Both the position numbers and the translations under genes were made by a program. Below, one piece after another: positions 1 to 64,000 of a stretch of DNA of 64,000 bases (position 1 is its first letter; every line of letters begins with the position of its first letter). The notes under the pieces are model-generated. The model ran no database searches. It was not told where the DNA came from and was given only the letters and a program-made list of their open reading frames with translations. Source of the DNA: Mytilus galloprovincialis (taxonomy: Eukaryota; Mollusca; Bivalvia; Mytilida; Mytilidae); contig NC_134849.1 of the NCBI RefSeq assembly GCF_965363235.1, positions 65,615,122-65,679,121 on the forward strand. The letters run 5' to 3'.

Positions 1-1960
1 GGTTTATCATTCGTTGATACCATCTTAAATACAACAACGGGTTTATCATTCGTTGTTACCATCTTCAATACAACAAGGGGTTTAACATTCGTTGTTACAT
101 GTACCATCTTAAATACAACAACGGGTTTATCATTTGTTGTTACCATCTTAAATACAACAACGGGTTTATCATTCGTTGTTACCATCTTAAATACAACAAG
201 GGGTTTATCATTCGTTGTTACCATCTTAAATACAACAACGGGTTTATCATTCGTTGTTACCATCTTCAATACAACAAGGGGTTTACCATTCGTTGTTACA
301 TGTACCATCTTAAATACAACAACGGGTTTATCATTCGTTGTTACCATCTTAAATACAACAACGGGTTTATCATTCGTTGTTACCATCTTAAATACAACAA
401 CGGGTTTATCATTCGTTGTTACCATCTTAAATACAACAAGGGGTTTATCATTCGTTGTTACCATCTTAAATACAACAACGGGTTTATCATTCGTTGTTAC
501 CATCTTAAATACAACAACGGGTTTAACATTCGTTGTTACCATCTTAAATACAACAACGGGTATATCATTCGTTGTTACCATCTTAAATACAACAAGGGGT
601 TTATCATTCGTTGTTACCATCTTATATACAACAACGGGTTTATCATTCCTTGTTACCATCTTAAATACAACAACGGGTTTATCATTCCTTGTTACCATCT
701 TAAATACAACAAGGGGTTTATCATTCGTTGCTACCATCTTAAATACAACAACGGGTTTATCATTCGTTGTTACCATCTTAAATACAACAACGGGTTTATC
801 GTTCGTTGTTACCATCTTAAATACAACAAGGGGTTTATCGTTCGTTGTTACCATCTTAAATACAACAAGGGGTTTATCATTGGTTGTTACCATCTTAAAT
901 ACAACAAGGGGTTTATCATTCGTTGTTACCATCTTAAATACAACAAGGGGTTTATCATTCGTTGTTACCATCTTAAATACAACAAGGGGTTTATCATTCG
1001 TTGTTTCCATCTTAAATACAACAAGGGGTTTATCATTCGTTGTTACCATCTTAAATACAACAAGGTGTTTATCATTCCTTGTTACCATCTTAAATACAAC
1101 AAGGGGTTTATCATTGGTTGTTACCATCTTAAATACAACAAGGGGTTTATCATTAGTTGTTACCATCTTAAATACAACAAGGGGTTTATCATTGGTTGTT
1201 ACCATCTGAAATACAACAAGGGGTTTATCATTCGTTGTTACCATCTGAAATACAACAACGGGTTTATCATTCGTTGTTACCATCTTAAATACAACAAGGG
1301 GTTTATCATTCGTTGTTACCATCTTAAATACAACAAGGGGTTTATCATTCGTTGTTACCATCTTAAATACAACAAGGGGTTTATCATTCGTTGTTACCAT
1401 CTTAAATACAACAAGGGGTTTATCATTCGTTATTACCATCTTAAATACAATAAGGGGTTTATCATTCGTTGTTACCATCTTAAATACAACAAGGGGTTTA
1501 TCATTCGTTGTTACCATCTTAAATACAACAACGGGTTTATCATTCGTTGTTACCATCTTCAATACAACAAGGGGTTTACCATTCGTTGTTACATGTACCA
1601 TCTTAAATACAACAACGGGTTTATCATTCGTTGTTACCATCTGAAATACAACAACGGGTTTATCATTCGTTGTTACCATCTTAAATACAACAAGGGGTTT
1701 ATCATTCGTTGTTACCATCTTAAATACAACAAGGGGTTTATCATTCGTTGTTACCATCTTAAATACAACAAGGGGTTTATCATTCGTTGTTACCATCTTA
1801 AATACAACAAGGGGTTTATCATTCGTTGTTACCATCTTAAATACAACAACGGGTTTATCATTCGTTGTTACCATCTTGAATACAACAACGGCTTTATCAT
1901 TCCTTGTTACCATCTGAAATACAACAAGGGTTTTATCATTCGTTGTTACCATCTTAAATA
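1..1960. repeat. 39-bp satellite array, about 50 copies
   Basis: Head-to-tail 39-bp units (consensus core ACCATCTTAAATACAACA followed by a GGGTTTATCATTCGTTGTT half) fill the left edge and continue off the window. The main variants are AACGGG versus AAGGGG and single-base changes. A 6-bp insertion (ATGTAC) inside a unit recurs near 98, 299 and 1593. The first two are 201 bp apart, five units plus the insertion, which suggests segmental amplification. Because 39 is a multiple of three, one frame stays open for 620 codons, but the changes are not codon-like, so I read this as non-coding satellite. It ends abruptly at about 1960. Confidence 0.95.
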
Positions 1961-2950
1961 GACAGGAGAGTGAATTACGTGTAAACATCGCGAAACAAGG
2001 ACTCTCTATAACCATGATAACACAAACTTGATTTAATAAACTACTGGTGTCTGTGTAATACAAGTAATATAAATGAAATTGTTAACAGGAAGCAATTCAC
2101 TATGAAATACGCGCGATGTCCGTACCTCATTGGAAAATCGGTGTAGTTGGCAAGATGCAAGTCCAAAATATATAATTTTTTGATATCATATTTATTGCTT
2201 TTGTACGTATTTTAAAAAGAAATATGTTTTTTAAAATAAAAACGAAAAAATTAATGGTTGAAACTATGTTTTATGCTGCATGCGACAAGCTTCATTTTAA
2301 AAAAAACCGGCTATTTTTAATAGGCTGTCCCGCGTAACATATTTCATTTATTGTAACCACTAAAGTATGATTTTCGTATAAACTATTTAATATTTTGAAA
2401 AACGTTTTTTTCCATTATTTAACAGAAAGGTTCCTTTAGTCTTTTATGCATTTTTAATGACGAAATGATGACGTCATAGAAAAAAAGCGTTCCATACTAC
2501 AAGGGCAAATCCACGGGGAAAAAATGGGATTACAGATTTGAGATCATTTGAGAATCAAAAAACATTAATCTAAAATGGAAAAAGGTTAGTATTTGTATTA
2601 ACTACATCAATGTTAATTTGCCTAATTTTATGAATTTAAAGACAAATATTCTGAAAAATGATATATAGTAATTTATGATCGATTTTTCAAAGGCTTACAA
2701 GGTTGTCGCACCGCCATTTTTTGACGTAAAAACGAACTCAACTCAAATGTACGTCAACTGTTTGCTTATAAATCAGTGCTCTTATAATGGTAGATTTTTA
2801 TGATTTAGTTAGTTTTGTTGTGTGTTTTGTGTCGATTTGATGAGTCATACCTTTTTCAACTGGTTTTTAAAGTTTTATATTTTATGTTATGCTGTTAACC
2901 TAAGTCTCAGATAAGGGGCCCAATTGTTTAACCCCATCACGTTCTGTACG
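1961..2950. other. AT-rich intergenic sequence, no gene seen
   Basis: No open frame of gene quality. The stretch holds poly-A and poly-T runs and a TGACGTCAT-type CRE octamer context near 2468-2476. I see no splice-supported exon. Confidence 0.5.
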
Positions 2951-3165
2951 TGCCTGTCCAAAGTCAGGAACTTGAAATTCAGTGGTTGTCGCTTTCTACG
3001 GTATGTCATATTTGCTTTTTTTTTATCGTTTTCTCCATACATCAGACCGTTAGATTTCTGGTTTGAATTGTTTTACATTTGTGATGTCGGGGTCTTTTAC
3101 AGCTTGCTTTGAGGTTTGGGTTTTGGTCATTGTTGAAGACCGTGCAGTGTCCTATACATTTTTGT
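2950..3165 (+). repeat. Dispersed mussel-type repeat (CCTGTCC-AAGTCAGGA family)
   Basis: The core at 2953-2970 and the following text ('gaccgttag', 'tttgaattgttttacat', 'tcattgttgaagaccg') recur in part elsewhere: 29753, 31345, 53465 (opposite strand) and a tail fragment near 35430-35475. From memory this is an abundant interspersed repeat in Mytilus sequences. The short open frames over it on both strands are not genes. Confidence 0.6.
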
Positions 3166-5560
3166 AATTGAATGTATCCACTCCATTCGAACTCTGGAGG
3201 ATAGCTTCTCATAATGACATTGGTTATCATATCATAGTCTTAGAGCATTACTTAAAACGTTTTCATAATTTGTTTTAATTTTATTACACAATTTAAACAT
3301 AATGTGACCAACATTAATTATCGGAAGGTTTGCTAAAGGTCCCGTTCAACTTTAAAATTAAGCGTATGATACGCCCCCCCCCCCTTTTTTTTGGTATATT
3401 GAAATTGTGTAACATTCACCTGTCCGAAAACAGTATAACGTTTCAGAGGTCCCGAAATATGCCTGTCCTCCAGACATGCCAGGTTCGGTCAGACAATATT
3501 GTCAACAACAGCTTAAATAAATTGATCTAGTCAAACCCGAGTTAATGTGCGATAAGCGAAGAAATTGCAAACAATCTGATCGTTAAAGTCCCGTGAGTCT
3601 TGAACGACAGACACATTTTTTTTTCAAAATTGAATGGGAATTTTCTTTCGTCAATCCTATTGTTGCATTAACATTTCATGAGAAAATTTTTCAGCTAATT
3701 TTAGTAAAATACTAATTGTACGAAGTGTGCACATATGGACGGATTTACGGACGGACAACGGTTTATCATAATACGTCCCTTGCGGTCGTATATTTTGTTA
3801 GAACATACTCGTCCAATGGAAAATCGGTATTTTGTCTTCTATTTTTTAAAGTACATGGCTTTCAATGCCCTATAAAATGCTATACATGAATGACTTTTCA
3901 TTATGTAGCTTTATTATGTAAGTGAACAACGTACATGTAGTAGTTCGGGTTATTGGGTCATCTCGTGCTGTGCAGATTAAATAACATATACCGATTTGAT
4001 TGGCCAATAACTGTTTTAACACATGACGCAATCAATTTACGTGAACGTTTTAGAAATGTAGACGTTATTCTGCAATCCACGGATCCTAGGAAAGTTTCTT
4101 GTAGGGTGAAAAAAGGGGAAATACGACATTGGTAAGTTTTAAATATCTCTTTATTTTATATTTAGACTCATTCTAAAATAGCGATTTAATGGTATATGTT
4201 TTTTTTTATCGTTTCCGTTAACTTTATTCCCAATTTTTATTTAATTGGTGACGATTAAGACTTTGATAAATTGTGTACTTTCAAATCGGTGTATGAAAAA
4301 AAAAAACATAACTGCAAGGGTTATTGAGTTTAAATTAGATTAATTGCTTTTGAATTTCTTTCCCTCAATGATATGCTTAAAAGAACCGAGGAAGATGTTG
4401 TATTACCTAAATTTAAAATGTTAAATAAACAGAAAATACGTTTCTGTTTCAAAACCTTTTACTCTCCGCAACCCCCCTCCCCCCTTTTCCCCCATTTTTG
4501 TTTGTTTCTGCTGTATTACTTTTTAAGACACGTCCATCTAAATGAAGTCTGATTGATCTTCAGTTAATCACCCTGTTTTAAATCAAACTTAAATATGGTC
4601 CTCATTAAAATCGATCCAAAAATAGTCCCTTTATAGGAATAAATATTCAAAAAGTCGTTATAAAATCCATTGAGTCTGAACCTAATCCAAATCAGATTTC
4701 TTTTATTCGGATATTCTTAGATACATTTCTTTTTTGACAGAAATTACAAAAAAAATGTTTTAACTATCTTTCTAACTTTAAAACTCTGATTTAGATTTAC
4801 GTTGTACACAAAATATAATAAAATAGTTTATGTCCTAGCTTAGATAAAAAAAAACTTAAAAGAATGAGAAACCTTTCTTTAACGTATTTTGAAAATGCGA
4901 TGTTTTTACGAAGTTCAACTTTGTCGTAATTTAAAGGCAGATGGCGGATTCGGGGGTGGGGGCGAACAGGTCGTTAACCCTTGGGTTAAACAAAGTATCG
5001 TGTTTTAGCTTAAAATCGTCAATATTGTCTTTAGTCTCGCTACACTCGGTGATATTTTTTTTAATTTGATAGAATAACGTCCCTTTCAAAATCCAGGACC
5101 GCCCCTAAATGTTAACATAGATTTGAACTGTGCAGTATACATGTGTGGCGTGGTCATTTACATCTAAGATTTGATGGTCAGTTCTTAATCAGTTTAATGA
5201 TATTTCATCTTGTTTAATGTGACACTTTATACGATACTTTAGTTGCACAGTTGAACTGCAATAGTTTATCCAAATAATCTAAGACCATTAATCAATGCCT
5301 TACATAAATTAAGAACATGTTTATAGCTGGATCTTGTGAGAAACTTTAGGTATTGGTCAGAGAGATGAGAGTAGTAGCTTGAAGTACCAAGTTGTATGTA
5401 CGAACGTTAATTGGAAATTAGGATTAAGAATATGTATTATACATGTACTGTTATATAAAGATTATATATATATGATTAAACATGTGAACATTAAATGGAC
5501 TTCGTTATATAGACAGTACTAAGTGAGCTTACGGAGAAACTTTACTATAGCTAGTTCCCT
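3166..5560. other. Intergenic; one exon-like stretch with a strong donor
   Basis: Mostly featureless AT-rich DNA. A fragment of a 'gacggacggacaacgg' invertebrate repeat lies at 3736-3775. Around 3990-4135 a double CCAAT context (GATTGGCCAAT) precedes a stop-free stretch ending in a consensus donor (ATTG/GTAAGT at 4131-4138). This could be a first exon, but it has no ATG at the start of the frame and no partner exon, so I do not call a gene. Confidence 0.3.
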
Positions 5561-6780
5561 ATGTTAACGGGCAACATGGATTACGATCCCGGATACGTAG
5601 ATCCGAAATAATGACTTAGTTCCTAAAACACACACAAGAAAGCCCCGTTATATCTGGTGGAGGTACCCGTGGTCAATATGTCAGTAACCGGAGTTATGAT
5701 GTGTCTGAAATCTGGACGAATTACAAAGTTATCATGTGTTATGGCGTGTGCCGAAAACAGAAGCAGTTTGGGCTTCCGTTCAAGAGAAACTATAGGATAA
5801 CTGAAGTGAGAAATGTATGCCACGGAGAATTGAGTTAGGATGACTTTGTATACATATTAATGTAAATGACTTGCTGTAAATATTTGTGAAACTTTTGTGT
5901 CAGTCATTTTGTTTCCTTGGTTTTATAGAAACGCATTATCCTCGAACTTTTAAGAACATTAGAAGAACGCCTGTGAGAATTTTTGATGAATAGAAACCTG
6001 AGATGACTCTGAGATGTTACAACAGACTAACGGTAACGTGTATATCGAAACTTTTGTGTTGGTAACAATGTATATAGATAGATGGATAATAGATAGATAT
6101 GTACAATGTAAATAACAGAGTGGACTGGCGTATCCGTCGATCCGAAACCGGCAAAGAACCGTTATAAATGACAAGTTCCTGATGAAAGATTCGAAGAAGT
6201 GGCTCCGCACGTTCAAACCGAAGAAGTCATGCATGTGGACAATATTTTCATTTTTGTAAATAACTTTAAGTTTTCATAAATGTTTTTATCCATTCAGAAT
6301 GTAGTATGCCTAGGTTTAGTATTTTATTGTATATGTTTTTTTGCATTTTATTTTGTATTACACATGTTTGATTAAGCTAATTTTTAATCTCTTGTTATTA
6401 CGAGAGTGGGCGTATTGGGTGTAGTTAAGTAAACCGAGAAGGGTTGCTTATACAAGTTGGAGGTTCATGGGCGTGTCCATGTGAAGATGATTTACAGTGT
6501 TGGTAGTTCTATGGTGATACGGTCACATAGAAGTGAAAATTGCAGCTAATGAGATGCTGATTTTCTGAATTGGATTGCCCAGAGATAATGATTAGTTGAT
6601 TACAATTGATGCTTTTAATTATTTTATCATTTCGTTTACACTTGGATTTTAACACACACCAGAAAGCCCCGTTATACATGTATCTGATGTAGTTAATGCA
6701 CACCTTTGCTGTGCATTATCCAGATTATAGCACAGTAAGAACAAAGAGATTTTACTCTTGCCATGTGTTAAGTTCTAAAT
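5561..6780. other. Intergenic with a short direct repeat
   Basis: A segment containing 'agaaagccccgttata' occurs at about 5636 and again at 6661, with related 'gtatccg/atccgaaa' text near 5590 and 6130. It looks like two degenerate copies of one unidentified repeat. No gene is supported; the minus-strand frames here lack domain content. Confidence 0.3.
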
Positions 6781-6782
6781 TG

Positions 6783-6882
6783 GCCAGACAACAATTAGTC
6801 ATGTTTTATGAACATTTAAAACTCTCGGCTACGCCTCAGGCTTTAAATATTCATAAAACATGACCAAGTATTGTCTAACCTA
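6783..6882. repeat. Foldback element (about 25-bp arms)
   Basis: The left arm 'gtcatgttttatgaacattt' is matched in inverse by 'ataaaacatgac' and flanking bases on the right (6852-6870). The loop contains 'ctcggctacgcctc'. The loop-and-arm layout resembles the 'ctcggcaagcctcgcgctttaaat' palindrome at 26.9-27.1 kb, so these may be related MITE-type foldbacks. Confidence 0.6.
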
Positions 6883-8275
6883 TAAATAACTCTGGTACAC
6901 AAGAGGCTCAAATCAGCGTTTATGATCGCTCATTTTGTTTACTTGTACAACGTTAACCCTAATCTAAAAATGAAATGTTTTACAAGTGTGATAATTTTAA
7001 ATTCTGAGAGCAGTTTTAGAGAGTTCGTGTTTAATTCAAGCTATATCAGTACTGCGAATATTCAAATGCAGAGACTGGTTGTGTATCCGTTCATAGAAGA
7101 AGAAACAGAAGACAGCGTTATCAATTTTATAAGATATACAACGGTCTTGCCGAAAACAATTTGTGTGATTTAACTCCTCAAACTATACAAAGTACAACTG
7201 TTTATCTACTGTATGGTGGCAATGATTTAGTCTCCCCCTTTGTAGACTCTCCTTTCCACATTCCTCATTTATTCCTTTGTTTATCAGAGAATAGAACAAA
7301 AATAATAATTAGCTATTCGTACCCTTGATACCTTATCTAAGATTGTATTGATTGTTATTGTTAATTCGTTCTCGTACTGAATATGCATGAAATGCATGAA
7401 CTATTTGCCACTAAACGTTAAACAAACAACAATCAATTAAACAAACTACCATACGCGGTGGGTGGGTGGTTGGGAGGGCGGGGGGGGGGGGGGGGGGTGC
7501 CTACATGTATTAATGTTCTTGTTTCGGGGTAAGCCTACTCAATTTGAGAAGACATTTTCAAATACTTAAATACTTACATTACATGACTGTTTCACTATAA
7601 TACGTTAGTTTGATTGGCTAACAGCAATCTCGCGTCATTCTGAAACTAACCTTCATTTCAACATTCATGATGACACAATAAAGTGCACAGGTAAATAAAA
7701 GAAAAACTTGATAGAAATCGTGTTTTCATGATCCTAGCAAAATAAATGTAGTTATAAGTATTGAATGCTCAGTCTTTTAGCAATTTTATAGAGTTGTCAA
7801 AGCTTTGAGAGTGCGCATTATTAGAATGAACTTCGGTCAACGCTTTTATACCCAAATAAATTTACAAAAAGATGTATTCAATTCTTAAATGAATGATAAG
7901 TACGTGTATGATGATTGCCTTGAGTGTAAATTGGAGGATGTAGGGTTATGTTATCGTTTATTTTTAATAACTGAGTAATAATATGTTGAGTTTTTATACC
8001 ACCGCAAATTTTTTTGGGGGTTATGGTCCTAAAAGTTTAGGGATTAGGGGCCAAAAAGGGGCCCTAATAAGCATTTTTGTAGTTTCCAGACAATATCTTG
8101 TGTTTAAGTGTATGAATCTCTCTGAAATTATAACACAAGTTTCCATACCACAAATAAATGGTAAGGATTGACTTTTTTTTGGGGGGGGGGGGGGGTTTAT
8201 GGCTCAAACCATTTCGGAATAAGGGACAAAAGGGGGGGGGGACTAGGGTTTCCTGCTTAATGGGCAATTAAGATA
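6883..8275. other. Intergenic, poly-G tracts
   Basis: No supported gene. The ATG frame at 6922-7173 (83 codons) has no recognisable domain. A run of about 18 G lies at 7481-7498 and another of about 15 at 8180-8196. These could form G-quadruplexes or be error-prone in assembly. Confidence 0.35.
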
Positions 8276-8370
8276 ATTTAAAAGTAGTGTAAGGGAGGTA
8301 ATCTAAATACATTTAAAATACAATATTGTGTATGTTTGGATTTACCTCCCTTACACTACTGTTTTAAGAA
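8276..8370. repeat. Hairpin repeat, arms about 25 bp
   Basis: 'aaaagtagtgtaagggaggt' on the left is matched in inverse by 'acctcccttacactact' on the right (about 8343-8361), with a roughly 45-bp AT-rich loop. It fits a small MITE-like foldback. Confidence 0.7.
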
Positions 8371-8930
8371 ATGTTGTATTGTCTTGAGATAATTAGCTGT
8401 CTATTTATTTTTATAAGTTACTATTAATTAATATTAATTTTAGCAATGATTAAATATGTCATTTTCTATTTTAAAACTTTTATGATGTATTTAAATGGGT
8501 AACTATCATGGTTGCAAACTTCATTAGAAATTTGAAAAAAACGCAGGTGGGGGGGGGGGGGGGGGGGTTAAATAAGAAATTGTTTTTTTTAGGGGGGCTC
8601 AATATGCAACAGCATAGTGTATTGCACAAAGCAAAAAAAGGAGGGTAAGCATTTATTTTAGGGGTGGAGGTAGGGGTCAATTCGCAGCAAAAAAATGAAT
8701 ATAGATTCAAATCATATAACCAATTCTAAGTTCTTTGACTACAAATATTCTGTGTCAGAAACCTATTATGTGTCAAATATTTAATTACAATCCAAATTCA
8801 GACCTTATCAAGCGCGAATATTGTGTCCATATTTGCGCCAACTGTTCAGGGTTGGACATCTACGGTCGTATCCAGCTGCGCTCAGCGAAGAAATTTATTG
8901 ACACATACATTGGTATATAAAGAAAAAAAA

Positions 8931-8992
8931 AAATTTGCGAAAGCAAATTTACAGATCTAACATTGTTGGGTTGATGTTTAGACGAGTTGTAC
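8931..8992 (+). repeat. SINE core fragment, plus orientation
   Basis: The stretch from the AAATTTGC-GAAA-GCAAATTT hairpin (8931-8950) to 'gacgagttgta' is the same core found in the full SINE copy at 9757-9953. The tRNA-like head is missing. The same core also appears in minus orientation at about 9217-9258. Confidence 0.7.
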
Positions 8993-9049
8993 AACTCTAC
9001 AACATATTTATCCATGCAGTGATGGTTAAACATGGCTGTGTACAACAGT

Positions 9050-9207
9050 GGCGGATCCAGAACTTTTCCTAAGGGGGGGCCCGTTGACTGACCTAAGAGG
9101 GGGCCCGCTCCAGTCATGCTTCAATGATTCCCTATATAATCAACCAAATTTTTCCCACAAAAGGGGGGGCCCGGGCCCCCCAGGGCCCCCCCCCCCCTGG
9201 ATCCGCC
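9050..9207. mobile_element. Small inverted-repeat element, GGCGGATCCAG termini
   Basis: The left end GGCGGATCCAG (9050-9060) is the exact inverse of the right end CTGGATCCGCC (9197-9207). The 158-bp interior is rich in poly-G and poly-C runs. A related left-end sequence ('gagcagatccagccattt') occurs at 18250-18268 followed by G-rich text. This is a MITE-like non-autonomous element; no superfamily is assigned because I see no clear target duplication. Confidence 0.6.
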
Positions 9208-9754
9208 TATGTACAATATGTATATACAACTCGTCTAAACATCAACCCAACAATGTTATGATTTAAGTTTGATGAAGCATAATGCTAATACATTATATAT
9301 TTCAGTTGTCATAGTAACAAAACCAAAAAATGATGAAATTATAACTTTTCAAAGGTTTTTCAACTTTCTTTATTTTGAATTTTGAATGCCTCAATAATTA
9401 AGCAAACATATAACTGTTATATTTAAAAATATGTAAATAGTTTACTCCTCTGATTCATTCAAGTACTGATTGATAGTCATAGCATTATTATAGTTCACTT
9501 TGTTCTCAGTCAAAATTGTCAATCCTTCCATATTGAATAAAACATGTTGCTCCCAGTCAGATATATATCATATTACTATTAGTGGCATTACGGAAAGAAA
9601 ATACCAGTTATTTTGCTCGCTTCATTTGAAATGTCACATCTTCACATATTATATCCTTGGAATAGGTTTGATCCACTGACAGCTGCTGCCTGAGTGATAT
9701 TACTATTTCTTGAAGGACGTCTTGTTTGAAAATCAAAATCTTAAACGTTGATCC

Positions 9755-9756
<2 letters not shown>
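9208..9756. other. SINE fragment, then AT-rich intergenic
   Basis: A minus-orientation SINE core piece lies at 9217-9258. The rest has no supported feature. Confidence 0.4.
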
Positions 9757-9789
<33 letters not shown>

Positions 9790-9953
9790 ACTCGTCTAAA
9801 CATCAACCCAACAATGTTAGATCTGTAAATTTGCTTTCGCAAATTTTTTGTTCTTCCCTCGCAGGGATTCGAACCCATGCTACTGAGATATTATGACACC
9901 AAATTGCTTGCACTGTAGCCGTCCCGCTAGACCACACGACCACCTGGGCTTCA
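9757..9953 (-). mobile_element. tRNA-derived SINE
   Basis: Read on the minus strand, a tRNA-like head has an A box (TGGTCTAGCGG, 9924-9934) and a B box (GGGTTCGAATCCC, 9863-9875). The body carries a perfect 8-bp stem closed by a GAAA tetraloop (9827-9846) and the tail is (TA)n at 9757-9786. Head, conserved core and simple tail are the standard SINE layout. Intact A and B boxes suggest a Pol III promoter. It is not a functional tRNA gene, since the head does not fold into a full cloverleaf. Relatives among the published bivalve SINE families (MESC, BivaV) are possible but unchecked. Confidence 0.8.
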
Positions 9954-10140
9954 CGATAATAAAGCTTTCGGTGGCGTGTGTTACCTTTCCATATCAGTTT
10001 TAATTTAGCGTCGTACTACAGTACATGATATATAAGGCATGGAGATGTTATTGTTACAGATCAGCTCAATTATCTATAGTAAAGGATCCTACAAATTAAT
10101 GCAAGATACAGTCTGAGTCACAGAAAATAATTATATTTAA

Positions 10141-10227
10141 AAGTACGTCTGAGTCAGTGACAACTCTACAACAGATTCATCCATCGGATCACTCTGTTGT
10201 AGAGTTGTCACTGACTCAGACGTACTT
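10141..10227. repeat. Perfect 33-bp inverted repeat with a 21-nt loop
   Basis: The left arm 10141-10173 is exactly complementary to the right arm 10195-10227, with no mismatch in 33 bp. The loop is 'gattcatccatcggatcactc'. I recall similar sequence as a dispersed repeat in mussel data, so a foldback transposon is likelier than a microRNA gene. Confidence 0.85.
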
Positions 10228-10274
10228 ATTTGACCCGTTCATCCTATTGACTCTTAAAATTCAAGATATAAAAA

Positions 10275-10365
10275 AGAAGATGTGGTAAGATTGCCAATGA
10301 GACAACTATCCACAAAAGACCAAAATGACACGGACATTAACAACTATAGGTCACCGTAGAGTCTA
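10275..10365 (+). repeat. Dispersed mussel-type repeat ('gattgccaatgagacaac')
   Basis: The segment starting 'gatgtggtaagattgcc' and running to 'ataggtcaccgta' matches a repeat I know from Mytilus transcripts. Degenerate relatives appear near 16718-16745 and 17284-17310. Confidence 0.5.
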
Positions 10366-11449
10366 TCTAAAAATGAGGGTAAACTATATATGGCCTTCCG
10401 AATACCGTTTCGATCCCTAACATCACTGAAGAGACATTTATTGTCGAAATCCGGATCTGGTGTACAAAATAAATATTGACACCTTATGTTTGTGGCATAA
10501 CATATTGGCCACTAGTTAATTGTTTTCTGTTTAGTATTAAAGTTACAATGTATATTAAGATTCATTTTGTTACATCTTGTGATCAATTTTATTTGGCAAT
10601 CGCCAATGGCAGTCAGCAGGGTTAAAGAACATCAGTTGTTCGACCTGTCAGTCAAATGCGTTTTGTGTTATGTATTGTACAAAAACTTTCATATTTGAAA
10701 AATTCACCATGGCCATAATGCGAAACTGAACTTCTAACTGTGTATTGCTACCTAAACTTGGAAATTTTCTTTTCTTATGCGGCGCTTCCTCCGTGGTTGT
10801 TATATGTTACGTCATGACGTCATAAATCTAAATTCAGCAAGATTTTGTTTATATTGACCACCAATATACATATAAATAGAAACATAGCGTCATTATACGT
10901 AAAAATAGAAGCAAGGCGTCAGATACGTAATATAACCTTTGAAACACGTGATCGTCATATCCAACGAAAACAGTAGAATGCTACACCATATGTAATATTT
11001 ATAAATATTTATTTTGAGCATCATGATTAGAATGAATAGATAGTTGGTTGTTTAACATCAAGTGGCAAGTCAAATGCATATTCAGGACAAACTTGATGAG
11101 AGCAGACATGCTGAGCAGGAATTTTAATGTACTAGCTCACTAACAGTTCTCACGTCATGTCAGACACATTATTCTGACTCGAGGCTAACCAGTCTTTGCT
11201 CTTACTCTTAAATGCTGCATGCTTGGCGGAGAAGCGGCAAATACCAATTCTAAAATCTTTTGTTTGACCTAACCTGCCATACAATTATTTAGTCAATATG
11301 AGTCATTAAAAAACAAGATGAAAAGAGCATTTTTTTTTATTTTGACCATCTTGAATCTGTGAAATGTCCTCATCCTGCCTCTTTCCTTTTTCTTTCTTCC
11401 CGCCCCCTCCTTGCCGTTCAGGGACATATTTCAGGTATAGTACCTAGAC
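10366..11449. other. Intergenic, no gene seen
   Basis: AT-rich, with a TTACGTCATGACGTCATAA palindromic CRE-like stretch at 10808-10826. No exon-like frames. Confidence 0.35.
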
Positions 11450-11824
11450 ATGTCACTCTTCATCACAGTTTCTGTTGCTTCAGCTGACTCAGGATGGGAC
11501 TCTGAAACACAATCTGTTTGTAATAAAAACATAACAACAGTTTATGTTGCGTCAGCTGACTCAGGATGGGACTCTGACACACAATCTGTTTGTAATAAAA
11601 ACATAGCAACAGTTAAAATACTCTTCATCACAGTTTATGTTGCGTCAGCTGACTCAGGATGGGACTCTGACACACAATCTGTTTGTAATAAAAACATAGC
11701 AACAGTTAAAATACTCTTCATCACAGTTTATGTTGCGTCAGCTGACTCAGGATGGGACTCTGAAACACAATCTGTTTGTAATAAAAACATAGCAACAGTT
11801 AAAACACAGAAAGCCAAAAAATAA
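11450..11824 (+). repeat. 93-bp tandem repeat, four copies
   Basis: Four head-to-tail copies contain 'gtcagctgactcaggatggg'. Full units are 93 bp (31 codons); the first is shorter. One frame stays open for 124 codons and reads a repeated SADSGWDS motif. An in-frame minisatellite is the simplest reading. A repeat-containing exon is possible, but no splice sites or neighbouring exons support it. Confidence 0.75.
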
Positions 11825-12054
11825 TCATTTCTTATAAAAGGTTCATACAGCTACTCTGAGGATAATGAATAAGTCAAAGGTAGTCTTGGAGTTGGTTAGG
11901 ATGGACAGGGTTTCAAATTTGTTTTCTAGTGACTTTTGCAAGTTACTTGCTAATGAAGAATTTAAAATATTGCAACTTACCAAGAATTATTTGGAACAAC
12001 TTTGAGGCACCAAATGAAATTTTGCCCTTTTCCGCGCTGATGTTCATTTGGCCA

Positions 12055-12890
12055 TCAAAGAATTAGTGAGCACCCTAAACAAAAATATATGCATCTAAAT
12101 AATAGTAATGGCAGATAGCAATGTTTGTTTGTGTTAAGAACACATCGTTCTACTGCATGGGTTGTTTGTCTCATCAATGAGAGCACCCCCTGTATAAGGA
12201 ACACATGTGTTACGGCATGGGTTGTTGGTCTCATCCACGACAGCTCCACATGCATTAGAAAAAAAAAGACAAAAATAATAAAGAATAGAGAATAATAGGC
12301 AAATGAGTTGTTTCTCACATGATTCCGTGACATGTGGAGCTCATGCATTAGGAACATATGTGTTATTTTTCTCGTCCAGACAATTTTATCTGCGTTAGGA
12401 ACACATCGTGTTACCACATGAGTTGTTTGTCTCATCGATGACAGCTCAATCTGTTTTTTAAGAACACAATGGAGCTGTCATGGATGAGAGCAATAACACG
12501 ATGTGTTCTTTTTGCAGATAGCGATGTCATAGAAAGAAGGGAGTGCAGTTGTAAGGTTTTGCATTAATAGGACCAAATCATGTTATTGCATGAGCTGTTT
12601 CTCTCATCCATGACAGATCCATTGTGTTCTCTTCATTTAACTGCATGGTTATCTGTTTCAGGAATCAATGACGATCCATCTGTATCAGGAACACAATTGA
12701 TCTATCATGGATGAGACAAACAACTCGAGTAGTAACACAATGCGATGTGATGAATCCGAACGCAGTTGTAAGGTTTTTTCCGTACAGTAACACGATGTGT
12801 TCCTAATGCAGTGGCGTTGTCATGGATACGAACGAAATGCAGTTATTAGGTTTTTCCCATGCAGTAATACGAGGTTTTCTGAATACAGAG
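12055..12890. repeat. Cluster of inverted and direct 'gatgagacaaacaact' modules
   Basis: Modules of the type 'tgtcatggatgagac', 'aacaactcatgcagtaacac' and 'gatgtgttcctaatgcag' recur at least ten times in both orientations, forming several imperfect hairpins. One more module lies at about 28555-28635, just outside the right end of the 14.7-kb block. The minus-strand 126-codon frame across them is an artefact of the repeat. Confidence 0.7.
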
Positions 12891-13381
12891 TCTAGCATAT
12901 TAATCTATTGTGATAAAAATTCATAATATCTAATAAAATTTGTAGATTTAGCTAACAAGGTCCTTATATTTGTATAAAGTAACATTTGTTTATGGTGGAA
13001 AGTTGTCTTAACGTTAAATAAGCTAAAATTAAAAATTGCTTGCTGGTCCTTCTCTGTGATTACCTTTAGATAAATCTGGTTTATTTCCCAATCAACCTAT
13101 CATGAAGGGAAGATATATAATACAATTTTCAATCATAGTCTTTTTCAAAAATGATGAACGGTTCTTTATATTGGTATGTAATCTTTTTAAACGTTTCAAA
13201 TTTATGAAATTATATTCGTACATCAATGTTTTTGATACACCAATAACAAAAACTGAAATATATTGAATTGATACATTTTGTTACTATTCAAATTTATATC
13301 AGAAACCTAAACTTAATTATAAAATAATGAACATGTTAAAGGGAGACAATACTCGCATAACTTTTTCGAATTGGCACATAA
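12891..13381. other. AT-rich intergenic
   Basis: No supported feature up to the TAA that precedes the inverted terminus at 13382. Confidence 0.4.
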
Positions 13382-14709
13382 GGGAACGGTCAAAATTTAT
13401 CGTCACATAGGACCGGTGCAAAAAATAAAAACATTTAATGAAAGTTACAACCCTATCGCTTTCTGACTGAAAAAAAATGATGTCCTATGCCAACTTAGTA
13501 ATAAAAAAGTTGGTGTCCTATCCTACTTTTCCAATGTATTGTAAATAAAAGTATACTTAATAGAGACATTTAACATATGTTGTCTTTATAATATGATCAA
13601 AAGCAACAGTTTCATGTTTTATTTTGTTGATTCACATACAATTACAGGCATGGCATTATCATAAATTATACTATGAATATAGCATTGAAAAAAAACAAAC
13701 AAGTAAGGAAAACAGTTACTTAATTTGTCAGTTTTCTTTTAATTGAATTTCAGATTCCAAAACCTTTGCAATTTTGTATTAGCTTTCAATGTTTTCTTAA
13801 ACAGGTCAAAGCTATATTAAACTAGACAGAAAAAGAACACTTTTTGTCCAGAAGCAGTAAGGAAACAGATCACTAACTTTGTTGTCTTTTTAATTTACAC
13901 TTCAGGTTCTTCAAAACACAAATAAGAAGCTGAGACCTACATGATATAGCCACTCAAAAGTATATTTCATGATATGTTTTGTGAACTTCGCCAATAGGGA
14001 TTGTTTAATTAAATTTTCATTACTTATATGGAAGGTTATATTACTCTGGTTGCCTTAAATGAGAAGCTGTAAAATCAGATTATAAGTGCACTAAGGAAGA
14101 CAACTCTTACATTTTTTTAAGACTTAGTTTGAACCCAATTTTTTGGGGCAATTTATAGAAATAGCTAATTGAAAGATTTTAAACAGTATGTATCTATTCA
14201 ATTTAAGATAACTTATATTTAAATATTCAGTTCTATTAATTCTTCTAATTGCAATTTCATGTTTTCAAAAAGTTAAAACTTCTGTTCTATTTATTCTTCT
14301 TATTGCAATTTCATTTTTTCAAATTCTAAAATTCGGGAAATTTAGTACAAGTTTGGTTGTTTTTCTTAAACAGGTCAAGGCTAATTTGATATATGACACG
14401 AGAAAATCATCCTAATTGTGGTTTTTTTAATCATGTTATCAAGTAGCAGGTTGTTAACCCCCCCCCCCCTTTATTTCCTATATCAGTCCCCAACTGAAAT
14501 AGTCAATGGCTTACCAAACTACATTTACCAGGAATTATCAATGTACTGAATTCATCTGTCACATTTCCCCAAATATATTTTAACAGGAGGAATATTGAAA
14601 CAGATTCATATTTATCTTGATGATCAGAGAGGAGTTTACAACTGATTTTTTAATTATTAAATCAATTACAAGAAAGCTGAAATGAATTGAAATTTGTTAT
14701 TTCTTGCAG

Positions 14710-15339
14710 ATTTACCAAAAAAACCAAGTCCCAGTGAGTAATATGTCTAATCGTACAATGGTGTTGATCTTAGGGCATAGTTTTATCCATCGTTTGTCTT
14801 ATAAAATTACAAACACATGGGATAGGATACTTGTCCAGAACCTCAATTTGAGGGAGGCAGGTGTGAGAACACATTTTTTAGGTTTAGGGGGTGGTAACAT
14901 TGATACTCTACTGAAAGATAAAAAGGGTAGCATTCGTGACGAATGCCTGGAATTTCCTCCAGATATTGTAGTGTTGCAAATAGGTGGCAATGACCTAGAC
15001 AACAAGCCGTTTGATATGCATGTTTATGTAAGGAAAGTGGTTTCCTTTATAAATATTTTACAGCAGACATATGGAGTTAAAAAGGTAGTTGTTTGTGAAA
15101 TTTTTGGTAGGAGGATGTTGGCACTGCCAACCCATGTTTACCACTATGGCAAACAATACATAGACCAGTATTTATATTTGGAATTTAAAGACAACCCTAC
15201 AGTCAACTTTTGGTTCCATGGATCCCGCCTTGTAGCTCAGGACAAGTTGTTCATATGGGATGGAACACACCTTAATTTAGAAGGAACTCGAAGATTTTTT
15301 AGAAGTCTTCGAGGTGCTGTACTGAATGCTATGAAGTAA
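14710..15339 (+). CDS. SGNH/GDSL-family hydrolase-like exon, transposon type
   Basis: This is a stop-free coding stretch ending in TAA at 15337-15339. It carries the SGNH esterase blocks: nucleophile block GHSF near the start (GDS in most families), GGND for block III, and DGTHLN for the Asp-His pair near the end. The size, about 200 residues, is normal for the domain. The ending with RSLRGAVL resembles SGNH domains found in tyrosine-recombinase (Ngaro/DIRS-type) retroelements. The frame has no ATG until 14743 but begins right after a good 3' splice site (TTGTTATTTCTTGCAG ending at 14709). It may therefore be a terminal exon, or start at the ATG at 14743. All catalytic residues are present. 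No partner RT or recombinase lies nearby, so its origin and expression are open. Confidence 0.7.
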   Translation: MYQKNQVPVSNMSNRTMVLILGHSFIHRLSYKITNTWDRILVQNLNLREAGVRTHFLGLGGGNIDTLLKDKKGSIRDECLEFPPDIVVLQIGGNDLDNKPFDMHVYVRKVVSFINILQQTYGVKKVVVCEIFGRRMLALPTHVYHYGKQYIDQYLYLEFKDNPTVNFWFHGSRLVAQDKLFIWDGTHLNLEGTRRFFRSLRGAVLNAMK

Positions 15340-17829
15340 ATGTTGAAAATTTAGAATTTTAAAGCCACACACATTTTCAGTACAGCATCTACAATAAATG
15401 TAATACTGACGATCTTCAACAAATGATCCAATCAGATATGATTAAAAAATTTAAGAAAAAAAGTATGGTACTACAAATACTTAAAATTGTCAGTCAAGGG
15501 TTTTAAAATATTTGAAAAATCTAATAAATAACATGAAAAAAGGCGTCTGAATCATAAACAATATTTTTTTTGGTGTTTTTGCAAGCCTAGGTCATTGCCA
15601 TCTATCAAATAGGAAACATGGCATTATTTTATAGAATCTAATCCTCCAAATTTTGGTATATAGATATTCTTTTTGCATTCTCTTCTTGGACAGTAGTCTA
15701 TAAGTTTGGCTAATGTTGGTATATATACATACTTTCTTGCAGTCTCTTCATGGATCCTCAATAAGTTAGGTTGATATTGGTATAAATAGAGACACTATTT
15801 ACATTTGTAATTCTTGATAGTTCAAATTTTTTTGTTTTGTTATCACATTCACAAGCTGATGAAAAAACATGGACAAAAAGTAAACCCAGTTAGCTTGTTT
15901 ATCTTTTTCAAATTATTTAAGTGTAAAACCTAAGCAGTAGTGATACAATTGCATACGCTTATTTCTATGGGGTAAAAATCCTCTGAGGGGTTTAGGTATA
16001 TTATACGTCCATGTTGTTATTTGTTTTCATTGCTTTAAACTATTTCACTTTTTTCTGTGATATAATTGCTCTGGTATTGACATGACTTTTGTAAATGTTG
16101 TACCCTATATATCTCAAGGATGAATTAGGTGCTCATTGGTGAGCAGTTGCTGTTAATATTGTTTTTCCCAGTAGATTAAATAAGATGTAAGGAGTTCATA
16201 GAGTTGGAGGATTTGAATCTAAAAAATTATTTTGTGGATCCTATGTGAACATTTTATTCTTTAAAAGTTTTGAAATGGAATAGAAATTGGGTAAATTGCC
16301 AATGGTAAGATTTAATGATTCATATAAATGCAATTTGGTGGTATACATTAATGAGATAACAAACCAATAGCAAACCCATTTTAAAAATTAGGCTTTCAGT
16401 TGTTTATTGAATATCTGCATAATTGTACAATGGTGTTGGTCATTAGAATTTGGTATATAACTTAACTACAAAGCAATGTTTTTTCTGTTACCTGGAAATA
16501 AGTGTTATTCAAATTTGTCTATATTTTTTTCTCTTGTTCCTGAAGATTTTTTATCCAATACAGTATGACTGGTTTAATGAGATAAAACCACATAGTTCCT
16601 AAAGGACTGGACTATAACTATTTTCTATTTCCCTTAAGTGTTTAAAGGTCAATACAATATGATGATTCTGTTATACTTTTTCAGCATTTTGCTCATTGCT
16701 AAATGAAATAAATAAGGAGATGTGGTATGGGTGAAAATGAGACATCTCCCCATCCGAGTCACAATGTAAAGTTAGCAATTTATATAGGTCAAATTACAGT
16801 CCTAACAGTTAGAACATTGTTGCATTATTATTAAACAACTGGGTGGAACAAATATTTGAAAACCTAATGAATAAGTCAAGAGTGTTATATACATGTGTTC
16901 TGAAAGTTTAACCATCTTGAAAATATAAATATGATAAAGATATAAAACAACTTGCAGACACAATTTCTTTGGGGCTGGAAAGCAATTTTATACTTATATG
17001 TATTGATTTATTCATTCATTTACTGTGAATGTTACTACATTTAAGATTATTCTATTGTATCTGATGATGTGCATATTTTTTTAACCAAACTTGCAACAGT
17101 GAACTTATAAATCTGAATGAAATTGATTTATGGCTTAATCAGTTAAAAGGGAAACATTTTGATTAAATTTAGGGTATTTGGTAAGCAGTTGTATAGTCAT
17201 TTATAAATCTTATTTCCAAGAGTTATAATTTTGGGCCTCTTATTCGTGGTTAAGTTTAAAGTCATTAATTAGTATTGAAATAAGATGTGATTGCTAGTGA
17301 GACTATCCATCCAAGACCTTAATTAGTAATGTAGGGAAATACCATACCAGTATATGTCAGTTTTAAGGGAACCAGTAATTGTCACTTGTTTCATATTTGT
17401 TATGAAGTTGTATAAGCATTTTTTCCTTTTAATTTTATAAGAAGTCTATGATATTTGGTACGTCTTTTACATGGAGGATTTTGAAGTTATATCTTTAGTC
17501 ATGGTTCATTGATTTTGGAAGTTTTGCATAGCTTATATGGTTATCATACAACTTTACAAATTTAAGACACATGTATCTCTGTGTCAAACAGTTTATTAAA
17601 TACTTAGTCCCCTTCACAAACACCATTCAGATAGAACTACTATCCATTTTACAACTAAGATTTGTAATAAATATATATATAACATGCTTCAATGTTTATT
17701 CAACTTTACAAATTTATTATTGGTATGCAGTTGAATATAAGTTAAACCAACTAGTAATAAAAAAAAGTATACATAGTATATAAAGGATTTAATAAATTTT
17801 TATTTCAAAACTTAACTTTTATTCTTTAG
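15340..17829. other. AT-rich interior sequence, no gene seen
   Basis: Only short AT-rich frames. Near 15655-15790 a 'ttggtatataga...tctcttcttggac' segment occurs twice in diverged form. Degenerate copies of the 'gatgtggt..ccaatgagac' repeat lie near 16718 and 17284. Confidence 0.35.
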
Positions 17830-17963
17830 ATGAATTTGATAAGTCTGATGATATTGAACCAAAAAGGCATCATAAAGCGTTGTCCATAGGGTTGGACACT
17901 GACGTTTATGGTGATGTCAGCCATTGGTTTAATAATTTTTTATATAAAAAATCATACTTTTTG
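17830..17963 (+). CDS. Candidate internal exon, product unknown
   Basis: The 134-bp stretch is preceded by a pyrimidine-rich acceptor (TTTTATTCTTTAG) and followed by a consensus donor (TTG/GTAAGAC). One frame is open throughout (reading EFDKSDDIEPKRHH early and HWFNNFLYKK late). I recognise no domain. It could be an exon of a gene carried by the 14.7-kb block, on the same strand as the SGNH exon but downstream of that exon's stop, so the two would not be one transcript without alternative splicing. Chance is not excluded. Confidence 0.35.
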
Positions 17964-20900
17964 GTAAGACTATTGTTCATTAACTGCTAATGATACAGAT
18001 GAGTTTAGTTGATAACATGCATGAAGTAAACTGATGTTCCATGTGGTCATTCATTTGTATATTTTACTTATTGTAGCTATGAAATATAATGAAAACTGTG
18101 TAAAGCAACAATTGATCTCGTCCTAGGTCCTACCACACATATGGCATTAGATAGAGTTCACTGACTGACTTATACTGTCCAATATCATAAAGTATATCAA
18201 TTCCAATCAAGTTCTTACTGGTAATAAATTTTAAGTAACTGCACACAGGAGCAGATCCAGCCATTTCAAAAAGGGGAGGTTTCCAAACCAGGACAAAAGG
18301 GGGATGGGGGGGTCAAACTATATGTCCCCATTCAAATGCATTGATCAACCAAAAAAAGGGGGTGTTCTTATTTTGCCAAGAAATATGAATGTTCATATGT
18401 AAAATGAGTGTCACATAAACTGGATTTTTTTTTGTAATACTTTCTCTTGATAGAAAATGATTAGAATGGGTTCTAAAACATTTAAAAATATTTATAAATA
18501 TTGGTCACAGATGGTCCTTAAATTTATTGTAACATAATTGAGATGATGCCATTGGGGATGGGGCTCTAGTAAATTTACACCATTACAAGTAGGTTGCAAG
18601 GTCTGTACCTTTTTAAGGTCATGGGTCACAGCTCCATTTAAATCTAGGTCACTGTTTTCCATGTCATAGGTTGCATTTGTCATATTGTACATTTGCACCT
18701 TTACAATTGTATTTGATATCAAGATTTCATGTTGAATATATGTTAAGTTGTGTGGTAAAATGGCTTGCCTATTTGCAACGCTAAGTTCACTGGACGAGAT
18801 AATTGAATGCTATTAAGGTCATCACATAATACTTGCTGGCTTTTTACTAATTAATTCACTTTTGTTGTTTTTATATTTATTATTACTTATTTATTATAGT
18901 TTTATTTATTTAATATGATAATTATTATGGTTTTATTTCCTTTATTTATATTTTTACTTATTTACAACATTATTTTTTGTTTTATAGTAGCATAAAACTG
19001 GTCACATACCATTTCATGGTCAATTATAAAACTTACAATTATGAAATTTCAGATTACCAAGCATTTGTAAGTTTCCCTCTTTTTGAGGTTGGTTATATTA
19101 TGCTGATTTAATAGTAGGTGGAGGTGATACTAATATTTCTTTTTTTTTAATGTTATGTAGCCTTACAGTTCATTATAATGCTTTCTTTAAAAAAAAATGT
19201 GAAATTTCAAAGTTTAATTCTAATTTATCTCTTTTAAAAAAGAATGAAAAGTATAATTTTAAAAAGACACAATCAGTTAAAATTTATCTAAAGAATCCTA
19301 TTAGAAAAGAACCAAAATAGCAAGACCAACTTTTTTCAAGGAACTGGTTAACTTTAAAAGTTAACCTTTTTAAAGATACATTAGCTCAGACTTTTCTTTA
19401 AAATAGTTTTTTAACATAAGGTTAACCTAATTTCAATAATTGGTGGGTAAAGTGTAAAAATACTGTCAGGTTGAATGTAAGTATGTTTACATTGTTTGTA
19501 GGTTGTTTTGTTTATTGTTTGTTTATTGTTTATAAATAGTTTGCAAATACCCCTTTCTGGCTTTGCTGGTTGTTATGTTTTAAATATGTTAAAGCCAGGA
19601 GTAGAACTCTGTGTACTGTTAAACACAGAAATCATGTTTATATTCTAAAAATGGGATATAAATTTTGAACATTAAATTCAGAATATATTTGATGATAAAT
19701 TATTTTTAAAAAATTGTATTTTTTTTCCCAATCAAAATCTTGAAATCCTTGATTTGGTTTTAAAATAATGTTTTTATACATATCGGTTATATAAATTTTT
19801 TAAACTGTAAGGAACCAAACTTGTGAATAGTAGGTATTTTTTCCATTTTTATTTGTCTTGTTTCAAAGTATAAAATAAAAGACTTTATGTCCCCAAATTA
19901 ATTATTTCAGTTAAAAGGCTCAGAAATAAATGATAAATAATTTGATATATAAAAGTTTGCATTCAAAAATATATAGATTTTAATACTATTCATATGGCAT
20001 TTATAAATTTATTCCTATAAGTACTTTATTAATGAATTAATTTCTATTCATTTGAATTTTAGTAAAGGTTTTTAACTATTGAAATGTATTGTTTTTTCCT
20101 TTTTTTGATTTTATAGTTAAAATTTGATTCAGCTGTGAAACCAATAATCAAAAACAAAACTGCATTTTTCAAATGTATTTTTTTTTCCTTTTGATAATTG
20201 AATAAGGGTTTTTGAATTATTAATAAAGGGGTAAAGAACACGTGTTCTGCTCATAATTCAGTTCAAAGGTAATGATTATTTTAAATTGAAGAATTTAACA
20301 TAAAATTTACAAAATGCCCTTCTGTAGATAGCCTACCAGATATAATCTAGTAACTTCAATTTATTTCATCTAGAATTTTTTTAAGGAAGATGAAGATTAA
20401 TATACTTTTTTTAATTATTTTGAGCTTGTTTAATTGTTCTTTGAACTGGATTGCTAGAGGGCCTCTAGATATTGTAAGAACAGTATGGACAAAAATATAT
20501 TTCTGTGGTCTCATTTTTAGTTTAAAGAAATAAATATTAAAACATTTTGTTTCTGTCATTGTCAATATTCACAAACAATTATTTAACCTGAGATATGTGG
20601 TTTAATATGTCTCTGATTAATTCAATTAACAACTATGAGCTATTCATTTCTTCAGAAATTAAGGATGACATTTTTTATGGCAAGTACTAACTGAAATGAA
20701 ACCATGAAATATTTTTCAATACATTCTTACAATTATCAGGAGTGTATCCACCAATAAAACCGGTGGACGTGTTATATATATTCAAACAGTCAGTCTGTGC
20801 AGACCACTCTTTACTTTTAAAAAATAACAGAAGAGGGGCATCATTGGTTAATATCCTGATGGGACTATTAATCTCCTTACAGTAACAGGACACTTACAGG

Positions 20901-21050
20901 CAGACATGGTATTTAACAAATGACCGTTTTTTTCAATGCTAATTTTAGAAACTGAAACTCACATTTTTAATAAACTCTCAAATTTGTGCTTAATAACACT
21001 GCTTTACAAATCAATAATAAGGGGCAAACATTTGTTCAGTCATAATATGA
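17964..21050. other. AT-rich interior sequence with one unexplained minus-strand frame
   Basis: A fragment of the 'gcagatccagccattt' repeat with G-rich text lies at 18250-18370. The minus-strand stretch 20687-20893 has unusually protein-like composition (Trp, Cys, Gly and Pro well used; contains GFIGGYTPDNCKNVL) and ends in a stop, but no ATG, domain or splice partner can be given. The rest is AT-rich and featureless. Confidence 0.3.
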
Positions 21051-21823
21051 TCACCGTCGTATTGTTGTTGTTTAGGGATCGAGTTATTCCCCTTTGAACG
21101 TCCCATTTTTCGACTTGACATCAAGGAACCTGAGAAGTGTAAAACCAGTACAGATATTAGAAAAGAAATAAGCAAAAAAGAAAAAGGTTCCAATATAATT
21201 CAATTTTCATATAAACTTCCCTTAGGAGGAATTGCCCTCCATTTCCCGTCATCAGAAGAAAAGAAAAAGTTCAAAGAAAGAGACGCTAAGGAAGTTTTTG
21301 GAGAAGATAGTGTGGCACATAATCCTGCAAGTCATTATCATAAACAAAATATAATAGGTTTTGCTAAAAACATACCTTTGAATTTAAACTTGGATAAACT
21401 CAAATCTGAAATTGAGTATCAAACAGGAGGAAATATCTCTGAAATTTGTAGACTCCATTTTTGGGATACAAAACGTCCCATGAAGGTAGTTAAAATCTTC
21501 TTTGACAGCCCATCAGACTTAGATAAATCCCTAGACATAGAAATTGCCAATGTTTCTAATAACATCACTCAGAAAATCAAAGTTGAAAAGAAAAGAAACA
21601 TCAAGTTTATTAGATGCTATAATTGTCAGTGTCTTGGCCATCCTGCTAACCAGTGCCAGGACAAAAACATTGTCACAACTGTGGATCAAATTCATGCTCA
21701 GAAACTTTCTGTACAAAGCCAGCTACCTGTAGAAACTGTCAACAAAATCATAAATCGTCATCATCTCACTGTCCAGCCTTCATTAGATTTATCAACCAAC
21801 ATAAATTTAAAAACTGTATCTAA
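21051..21823 (+). pseudogene. LINE ORF1 (Gag-like nucleic-acid-binding protein), frameshifted
   Basis: The frame is open from 21051 with no ATG before the conserved part (YKLPLGGIALHF, about 21208-21243), so the start is lost or unrecognised. A first zinc knuckle of form C-X2-C-X4-H-X4-C reads CYNCQCLGHPANQC at about 21615-21656. Two further knuckle-like clusters (CHNCGSNSCSETFC; CRNCQQNH followed by Cys) lie in the next frame from about 21659, ending at TAA 21821-21823. This places a frameshift between 21655 and 21665. In I/Nimb elements ORF1 binds the element RNA. ORF2 starts 20 bp downstream. Confidence 0.7.
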
Positions 21824-21842
21824 CCATATATATATATTCAAC

Positions 21843-24800
21843 ATGAAAATCCTTTTCCTTAATACTCAATCTTTTAAAACAGCAACTGGACTCAAAGAAA
21901 TTTGTGAAAAATATAATGTTGACATCTTATGTATTAATGAATCCTTTGAATCTGAAAAAAAATCCACTCTCATTTGGTGATTGGAAACCAATAACATCAC
22001 CTAGACCAAATAAAGCAAGGGGAGGATCTGCAATATTTTTAAAGCCAAGCAATCATTTCATAGGACAAAGACAGGAACATTTGGAACTAAAAGACATTGA
22101 AATGGTCAGTATCGAGGTAAAAGACAGCAAAAACAAAACATTTCATCTTTGGGTTCCGTACATCCCACCAGAAAAACCAGAGTTAATGAAAAAGCTTTGT
22201 ACACATATTGAACAACAAAATTTAAACAATTTAATATTGGTAGGTGATCTAAATGCTAAATCCTTCGAATGGAACAATGCAGTTGAAAATAAACATGGAG
22301 AATTACTAGAACAATGTATGACGACATCTAAGCTGATTTGTGTTAATGATGATCAGGCTACAAGAAGAGCAAGTAGTTCTGTAATAGACTTATTTCTAAT
22401 TTCAAGGCATCTATTTAATGATGTTAAAAATTGTGTAACCCTAACTCATGAAAAGGTACAATCAGACCATATTGCAGTATTGTTAGATTTTAATGCAGGT
22501 AATCCTCACGAAGAAAATACATCAGAAGAGGAATATTGGAATATCAAAAAATGTGATTGGAATGCATGGAAAGAAACAGCAAAAGACTCATTTTCAAAAT
22601 TATCCTTTCCACAAAATGAAAATATAGAAAATAACTACAACCGATTTGAAGAAACTTTAACAAACTGTATGACAAAATGCATTCCCTTAGTCAAACCAAA
22701 GAAAAAGACGATAATACAACACCCCCCATGGTGGAATGATGATATCAGAGAAATGAAAGGAAAACTAAACAAAGCTCAAAAGAAATTTAAATTAAGAAGT
22801 ACACCAGAAAATTTTGAAAATGTTGCAAAAGCAGAAAATGATTTTGAAATGACAAAAAAAGATGCCCAAAATAAATGGTCTGAAGACTTGTGTGAAAAAA
22901 TTGGAGAAGCAAAATCTTTAAGGGAAAAATGGTCAAATTTCAAAAAATTAACTAAAAAGAAATCTGAAAATTTAGTACATCCATTGCAAGGAAATAATGG
23001 AAATATTCTTTTCACTGAATCAGAAAAATCTAACATCTTGAAAAATACCTTCTTTGAAGGTTACCATTTAAAAGCAAATAATTTTAATCAACAATTCTAT
23101 GATGACATCACACAGCAATACATCAGCATTAGTACTTCTAATCAAGAAGAAAATACAGATAACATCAAGTACAATGATTATATTACAATGGAAGAGTTAG
23201 AAGGATCCATTTTTAAATTAAAAAAAGAATCAGCACCAGGTCCAGACTTCTTTTTTACTGAACTTTTCATCAATGGTGGAAGCGAATTAAAGTCCAAACT
23301 TTTGGACATCATTAACCAGTCATGGGAAGAAGGAATTATACCATTAAATTGGAGAAGAGCAAATGTCAAATTTATAAAAAAATTATATAAACCAAATTAC
23401 AATTTACCATCATCTTACAGACCTATCAGCTTAACTAGTGTAGTGGCAAAATTAATGGAAAGAATTATAACATACAGGTTAGAAGGATTTGTAGAAATGA
23501 ACAACATCATGGACCAAGAACAAGAAGGTTTTCGACATTTTAGAGGTACAACAAATGCCTTATTATCTTTAACACAAGCTATTTTTAATGGATTTAACAA
23601 AGACAAAACCACTATTGTCATTTTTATCGATTTTGAAAAAGCTTATGATAGCGTTTGGAGAGAGGGTTTAATGGTAAAGTTGTACAATGACGGCATCAAA
23701 GGGAAAATGTGGATGTGGATTAATGCCTTCCTCAGTCACAGAGAAGCTAGATGCATGGTGAACAATTACAAAAGTCCTTGGTTTCAAACAAGTATTGGTC
23801 TGCCACAAGGATCTGTTATCTCCCCAATCCTGTTTAATATTTTTATAAAAGATATTTTTAAATCCGTGTCTGCAGACTGCTGTAAGTTTGCAGATGATGC
23901 AACTATTTGGCACTCACATTCAGATCCAAAAGTTATACAAGAAAAACTGCAAAAAGATCTCAATCAAGTACAAAAATGGAGCAATGATTGGAGAATGAAA
24001 CTTAGCATTCAAAAAACAGAGTACAGTATTTTCAGTAAAGAAAAAAATAAAGTCCAAAATATCAAACTAAAGCTTGGAAACACAATTCTAAAATACAACC
24101 CTAATCCAGTTATACTTGGATTAAAATTAGATGAACAACTAAATTTCAATAGTCACATAGAATCTACAGTAAAGAAAGCCAAAAGATCTTTAGGAATTAT
24201 AAGAGAAATCAAGGGAATAGCATTAATACCAACAAAGACACTCATTCAAATATATGACAGCTTAGTATGTTCAATTTTTAATTATGCTAGTAGTATTTGG
24301 CAATCCAGCACTTCAAGTCATTTAGACAAATTAAATGAAATACAAAGAAAAGGTTTAGCATTGTGTTTAGATCTACCATCTCAATCATCCCTTGAAGCAT
24401 TAGAAGTACTTAGTGGAACATTACCAATAGATTTAAGAAGAGAGGAAATGGCCATCAGAGAGTTAGGAAAAATTAATTCTTTTAGTAATAATGTCCCAAT
24501 TAAAAGAAAATTTGAAATTTGGAAAGAGGAGAAAAATCCAGAAAAATATATATCACAACTAGGAAAAATGTACCAACAAACTGAAGATATGAAAGATACA
24601 GAATTGGTTGATATAGACAAGATAGAACCGCAGTATGAATACCAAGGTCTAGTATCAGTTATTAGAGCCCCTGACTACTGGCGTAACATAGGCAGCTCAA
24701 AATCCAGAACAACAGCCCAAATAGAGGAAGGAAAACAAATCATCTCGGAACAACTCCAATCTCAAACACCAAACACAGCAGTTGCTTTTACAGATGGGTC

Positions 24801-25678
24801 ATGTTTAGGAAATCCAGGCCCCTGCGGTGCAGGAGCTATAATTTACATTAATGATAAAGAAGAAAAATTAAAAAGACCTGTCTCTAACAAAGGATCAATC
24901 TTGCTAGCTGAACTTATAGCAATAAAAATGGTTCTGGATTACATAGAATCTTTTTCAAAAGAGCAAATTAATACTTTAACTTTATTTTCGGACAGTCAGA
25001 CAGCATTAGGTATCTTAACTCTCAATTGGAAAAGTGACAGCTATCATCAAACCATTAACGAAATCAAAGGGAAAATAAAAAATTTAAACGAACATGGATT
25101 TTTAATAAACTTAAACTGGACACCAGGACATGCCAACATAAAAGGAAATGACGAGGCAGACTCCTTGGCAAAAGAAGCTGCCAAAGAAGCAGAAACACTA
25201 GCCGTTGATGATATAGTGTTTACAAAACAAGATGTAAAAAAAGCAGCCAGAAATTCTGTTACAAAAAAATGGCAACGCAGATGGGAAAATAGTGATACTG
25301 GACGTCACTATTTCAGATTTCATCCTGAAGTTAAAGATAAAGTTAAAAAAGACTTCCCGTCAAAAAAAAATGTACAACATAATCAACAGTTTACGAACAG
25401 GTTATTCTAAATTAAATGCATACCAATTTATAATAAACCAGCACATCGACACGGAAACCTGTCATCACTGCAAACAAAAAGAAAATGTACAACACTACCT
25501 TTTTGAATGTGACCTGTATTCAGATGCCAGAGACAAATTATTTCATCAAATATACTTCATAACAGGACAAATTCCAACAGATCTAGACAATTTATTAACA
25601 ATCAATTTGCCAAATGCAGAAAATATCAATCAACTATTAGCGGAGTACATAGAGGAAACAAACCGTTTTAGTGGATAA
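21843..25678 (+). pseudogene. LINE ORF2: endonuclease, reverse transcriptase, RNase H
   Basis: It starts at ATG 21843. The APE endonuclease N-terminus (DILCINESF) is in the first frame; a one-base shift at the A8 run (about 21956-21963) moves the rest to the next frame. Further endonuclease motifs are GDLNAK (about 22240) and SDHIAV (about 22468). RT motifs follow: DFEKAYDSVW (23631), GLPQGSVISP (23798) and the FADD catalytic box (23889). RNase H has FTDGSCLGNPG (24788), an AEL block (24908), SDSQTA (24990) and a GHANIKGNDEAD box (about 25127). A second shift at the A9 run (25362-25370) precedes a C-terminal CHHC-X7-H-X4-C finger ending at 25678. Nicking, priming and reverse transcription on the target would be its roles. 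Active-site residues are intact, but the frame is broken twice. Confidence 0.85.
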
Positions 25679-25920
25679 TTTGATACAAATTTCTTTAAAT
25701 TTTTTATATTTTTAATTTTTCATGCCATTTCAATAACCTAATAAACCATTTTTTAAATTTATTTCACTTCATACAATAATTCTATAATATTTTTAAAGCG
25801 CCACCTACAATATATAAGTACAAAGGAGAAACTACAATTGTGATAATTATTTTACAAGAGAGGATAATTTACAAGAGAGATTACTCTGTCATCACGACAA
25901 AGATTGAAGATTGAAGACTT

Positions 25921-26837
25921 GTTGAATCGTCACACCGCCGGTTTACCTATCGAGTTTTTCTATCAGTGAGCTTTTCTTCAAAAAAATATCAATAGTTATC
26001 ATCTCATCTATAGGAATATACGTTACTATTTCGTGTGTCATTTCAATTTCAATTTATTTATTTTCCAGTGTCACTTCCGCGGCCCGTATTTTCATCTTTC
26101 ACCACCTAATTTGCAATGAATGATTGTGTTTTCAGCCGTTTAATAATAACGTAGTGAAAGTTTGGATCCTGCCGCATCTAAGCTTATACTTGGTTATGAA
26201 TGGGAGAGAGGTTAAATGTATTTACGCAGCCTTTTTCGTGACGTCAATGCCGTTTCTAAAAAATGCCATTTTTTGAATGGAAAATCACGTGACCTTTGTC
26301 GCATTTTCGACGCCATTATGAGATTTGCTTCCCGGCTGAAAGACATTGCATAATGCAATCAAACCACAAATAGGTGTTTGTTAAACTGAAAAATTAATGA
26401 AGCTGGATGTATCTTATATAGAATTTTATCAATACCTTTAAACATTAATTATAAAAACAAGCTCCAGGAGAAACATGAAACTCAATAGCATTTGGTTGAA
26501 TTCTCTATATATATTTTAACCTGAAGACCCATAGGTTGCCTTGGAATGTGTTTTTTTATTAGGAATGGTAATAATTGCTTTAACATTTTCCCACTTACAG
26601 AAAATGTACCTGATGTGACCCCGAATTTTTGCTACTTTGTTGGATGATGTAATGTACATGATGTACATGATGTATGTTTGTTGCACTTCACCATATAAGT
26701 GAAATTAAATTTTACAGCAAAACAACAAAAAACTAAATGACATCATAAGCTTGATATATATCAAAGATAGCTGCATAGTTTGATGAAAATCCAAGTTGAA
26801 TTTAAAAAGTTATAAAAAAAATTAAAGTGTTCTTTCT
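25921..26837. other. Promoter-like CRE/E-box stretch, then start of a 195-bp repeat
   Basis: At 26060-26330 GC rises and a CRE-like TGACGTCA (26239-26246), an E-box CACGTGAC (26286-26293) and 'gacgccattatg' cluster. On the minus strand the last of these includes an ATG at about 26316 opening a 34-codon frame. It looks like a promoter or first exon, but no gene follows in recognisable form. From about 26710 the first copy of the approximately 195-bp repeat begins. Confidence 0.3.
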
Positions 26838-27842
26838 CTAATTTTTGTGCTATTTTCACATTTCCTGACCGGTGTGAGAAAAATATTTCCGACACTGAAA
26901 TATTTCTCGGCAAGCCTCGCGCTTTAAATAATAAAATTTAACTGTCTCGAGTGGAGAAATATCGTAATACACTTGTTTCAGTGTAAGAATCTATATTTCT
27001 CTAATTTTTGCGCTATTTTCACATTTCCTGACCGGTGTGAGAAAAATATTTCTCCACTCGAGACAGTTAAATTTTATTATTTAAAGCGCGAGGCTTGCCG
27101 AGCCCTTTAAATAATAAAATTTAACTGTCGAGAGTGGAGAAATATCGTAATACACGAGTTATAGTGTCGGAATCTGTTTCTCTAATGCTTTTTATCGTTC
27201 TTTTTCAAAGATTTTCAGAAAATTGTGCTCTTTATATGCGACGTCATCAGGCAAGGTCGCCTTTTTTCATGACGTCACAATAGGAAAATTGAGAAGAAAA
27301 CAAAACATTTTGACGTCATAATCAAATTTCGACTAATCATTTGCCGAGAACAGATTTTTCACTAGTGAGGAGAAATATTTTTCTCACACCGGTCAGGAAA
27401 TGTGAAAATAGCGCAAAAATTAGAGAAATATCGTAATACACTTGTTGCAGTGTAAGAATCTATATATCTCTATTTTGTTCGAACTGCAAATTCTAGCTTT
27501 TTTGACCTAGATTAATTTAATTCTTGAATTTGACAGCAATACAACAAAAAACAAAATGACCTGGGATTTAGTAAGCTTAATATATATCTAAGATAGCTGC
27601 ATAGTTTGATGAAAATCCAAGTTGATTTGAAAAAGTTATTAAAAAAATTAAAGTGTACTATCTCTATTTTGTCCCGGAATTGCAAATCGTAGCTTTTTAC
27701 CAAGATTACTTTAATTCTTAAATTTTATAACAATACAACAAAAAACTAAATGAAATGGGATTCAGTAAGCTTGATATATATCTAAGATAGCTGCATAGTT
27801 TGATGAAAATCCAAGTTGATTTGAAAAAGTTATAAACTTGAA
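26710..27842 (+). repeat. About 195-bp tandem repeat, three copies, one interrupted
   Basis: 'agatagctgcatagtttgat' followed by 'gaaaatccaagttga' occurs at about 26766, 27590 and 27784, each preceded by 'acaacaaaaaac.aaatga' and 'taagctt.atatatat'. The last two are about 194 bp apart. The first unit is split by the palindromic insertion. Confidence 0.7.
26838..27470. repeat. Complex palindromic foldback insertion
   Basis: The stretch is built from inverted modules: 'ctattttcacatttcctgac' with 'cggtgtgagaaaaatatt' appears near 26848 and 27012 and in inverse at 27373-27412; 'ctcggcaagcctcgcgcttt' at 26908 is the inverse of text at 27082-27101; 'gagtggagaaatatcgtaat' occurs at about 26949 and 27132. 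It interrupts one unit of the neighbouring 195-bp repeat, with 'tctcta' at both edges as a possible duplication. No coding capacity. Confidence 0.7.
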
Positions 27843-28098
27843 AATTAAAGATGCCTATCTGAATTTTTATATAATAATTTTTATTTTTACATATTGTATA
27901 TTATACTTGTTATTTTAAGTTTTGTTATAAATGTATTAAAAATTATTTCAAAGTAATCGTTTGAAAAAAAACTTGTGTCCTAGGGATATTATCTGTGAAA
28001 AAAGTGATGTCCCAACAAAAGCGATTCCGGAAAAAAGTATCTGTCCTACTGCACTTTGCACCGGTCCTATGTGTAGATAAATTTGGACCGGTCCCTAA

Positions 28099-29224
28099 TA
28101 TAACGGAATGTCACTCTTGCATACAAATGGCATATCAATATAATTAATTAACTGTGCAATCGCGCTCCACCTTCAATGATGATTCTAAATTATAAATATA
28201 ACCAAAAGTTGTTAATCTATAGATAGTGAAGACTAATGAAATCTAACCCACTGTTAAAATATTTCTTTGCATTTTTTTAAAACTTCCTCAGTAAAATGCT
28301 CGAGCCACTAACTTGACTTTCATAGCTCATAATTAACGTTTTTACACAATATTTAAATAAAGTAGCTACAAAGTGTAAGACGCAATAAAAATCGTATGCT
28401 TGCACCATCTTACCCAAACACAGATTTAATTAAGTTCTGAACATTTCGACATTTCTTCGTTAAAACCGGTTTTAAACAAATCACAAGTACGTGTTAAGAT
28501 CCGACTAAATACCCATATCCAGATATCGTCCGGTAAATTTGCTACAGAGTGAGCAATCATGGATGAGACAAACAACCCGTGCAGTAACACGATGTGTTCT
28601 GTTCCTAATGCAGATGAAGCTGTCATGGATTCCTGAGAAAAACAACCGATAAAGTTTAAACTGAGAAATGTTAACTTGAAGTGAGCAATTACAACTTCTA
28701 ACTTTTAAAAATGTCCAGGTGAAAGTTAGAAATATCACAAAGGAAATTAGAAATGTAAAAAAAGATTGTTCTTACAAGTATTTCGTATAAATTTAAAAAC
28801 AAATCTTGTGCATACATGTGCATGTGTGTACTTCAAATCCAGAAAGAAACACATTTTCGCATTTTAGCCTTTTAAACAACAGTCAATGACTGATTGAAAG
28901 TTAATCTCGGAAAATGCAAGAATTAAGGATTTGAGAATTAAATTTATGATGCTGACCGTTGCATATTATACATACAAGTAAAAGTTTGGCGAAAGTTAGT
29001 AAGACAGCAACCAAACAATCAAACAAACTCAGACATCTAGAGGTCAACGTACGATCTTCATCACTGCTCCTGAAACTAACGAACATCTGCCGAAAATCAA
29101 ATATGTTTATCACTTCTATTATAATGTTCATATAGTTTGCCATGATTTATTACATACATCCTGACATCCTCCCCAATATCTAGTTTGTCCTTGGATAAGA
29201 AAAATATCGAAACCTTCGAAACCT
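28099..29224. other. Intergenic; one outlying repeat module
   Basis: A single 'catggatgagacaaacaacc' module with 'gatgtgttctgttcctaatgcag' lies at 28558-28612, of the same family as the cluster at 12.1-12.9 kb. No gene is supported elsewhere. Confidence 0.4.
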
Positions 29225-30030
29225 AAATAACAAAGCTCTATCCAATGTTTACAAAAAATTTTCCACATAGGGTTGACCTAAAATCCCAGATGATCGCTAT
29301 TTCAATTACTTTTTTCGTGTGCCATCAGCCTTATATCCAAAATGTTTACTTTTCTCGAATATAATTTTTACATACTAGATGTACCAATACTTAGGACGTT
29401 TCTGCTATTTGAAACATAAATATTTTAACTAGTTCAATTTTGCATAGAATTTTCTCAAAATCCAAGATGGTTAACCATCTGCAACCCATATGATGAAGAC
29501 TTAATCTGTCGATCCGTTTATTGACGCCTGGAGATAGCATGTCAGTAACTGCCATTAGTCTTTTGTTAATTCATGTTTATCATTGTAATTTTGCTTAGTT
29601 TCTTCAGTTACCTTTTTAACATCGGACTCGGACTTCTTTAAACTGAGTTTTACTGTGCGTAATGCTGTGCATTTGTTTATTCCACATTGGATAGAAGTAT
29701 AGAGAAAGGTTAAGATCTCACGAAACATGTTTAAAACCGCCACATTTTTGCGCCTGTCCCAAGTCAGGAACCTGTAGAATTTGTTAGTCTTGAGTTTTTT
29801 TTAATTTTTTTTTATTTGTATGTTTTGGAGTTAAGTGTAGCGTCCATTTTGCTGAACTAGTATACATTATTGTTAAGAGGCCAGCTGAAGCACGCCTCTG
29901 AGTGCAAGATTTTCTCTCTGTGTTAAAGAACCATTGTTGGCCTTGGACTTTTTTTTGCTCTTTGCATGGTCTGGTTGTTGTCTTTTTGACATATTCCCCG
30001 TTTCAATTCTCAATTCTACACCTAGCTCAC
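29225..30030. repeat. Segment U1 of a 1.59-kb tandem duplication
   Basis: This 800-bp segment is nearly identical to 30818-31625; the offset is 1593 bp. It contains a CCTGTCCCAAGTCAGGA repeat copy at 29753 and ends with 'gacatattccccgtttcaat' text typical of the same mussel repeat. Each segment is followed by a block of 58-bp satellite, so the duplicated unit is unique part plus satellite. Confidence 0.85.
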
Positions 30031-30820
30031 ACATGATAATCTAGAGATCAAAATACGGACTAAAAACATTAGACACAACTATATAGAAATTAAAACAATC
30101 TAGATATCAAAATACGGACCTAAAACATTAGACACAACAATATAGAATTTAAACCAATATTGGGATCAAAATACAGACTTAAAACATTAGACACAACTAT
30201 ATAGACATTAAACCAATCTTGGGATCAAAATACGGACTTAAAATATTAGAAACAACTATATAGAAATTAGACCAATCTTAGGATCAAAATACGGACTTAA
30301 AACATTCGACACAACTTTATAGAAATTATACCAATCTTGGGATCAAAATACGGACTTAAAACATTAAACACAACTACAAAGAATTAAGACCAATCTTGAG
30401 ATCAAAATACGGACTTAAAACATTAGACACAACTACACAGAAATTAGACCAATCTTGGGATCAAAATACGGACTTAAAACATTAAACACAACTACAAAGA
30501 AGTTAGACCAATTTTGAGATCAAAATACGGACTTAAAACATTAGACACAACTATATAGAAATTAGACCAATGTTGGGATCAAAATACGGACTTAAAACAT
30601 AAGACACAACTATATAGAAATTAGACCAATGTTGGGATCAAAATACGGACTTAAAACATAAGACACAACTATATAGAATTTAAGCCAATCTTGAGATCAA
30701 AATACGGACTTAAAACATTAGACACAACTATATAGAAATTAGACCAATGTTGGGACCAAAATACGGACTTAAAACATTAGACACAACTATATAGAAATTA
30801 GACCAATCTTGGGATCAAAA
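30031..30820. repeat. 58-bp satellite, block 1
   Basis: About 13 units with consensus 'gatcaaaatacggacttaaa' then 'acattagacacaactatat' then 'agaaattagaccaatcttgg'. Units differ by a few substitutions. Confidence 0.95.
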
Positions 30821-31625
30821 TAACAAAGCTCTATCCAATGTTTACAAAAATTTTTCCACATAGGGTTGACCTAAAATCCCAGATGATCGCTATTTCAATT
30901 ACTTTTTTCGTGTGCCATCAGCCTTATATCCAAAATGTTTACTTTTCTCGAATATAATTTTTACATACTAGATGTACCAATACTTGAGACGTTTCTGCTA
31001 TTTGAAACATAAATATTTTAACTAGTTCAATTTTGCATAGAATTTTCTCAAAATCCAAGATGGTTAACCATCTGCAACCCATATGATGAAGACTTAATCT
31101 GTCGATCCGTTTATTGACGCCTGGAGATAGCATGTCAGTAACTGCCATTAGTCTTTTGTTAATTCGTGTTTATCATTGTAATTTTGCTTAGTTTCTTCAG
31201 TTACCTTTTTAACATCGGACTCGGACTTCTTTAAACTGAGTTTTACTGTGCGTAATGCTGTGCATTTGTTTATTCCACATTGGATAGAAGTATAGATAAA
31301 GGTTAAGATCTCAAAAAACATGTTTAAAACCGCCACATTTTTGCGCCTGTCCCAAGTCAGGAACCTGTAGAATTTGTTAGTCTTGTGTTTTTTTTATTTT
31401 GGTTTATTTGTATGTTTTGGAGTTAAGTGTAGCGTCCATTTTGCTGAACTAGTATACATTATTGTTAAGAGGCCAGCTGAAGCACGCCTCTGAGTGCAAG
31501 ATTTTCTCTCTGTGTTAAAGAACCATTGTTGGCCTTGGACTTTTTTTTTGCTCTTTGCATGGTCTGGTTGTTGTCTTTTTGACATATTCCCCGTTTCAAT
31601 TCTCAATTCTACACCTAGCTCACAC
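30818..31625. repeat. Segment U2, second copy of the duplication
   Basis: Starts inside a satellite unit ('gatcaaaataacaaagctc') and repeats U1 with a few substitutions and length changes in T runs. The minus-strand 62-codon frames at the same place in both copies are shadows. Confidence 0.85.
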
Positions 31626-32149
31626 ATGATAATCTAGAGATCAAAATACGGACTTAAAACATAAGACACAACTATATAGAAATTAAAACAATCTAGATAT
31701 CAAAATACGGACCTAAAACATTGAACACAACTATATAGAAATTAGACCCATCTTGGGATCAAAATACGGACTTAAAACATTCGACACAACTATATAGAAT
31801 TTAAACCAATATTGGGATAAAAATACAGACTTAAAACATTAGACACAACTATATAGATTTTAAACCAATCTTGGGATCAAAATACGGACTTAAAACATTA
31901 GACACAACTATATAGAAATTAGACCAATCTTGGGATCAAAATATGGACTTAAAACATTAGACAAAACTATATAGAAATTAAACCAATCTAGAGATCAAAC
32001 TACGGACTTAAAACATTAGACACAACTACACAGAAATTAAACCAATCTAGAGATCAAATACAGACTTAAAAACATTAGACAAAACTATATAGAAATTAAA
32101 CCAATCTAGATATCAAAATACGGACTTAAAACATTAGCCACAGCTATAT
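31626..32149. repeat. 58-bp satellite, block 2
   Basis: Nine units, interrupted at 32149/32150 by the 4-kb transposon within the 'actatatagaaatt' part of a unit. Confidence 0.95.
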
Positions 32150-35100
32150 CACGGTGGGTATGGTTGTCCTTCGAACGAACGTTCTGTGCTGGTGATTCGG
32201 TCCTGACGGGTGCTGGTGATCAATGAAAAAATGTAAACAAAGACCAAAATTATGATTTTTGACGTTTTCACTCATAAAAAATTTAAGAAAACAGTTGAGA
32301 TATTTCAATTTTGTTTCTTATGGGTTCATATGTAAACCATTAAAAAGTTGACCCTCTAAACTGTTTCAGTAAGCGTAACACAAAAATGCTCATTTTCAGA
32401 AAATCAAGAACTGAAAAAATAAAACAAAAATGCTCATAGAGTCCGCTTTCTATACCGCAATCCACACGACAAAACTATTTTGTGAAAAAACATTGCAATT
32501 TATTAAAATTTAGCATTTTCTCAATTTACTCATGTCCTGATACTGTGCTGGTGGGTCCTGTCATTGTGCTGGTGGGTCCTGATACGGTGCTGGTGATTTT
32601 GGATAAGAATTTGGTCATATTTGAAACAGATGTTAAAAAATCAATAAAATTGGGCAGATAATTGTTGTCAATAGGATCTATGTCATAATGACTCCTATTT
32701 TAGTTCTTGTGCATCCACTTGGCTGTTTAATATGTGTTTTCAAATGATCGTAACTTGTATTACATAATTACATAAAAGGGTAACATTTTTCGTCCAATAT
32801 CAGATAACAAGATATAGTATCTAAAATAAGAATAGTTTTATTAAGATATTAAATGCCCCTTACATTGATGCTTCAACAATGATCAAAGCCCATGCCGCAT
32901 AAACATGTTTGTTAGCGCTCCGCATACCCCTCCCCACTTCCACCCAATCAACCCTCCTCATTTCCTCCTTCATTGTTACAGTGGTGTACCAACACACCAT
33001 TTATCACATAAAATAATAACATAAAGACACACATTATTGAACAACGAATGCTCGCAGGTACTGAAAGCTAGTTCAAAGCCGCATTTTCAACTAATAGATA
33101 AACCGTGTTCTCATATATCACATTTTAATGCTTGATGAGGCAGAACTTTGAAAGTGTGCAGTGAATCTTGTGCTCACAGTAGTTATTGTGATTATTATGT
33201 TTGCATAGGACTTATAAAGGAATTAAGAAGGTACCGAGAAATATTTTACAGTTCAATTTAATGATCATGAATGGAAGGAAATGGTACGGAAGTTTACATA
33301 TGACAAAAAGAAATTGATAGTATTTTTTGGCAAAAGACTTAACGCTTCTTTGTATTATATAGTACAGCTCTTCTATAAAAGCATGCAAATAATAAAACTT
33401 TGATTGAGTGACTTGCTTGCTATGTTTGCTTGGATGTTTTCAAACAATAGGTAGGCGGAGTTTCAATACATACTGGGATTTGATTGGACAAACACAAACT
33501 GACAGGAATTGAAGTTAATGTTTATTGTCCAAACAAATTCTAGTATATAGTAAACAGACTACTTACCTGTCGTTTACAAACATCCAAACCATTAAAGCAA
33601 GCAATTTGATCAATGGTTTGCTTTGCATATATTTATAGAAGAGCTGTAAATTCTAAAAAAAAATTCTTGTTGTCGTAGATGGTTAAATTCTCAACAAAAT
33701 CTCAATAACTTTGTTAGAACGAATAAAGTTTTTAAATCAAATTTTCGTTGACTTTTTAGCTTCCACCCTGACGAGGCATGTTAGCTGTTCGTATGCTCTT
33801 GCACCTGACGCACGGAAACTTTCAAATTTCCATCTTCTTTTCTGAAATATTTTACCCAGCTCATACTTGACAGGATTGTTATCCTAGTAAAATGTGTAAC
33901 CAATGAATTTAACAGAAGTTAAAAATTCCACAATACTATATAATTCATTTTATGTGTCAATTTGTTTGAAAAAGTCGAAAAGAAGAGAGTTTTTTTAATG
34001 TCATGATTATCTGTCGCTTTCTAGATCTATGCTTACTAGCATTTATTTCAGATGACATGGACTCCTCACTCTGGTGACCCTGCTGCCTTTCATAGCTTTA
34101 TCCGTGTACATATATTAATAGATAAACAAAAGGCTGCAACTGGTATTTTTGTATTTAAAATGATTCAATGTAACGAGAATATTTGTGGTGAATGGAAACT
34201 GTGAGGGTCAAAATCTTAAATTGCTTATAAATGTTGCTGGACCCAGTTTCGTTATCTGATCTGAATTTTCTGAAAGGTGCAAGGTAGATAGACATTGGCC
34301 TTTTGATTTTTTTTTTTACTCGGTAAGTTTTGGCCTAATTGGTTGAACTTTTTCAATATTAAAGCCGATTTCAATGAGTGTGTAGACAAAGGAAATATCC
34401 TTGGTTATCTTGCTTGCAGAACAGAAAAGACATTGTTAGGTTATGTAAACTACCCTACTTTAAGAGTAGACTAGTCCGACAAATGACACATCTTTCTGTC
34501 TGTAGGACCAGGCTACTTCGAAAGGAGGGTGGTATACCTTGCCTAACAATGACTTCACGGTTTAGCTAACAAGTAAGCTAACCAAAGATATAACCCCTGC
34601 CTACATACTCAATGGAATCGGATGTAACTAAAAACTCAAATACATTTTAACAGACAGTGGTCATGTTTGTTAATGAATATTTTTTTTCCTAGATTCACTC
34701 TTGAAAAATCATTTGGTAACATTTGGTCAAGTAATTTTTGTAATTGCGGACGCCAAGACAATACATTAATCTCACACGACCCCTCGACACAGGTGAGCTT
34801 ATATATGATCTTATAGCGATTCGGGTTGATAACCAGTTGAAATTAAGCCAGTTTTGTGTGTGTGTAGATTTGTATTGGTTTAAACTGTTATGACCTTTTA
34901 AAGTTAAATGTAGGTGTTTAATCTAAGAATTTCTTTTTTAAACTGATATACTTGTTTTATACTCAATTGGTAGTATGAAGCTACGAGGTTTTTTAATTTT
35001 TGAAATTGACATATTCTAGTCTGCCCTTTCATTGAATAGTGATATTTTTTAGTGTTCTATCGAACTTTCGAAAAAAATGCCTGATAACCGTTCAGACAAA

Positions 35101-36139
35101 AAAAATTATGATGAAAAATCTTACAGATACAGCAAGTGGTTCTTAATAGCTATAAGATACATTTTTCTTTTAAAATACAACTTTTAAATCTTACGGGAAA
35201 CTATTCCAAGCTTAAAACTTTCACTGTAACCTCGCTCTAACTTATCCCCCCCCCAAAAAAAAAAACAACAACAAACAAACCCGCAATACTATTGTCATTG
35301 TTATAGTCAGCACTAAATTGTTCACAAACAAGCTGCTAAAGACATATGATTCAAACGCTCAGAAAGTCTTTTGTTCTATATTTTTGCTCTCCATTTGTAT
35401 GCAAAACCTTTTACATTTTTATTTTATGGGTTATTGTTGAAGGTCGTACGATGACGTATGGTTGTTAACACATACTTCCTTTGGTTTCTTATGGAAAGTC
35501 CATTGACAACAAACATACCACATCATTTACTTTATATAAGTATTGTATAAATTACAACGTATTTTGGTGATCTTGCAAAATGATCGTAATCCCGAAAATC
35601 GTAAACATATTTTCTTATCTTAAAAGGGGGCAAGAAGGATTCCATTAACAGGCCAATAAATAAGATAACAGTTCATTTAAAAAAAAAAATAAAAAAAATA
35701 GGGGTATTTTTTCTCTTATAATAACAGTAAACAGATTCACAACAATGTCAATTTCAAGAAAGCAGACAACAGTTAGTTAGTCAATAACAGTACAGCATCA
35801 ATGATCTTGAAAATATGCCACATTTAAGTAAAATATAAAGGCACAGAACCAGGACATAAGAGCACAGAACCAGGACCGTTTTTCTTATCACCAGCACAGC
35901 GTCAGGACAATTCCGTTTAACGAACTTGCACGACTTTTGCAATATAATATTGTTGTAATATACTTTGCATGGTACTTATGACGCATCAGAGAAAAATTAA
36001 GAAACAAAACTGTCGTTTTATTGCCGTTCTGATACAATGTAAACAAACCCACCAGCACAGAATCAGGACCCACCAGCACCTGACAGGACCAAATCACCAG
36101 CACAGTACGTTCTCTCGCAGGACAACCATACCCACCGTG
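32150..36139. mobile_element. 4-kb DNA transposon, CACGGTGGGTATGG termini, TATAT duplication
   Basis: The ends are inverted repeats of about 70 bp (32150-32219 and 36070-36139), both starting CACGGTGGGTATGGTTGTCCT. TATAT flanks both sides (32145-32149, 36140-36144); removing the element and one copy restores a normal satellite unit. Just inside each end the motif GTGCTGGTG, often with GGTCCTGA, is repeated in mirror orientation (32190-32215 and 32540-32595; 35855-36090), as transposase-binding subterminal repeats often are. The 4-kb interior has no frame above 75 codons with domain content, so it is non-autonomous. The CACGG start recalls the CACTA/Mirage/Chapaev group, but the 5-bp duplication leaves it unclassified. 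Confidence 0.85.
33365..33646. mobile_element. Nested 282-bp MITE, TA target
   Basis: Terminal inverted repeat CAGCTCTTCTATAAA at 33365 and its inverse ending at 33646, with TA on both sides (33363-33364, 33647-33648). A second inner inverted segment ('tggatgttt.caaac.a.aggtaag') lies about 70 bp inside. TA duplication plus a CAG start suggests a Tc1/mariner-mobilised MITE. It sits inside the 4-kb transposon. Confidence 0.75.
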
Positions 36140-36144
36140 TATAT

Positions 36145-38277
36145 AGAAATTAAACCAATCTATCGAGAACAAAATACGGACTTGAAACATTAGACGCAAC
36201 TATATAGAAATTAGACCAATCTTGGAATCAAAATACAGACTTAAAACATTAGACACAACTATATAGAAATTAGACCAATCTTGGGATCAAAATACGGACT
36301 TAAAACATTAAACACAACTACAAAGAAGTACGACCAATCTTGGGATTAAATACAGACTTAAAACATTAAACACAACTACAAAGAAGTTAGACCAATCTTG
36401 AGATCAAAATACGGACTAAAAACATTAGACACAACTATATAGAAATTAGACCAATCTTGGGATCAAAATACTGACTTAAAACATAAAACACAACTATATA
36501 GAAATTAGACCAATCTTGGAATCAAAATACGGACTTAAAACATTAAACACAACTACAAAGAAGTTAGACCAATACTGAGATCAAAATACAGACTAAAAAT
36601 TATAAGACACAACTATATAGAAATTAGACCAATCTTGGAATCAAAATACGGACTTAAAACATTAAACACAACTACAAAGAAGTTAGACCAATACTGAGAT
36701 CAAAATACAGACTAAAAATTATAAGACACAGCTATATAGAAATTACACCAATCTTGGGATCAAAATACGGACTTAAAACATTAAACACAACTACTAAGAA
36801 GTTAGACCAATACTGAGATCAAAATACGGACTAAAAATTATAAGACACAACTATATAGAAATTAGACCAATCTTGGAATCAAAATACGGACTTAAAACAT
36901 TAAACACAACTACAAAGAAGTTAGACCAATACTGAGATCAAAATACGGACTAAAAATTATAAGTCACAACTATATAGAAATTAGACCAATCTTGGGATCA
37001 AAATACGGACTTAAAACATTAGACACAATTATATAGAAATTAGACCAATCTTGGGTTCAAAATACGGACTTAAAACATAAGACACAACTATATAGAAATT
37101 AGACCAATCTTGGGATCAAAATACGGACTTAAAACGTTAGACACAACTACACAGAAATTAAACCAATCTAGAGATCAAATACAGACTTAAAACATTAGAC
37201 AAAACTATATAGAAATTAAACCAATCTATCGAGATCAAAATACGGACTTAAAACATTAGACACAACTATATAGAAATTAGACCAATCTTGGGATCAAAAT
37301 ACGGACTTAAAACATTAGACACAACTTTATAGAAATTAGACCAATCTCGGGATCAAAATACGGACTTAAAACATTAGACACAACTATATAGAAATTCAAC
37401 CAATCTAGAAATCAAAATAGGGTCCTAAAAATTAAACACTGCTACATAGAAATTTGACAAAACTATAGAGATCAAAATATGAGATTAAATCATCAGACAC
37501 AACTACACAGAAATTAGACCAATCTTGGGATCAAAATACGGACTTAAAACATTAAACACAGACTAATTTTAAAATCAAAATATGGACTTGAAACATTTAA
37601 CACAACTACACAGAAATTAGACCAATCATTAGATCAAAATACGGACTTAAAACATTAGACACAACTACAAAGAAAATAAACCAATCTAGAAATCAGGTAC
37701 GTACTAAAACATTATACACTACTACACAGAAATTAGACCAATCATGAGATCAAAATACGGACTTAAAACAACTACAATAAAATTAGTTTAATCTAAATAG
37801 ATCAAAATATGAAATTAAATCATCAGACACAACTACACAGAAATTAGACCAATTTTGGGATCAAAATATGGACTTGAAACATTGGACACAACTACAAAGA
37901 AAATAAACAAATCTAGAAATCAGGTACGTACTAAAACATTAGACACTTCTACACAAAAATTAGACTAATCTATAGAGATCAAAATACGGACTTAAAACAT
38001 AAGACACAACCACACAGAAAATAAACCAATCGAGATATCAGATACGGACTAAAACATTAGACACTTCTACACAGAAATCAGACCAATCTATAGAAATCAA
38101 AATAAGGACTTAAACGCTAGACACAACTACACATAAAATAAACCAATCTAGAAATCAGATACGGACTAAAACATTAGACACTTCTACACAGAAATTAGAC
38201 TAATCTATAGAGATCAAAATACGGACTTAAAACATAAGACACAACTACACAGAAAATAAACCAATCGAGATATCAGA
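36145..38277. repeat. 58-bp satellite, block 3, with a dimeric higher-order form
   Basis: The satellite resumes after the transposon. To about 37400 the units are close to consensus, with an alternating pair ('agaagttagaccaatactga' / 'agaaattagaccaatcttgg') repeated several times. From about 37400 units diverge into a dimer of about 115 bp with 'acacttctacacagaaat' and 'aaaataaaccaatc.aga.atcagatacgg'. The LTR element interrupts it at 38277. Confidence 0.9.
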
Positions 38278-39121
38278 TGTCACGATCCAGATGAATTTTA
38301 TAGAATAATTCACATATTTATTCAGTCAAACTTGTATATAGATAATGATTGTGAAATTGTCGTAATGATCAGAGAATTGCACTTGCAGTCTTTGCGCAGG
38401 ACGCCTTTTTTTCACAGTTTATTTTATACATAGTTTTAACATACGCTTTTATGTATATATGTACGTTTGGCCTAAGTTTGGTTCACCTGTGTTTAAACGC
38501 ACACTGATTAGGCTTAGCCTATTTACACACCTGTTGATTATTTTGAAATAGTGGTCAATCGAGTTCTTCGGACAGGTTTGGCTATTTTTAAACAGTGGTC
38601 AGATGCGTTCTTTGGACACGTTGTCATTTTATTTCTGCTTGGGATTTTCGTGTGGAAGGATGCCACACTCGTTAGAGCATTTTCATATTTGATAGCTAAA
38701 TTTAACCTACAATGGTTCTACTGTATTAGTGCATCAATTCCGAGGTTCCAGCCTGCACCAGAGTGATACAATGCTGCGGTGTTAAGGAGTGGTCATATGG
38801 ATTGAACGCATTCATACATAATTCACCAAACAACACATCTACATATTATAGTGGAACTGTCGTGCACGATACCATAACCGTCATAACGATACCATAACCG
38901 TCATAACGATACAAAGGGAAGTAATCTGGATATACAAACTACTGAAGCTGTTGAACTATTTATTTGAACTTTAATATTTAGAATAATTTGATGTATATTT
39001 TCTTCTTAGTTGGTTTTTTTTTTGTTTGTTTATTAAATAATTTATTTATTCTAATCGTTGATTCTTTAGTCAATATTGTAAAATAGCACTGAAAGACTTA
39101 TCCATCCGTCCGTCCGTGACA
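38278..39121 (+). repeat. 5' LTR (844 bp)
   Basis: Begins TGTCACGATCC and ends CCGTCCGTGACA. Contains two copies of the 20-bp repeat ACGATACCATAACCGTCATA near 38858-38905. A 71-codon frame from a GTG at 38551 is identical in both LTRs but lacks an ATG, so I do not call it a gene. Confidence 0.95.
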
Positions 39122-39123
39122 AT

Positions 39124-39141
39124 TGGTGTCAGAAGTGGGAT
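39124..39141 (+). promoter_or_regulatory. Primer-binding site, tRNA-Leu
   Basis: TGGTGTCAGAAGTGGGAT begins two bases after the 5' LTR. It is complementary to the CCA-ended 3' terminus of eukaryotic tRNA-Leu of the CAA type as I remember it, over all 18 bases. It would prime minus-strand synthesis. Confidence 0.8.
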
Positions 39142-39583
39142 AAGTCTGAAGTGTTTTTTTTCTTATACATTTTGAAGTTAAATTTATATTTTCTATAGAA
39201 TAATTATTATTTGTTTTATACATTGAATATACATTTATAACGAGTAGTAAAGCTTACTATTGTATTTTTCAGAAACTGTAATGTCGACAGAATATCCTGA
39301 TAGTTTGGAACCTCAGAATTTGTAAAATTTCTACACTACATTGCCTCGGTGTTGTTGCACGCTGCAAGTACAAACAGTAGATTTAATGTAGGTATTGTTA
39401 TTTAGAGTAAATTTAGACTAAGGCTATTGTTTATTTTGTGTTGCGATTGACACTTGTGGACCAGGCTATGGTCAATTGTGATACTAAAGCGTAGTGTTAC
39501 GAGATATAGATATGTGATATATTTAGCATTATCCTTGGTCTAGTTTATTGTTACATAGCAAGTCATATTAGCAGGAATCAATC

Positions 39584-40498
39584 ATGGAGAGTCTAAAAGA
39601 GTTACGACAGTATGGTGAGTCATTGGGGTTCGCCAATGAAGATTTAATTAGGTTCATTGAGTCACAACAGGCGAAACAACGCGATGATAGACGTTTTGAA
39701 AGAGAAAGAGAGCAGGAAGAATGGGAAGTTGAAAAGGTAAGATTAGAACATGAATTGGAATTGAAAAGGCTAGATAATACTCGTTTATTTGAAACTGAAA
39801 AACACAGGGAAGAAAAAGGTAATGTTAACCCCTCAAAGGTACCTAAACTACCTCCTTTTGAGGAAGGTACTGATGATATGGATGCATATTTGCGTCGTTA
39901 TGAAAGGTATGCTATATCGCAAAAATGGGACAAATCAATATGGGCTACTCATTTGAGTGCACTTCTTAAAGGTAATGCATTAAATGTGTACGCTTTGATG
40001 CCATCAGATCAAGCATTAGATTATGATGCTTTTAAGACATGTTTGTTGAAGAGGTATAACATGACTGAAGATGGTTTTAAGCAGAAGTTTAGATCTTGTC
40101 GTCCAGAGTTTGGTGAAACGTTTCAACAGTTTTCTGTTCGTTTGGGTAGTTATTTTAGTAGGTGGATTGATATGTCTAATGTTTTGAAGACGTTTGATGG
40201 ACTTTATGATCTTATGTTAAGAGATCAGTTTTTACACATATGTAATAACGAGGTAATGTTATTGCTGAAAGAGAGAGTACCGAAGTCCATAGATGATATG
40301 ACTCGGTATGCTGATCAATTTAAGGAGGCAAGGCGAGTAAATATAGTATCACTTACAAATCAGACTCAAAAAGGTAAGCCACAGCCGTCTCAAAAACCCA
40401 ACAATGCACGGAACCAAGAACCGCCAAAGCAAAGTGACAGAGATAGAAATAGACATACAGGAGGTTATGGTGGTGGAAACAGATTTGATAGAAAGTGA
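39584..40498 (+). CDS. Gag-like polyprotein segment ending at TGA within the zinc knuckle
   Basis: Starts at ATG 39584. Residues 30-75 are highly charged and helical, a likely coiled coil. Residues 85-265 resemble the capsid-type Gag of animal Ty3/Gypsy elements (LPPFEEGTDDMDAYLRR, LLKGNALNVY, LLKRYNMTEDGFKQKF). The tail is RNA-binding-like, with GGYGGGNRFDRK. The frame stops at TGA 40496-40498. Read straight on, the next codons give FKCNKSDHLISNC, which is a C-X2-C-X4-H-X4-C zinc knuckle whose first cysteine position is this TGA. Pol is in the same frame. So either a single-base nonsense change of a Cys codon or a recoded stop separates Gag from Pol. Gag would form the particle and bind the element RNA. 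Confidence 0.88.
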   Translation: MESLKELRQYGESLGFANEDLIRFIESQQAKQRDDRRFEREREQEEWEVEKVRLEHELELKRLDNTRLFETEKHREEKGNVNPSKVPKLPPFEEGTDDMDAYLRRYERYAISQKWDKSIWATHLSALLKGNALNVYALMPSDQALDYDAFKTCLLKRYNMTEDGFKQKFRSCRPEFGETFQQFSVRLGSYFSRWIDMSNVLKTFDGLYDLMLRDQFLHICNNEVMLLLKERVPKSIDDMTRYADQFKEARRVNIVSLTNQTQKGKPQPSQKPNNARNQEPPKQSDRDRNRHTGGYGGGNRFDRK

Positions 40499-43400
40499 TT
40501 TAAGTGCAACAAATCAGATCACTTGATATCGAACTGTCCATTATTAAAAAACAAAGTTGGTAATATACAGAATAGTGGTTCACGAGTAAAGGAAACTCCT
40601 ATTTGCGGTAATGTTATTACTCTAACTGATAGCATTATTACTACACAGGTTAGTAGTCTTACAATACCTGAACAGTGTGAAAAGAAACCAATCAAAATGC
40701 CTGTAGCTAAAGGTAAGTTAGGTAACCGTGTTGTGACAGTACTTCGCGATACAGGATGTAATGGAGTCGTTATAAAGAAAAGTCTTGTAAGTATAGATTG
40801 TTTTCTAGATGATTATCAGACATGCGTATTAGCTGATGGATCGAGTGTTAAAGTACCTATAGCTATAATTACTATAGACAGTCCTTATTATCAAGGTGAA
40901 GTAAAAGCATGGTGTATGGAACAACCATTGTATGATGTTATTATAGGAAACATAGATGGTGCTAGGGAGCCTTATGATCCCGATATATCTCCGTCGGTAA
41001 GTGTAGTAACTCGACAGCAAGCGAAGAATAGAGATAATCCATATCCGAAATTAAAAGTTCCAGGAAGTATTAAGGATGTTAGTCTAGAGGACATTGAGAA
41101 TGAACAGCAGTCTGATGCAAGTTTGTCGAAGCTTAGACAGTATGTTGCTGAAGGCAGAAACTTTGAGAAGACCAATGGTACAAAAGTAAATTACATAGTG
41201 AAGAAGAAACTTGTGTATAGAGAATTTATGTCACCAAAAGTAGAAAATGGTAAGTTATTCCGTCAGTTGGTCGTTCCTGAAGTTTATAGAAGCGATGTCA
41301 TGAAATTAGCACACGAGTCATTAATGGCTGGACATATGGCTACACGACGTACAGTATATCGTGTATTATCAGAGTTTTACTGGCCAGGAGTTGAATCCGA
41401 TGTCAAGCGGTATTGCCAGTCCTGTGATATTTGCCAACGCACTGTACCAAAAGGTAAGCAAGTTAGAGCCCCTTTGGGTAAAACCCCTATCATAGATGTA
41501 CCTTTTCGCAGAGTAGCTGTAGATATAGTTGGACCTTTAGTACCAGTAACTGATAAAGGAAATCGTTATATACTAACTCTTGTTGATTACGCTACAAGGT
41601 ATCCAGAAGGAGTAGCGTTACCATCTATCGAGACAGAAAGGGTAGCGGAAGCATTGATTGATATATTTTGTAGGGTAGGTTTTCCAAGAGAGATGTTGAC
41701 AGATATGGGCGCACAATTTACTTCCAATTTAATGTCTGAGGTGAGTAGACTGATTTCTCTTCGGCAGTTTACTACTACACCGTATCATCCTATGTGTAAC
41801 GGACTCGTTGAAAGGTTTAACGGTACGATGAAGCTGATGTTGAAGCGACTATGTGCAGAACGTCCGCGAGATTGGGATAAGTATTTAGGACCAGCATTAT
41901 TTGCCTACAGAGAAGTACCTCAGGAGAGTGTTTTATTTTCCCCATTTGAATTGGTATATGGTTGGCCAGTTAGAGGTCCAATGACAATTCTTAAAGAATT
42001 GTGGACTAGAGAAATTACTGATCCTGAAGTGAGGTCCACATACGAGTATGTTATCAATTTACGAGAAAGATTGGAATCGACTTGTGAATTGGTTAAACAA
42101 AATTTGGAGAAAGCTTCACGTAAACAGTCACGTATATATAACAGAAAGTCATGTTCAAGAAAGATGAAGGTAGGTCAAAAGGTATTGGTGCTACTACCTA
42201 CTAAAGCAAATAAGTTGCTGATGCATTGGAAAGGACCATTCTCTATAGTAGAAAAGATAAGTGATCTTGATTACAGAATTGATATGAGAGGTAAACTTAA
42301 AATGTTTCATGTCAACATGTTGAAACTGTATGTTGAACGTGAGCAAACTAACGTGTGCGTTAGTGCACCAGATCACAAGGTAAGTTTTGTTGCTACAGTA
42401 TCAGTTATAGATCTCGAAAATGAAGATACAGACGATGTGGACAATTACGAAAGTGAGTTAATCGAAACGCCTGTTGCAGTTGCTAAGGAGACATTACGAG
42501 ATGTTCATATCAACGAAGCTTTAAAAGCAAATGAAACAGTTAAGGTACAGTGTTTACTAGATAAGTTCTCACACGTGTTGACAGATATTCCAGGTAGGAC
42601 AAATGTACTACAGCACGATATCAAGTTGACTTCTGATGATCCTGTTCGATTTAAACCTTATCCCATACCATATGCTATGCTACACACGGTAAATAAGGAA
42701 GTCGATAAGATGATAGAAATGGATATCATCGAGCGATCAGATAGTCCTTATTCAAGTCCATTTGTGATTGTGAAGAAGAAAGATCAGAGTAATCGGTTTT
42801 GTATAGATTTCAGAGGTTTAAATAGTATTACAATTTTCGATGCAGAAACGATGGGTAATATAGAAGAGATGTTTTCAAAGTTGTCTGGTTATCAGTTTAT
42901 ATCTAAAATTGATTTAACCAAGGGATATTGGCAAATTAGTCTTGTGGATGCTGCAAAACCCAAAACAGCATTCCAAACACCTAGAGGATTGTTCCAATTC
43001 AAGGTTCTGCCATTTGGCCTGGTCTATAGTGGTGCTACTTTTGTACGTTGTATGAGAAAAGTTTTAGAAGGGTTGGAAAACGTTGATAACTTTGTTGACG
43101 ATATTATAGTGTACACACGTTCTTTCAATCACCATATGGAGGTTTTGGAGAGTGTATTTGAGAGGTTGGCATCTGCTAATTTGTCAGCAAGACCCTCAAA
43201 GTGTTATATAGCGTATAGCAGTCTTGAAGTTTTAGGTCACATTGTTGGAACAGATCGTCTTTCACCAAATCCAGATAAAATTGAGGTAATCAAAAATGCT
43301 CATAGGCCTACAACCAAGAAACAAGTCAGAAGCTTCATTGGCATGGCTGAATTTTACAGAAAGTTTGTTCCCAATTTCTCAGATATAGCTAGTCCGCTTA

Positions 43401-43891
43401 CTGAACTGACGAAAAAGGTACAACCAAATCAGGTACGTTGGGAAGATATTCATGAAAAAGCATTTTCAAGTTTGAAGAATGCATTAGTAAAAGCTCCTGT
43501 TTTAAAGTTGCCGAACTTTTCTTAGGTATTTATCTTTCAAACTGATGCTTCTGATAACGGAGTAGGCGCTATACTGCCACAGGATGAAGGTAATACTAGA
43601 TTGCCTGTATCGTACGCTAGTAAAAAACTGAAAGCTAGTGAACGAAATTACTCCACTATCGAGAAAGAATGCCTAGCCATTGTATGGGCAATCAACAAAT
43701 TTCAAAGGTATTTATATGGTAAACAGTTTATATTGGAGACAGACCATCAACCTTTGATATATTTGCAAAAGTCTAAAATTGCAAATGCTCGATTGATGAG
43801 ATGGTCACTCTTGTTACAGCCGTATAGGTTCAAGATTGTTGCCATCAAAGGAAAGGACAACGTTGGAGCAGATTTTTTGAGTCGTATATAG
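40499..43891 (+). pseudogene. Pol: protease, integrase, RT, RNase H, with one internal TAG
   Basis: Same frame as Gag. Counting residues from 40523: protease DTG at 76-78; integrase zinc domain H264, H271, C301, C304; integrase catalytic D334, D394, E430, giving the D,D-35-E spacing; a GPF motif (WKGPF) at 569-573; RT with KIDLTKGYW at about 795, LPFGL at 829 and the FVDD active site at 857-860. TAG at 43523-43525 interrupts the start of RNase H; the frame then continues with FQTDASDNGVG and ends with GADFLSRI at TAG 43889-43891. No frameshift is present. Integrase upstream of RT within one frame is the unusual point. All catalytic residues seen are intact, so decay is limited to the two stops. 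Confidence 0.92.
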
Positions 43892-43929
43892 GATCGTGGA
43901 GATAAATAAAAGTAAGAATACTTTCTTAA

Positions 43930-43942
43930 ATTGGGGAGGTGA
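43930..43942 (+). promoter_or_regulatory. Polypurine tract
   Basis: 'attggggaggtga' lies directly before the 3' LTR, the expected plus-strand primer. Confidence 0.8.
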
Positions 43943-44805
43943 TGTCACGATCCAGATGAATTTTATAGAGTAATTCACATATTTATTCAGTCAAACTTGT
44001 ATATAGATAATGATTGTGAAATTGTCGTAATGACCAGAGAATTGCACTTGCAGTCTTTGCGCAGGACGCCTTTTTTTCACAGTTTATTTTATACATAGTT
44101 TTAACATACGCTTTTATGTATATATGTACGTTTGGCCTAAGTTTGGTTCACCTGTGTTTAAACGCACACTGATTAGGCTTAGCCTATTTACACACCTGTT
44201 GACTATTTTGAAATAGTGGTCAATCGAGTTCTTCGGACAGGTTTGGCTATTTTTAAACAGTGGTCAGATGCGTTCTTTGGACACGTTGTCATTTTATTTC
44301 TGCTTGGGATTTTCGTGTGGAAGGATGCCACACTCGTTAGAGCATTTTCATATTTGATAGCTAAATTTAACCTACAATGGTTCTACTGTATTAGTGCATC
44401 AATTCCGAGGTTCCAGCCTGCACCAGAGTGATACAATGCTGCGGTGTTAAGGAGTGGTCATATGGATTGAACGCATTCATACATAATTCACCAAACAACA
44501 CATCTACATATTATAGTGGAACTGTCGTGCACGATACCATAACCGTCATAACGATACCATAACCGTCATAACGATACCATAACCGTCATAACGATACAAA
44601 GGGAAGTAATCTGGATATACAAACTACTGAAGCTGTTGAACTATTTATTTGAACTTTAATATTTAGAATAATTTGATGTATATTTTCTTCTTAATTGTTT
44701 TTTTTTTGTTTGTTTATTAAATAATTTATTTATTCTAATCGTTGATTCTTTAGTCAATATTGTAAAATAGCACTGAAAGACTTATCCATCCGTCCGTCCG
44801 TGACA
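43943..44805 (+). repeat. 3' LTR (863 bp)
   Basis: Same as the 5' LTR except for about four substitutions, one base in a G/T run, and three instead of two copies of the 20-bp repeat (44531-44597). Confidence 0.95.
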
Positions 44806-45050
44806 TCAGATACGGACTAAAACATTGGACACTTCTACACAGAAATCAGACCAATCTATAGAAATCAAAATAAGGATTTAAACGCTAGACACAACTACAC
44901 ATAAAATAAACCAATCTAGAAATCAGATACGGACTAAAACATTAGACACTTCTACACAGAAATTAGACCAATCTATAGAGATCAAAATAAGGACTTAAAC
45001 GCTAGACACTAGACATAAACTAAACCAATCTAAAAATTAAAAAGAAACCG
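44806..45050. repeat. 58-bp satellite, block 4 (right end)
   Basis: The dimeric form of block 3 resumes in register after the TCAGA duplication and decays by about 45050. Confidence 0.9.
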
Positions 45051-46249
45051 GACGTAAAATTTTTGGCAGAGTTCTCTTCAATATGTGGAGTATTTCATAA
45101 CCGCGAGTCTAGAATTAATTATAAATCATTTTATTATGCGTCAAAAAGAGGACTTTTAATAGTAAATTAATAACAGTTTATAGTGTTACATCTTCATGTG
45201 TGTACTTTCAGGTTCACACCATAGTGTCCCATATAACACATAAGTTTCTGGTTCACATACTGATGATACATGTATGATAATTGATATTCCGTGCAGGTAT
45301 TAAGGATGGTGAAGTTGTCCTTCATTTACTAAGCGGATATCATCAAAACGTACCATTCAATAATTACGTTCAACTTGTTATATGGTAAGAAATACGACAA
45401 AATGGATTAAACATTTGACTAAAAAGAGATCTAGGGTATACGTCACTGATCGTTTGATTGATTCGTGTTTGCTTAATATCCAGTGGCAAATAGTTCATCC
45501 AGGATGAAGGACAAGAAATACTTTTACTATAGGTAGGTGCTGCAAGGTACATGTAGATCGAACAAGATACAGGGCGGGTAATTTAGACTGCCACTGAAAA
45601 ATGACGGGAATGTTTGAAACAGACAAAAATGTTGCTAACAACAGGTCATTATAGACCTGTTAGACAGTTTATTATACCTGAATGAGACAGCAACTCAACA
45701 ACACAAAAAATTAACAGACAGATATTCTGTCTTAGAAAAACGGTGTTGATCTTTGGCGTATATCTGTATTAAGGTAAGTTACTATTTAAAAAAACTAAAC
45801 TGAATGTTAAAATTATGAAGTCAATTATCATATATGTGTTTCATTAACTTTTTGTAGATTTTTCCTGCTTATTTTTGTTTTTTTACACTTTTCTCAATGT
45901 TTCCCTACAAATTGTAAATGATCATCAATAATGTGCAATCATTGAATTCCATGAGGAGATGCCGGACTATTTCAACCTTGTTGACACATAAATAGGTCTT
46001 GGTACTTTCTTTTTTATAGTCATCTGCAAACAAAATCTCAAAACTACTGGAAAAAAATATCATTCATGGTAAAAGTCCAAACCTATGAGCTGAATGACTA
46101 TTAAAGCTACGTTGACTTATTTGTACATCTAGTCTTGCTGATAATGTTTACCTTTTTCAGTTTCAAGCCAAAGTAAAATCATCATTTAAAAGCAATCTCT
46201 TTTATAATGGTGACTAAAGTTTCATGTTACCCAACGAATTGATCTTCAC
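45051..46249. other. Intergenic, no gene seen
   Basis: AT-rich. An 8-bp-stem palindrome (AACAGGTC..GACCTGTT) lies at 45639-45660. No exon-like frame. Confidence 0.35.
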
Positions 46250-48150
46250 CTGCTGATAATAGTTTTATAGTTTTGCTCTATCTGATGGTTTTAATAGTTT
46301 TACAGTATTGCTCTATCTGATAGTTTTAATAGTTTTACAGTTTTGCTTTATCTGATAGTTTTAATAGTTTTATAGTTTTGCTCTATCTGATAGTTTTAAT
46401 AGTTTTACAGTTTTGCTCTATCTGATAGTTTTAATAGTTTTACAGTTTTGCTCTATCTGATGGTTTTAATAGTTTTACAGTATTGCATTATCTGATAGTT
46501 TTAATAGTTTTATAGTTTTGCTCTATCTGATGGTTTTAATAGTTTTACAGTATTGCTCTATCTGATAGTTTTAATAGTTTTACAGTTTTTCTTTATCTGA
46601 TAGTTTTAATAGTTTTATAGTTTTGCTCTATCTGATAGTTTTAATAGTTTTACAGTGTTGCTTTATCTGATAGTTTTAATAGTTTTACAGTATTGCTTTA
46701 TCTGATAGTTTTAATAGTTTTACAGTATTGCTTTATCTGATAGTTTTAATAGTTATATAGTATTGCTCTATCTGATAGTTTTAATAGTTTTACAGTTATG
46801 CTCTATCTGACAGTTTTAATAGTTTTACAGTATTGCTCTATCTGATAGTTTTAATAGTTTTACAGTTTTGCTTTATCTGATAGTTTTAATAGTTTTACAG
46901 TATTGCTTTATCTGATGGTTTTAATAGTTTTACAGTTTTGCTTTATCTGATAGATTTAATAGTTTTACAGTTTTGCTCTATCTGATGGTTTTAATAGTTT
47001 TACAGTTTTACTTTATCTGATAGTTTGAATAGTTTTACAGTTTTGCTTTATCTGATAGTTTTATAGTTTTGCTCTATCTGATAGTTTTAATAGTTTTACA
47101 GTTTTGCTCTATCTGATAGTTTTAATAGTTTTACAGTTTTGCTCTATCTGATGGTTTTAATAGTTTTACAGTATTGCTCTATCTGATAGTTTTAATAGTT
47201 TTATAGTTTTGCTCTATCTGATGGTTTTAATAGTTTTACAGTATTGCTCTATCTGAAAGTTATAATAGTTTTACAGTTTTGCTTTATCTGATAGTTTTAA
47301 TAGTTTTATAGTTTTGCTCTATCTGATAGTTTTAATAGTTTTACAGTTTTGCTTTATCTGATAGTTTTAAGTTTTACAGTATTGCTTTATCTGATAGTTT
47401 TAATAGTTTTACAGTATTGCTTTATCTGATAGTTTTAATAGTTATATAGTATTGCTCTATCTGATAGTTTTAATAGTTTTACAGTTTTGCTCTATCTGAC
47501 AGTTTTAATAGTTTTACAGTATTGCTCTATCTGATAGTTTTAATAGTTTTACAGTTTTGCTTTATCTGATAGTTTTAATAGTTTTACAGTATTGCTTTAT
47601 CTGATGGTTTTAATAGTTTTACTGTTTTGCTTTATCTGATAGTTTTAATAGTTTTACAGTTTTGCTCTATCTGATGGTTTTAATAGTTTTACAGTTTTAC
47701 TTTATCTGATAGTTTTAAGTTTTACAGTTTTGCTTTATCTGATAGTTTTAATAGTTTTACAGTTTTGCTTTATCTGATAGTTTTAATAAATTTGCAGTTT
47801 TGCTTTATCTGATGGTTTTAATAGTTTTACGGTATTGCTTTATCTGATGGTTTAATAGTTTTACAGTTTTGCTTTATCTGATAGTTTTAATAATTTTACA
47901 GTTTTGCTTTATCTGATGGTTTTAATAGTTTTACGGTATTGCTTTATCTGATGGTTTAATAGTTTTACAGTTTTGCTTTATCTGATAGTTTTAATAATTT
48001 TACAGTTTTGCTTTATCTGATGGTTTTAATAGTTTGACAGTTTTGCTTTATCTGATAGTTTTAATAGTTTAACAGTTTTGCTTTATCTGATAGTTTTAAT
48101 AGTTTTACAGTTTTGCTTTATCTGATAGTTTTAATAGTTTTAGTTTTTCT
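46250..48150. repeat. 35-bp satellite array, about 54 copies
   Basis: Unit 'tctgatagttttaatagttt' plus 'tacagttttgcttta'. Variants: gat(a/g)gtt, ttt(a/g)cag, gct(c/t)ta. Runs of variants recur in the same order (for example about 46500-46960 and 47200-47650), suggesting a higher-order duplication of roughly 700 bp. A few units are shortened (near 47055, 47365, 47710). Confidence 0.93.
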
Positions 48151-48359
48151 TTACAAAAAAATGGGTGAAAATTGTCATGTAGGGGCAATATGGAGTCGAC
48201 AGCCGATTGATTTTTTGGTAGATCTTGTTTCTTATACTAATCAGACCACTCAGACTGTGAACGTGGCCTTCTATAAAGTGGAGGTTAAGGGGGAGCAGAC
48301 TCTTTTATAGAACTACATATATGGCTAACGCATAGACGTTTTGCATGTCCCACCAAACG
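48151..48359 (+). other. Short unique spacer between two satellites
   Basis: About 200 bp, including 'cttatactaatcagaccact', with a 65-codon frame (48113-48310) that begins inside the 35-bp satellite and shows no domain. Probably non-coding. Confidence 0.35.
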
Positions 48360-51300
48360 TTGGCCCCTTTCAAAATCGTGCATCAGCATCTGAATGTATT
48401 CCTGATCACCTAGTGCCATGAACTCCTTTAAACAAATGATGGAACTAGCTGCTCCACAAGTGACGAACTATTTTTAACCTGTGGAGGAAATAACTGATCC
48501 ACAAGTGACATGAACTCGATATCAATCCAGTATGAGAACTAGCTGCTCTACAAGAAACTAGCTGCTTTGCTTGAAACACGAACTCTCTTAAACACGTAGA
48601 AGGACATGCTGCTTCAATTGGGACTTGAACTCTGTTAAACCTGTGTAGGAACTAGCTGTTCCAAAAGTGACATGCACTCCTTAAAATCAGAGGAGTAACT
48701 AGCTATTCCACTAATGACATATGCTCCTAAAGGAGGAACTAGCTGTTCTAAAAGTGACCTGAAATCCCTAAAATCTGAGAAGGAACTAATGACATGAACT
48801 CCCTAAATCAGAGGAGGAACTAGCTATTCCACTAATGACATGAACTCCCTAAAATCAGAGGAGTAACTAGCTATTCTACTAATGACATGAACTACCTAAA
48901 ATCAGAGGAGGAACTAGCTATTCCACTAAATGACATGAACTCCCTAAAATCAGAGGAGAAACTAGCAATTCCACTAAATGACATGAACTCCCTAAAATCA
49001 GAGGAGGAACTAGCAATTCCACTAAATGACATGAACTCCCTAAAATCAGAGGAGGAACTAGCTATTCCACTTATGACATGAACTCCCTAAAATCAAAGGA
49101 GGAACTAGCTATTCCACTAATGACATGAACTCCCTAAAATCAGAGGAGGAACTAGCTATTCCACGAATGACACGAACTACCTAAAATCAGAGGAGGAACA
49201 AGCTATTCCACTAATGACATGAACTTTCTAAAATCAGAGGAGGAACTAGCTATTCCACTAAATGACATGAACTCCCTAAAATCAGAGGAGGAACTAGCTA
49301 TTCTTCCAAATGACATGAACTCCCTAAAATCAGAGGAGGAACTAGCTATTCCACTAATGACACGAACTACCTAAAATCAGAGGTGGAACTAGCCACTAAT
49401 GACATGAACTCCCTAAAATCAGAGGTGGAACTAGCTATTCCACTTATGACATGAACTCCCTAAAATCAAAGGAGGAACTAGCTATTCCACTAATGACATG
49501 AACTCCCTAAAATCAGAGGAGGAACTAGCTATTCCACTAAATGACACGAACTCCCTAAAATCAGAGGACGAACTAGCTATTCCACTAAATGACACGAACT
49601 CCCTAAAATCAGAGGAGGAACTAGCAATTCCACTAAATGACCTGAACTCTTCTAAAATCAGAGGAGGAACTAGCAATTCCACTAAATGACATGAACTCCC
49701 TAAAATCAGAGGAGGAACTAGCTATTCCACTAATGACACGAACTACCTAAAATCAGAGGAGGAAGTAGCTATTCCACTAAATGACATGAACTCCCTAAAA
49801 TCAGAGGAGGAACTAGCAATTCCACTTAATGACATGAACTCCCTAAAATCAGAGGAGGAACTAGCTATTCCACTATTGCACGAACTACTTAAAATCAGAG
49901 GAGGAACTAGCTATTCTACTAAATGACATGAACTCCCTAAAATCAGAGGTGGAACTAGCTATTCCACTAATGACACGAAATACCTAAAATCAGAGGAGGA
50001 ACTAGCTATTCCACTAATGACATGAACTCCCTAAAATCAGTGGAGGAACTAGCTATTCCACTAATGACATGAACTCCCTAAAATCAGAGGTGGAACTAGC
50101 TATTCCACTAAATAACATGAACTCCCTAAAATCAGAGAAGGAACTAGCTATTCCATTAATGACATGAACTCCCTAAAATCAGAGGAGGAACTAGCTATTC
50201 CACTTATGACATGAACTCCCTAAAATCAGAGGAGGAACTAGCTATTCCACGAATGACACGAACTACCTAAAATCAGAGGAGGAACAAGCTATTCCACTAA
50301 TGACATGAACTTTCTAAAATCAGAGGAGGAACTAGCTATTCCACTAAATGACATGAACTCCCTAAAATCAGAGGAGGAACTAGCTATTCTTCCAAATGAC
50401 ATGAACTCCCTAAAATCAGAGGAGGAACTAGCTATTCCACTAATGACACGAACTACCTAAAATCAGAGGTGGAACTAGCCACTAATGACATGAACTCCCT
50501 AAAATCAGAAGTGGAACTAGCTATTCCACTTATGACATGAACTCCCTAAAATCAAAGGAGGAACTAGCTATTCCACTAATGACATGAACTCCCTAAAATC
50601 AGAGGAGGAACTAGCTATTCCACTAAATGACACGAACTCCCTAAAATCAGAGGAGGAACTAGCTATTCCACTAAATGACACGAACTCCCTAAAATCAGAG
50701 GAGGAACTAGCAATTCCACTAAATGACCTGAACTCTTCTAAAATCAGAGGAGGAACTAGCAATTCCACTAAATGACATGAACTCCCTAAAATCAGAGGAG
50801 GAACTAGCTATTCCACTAATGACACGAACTACCTAAAATCAGAGGAGGAAGTAGCTATTCCACTAAATGACATGAACTCCCTAAAATCAGAGGAGGAACT
50901 AGCAATTCCACTTAATGACATGAACTCCCTAAAATCAGAGGAGGAACTAGCTATTCCACTATTGCACGAACTACTTAAAATCAGAGGAGGAACTAGCTAT
51001 TCTACTAAATGACATGAACTCCCAAAAATCAGAGGTGGAACTAGCTATTCCACTAATGACACGAACTACCTAAAATCAGAGGAGGAACTAGCTATTCCAC
51101 TAATGACATGAACTCCCTAAAATCAGTGGAGGAACTAGCTATTCCACTAATGACATGAACTCCCTAAAATCAGAGGTGGAACTAGCTATTCCACTAAATA
51201 ACATGAACTCCCTAAAATCAGAGAAGGAACTAGCTATTCCATTAATGACATGAACTCCCTAAAATCAGAGGAGGAACTAGCTATTCCACTAATGACACGA

Positions 51301-52945
51301 ACTACCTAAAATCAGAGGAGGAACTAGCTATTCCACTAATGACACGAACTTTCTAAAATCAGAGGTGGAACTAGCTATTCTACTAAATGACATAAACTCC
51401 CTAAAATCAGAGGAGGAACTAGCTATTCCACTTAATGACATGAACTCCCTAAAATCAGAGGAGGAACTAGCTATTCCACTAATGACACGAACTACCTAAA
51501 ATCAGAGGAGGAACTAGCTATTCCACTAAATGACATGAACTCCCTAAAATCAGAGGAGGAACTAGCTATTCCACTAATGACACGAACTCCCTGAAATCAG
51601 AGGAGGATCTAGCTATTCCACTAATGACATGAACTTCCTAAAATCAGAGGAGGAACTAGCTATTCCACTAATGACACGAACTACCTAAAACCAGAGGAGG
51701 AACTAGCCATTCCACTAATGACATGAACTTTCTAAAATTAGAGGTGGAACTAGCCACTAATGACATGAACTCCTTAAAAACAGAGGTGGAACTAGCTATT
51801 CCACTAATGACATGAACTCCCTATAATCAGTGGAGGAACTAGCTATTCCACTAATGACATGAACTCCCTAAAATCAGAGGTGGAACTAGCTATTCCACTA
51901 AATGACATGAACTCCCTAAAATCAGAGGAGGAACTAGCTATTCCACTAATGACACGAACTACCTAAAATCAGAGGAGGAATTAGCTATTCCACTGAATGA
52001 CATGAACTCCCTAAAATCAGAGGAGGAACTAGCAATTCCACTAATGACACGAACTCCTTAAAATTAGAGGAGGAACTAGCTATTCCACTAATGACACGAA
52101 CTACCTAAAATCAGAGGAGGAACTAGCTATTCCACTAATGACATGAACTTTCTAAAATCAGAGGAGGAACTAGCTATTCCACTAATGACACGAACTCCCT
52201 AAAATCAGAGGAGGAACTAGCTATTCCACTAATGACACGAACTACCTAAAATCAGAGGAGGAACTAGCTATTCCACTAATGACACGAACTACCTAAAACC
52301 AGAGGAGGAACTAGCCATTCCACTAATGACATGAACTTTCTAAAATCAGAGGTGGAACTAGCCACTAATGACATGAACTCCTTAAAAACAGAGGTGGAAC
52401 TAGCTATTCCACTAATGACATGAACTCCCTATAATCAGTGGAGGAACTAGCTATTCCACTAATGACATGAACTCCCTAAAATCAGAGGTGGAACTAGCTA
52501 TTCCACTAAATGACATGAACTCCCTAAAATCAGAGGAGGAACTATCTATTCCACTAATGACACGAACTACCTAAAATCAGAGGAGGAATTAGCTATTCCA
52601 CTAAATGACATGAACTCCCTAAAATCAGAGGAGGAACTAGCAATTCCACTAATGACACGAACTCCTTAAAATTAGAGGAGGAACTAGCTATTCCACTAAT
52701 GACACGAACTACCTAAAATCAGAGGAGGAACTAGCTATTCCACTAATGACATGAACTTTCTAAAATCAGAGGAGGAACTAGCTATTCCACTAATGACACG
52801 AACTCCCTAAAATCAGAGGAGGAACTAGCTATTCCACTAATGACACGAACTACCTAAAATCAGAGGAGGAACTAGCTATTCCACTAATGACATGAACTCC
52901 CTAAAATCAGAGGAGGAACTAGCTATTCCACTAATGACATGAACT
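48360..52945. repeat. 47/48-bp satellite array with nested higher-order repeats
   Basis: About 90 units with consensus 'atgacatgaactccctaaaa' then 'tcagaggaggaactagctat' then 'tccacta(a)'. Two sub-types alternate (catgaactcc, cacgaactac) and single-A indels change unit length between 47 and 48. At 48360-48800 copies are strongly diverged, while the rest is homogeneous. A 1086-bp block is duplicated (for example 49498-49689 equals 50584-50775) and a 608-bp block further right (51681 versus 52289). Short frames on both strands come from runs of 48-bp units and are not genes. Confidence 0.93.
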
Positions 52946-53830
52946 GCCCGAAAAGAGGCTTGCTGCAATAAATAAATCTATTGTCAGTATTGAACATGAT
53001 TTAGTTGAAGTCATTACTTATAACATACATGTTATTGTTAAGAAAATCCGTGTAAAGGAGGACCACAGATTTGGTCTAATTGTCTAAGTCACAATCTATA
53101 TCTTTTCTTTGACAGTGACATCAACGTATGTGAATTTTCACCAAATGTTTGCTTGCCAAGAAAAAACATGACAGGTGTCACTAGTTGACCAGAACATTCT
53201 TACCTTTCCAGAGCTCATGTGATCACCCGTTTTTGATAAAGTTGATGTTTCTCATGTCTTAGCTTTTCTGTGTGGAGTTGTGTGTACTGATGTTTGTTTT
53301 TTCCTTTTCTTTTTCTTTCATTGCCATTGCACCGTCTGCTTTTCTTTAAGACAACTTTTAAATGCCCTTCCGTATCTTTGATCTGCAACTTTTTCAGTTT
53401 AAGAATATTTTTGATGCTTTTGGAGTGTCCTTTATATATATATATATAAAAAACTGTTTGTACAGGCTCCTGACTTGGGACAGGCGTAAACATACAGCAA
53501 ATGGTGGGGTTTAACATGTTAGCGGTTGAAAGTATCTTCAAGCAAATGTGGGTTTGTTAATAAAATACAGGTGCATTAATGATATATTATTAAAAGAAAA
53601 AAAAAAGAAAAAAATGTTGACAATTTTAATACATTTATAATACAGTAACTATACATGATAAATCATAATGAGAATCACACAATAAAAACACAGCTTGTTT
53701 ATATTTTAAAATTATGGTGAACATATATATACAAATTTCATTATTAATACTATGTGTACTTATAGATGGTGTCCTATATAAAGGGAGACAACTTTTTATA
53801 TATGCACGTTTGCAATAAATAAAAATTAAA
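52946..53830. other. Intergenic with a dispersed-repeat copy
   Basis: A minus-strand copy of the CCTGTCCCAAGTCAGGA-type repeat core lies at 53465-53486, and sequence typical of its flank extends through 53230-53440. The two minus-strand frames (108 and 105 codons) over this area run through repeat sequence. Nothing else is supported. Confidence 0.4.
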
Positions 53831-55594
53831 CTAGAGGCTCTAAAGAGCCTGTGTCGCTCACCTTGGTCTATGTGAATATTAAACAAAGGACACATGACAA
53901 AATTGTGTTTTGGTGATGGTGGTGTGTTTGTAGATCTTACTTTACTAAACATTCTTGCAGCTTACAATAATCTCTATCTATAATGAACTTGGCCCAGTAG
54001 TTTCAGTGGAAAATGTAAGGGAAAATTTACAAATTTTATGAAAATTGTTAAAAATTGACTATAAAGGGCAATAACTCCTTAGGGGGTCAATTGACCATTT
54101 TGGTCATGTTGACTTATTTTTAGGTCTTACTTTGCTGTACATTATTGCTGTTTACAGTTTATCTCTATAATAATATTCAAAATAATAACAAAAAAACGGC
54201 AAATTTCCTTAAAATTACCAATTCAGGGGCAGCAACTTAACAACCGGTTATCCGATTCATCTGAAAATTCTAAGGCAGACAGATTTTCACCTGACAAACA
54301 ATTTCTCCTCCTGTCAAATTTGCTGTAAATGCTTTGGTCTTTGAGTTATAAGCCAAAAACTGCATTTTACCCCTATGTTCTATTTATAGCCATGGCAGCC
54401 ATCTTGGTTAGTTGGCCGAGTCACTGGACTCATTTTTTAAACTAGATACCCCAATGATGATTGTGGCCAAGTTTGGTTTAATTTGGCCCAGTAGTTTCAG
54501 AGGAGAAGATTTTTCTAAAAGATTACTAAGATTCACGAAAAATGGTTAAAAATTGACTATAAAGAGCAATAACTCCTTAGGGGGTCAACTGACCATTTCA
54601 ATCATGTTCACTTATTTGTAAATCTTACTTTGCTGAACATTATTGCTGTTTACAGTTTATCTCTATCTATAATAATATTCAAGATAATGACCAAAAACAG
54701 CAAAATTTCCTTAAAATTACCAATTCAGGGGCAGCAACCCAACAACAGGTTGTCCGATTCATCTGAAAGTTTCAGGGAAGATAGATCTTGACCTAATAGA
54801 CAATTTTACCCCTTCTCAGATTTGCTCTAAATGCTTTGGTTTTTGAGTTATAAGCCCAAAACTCCATTTTACCCCTATGTTCTATTTTTAGCCGTGGGGG
54901 CCATCTTGGTTGGATGGCCGGGTCATTGGACACATTTTTTAAACTAAATACCCCAAAGATGATTGTGGCCAAGTTTGGATTAATTTGGCCCAGTAGTTTC
55001 AGAGGAGAAGATTTTTCTAAAAGATTACTAAGATTTACGAAAAATGGTTAAAAATTGACTATAAAGGGCAATTACTCCTAAAGGGGTCAACTGACCATTT
55101 CGGTCACGTTGACTTATTTGTAAATCTTACTTTTCTGAACATTATTGCTGTTTACAGTTTATCTTTATGTATACTAATATTCAAGATAATAAACAAAAAC
55201 AGTAAAATTTCCATAAAATTACCAATTCAGGGGCAGCAACCCAACAACGGGTTGTCCGATTCATCTGAAAATTTCAGGGCAGATAGATCTTGACCTGTTG
55301 AACAATTTAACCCCGTCAGATTTGCTCTAAATGCTTTGGTTTTTGAGTTATAAGCCAAAAACCACATTTTATCACTATGTTCTATTTTTAGCTATGGCGG
55401 CCATCTTGGTTGGTTGACCGGTTTACCGGACACATTTTTTAAACTAGATACCCCAATGATGATTGTGGCCAAGTTTGGTTAAATTTGGCCCGGTAGTTTC
55501 AGAGGAGAAGATTTTTGTAAAAGTTAACGCCGGACGACGCCGGACGCCAAGTGATGGGAAAAGCTCACTTGGCCCTTCGGGCCAGGTGAGCTAA
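53831..55594. mobile_element. Hairpin-ended element with three 500-bp internal repeats
   Basis: The left end has a perfect hairpin (AGGCTCT-AA-AGAGCCT) followed by 'gtgtcgctcacc'; the right end has TGGCCC-TTC-GGGCCA followed by 'ggtgagctaa'. Inside, a unit of about 500 bp is repeated three times ('caataactcc(t)tagggg' at about 54068, 54568 and 55069; 'tagtttcagaggagaagatt' at 54491, 54994 and 55495). Internal tandem units and a hairpin just before a CTAA end resemble non-autonomous Helitron/Helentron (Pearl-like) elements of bivalves, but both ends also look partly like each other in inverse. No coding capacity. Left-end copies recur at 59053 and 59419. Confidence 0.65.
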
Positions 55595-56311
55595 AAATAA
55601 TCATTTGCATGTTCAAGTTTATATCTATATATATATATATGCAAAATATGTAAAAAAATAAACAGTATATATGCATTATTATATTACATTATCATATGAG
55701 GAGGCATACACTTGAAAATACATAAATTTTACAACATTATAGGTTATTGCATGAATATTGTCTAGAGTATTGTTTTATATTGCACGAGCTTGCCAATATT
55801 CCAGAATTTTACGAATCAATTACAAAAAGATTTTCTCCATTAATTATATAGAAACATCAAAATTTTGCAATTTTCAAACATTCAAGTAACATAACACTGG
55901 AACAGTAAACATGAGTTTATTCTGTCTTTACTAATCAAACCAATTCCAAAAGAAAAAAATAATTGCGTTACAATGTCCAAAAAATCTTATTAAATCTGCT
56001 TTCAATTGTGAAATCTAAATAACAATACAGTACGGAAAACAAATACATGAAAATAAATGATAAAGAACATATATGAAAGCTTTCTGTCTGACAGTCTCTT
56101 AGCATTGTTGTATCAGATGGAAGGACAACAGACAGGCAAAGACTATACATATGTCCCCTGTTGCACGGGGAATATATGGAACAAGTAAAATGCAAAAGTG
56201 AAGGTATTTCAGAAACAATAAGACCAGATTGCATTTTATAGTTTTCTCCTTAGCTGCAGTCTTCTTTTTCTCCTGCATTATTGTTGTAACTGTACTCTGT
56301 GGTGTCCACTT
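55595..56311 (-). other. Probable 3' untranslated region and flank of the Death-domain gene
   Basis: Follows the minus-strand stop at 56312. AT-rich, with an AATAAA on the minus strand near 55917-55923 that could be a poly-A signal. The short opposite-strand frame at 56229-56525 is a shadow of the exon. Confidence 0.35.
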
Positions 56312-56685
56312 TCAAGCTATTGAACATTTGTTTGGTTTCTTGGAAATGGCACCATTATCTCTCACTTCTTCTGATTCTCTAAGAGTGTTAGGATCCACAT
56401 TCGTTAAAACTTCCTGTAAACAAAGTGATCCTCTCCCAACATTTACTAAAGCCTGTACCAGGACCCGTATTGTAGGTTTCACTGTTCTGTCTTTTCTCCA
56501 TGTGAACAGTACTTCACTATTCTGAGCTGCTAAGTCGTGGGTATGATTGCTCTGTATATTTTCTAGTGTTGGAATAGACAATCCGATTTCAGCACCAAGT
56601 TGAAAAAATATCTGACCAATTTGTGGTGCTAATGCATCCAAAATCTCATCGGTTGGGATACAATCCATGTATTCCGAAGGAATGT
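56312..56685 (-). CDS. Last exon of a Death-domain protein with a CaaX-like end
   Basis: The exon starts after a good acceptor (minus strand TTATATACTGACATTTCAG, ending at 56686) and runs 374 nt to TGA at 56312-56314. The first 90 residues fit a Death domain: LAPQIGQIFFQLGAEIGL (helices 1-2), a helix-3 segment with N-HTHDLAAQNSEVLFTW, then a proline-containing loop and VLVQALVNVGRG (helices 5-6). Death domains join adaptor, receptor and kinase complexes in apoptosis and innate immunity. The tail ends in SKKPNKCSIA, a basic stretch before Cys-Ser-Ile-Ala, a possible prenylation box. The upstream part of the gene is not resolved, so the family (adaptor, receptor or other) cannot be named. Confidence 0.75.
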
Positions 56686-58630
56686 CTGAAATGTCAGTAT
56701 ATAAAAGTAATTCAAAATAAATGTGACACAGTTTTGTAATTTGGTTGAGTAAAAATAAAGTTAGAGACCTTAACCGACAGAATTCTAATATTTCAATTAT
56801 AAAAGGGGCATAACTCAAGATAGTTAAAGAGACGCTACCCACTTTAAAGTCGATCTGTTTTAGTGGTTATAATTCTCTACAATTTTCTAAAAAAATCGGC
56901 AATATAAAGGAGCATATCTCCTGAACAGTAAAAAGTGTCGCAACCCAATTTTGAATTTGATCAGTGTTTTGTGGTAATAAGTGGTGTGTTCAAGTTACAA
57001 AACATTTGGTGAAGACAAACTAAAGTAAGAAAACGGAAAAAAAATTCAGAAATTTTTATGATTGTTTGGAGGCATGAGTTTCAAGCGTGGAAAAATGACA
57101 CCATTCAATACAACTTCTAACTTTATCTGGGATGCGTGGTACTACGCATTGTGTATAAATTTTATAACATTTGGTTGATGCAAACAAACTCAAGCTACAA
57201 AACGGAAACAAAAAATATCCTTTTATATATTTATAAAACGACATCACTCATGAACTGTAGAAGTGACGCCACCCAAATTCGAACTTGATTTGTGATAATA
57301 AGCATAGCATATAACTTGTAGTGTAGAGAAATTATAGTTAGAGGGAGTTTTGAAATGTACATAATGGGCGGACCAATAGGACAGAAGTACGTATTGGACA
57401 TGGGTGACACTTGTGAGTTTGACTGTCCCTCTATTTAATGAACTCTATGCCTAGAGGCGGGATACAATAAGCAAATATTAAAAATTGATGTTCGAAGTAG
57501 CAGGAATCAGTCATATTTGAACTGAATATTAAGATCAAATTATATTTGATTTAGGGACGACATCAAAAGATCGATGTAGGATAAAAAACTTAAATCAAAT
57601 AGTTTGGGGGTGGGGGGTGTTAAAATTCTGCAAGTTTTGTATTTCTAAAATCGATTTTTACATATATCCCTATTGGTATCAATTTTTCCCAAATTAAGGA
57701 GGCTCGAGGGTATAAAAATTTCAGAAAAAAATCAAACATTTGTTTTTCATTACAAATTTTATTTATTTCCTTTTGTAGTTGTTACTTTATCATATGGTAC
57801 AAAAATCATTCAAAACAATCAATTCGTGTTGGCCCCAGATGACTTTCAAAATGTATATATCATTGAAAAATTTCCAAATTATCTCCCTTTGGTGGAAAAA
57901 TGCCATTTTTTGGCTCTAAAATTGAAATATCTTTTTCAACTCATCGGTGACCTATCTTTTTTAATATAATTTCCATATAAGCTGTACTTAAACTAAATTA
58001 TTGTCAAATTTTAGCGATTTCTGTAATAAATTTCTTTTTTTTATTTCGATATTACCTTTATTTTTCCTCTTACTTCAACAGAAAAAAAAACACCTTTACA
58101 AAAATGTATGCTTCTTTCGAAGGCAGATTGTGAGCGCAAATGAACGGTGACCCCACTTTTTTATTTTATTTTTTTATTAACTATAAGATAAAGTTCATTT
58201 ATAGAAAAATATAGAGAAATCCTATATAAATGATTTAGACCCGCGAACCCCCTTAAGTTAAGAAGGGAGGTGTGGGGGTCAGTGAAAAAACTATGTGAAT
58301 GAAGTTTTTTTTATCCTACATTGAAATTTTGATGTTGTCCCTTATCAGTTTAAAAATGTCAATATTTATTGTTAAAGGCAAAAGCAAAAATTGTAAAAAA
58401 AAATAGGCAATTAATCACATAAGGATATAATAAATAAATGTAAACATTTTCTATCTTTGCCTTGTTTTGTTTACATATCTATGTGTATACCATAATTTCC
58501 AAATACATTTTAATGGTAAAACAAATTAATATGAATAACATGAATTAAGGAAATTCCTATGAATAACATGAATTAAGGAAATTCCTATGAACAGCTGAAT
58601 TAACATTGCTTTTACATTTCCGTTACATAC
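56686..58630 (-). other. Putative intron of the Death-domain gene
   Basis: Bounded by the acceptor at 56686-56687 and a donor (minus strand GTATGTAAC) at 58630. It contains AT-rich and poly-A/T sequence and a piece of a mussel repeat ('gagtttgactgtccct', 57414-57429). The plus-strand 98-codon frame at 57673-57969 has no domain and is not called. Confidence 0.4.
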
Positions 58631-58658
58631 CTGTTTCTGCTACTCGGACTCTTCTTAC
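58631..58658 (-). CDS. Candidate 28-nt microexon upstream of the Death-domain exon
   Basis: On the minus strand, TTTTATAG/ precedes and /GTATGTAAC follows a 28-nt block encoding VRRVRVAET plus the first base of the next codon. That phase joins exactly to the Death-domain exon, whose first two bases complete an Asp codon. Both splice sites are good and the frame is kept, but so short an exon could arise by chance. Confidence 0.4.
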
Positions 58659-59052
58659 CTATAAAATATAATCGTACATTAAGAAATGACAACAATATGC
58701 ATGATAACATGTATTTCTGTATCCTGCTTATAATACTTCTGCCCAAAATTTAACAGTTGGATAATGTTAAAGGTATAATATACTAGATGTACTGCAAGCA
58801 AAGTTAAGGATAAGATACCCTAGCATTTGGCACATACTTTATATTATTTAAAATTGACAGAACAAAATAAAGCATGTGAATTTGAGAGAAATTCTGTTAA
58901 AGGAAACAGGAACAGATATATATTAACAAAAGAAGGAACAAGAGAACACACAAGCAACAAAAAAGAACCTTCTCAACATCAATTACCCACTTCAGATTCG
59001 AGAGGTACAATACAGAAGTTACTTTGTCTTGAAAAATTATGTTTAGATAAAA
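58659..59052. other. AT-rich sequence, no feature seen
   Basis: A plus-strand frame (58827-59129) runs into the following repeat and has no domain, so it is not a gene. Confidence 0.35.
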
Positions 59053-59582
59053 CTAGAGGCTCTAAAGAGCCTGTGTCGCTCACCTTGGTCTATGTGAATA
59101 TTAAACAAAGGACACAGATGGACTCATGACAAAATTGTGTTTTGGTGATGGTGATGTGTTTGTAGATTTTACTTTACTAAACATTCTTGCTGCTTACAAT
59201 TATCTCTATCTATAACAGAAGTTTCTGTGGAAAATGTTAGTGAAAATCTACAAATTTTATGAAAATTGTTAAAAATTTACTATGAAGGGCAATAACTCCT
59301 TAGGGGGTCAATTGACCATTTTGGTCATGTTGACTTATTTTTAGGTCTTACTTTTCTGTACATTATTGCTGTTTACAGTTTATCTCTATCTATAATAATA
59401 TTCAAGATAATAACAAAACTATAGGCTCTAAAGAGCCTGTGTCGCTCACCTTGGTCTATGTGAATATTAAACAATGGACACAGATGGTTTCATGACAAAA
59501 TTGTGTTTTGGTGATGGTGATGTGTTTGTAGATCTTACTTTACTAAACATTCTTGCTGCTTACAATTATCTCTATCTATAAC
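59053..59582 (+). mobile_element. Two nested 5' fragments of the hairpin-ended repeat
   Basis: One fragment starts with the AGGCTCTAAAGAGCCT hairpin at 59053 and runs to about 59418. A second starts with the same hairpin at 59419, inside the first, and is cut at 59582 where the Ngaro right repeat begins. The sequence at 59560-59582 matches 53960-53985 of the fuller copy, so the retrotransposon entered this repeat. Confidence 0.7.
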
Positions 59583-60004
59583 TTTATATTCATCCTTAAA
59601 GTAGACAGAGATGGAAATAACATTATTGTTGAAGACTGTATTTGACCTTAAAAAGTCCTAAGTTTCCAAGACAGGACTATCTCACTGATGTATACCTTGC
59701 ATCTCCTTTGATATCCAATATTGTGATAAGTAACTCTATCTATGTGTTGTTTTTCAATGTGGAATATAATTATCCTCAGACTAAATAAAGATCCAGTGCT
59801 AATAAAACTATTTATTAAAACTAATATATAATATGAAAATAGAAATTACATTGGAAAAACTGGGGACTAACAGCTGCATACACATAATAAACATTAAGAG
59901 TTATCCCCCTTTTAACATATAAATGAAAATTAATATATACAGAAAACTTGGGGGATAAGATAAAATTTGATGATAAAAGTATACAATTTTATCGAAAAGT
60001 CCAA
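59583..60004 (-). repeat. Split direct repeat B2 (422 bp)
   Basis: Nearly identical to 60973-61394 (offset 1390 bp). It ends against the interrupted hairpin-ended repeat, so 59582/59583 is the element's 3' boundary. Confidence 0.9.
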
Positions 60005-60972
60005 CATGATTAAAATTTAAACACCTTCATACGTCAGTAAGTAAATAAAATTAACTAACTCAAAAAACAGTATGAGTATCAAATATAAGAGCTCATAATT
60101 AACAATTAGTTTGAGCTCATAAGTACATGAAAAATGAAAGATAAAATAACAACCCATACGTCAGCATGAGTAGAGAGTAAAAGCTCATACGTCAGCATGA
60201 GAATAGAAAAGACCTGACATCATACGTCAGCATGAGTACAGAGTAAAAGCTCATACGTCAGCATGTCAGAGTATAGAAGACATGACATCATACGTCAGCA
60301 TGATGAGAATTAAAGAAACTCATACGTCAGCATGAGTAGAGATTTAAAAAACTCATACGTAAATATGAGAAGATGTAATAGAAACTCATACGTCAGCATG
60401 AGTAGTATAAACGCAACCCATACGTCAGCATGGGTAAAAATTAAGACCTCATACGTCAGCATGAGAAAGTAAAAAAGAAAATCATACGCCAGCATGAGCA
60501 GTAAATAAGAGCTCATACGTAAGCATGAGAAAATATAAAAGAAACCCAAACGTCAGCTTGAGTAGTATAAAAGAAACTCATACGTCAGCATGAGTAGAGA
60601 ATAAAAGAAAATACATCAATATAAAAATAATACAAAAATTAAGGTCATAAATTTACAGGTATAAGTTCATGTATATACAACAATAGTAATGACTACTAAA
60701 TAGTCCCCAGAGGCACTGGCAACAAAAGGAGAGAGGTGGGGATGGTGGCGGAAATTTAAAATATGAAAATCCAATCAAAATGTAATGAAAATATCTGATG
60801 ACAAAAGGGGCACTGCTATTGATCCAAGAGCAGCAATATAGATGACGTATATCCCAAAATAATTTGAAAATGAGGCTAACATGATAAAGAGGTAACAAAA
60901 GGGGAAATCCTATCTATGAATAAAACTGAGTTAATCCTTTATATAAACATCAATTATCCAAATAATTGTTAA
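60005..60972 (-). repeat. Internal repeat A2 with an array of CTCATACGTCAGCATGAG boxes
   Basis: About 15 copies of an 18-bp box spaced 30-37 bp apart fill 60155-60595. Each box is an imperfect hairpin (CTCAT..ATGAG) with TACGTCA, a CRE-like core, in its loop. The copy at 60418 reads CCCAT..ATGGG, a paired change on both stem sides. The minus-strand 79-codon frame across it is a by-product. From 60605 to 60972 I see no internal repeats. Confidence 0.85.
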
Positions 60973-61394
60973 TTTATATTCATCCTTAAAGTAGACAGAG
61001 ATGGAAATAACATTATTGTTGAAGACTGTATTTGACCTTAAAAAGTCCTAAGTTTCCAAGACAGGACTATCTCACTGATGTATACCTTGCATCTCCTTTG
61101 ATATCCAATATTGTGATAAGTAACTCTATCTATGTGTTGTTTTTCAATGTGGAATATAATTATCCTCAGACTAAATAAAGATCAAGTGCTAATAAAACTA
61201 TTTATTAAAACTAATATATAATATGAAAATAGAAATTACATTGGAAAAACTGGGGACTAACAGCTGCATACACATAATAAACATTAAGAGTTATCCCCCT
61301 TTTAACATATAAATGAAAATTAATATATACAGAAAACTTGGGGGATAAGATAAAATTTGATGATAAAAGTATACAATTTTATCGAAAAGTCCAA
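60973..61394 (-). repeat. Split direct repeat B1 (422 bp)
   Basis: Begins about 60 bp after the recombinase stop (minus-strand sense). See B2 for the match. Confidence 0.9.
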
Positions 61395-61456
61395 ATACAG
61401 ATGCGAAGCAGCTGTAGCCCCAAGTTTAATTCTCCTTTTATTGCCAGTACAATAGT

Positions 61457-62474
61457 TTAAGACAAGGAAATTGATGAAACTAACTGATTTTGAGCATGTT
61501 GAATTACTTTAGGGCTGGTATGAATATACCTAGTATAACAATCTGATGACCACCTGCCTAAAGTTTTAATTAAGTGGTCTTCTAATCTTACTTCCTGTGC
61601 TGTTGTTGCTGCTCCAATTCTGAAAGAATGTCCATTATAATTTTTGCTTTCAAGACCTAAATTGTCTAAAATAATTTTGACATGTTTAATAAAAAATTGT
61701 CTACTTAAAGGATTGCCATCATCAGAGACAAACAGGGCATCAGATCTAATACTTGACATTTTCTTTCGAAGAGACAAATAATTTTTAATAGCAAAGCAAG
61801 GACAAATAATGTGTCCACTTTTGTATAAGGGTATAGTGACACCTTGTCTGAAAGGATCTGTTTTTGATTTTTTCAAATGTAATAAAATGTGATCTTCAAA
61901 AATTGCTAAATCACCAACACACAAATGTGTTTCCGAATCAAAGTTGCTAAGTATAGTGAACTCTCCACAACGCAAAAAAGCAAAAAAAGCTACAACACAA
62001 GCTGCTTCTAACATAACATTGTTAAAAAGACTAAAAAAATTGTTTCTCAATAGCATAACCATTTTATACAACAAAGACATAGTAATTGGCAATCTAGGCC
62101 TTTTTAACACAACCTTTCTGCTTCTTTTTTAAACCATTTAAAATAGATTGTAAACATAATAAAGGCTTGCCATATTGTTCTAAAGGACTAAATCCTGCAT
62201 ATTGCAAGTAATAATATCTTATACCACATAAATACAATTTAATAGTACTATATTTTAAGCTTTTATGTTCATCGCAAAAGGCAACAAATCTCATTAACAA
62301 CGTTTCTGAAACCGGGGGCATTTCATTCGAAGTCCAGAATGATCCCTGTAGTAAGGAGAACTTCTTATATAAGTCAAAACCTGTAGTGTAATGCGATCTT
62401 GTACTGTCCGCTACAGAATACTTCCATAATGTCTCTACTGAGCTGTCCAGAGAATGTCTGAAAGCTGTGGGCAA
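61457..62474 (-). pseudogene. Tyrosine recombinase (YR) of the Ngaro element, one frameshift
   Basis: Two overlapping minus-strand frames (62474-62094 and 62110-61457) form one protein of about 335 residues; the switch is at an A5 run near 62098-62106. The N-terminal half is the core-binding region (HYTTGFDLYKKF, STIKLYLCGIRYYY). The catalytic half has the first Arg in FLRCGEF, the H-X2-R box HSFRIGAA, and LGRWSSDCYTRYIHTS with the nucleophilic Tyr. The enzyme would integrate the circular DNA copy. The first frame has no ATG near its start and overlaps the RNase H end by 40 bp, so translational coupling or shifting may produce it. Confidence 0.85.
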
Positions 62475-64000
62475 GGAGTGGCTGTTGCTTCTGCTAGAGG
62501 CGCTAAAAGTCTGAACTTGTTCATCTGTAAACGAGACAATGCATCAGCAATTACATTAGATTTTCCTGGTAAATGTTCACTATATACAGCAAAGTTATAA
62601 GTTGCAGCACACATTGTAAGTTTACGCATTAATTTCATAATGTTTGTTTCTTTCGATCGACCTTTAGCAATAATGTGGACTGTTGCTAAATTGTCACAAT
62701 AAAAAAGAATCCTTTTTCCACTCCACTCCTTACCCCATAGAACAGCTGCAACGACTATAGGATAAAGTTCCAAAAAGGCCATAGAAGCGGCAAAGTCGGA
62801 TTTGCATGGTAAATTGTCAGGCCAACGGTCACAAAACCATTTATGCTGGTAATATCCACCAAATCCTATCAAAGAGGACGCATCTGTGTAAAGCATCATA
62901 TCTGCTGCTTTAGTTAAAGTCTTTTCATAAAAGAAATTGATACCATTCCAATTTTTCAAAAAAGATAACCACATGTATAAATCAGCTTTGCACTCTTTGT
63001 TTAAATGAACATGATAAAAACTCTCTTTGACAGATGACATTAACTTGTACAAATAACTAACAAAAGAGCGTCCTGGGAGAATAACTCTAGTTGCAAAATT
63101 TAAATGTCCAAGCAACTGTTCAAGTTCTTTCCTAGTACAGGACTTTTTACTTAAAATTAAAGTTATAAAATCTGTAATTCTATTTACTTTGTCTTGAGGC
63201 AATCTAGCTTGCATATTTACAGTGTCTAATACAATGCCTAAATATTCTAATACACAAGAAGGACCAACAGTCTTTTTCTTTGATAAAGGAATACTTAATT
63301 TGTTAAAAATTAAAGAAAGTAAAGCCATTGTTCTTTCTTCACAATCAGTAGGCCTATCAACTGTCAAAAAATCATCTAAAAGATGAAAAATTACATTAAT
63401 GTTATAATTATGTTTGGCTATCCAACATATACTTCTTGACAACATATCGAATAATTTAGGACTAGATCGACAACCGAAAGGAAGTCTTACATAATGATAA
63501 TAAAAATTATGCCATTTAAAACAAAATAAATGCCATTGGGAAGGTAAAATACCCAATTGTTTAAACGCATCGCAGACATCTACCTTACAACAAATGCTAT
63601 TAACACCATAATCTTGAATTGCATTGATTGCATCATCAACTTTAATGTAACTAAGTGAACATAAATCTTTGTCTATCAAATCATTCACACTATCATGATC
63701 ACAGCTGTTGTGAGGCGAGGAAAGATCCAATATAAGTCTTTTCTTAAAAGAATATTTATGTACTGCTATTCCGATTGGACTAACCCTATAAACAGAAAAA
63801 GGGGGGTGTAAAAAAGGTCCCTAAATGAAGCCTTTATCCAATTCATCTTGAATTAGAGCAGTTACTGAATCTGGATCTTTCCTTGCTGACAAAGCATTTT
63901 TACATTCATAAGTAGAAATATTAATGTCAGAAACTAACATATCAAAACCATATCTAACACTGTTACACAGTAAGCTAACAAAGTTTCTGTCGGGGTGGTT
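62435..64000 (-). pseudogene. Reverse transcriptase and RNase H of the Ngaro element, partial, one TAG
   Basis: The frame is open from the window edge (64000) except for TAG at 63823-63821. That stop falls between DELDKGFI and GPFLHPPFSVYRVSP, inside the conserved RT N-terminal block of DIRS-type elements. Downstream come KKRLILDLSSPHN, KVDVCDAFKQLG, LPFGCRSSP, the HLLDDFL catalytic box, then RNase H (LYTDASSLIGFGGYY, LELYPIVVA, FYCDNLATV, HLPGKSNVIADALSRL). The first residues in the window (NHPDRNFV) are also typical of this RT, so only gag and the 5' end are missing. It copies the element RNA. Confidence 0.88.

What the first reader, a model, noticed from the sequence alone, without database searches (positions are those of the whole stretch)
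40499..43891. Ty3/Gypsy RT with integrase upstream (copia-like order) in a likely mollusc
One 1000-codon frame reads protease (DTG), integrase (HHCC, D,D-35-E, GPF), then RT (FVDD) and RNase H. Ty3/Gypsy elements normally have integrase last. The inverted order is known from Gmr1 and relatives, first described as a deuterostome group (Goodwin and Poulter, from memory). A protostome copy this young would extend or test that distribution. The order is seen directly; the host assignment is inferred.
Basis: partly seen in the sequence, partly recalled or inferred. Interest (0 to 1): 0.8.

Follow-up and report, generated by a model that had tools for sequence, protein, structure and literature searches.

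The report
Mussel retrotransposon with spliced-out LTR intron
This is a young copy of a known type of jumping gene (Gmr1-like, with its integrase in an unusual position) in a mussel, and comparison with its sister copies shows that the repeats at its ends lack an intron-like piece in just the way expected if the element was copied back into the genome from spliced RNA.

Summary
The order is real: protease, integrase, reverse transcriptase, then RNase H, inside an LTR element at 38278-44805. RNase H lies behind an in-frame stop, so it is not in the 1000-codon frame. Integrase and RT are both Ty3/Gypsy and find the same relatives; all 234 listed proteins with both domains have integrase first. 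Gag has a SCAN match. The host is a Mytilus mussel, inferred from its closest relatives. As a "protostome Gmr1" it is not new: such elements are published from crustaceans (2013) and an annelid (2021).

The unexpected part is in the LTRs. Sister copies have long (~1,350 bp) or short (~850 bp) LTRs. The difference is one 493-501 bp segment that begins GTAAGT, ends YAG and is missing exactly at those edges in the short form, which the window copy has. A second family (51% identical integrase) shows the same with an unrelated 154-bp GTAAGT...GCAG segment. Short LTRs do not form one clade. Best reading: a spliceosomal intron in the transcribed part of the LTR, lost repeatedly when spliced RNA is reverse-transcribed. 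Splicing itself was not observed; no RNA data were available.

The parts
38273..38277 (.). target-site duplication TCAGA, left
   Evidence: direct reading
38278..39121 (+). 5' LTR, short (intron-less) form, 844 bp
   Evidence: TG...CA ends; 4 transitions and 2 gap openings against the 3' LTR
38737..38756 (+). exact exon-exon type junction ATTCCGAG|GTTCCAGCCTGC in the 5' LTR (junction between 38744 and 38745), where sister copies with long LTRs carry a 493-501 bp GTAAGT...YAG segment
39124..39140 (+). probable primer binding site TGGTGTCAGAAGTGGGA (complement of a tRNA 3' end; tRNA-Leu(CAA) is recalled, not tested)
   Evidence: direct reading
39584..40498 (+). gag ORF (304 aa), ended by TGA 40496-40498 that the sister copies do not share
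40076..40333 (+). SCAN-domain match in gag (capsid C-terminal region)
   Evidence: Pfam PF02023, 29.9 bits against cut-off 27
40523..43525 (+). pol ORF, 1000 aa: protease, integrase, reverse transcriptase; ended by TAG 43523-43525 that the sister copies do not share
40748..40756 (+). protease motif DTG
   Evidence: direct reading
41273..42334 (+). integrase: H2C2 zinc domain, rve core (D,D-35-E read directly), C-terminal SH3-like domain with GPF
   Evidence: best solved relative Ty3 integrase
42653..43522 (+). reverse transcriptase (FVDD)
   Evidence: RVT_1 at 42770-43246; best solved relative Ty3 RT
43526..43891 (+). RNase H, behind the in-frame stop
   Evidence: PF17917 1.4e-29 in ORF 43601-43891
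43933..43942 (+). polypurine tract GGGGAGGTGA
   Evidence: direct reading
43943..44805 (+). 3' LTR, short form, 863 bp
44402..44421 (+). same spliced-type junction in the 3' LTR (between 44409 and 44410)
44806..44810 (.). target-site duplication TCAGA, right
   Evidence: direct reading
36140..38278 (.). 59/118-bp tandem repeat array into which the element is inserted; it resumes at 44810-45032

Best explanation
A recent insertion of a Gmr1-type Ty3/Gypsy LTR retrotransposon in a Mytilus genome. Family members without stops encode one Gag-Pol frame (gag with a SCAN-like capsid part, protease, integrase, RT, RNase H); the window copy has two private stops. The LTR of this family has a spliceosomal intron in its transcribed part, in the sense direction (best placed in R, between a TATA-like box and an ATTAAA signal; that placement is inferred). 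When unspliced RNA is the template the daughter keeps the intron. When the 5' copy of the intron is spliced out before reverse transcription, the daughter loses it from both LTRs, because R and U5 of the RNA 5' end template both new LTRs (textbook mechanism). The window copy descends from such an event. Shown: exact presence/absence at GT/AG borders, recurrence in separate lineages, agreement of the two LTRs, and an independent case in a second family. Inferred: splicing, the position within R, and the template.
For: Element anatomy. Integrase before RT in 20 of 20 fetched loci and in 234 of the 234 listed relatives that hold both domains (111, 38 and 85 in the three searches; 57 of the 291 listed lack one of the two). 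SCAN in gag of a copy of each of three families in this genome, 31.0, 45.2 and 52.8 bits. LTR intron: long form ATTCCGAG|GTAAGT...YAG|RTTCCAGCC, short form ATTCCGAG|GTTCCAGCC with nothing between. In the whole genome, by exact pattern, 18 donor sites and 20 acceptor sites of the long form, 16 of them paired at 493-501 bp, and 15 short junctions; reversed-pattern controls 0. Recurrence: the tree of LTR flanks needs at least 4 changes of state and rejects all short LTRs as one clade (p-AU 7e-5; the group was named after earlier trees had been seen). L039 (short) differs from long L031 at 4 of 852 flank bases and from the nearest other short copy at 15, and matches L031 at 24 of 25 left and 22 of 23 right informative flank columns. 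Both LTRs of a copy agree in 11 of 12 copies with two LTRs read. Second family: L046 CAG|GTAAGT...TTTTGCAG|GGG, 154 bp, identical in both LTRs, absent from L044 and L045; flanks differ from L044 at 0 of 289 and 5 of 675 bases; genome count 5 donors, 4 short junctions. Chance of such borders on a given segment about 5e-5 per family, from letter frequencies in the loci held.
Against: No RNA data: splicing was never seen. The borders share an AGGT-type microhomology, which deletion could use. L036 has a short 5' LTR and a long 3' LTR (it is rearranged and lacks most of RT and RNase H). The oldest copy (L043, LTR K2P 0.039) is short, so the intron could have been gained after it split off. For L032/L033 the nearest other copy is a short one (L039, 15 differences, against 17 to long L031), so they need not be a separate loss. 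The third and largest family showed no LTR length difference in the 4 of 133 copies read. Whether the segment also occurs outside these LTRs could not be searched.
Confidence: 0.8

Rival explanations
1. The element is an ordinary Gmr1-like copy and the long LTR arose when an intron-generating transposon (introner) or other DNA segment inserted into the LTR; the short form is ancestral.
For: The deepest copy L043 is short in both LTRs. Insertion with a 4-bp AGGT duplication would look similar.
Against: A single gain does not explain short LTRs nested among long ones: at least 4 changes of state, L039 at 4 differences from a long LTR, L036 5' LTR matching long L041 at 25 of 25 informative left-flank and 22 of 23 right-flank columns. 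Later precise losses are still needed. The two families' segments show no clear similarity (best match 18 bases, E 0.03).
Confidence: 0.1
2. The short LTR arose once, by splicing or by a microhomology deletion, and spread to other lineages by recombination (template switching between co-packaged RNAs, or gene conversion).
For: LTR and internal trees are not fully congruent: L032/L033 have mixed flanks and their nearest other copy is the short L039. Retroelement recombination is well known.
Against: L039, the window copy and the L036 5' LTR carry different markers on both sides of the junction, each fitting its own nearest long LTR, so conversion tracts would have to be very short each time. 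The second family has its own case.
Confidence: 0.15
3. Plain deletion through the AGGT repeat at the segment borders, with no splicing.
For: AGGT occurs at both borders.
Against: Recurs exactly at GTAAGT/YAG; both LTRs change together; an unrelated segment in family 2 has the same kind of borders.
Confidence: 0.03
4. The reading order is a chimeric assembly or a fusion of a copia integrase with a gypsy RT.
For: Copia-like domain order.
Against: Integrase and RT both match Ty3 best among solved structures; the same order between matching LTRs on several chromosomes; same relatives for both domains.
Confidence: 0.01
5. The TGA between gag and pol is a programmed readthrough signal, as in some retroviruses.
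For: It sits between gag and pol in one frame.
Against: 0 of 12 sister copies that hold the site have a stop there; 5 of 13 have one open frame of 1439 codons.
Confidence: 0.01

Closest known systems
Gmr1 clade of Ty3/Gypsy (Goodwin and Poulter 2002; paper not held, recalled)
   Same: integrase upstream of RT; SCAN-like gag (PMC3424704 passage: SCAN derives from Gag of a Gmr1-like element)
   Different: mollusc host; introns in the LTR are not mentioned in the passages on Gmr1 that I read
Gmr1-like elements of crustaceans (GyRex4, Gychoro2, GyMaja1, GyLiva4; PMC3587641) and annelid LGF3 (PMC8220671)
   Same: protostome members of the same clade, already published
   Different: the passages I read place them by RT/RNase H (annelid also by integrase) trees; LTR introns not mentioned there
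Spliced endogenous retroviruses: MMTV proviruses lacking the rem intron, and HERV-H (PMC11998498, passages)
   Same: genomic copies that match a spliced RNA, with recurrent generation proposed
   Different: introns inside the element body (env for MMTV), not described as lying in the LTR; that paper calls such insertions rare
Ty element with an introduced intron, and Ogre, EVADE and BARE1 splicing (PMC12786077, passages)
   Same: an intron in a retrotransposon RNA; loss of the Ty intron showed the RNA intermediate
   Different: the Ty intron was introduced by the experimenters; EVADE splicing removes the protease part of the coding region; here the intron is natural and within the LTR

Membership tests
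Gmr1 clade | integrase upstream of RT in pol | tested here: met
Gmr1 clade | RT and integrase of Ty3/Gypsy, not copia, type | tested here: met
   best solved relatives Ty3; in a tree of 29 chosen rows the integrase-first RTs form one clade against Ty3 and a Haematococcus RT, 99/93
Gmr1 clade | groups with the reference element Gmr1 of Gadus morhua in a tree | not testable with these tools
   the reference sequence was not among the records found; no named vertebrate appeared among the 120 rows listed in each
Gmr1 clade | SCAN-like gag | tested here: met
   PF02023 29.9 bits, cut-off 27; sister families 45.2 and 52.8 bits; against this, phmmer of this gag found no SCAN structure in the PDB
LTR retrotransposon | matching LTRs TG...CA, PBS, PPT, target duplication | tested here: met
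   sister copies
Ty1/copia | copia-type RT and integrase | tested here: not met
   only the domain order is copia-like
spliceosomal (U2-type) intron | GT...AG borders with consensus donor and exact presence/absence | tested here: met
spliceosomal (U2-type) intron | removal from RNA | not testable with these tools
   no RNA reads available

The most novel reading that the evidence does not exclude
Gmr1-type elements of mussels keep a functional spliceosomal intron inside R of their LTRs as a sorting device: RNA that loses it serves as mRNA, RNA that keeps it is packaged as genome, and the intron-less LTR copies mark the times when spliced RNA was packaged. The same arrangement, with unrelated introns, exists in at least two families.
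Probability: 0.25. Interest if true: 0.75.

Novelty: new variant of a known kind. Interest (0 to 1): 0.5.

Why it matters
The integrase-first order in a mollusc is a small extension of a known clade, although the one large mollusc survey I could read (PMC6238403, passages and its Table 1) lists no Gmr1 clade among its 21, while my searches list such elements from many mollusc genera. The LTR introns matter more. They are a natural version of the classic experiment in which an intron placed in a Ty element was lost on transposition. Their presence or absence would mark, copy by copy, whether spliced or unspliced RNA was the template, and raises the question of how an intron survives in an element that must pass through RNA at every move.

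Tried and rejected
Readthrough at the gag-pol TGA: rejected, private to this copy. Chimera: rejected. Relatives in IMG/VR viral contigs by the RT: none confirmed. tRNA genes in the window for the PBS: none. A tree with named Gmr1, Mag and CsRn1 references: not possible, no such records were reached; Ty3 pieces and P0082 (Haematococcus, RT only) were the only outgroups, and I chose 23 of the 291 listed proteins for it. The deep branches of the integrase tree are poorly supported. Family 3 (4 of its 133 listed copies fetched): LTRs about 600 bp, no length difference. Length of the leader between LTR and gag in 12 copies: 457-469 bases, no second intron-like difference. Whether the 501-bp segment occurs outside these LTRs: not answered.

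Full report
What is there. The finding lies inside an LTR retrotransposon at 38278-44805. The LTRs (844 and 863 bp) begin TGTCAC and end GTGACA, differ by 4 transitions in 843 aligned bases (K2P 0.0048) and are flanked by the 5-bp duplication TCAGA. The element is inserted in a 59/118-bp tandem repeat array that ends at 38278 and resumes at 44810. Gag, pol and RNase H ORFs share one frame. Pfam gives SCAN in gag, H2C2 + rve + C-terminal domain of integrase, then RT, and RNase H in the following ORF. So the order protease, integrase, RT, RNase H is confirmed, but the 1000-codon frame stops before all but the first residues of RNase H.

State of this copy. Two in-frame stops interrupt it: TGA 40496-40498 and TAG 43523-43525. 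Neither is shared: 12 of 12 sister copies holding the first site and 11 of 11 holding the second read sense there. Of 13 sister copies, 5 have one open frame of 1439 codons and one has 1367. The family therefore makes Gag-Pol as one frame, and the TGA is not a conserved readthrough signal.

Family and host. The genome holding the window has 1.385 Gb in 331 contigs. The integrase piece matched 150 scored places (of 2478 candidates, so counts are lower bounds): 14 at 97% or more (window included), 3 at 51%, and 133 at 44-45%. I fetched about 4 kb on either side of the other 13, the 3, and 4 of the 133; integrase lies upstream of RT in 20 of 20, though some hold only part of RT. In the protein database the RT region (2678 hits, 120 listed) and the integrase region (3489 hits, 120 listed) find the same relatives. 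The best named hits are Mytilus edulis (99% over 74% of the RT region, 99% over all of the integrase region); M. coruscus and M. galloprovincialis are also listed. Other named hosts include Gigantopelta, Mizuhopecten, Pinctada, Crassostrea/Magallana, Saccostrea, Pecten, Argopecten, Ylistrum, Ruditapes, Mercenaria, Ostrea, Patella, the nemertean Lineus and the echinoderms Diadema and Holothuria. Of the 291 different proteins listed in three searches, 234 hold both domains and all 234 have integrase first. That the host is a Mytilus is an inference from these hits; large contigs C1-C14 fit the 14 chromosomes of mussels (recalled).

Clade. Among solved structures both RT and integrase match Ty3 best. 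In an RT tree of 29 rows (23 proteins chosen from 291, four loci, the window, Ty3) the integrase-first elements form one clade against Ty3 and a Haematococcus RT (99/93). It splits into a mollusc-rich lineage that holds the window and also the 51% family (100/97) and a lineage of echinoderm and hemichordate elements that also holds the mussel's largest family (100/99). The integrase tree shows the second group (91/81) but resolves little else. One copy of each of the three mussel families has a SCAN match in gag (31.0, 45.2 and 52.8 bits; cut-off 27); a sequence search of this gag against solved structures found no SCAN protein. A review states that the vertebrate SCAN domain derives from the Gag of a Gmr1-like element (PMC3424704, passage). 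No labelled Gmr1 sequence was reached, so membership by a tree with the reference itself is untested.

What is known. Gmr1-like elements in protostomes were published for crustaceans (PMC3587641, passages) and for the annelid Lamellibrachia (PMC8220671, passages). A mollusc survey of 2018 (PMC6238403, passages including Table 1) mentions Gmr1 once, in its background, and lists no such clade among 21. One of its new MolGy clades may be this lineage; I could not test that. Searches that combined Gmr1 with bivalve, oyster or gypsy wording listed no paper that reports a mollusc Gmr1 element in its title or shown abstract start.

The unexpected part: LTR introns. LTRs of sister copies are either long (1339-1355 bp) or short (about 830-865 bp where whole). 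The difference is a single segment with exact splice-like borders. Long LTRs read ATTCCGAG|GTAAGTGTTTTA...TTATTRCYAG|[G/A]TTCCAGCC, short LTRs ATTCCGAG|GTTCCAGCC with nothing between (for L043 the alignment stopped 9 bases early but the letters are contiguous, with one substitution to the right in its 3' LTR). Long: both LTRs of L031, L034, L037, L038, L041, the one held of L035, and the 3' LTR of L036. Short: both of the window copy, L039 and L043, the one held of L032, L033 and L040, and the 5' LTR of L036. L042 could not be scored. Of the copies with two LTRs and K2P under 0.007, 5 are long and 2 short (window and L039). By exact pattern the genome has 18 donor-type sites, 20 acceptor-type sites (16 donor-acceptor pairs at 493-501 bp) and 15 short junctions; reversed patterns give 0. 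One fetched solo LTR (L051) is long, 1349 bp, with a 5-bp duplication GGGGT.

Recurrence. On a tree of the LTR flanks, with the segment itself left out, long and short are interleaved: at least 4 changes, or 3 without the tandemly duplicated L032/L033; holding all short LTRs together is rejected (p-AU 7e-5; 2e-42 without L032/L033; the group was named after earlier trees were seen, so the p values are rough). L039 differs from long L031 at 4 of 852 bases against 15 from the nearest other short copy. The L036 5' LTR is 9 from long L041 against 17 from the nearest short. The window's nearest LTRs are long (L035 and L041, 11-14 differences) against 17-20 for the nearest short one. L043 is 20 from long L035 against 28-31. 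Against this, L032/L033 are nearest to the short L039 (15, against 17 to long L031). At informative columns L039 matches L031 at 24 of 25 on the left and 22 of 23 on the right, and L036 5' matches L041 at 25 of 25 and 22 of 23. L032, L033 and a third junction at C3:27702199 are spaced 13.28 kb apart and are one tandem duplication, not independent.

Second family. In the family at 51% identity, L044 and L045 have LTRs reading AACACTCAG|GGGTTTTTAGG. L046 has AACACTCAG|GTAAGTTATT...TTATTTTGCAG|GGGTTTTTAGG, a 154-bp segment identical in both its LTRs; the flanks differ from L044 by 0 of 289 and 5 of 675 bases. The genome has 5 such donors and 4 short junctions. The two families' segments show no clear similarity. 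The chance that a given presence/absence segment starts GTAAGT and ends YAG, allowing five offsets, is about 5e-5 at the letter frequencies of the loci held.

How it works. Among the motifs found, a TATA-like box upstream (177 in family 1; TATAA 235 in family 2) and an ATTAAA signal near the LTR end (755 of the short LTR; 890) put the segment between them, so inside R if these are the real signals (inference). Reverse transcription copies R-U5 from the RNA 5' end into both LTRs (textbook), so one splicing event in the leader removes the segment from both LTRs of the daughter. In 11 of 12 copies with two LTRs read (9 of family 1, 3 of family 2) the two agree; the exception, L036, is rearranged and lacks most of RT and RNase H. 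Precedents for copies made from spliced RNA exist (MMTV rem intron and HERV-H, PMC11998498 passages; Ty with an introduced intron, PMC12786077 passages). I found no description of one within an LTR in the two searches with that wording, which is weak evidence of novelty.

Verdict. The reported order is right and is a Gmr1-like element in a mussel: a new member of a known clade, not a surprise by itself. The LTR introns make it a new variant, with splicing inferred from DNA alone.

Noticed in passing
L047-L050 (4 of 133 listed copies): The largest integrase-first family in this mussel has 63-69% RT-RNaseH identity to named deuterostome proteins (Amphiura, Glandiceps, Holothuria, Apostichopus, Lytechinus, Diadema) and groups inside them, which would fit old exchange between phyla or slow evolution.
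   Followed up: partly
window 21312-25678 (+): LINE-type element with endonuclease, RT and RNase H.
   Followed up: no
window 61457-63730 (-): RT-like ORF followed by a tyrosine recombinase ORF (DIRS/Ngaro-like); the RT match is below the Pfam cut-off.
   Followed up: no
window 14704-15336 (+): GDSL/SGNH hydrolase-like ORF, 211 aa.
   Followed up: no
window 56312-56842 (-): Death-domain ORF, 176 aa, probably a host exon.
   Followed up: no
window 1-1960, 46257-48153, 48647-52954: Long tandem arrays of 39, 35 and 47/94-bp units; the first is open as a 620-aa frame.
   Followed up: no
G000 C3:27675644, 27688922, 27702199: Three short-LTR junctions spaced 13.28 kb apart: a tandem duplication that includes copies L032 and L033.
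   Followed up: no
protein hits P0018, P0092, P0195, P0200, P0216, P0276, P0290: Records labelled as bacterial, archaeal or ciliate (Thiodiazotropha, Campylobacter, Heimdallarchaeota, Halteria) carry animal Gmr1-like pol: probably animal DNA in symbiont, metagenome or protist assemblies.
   Followed up: no
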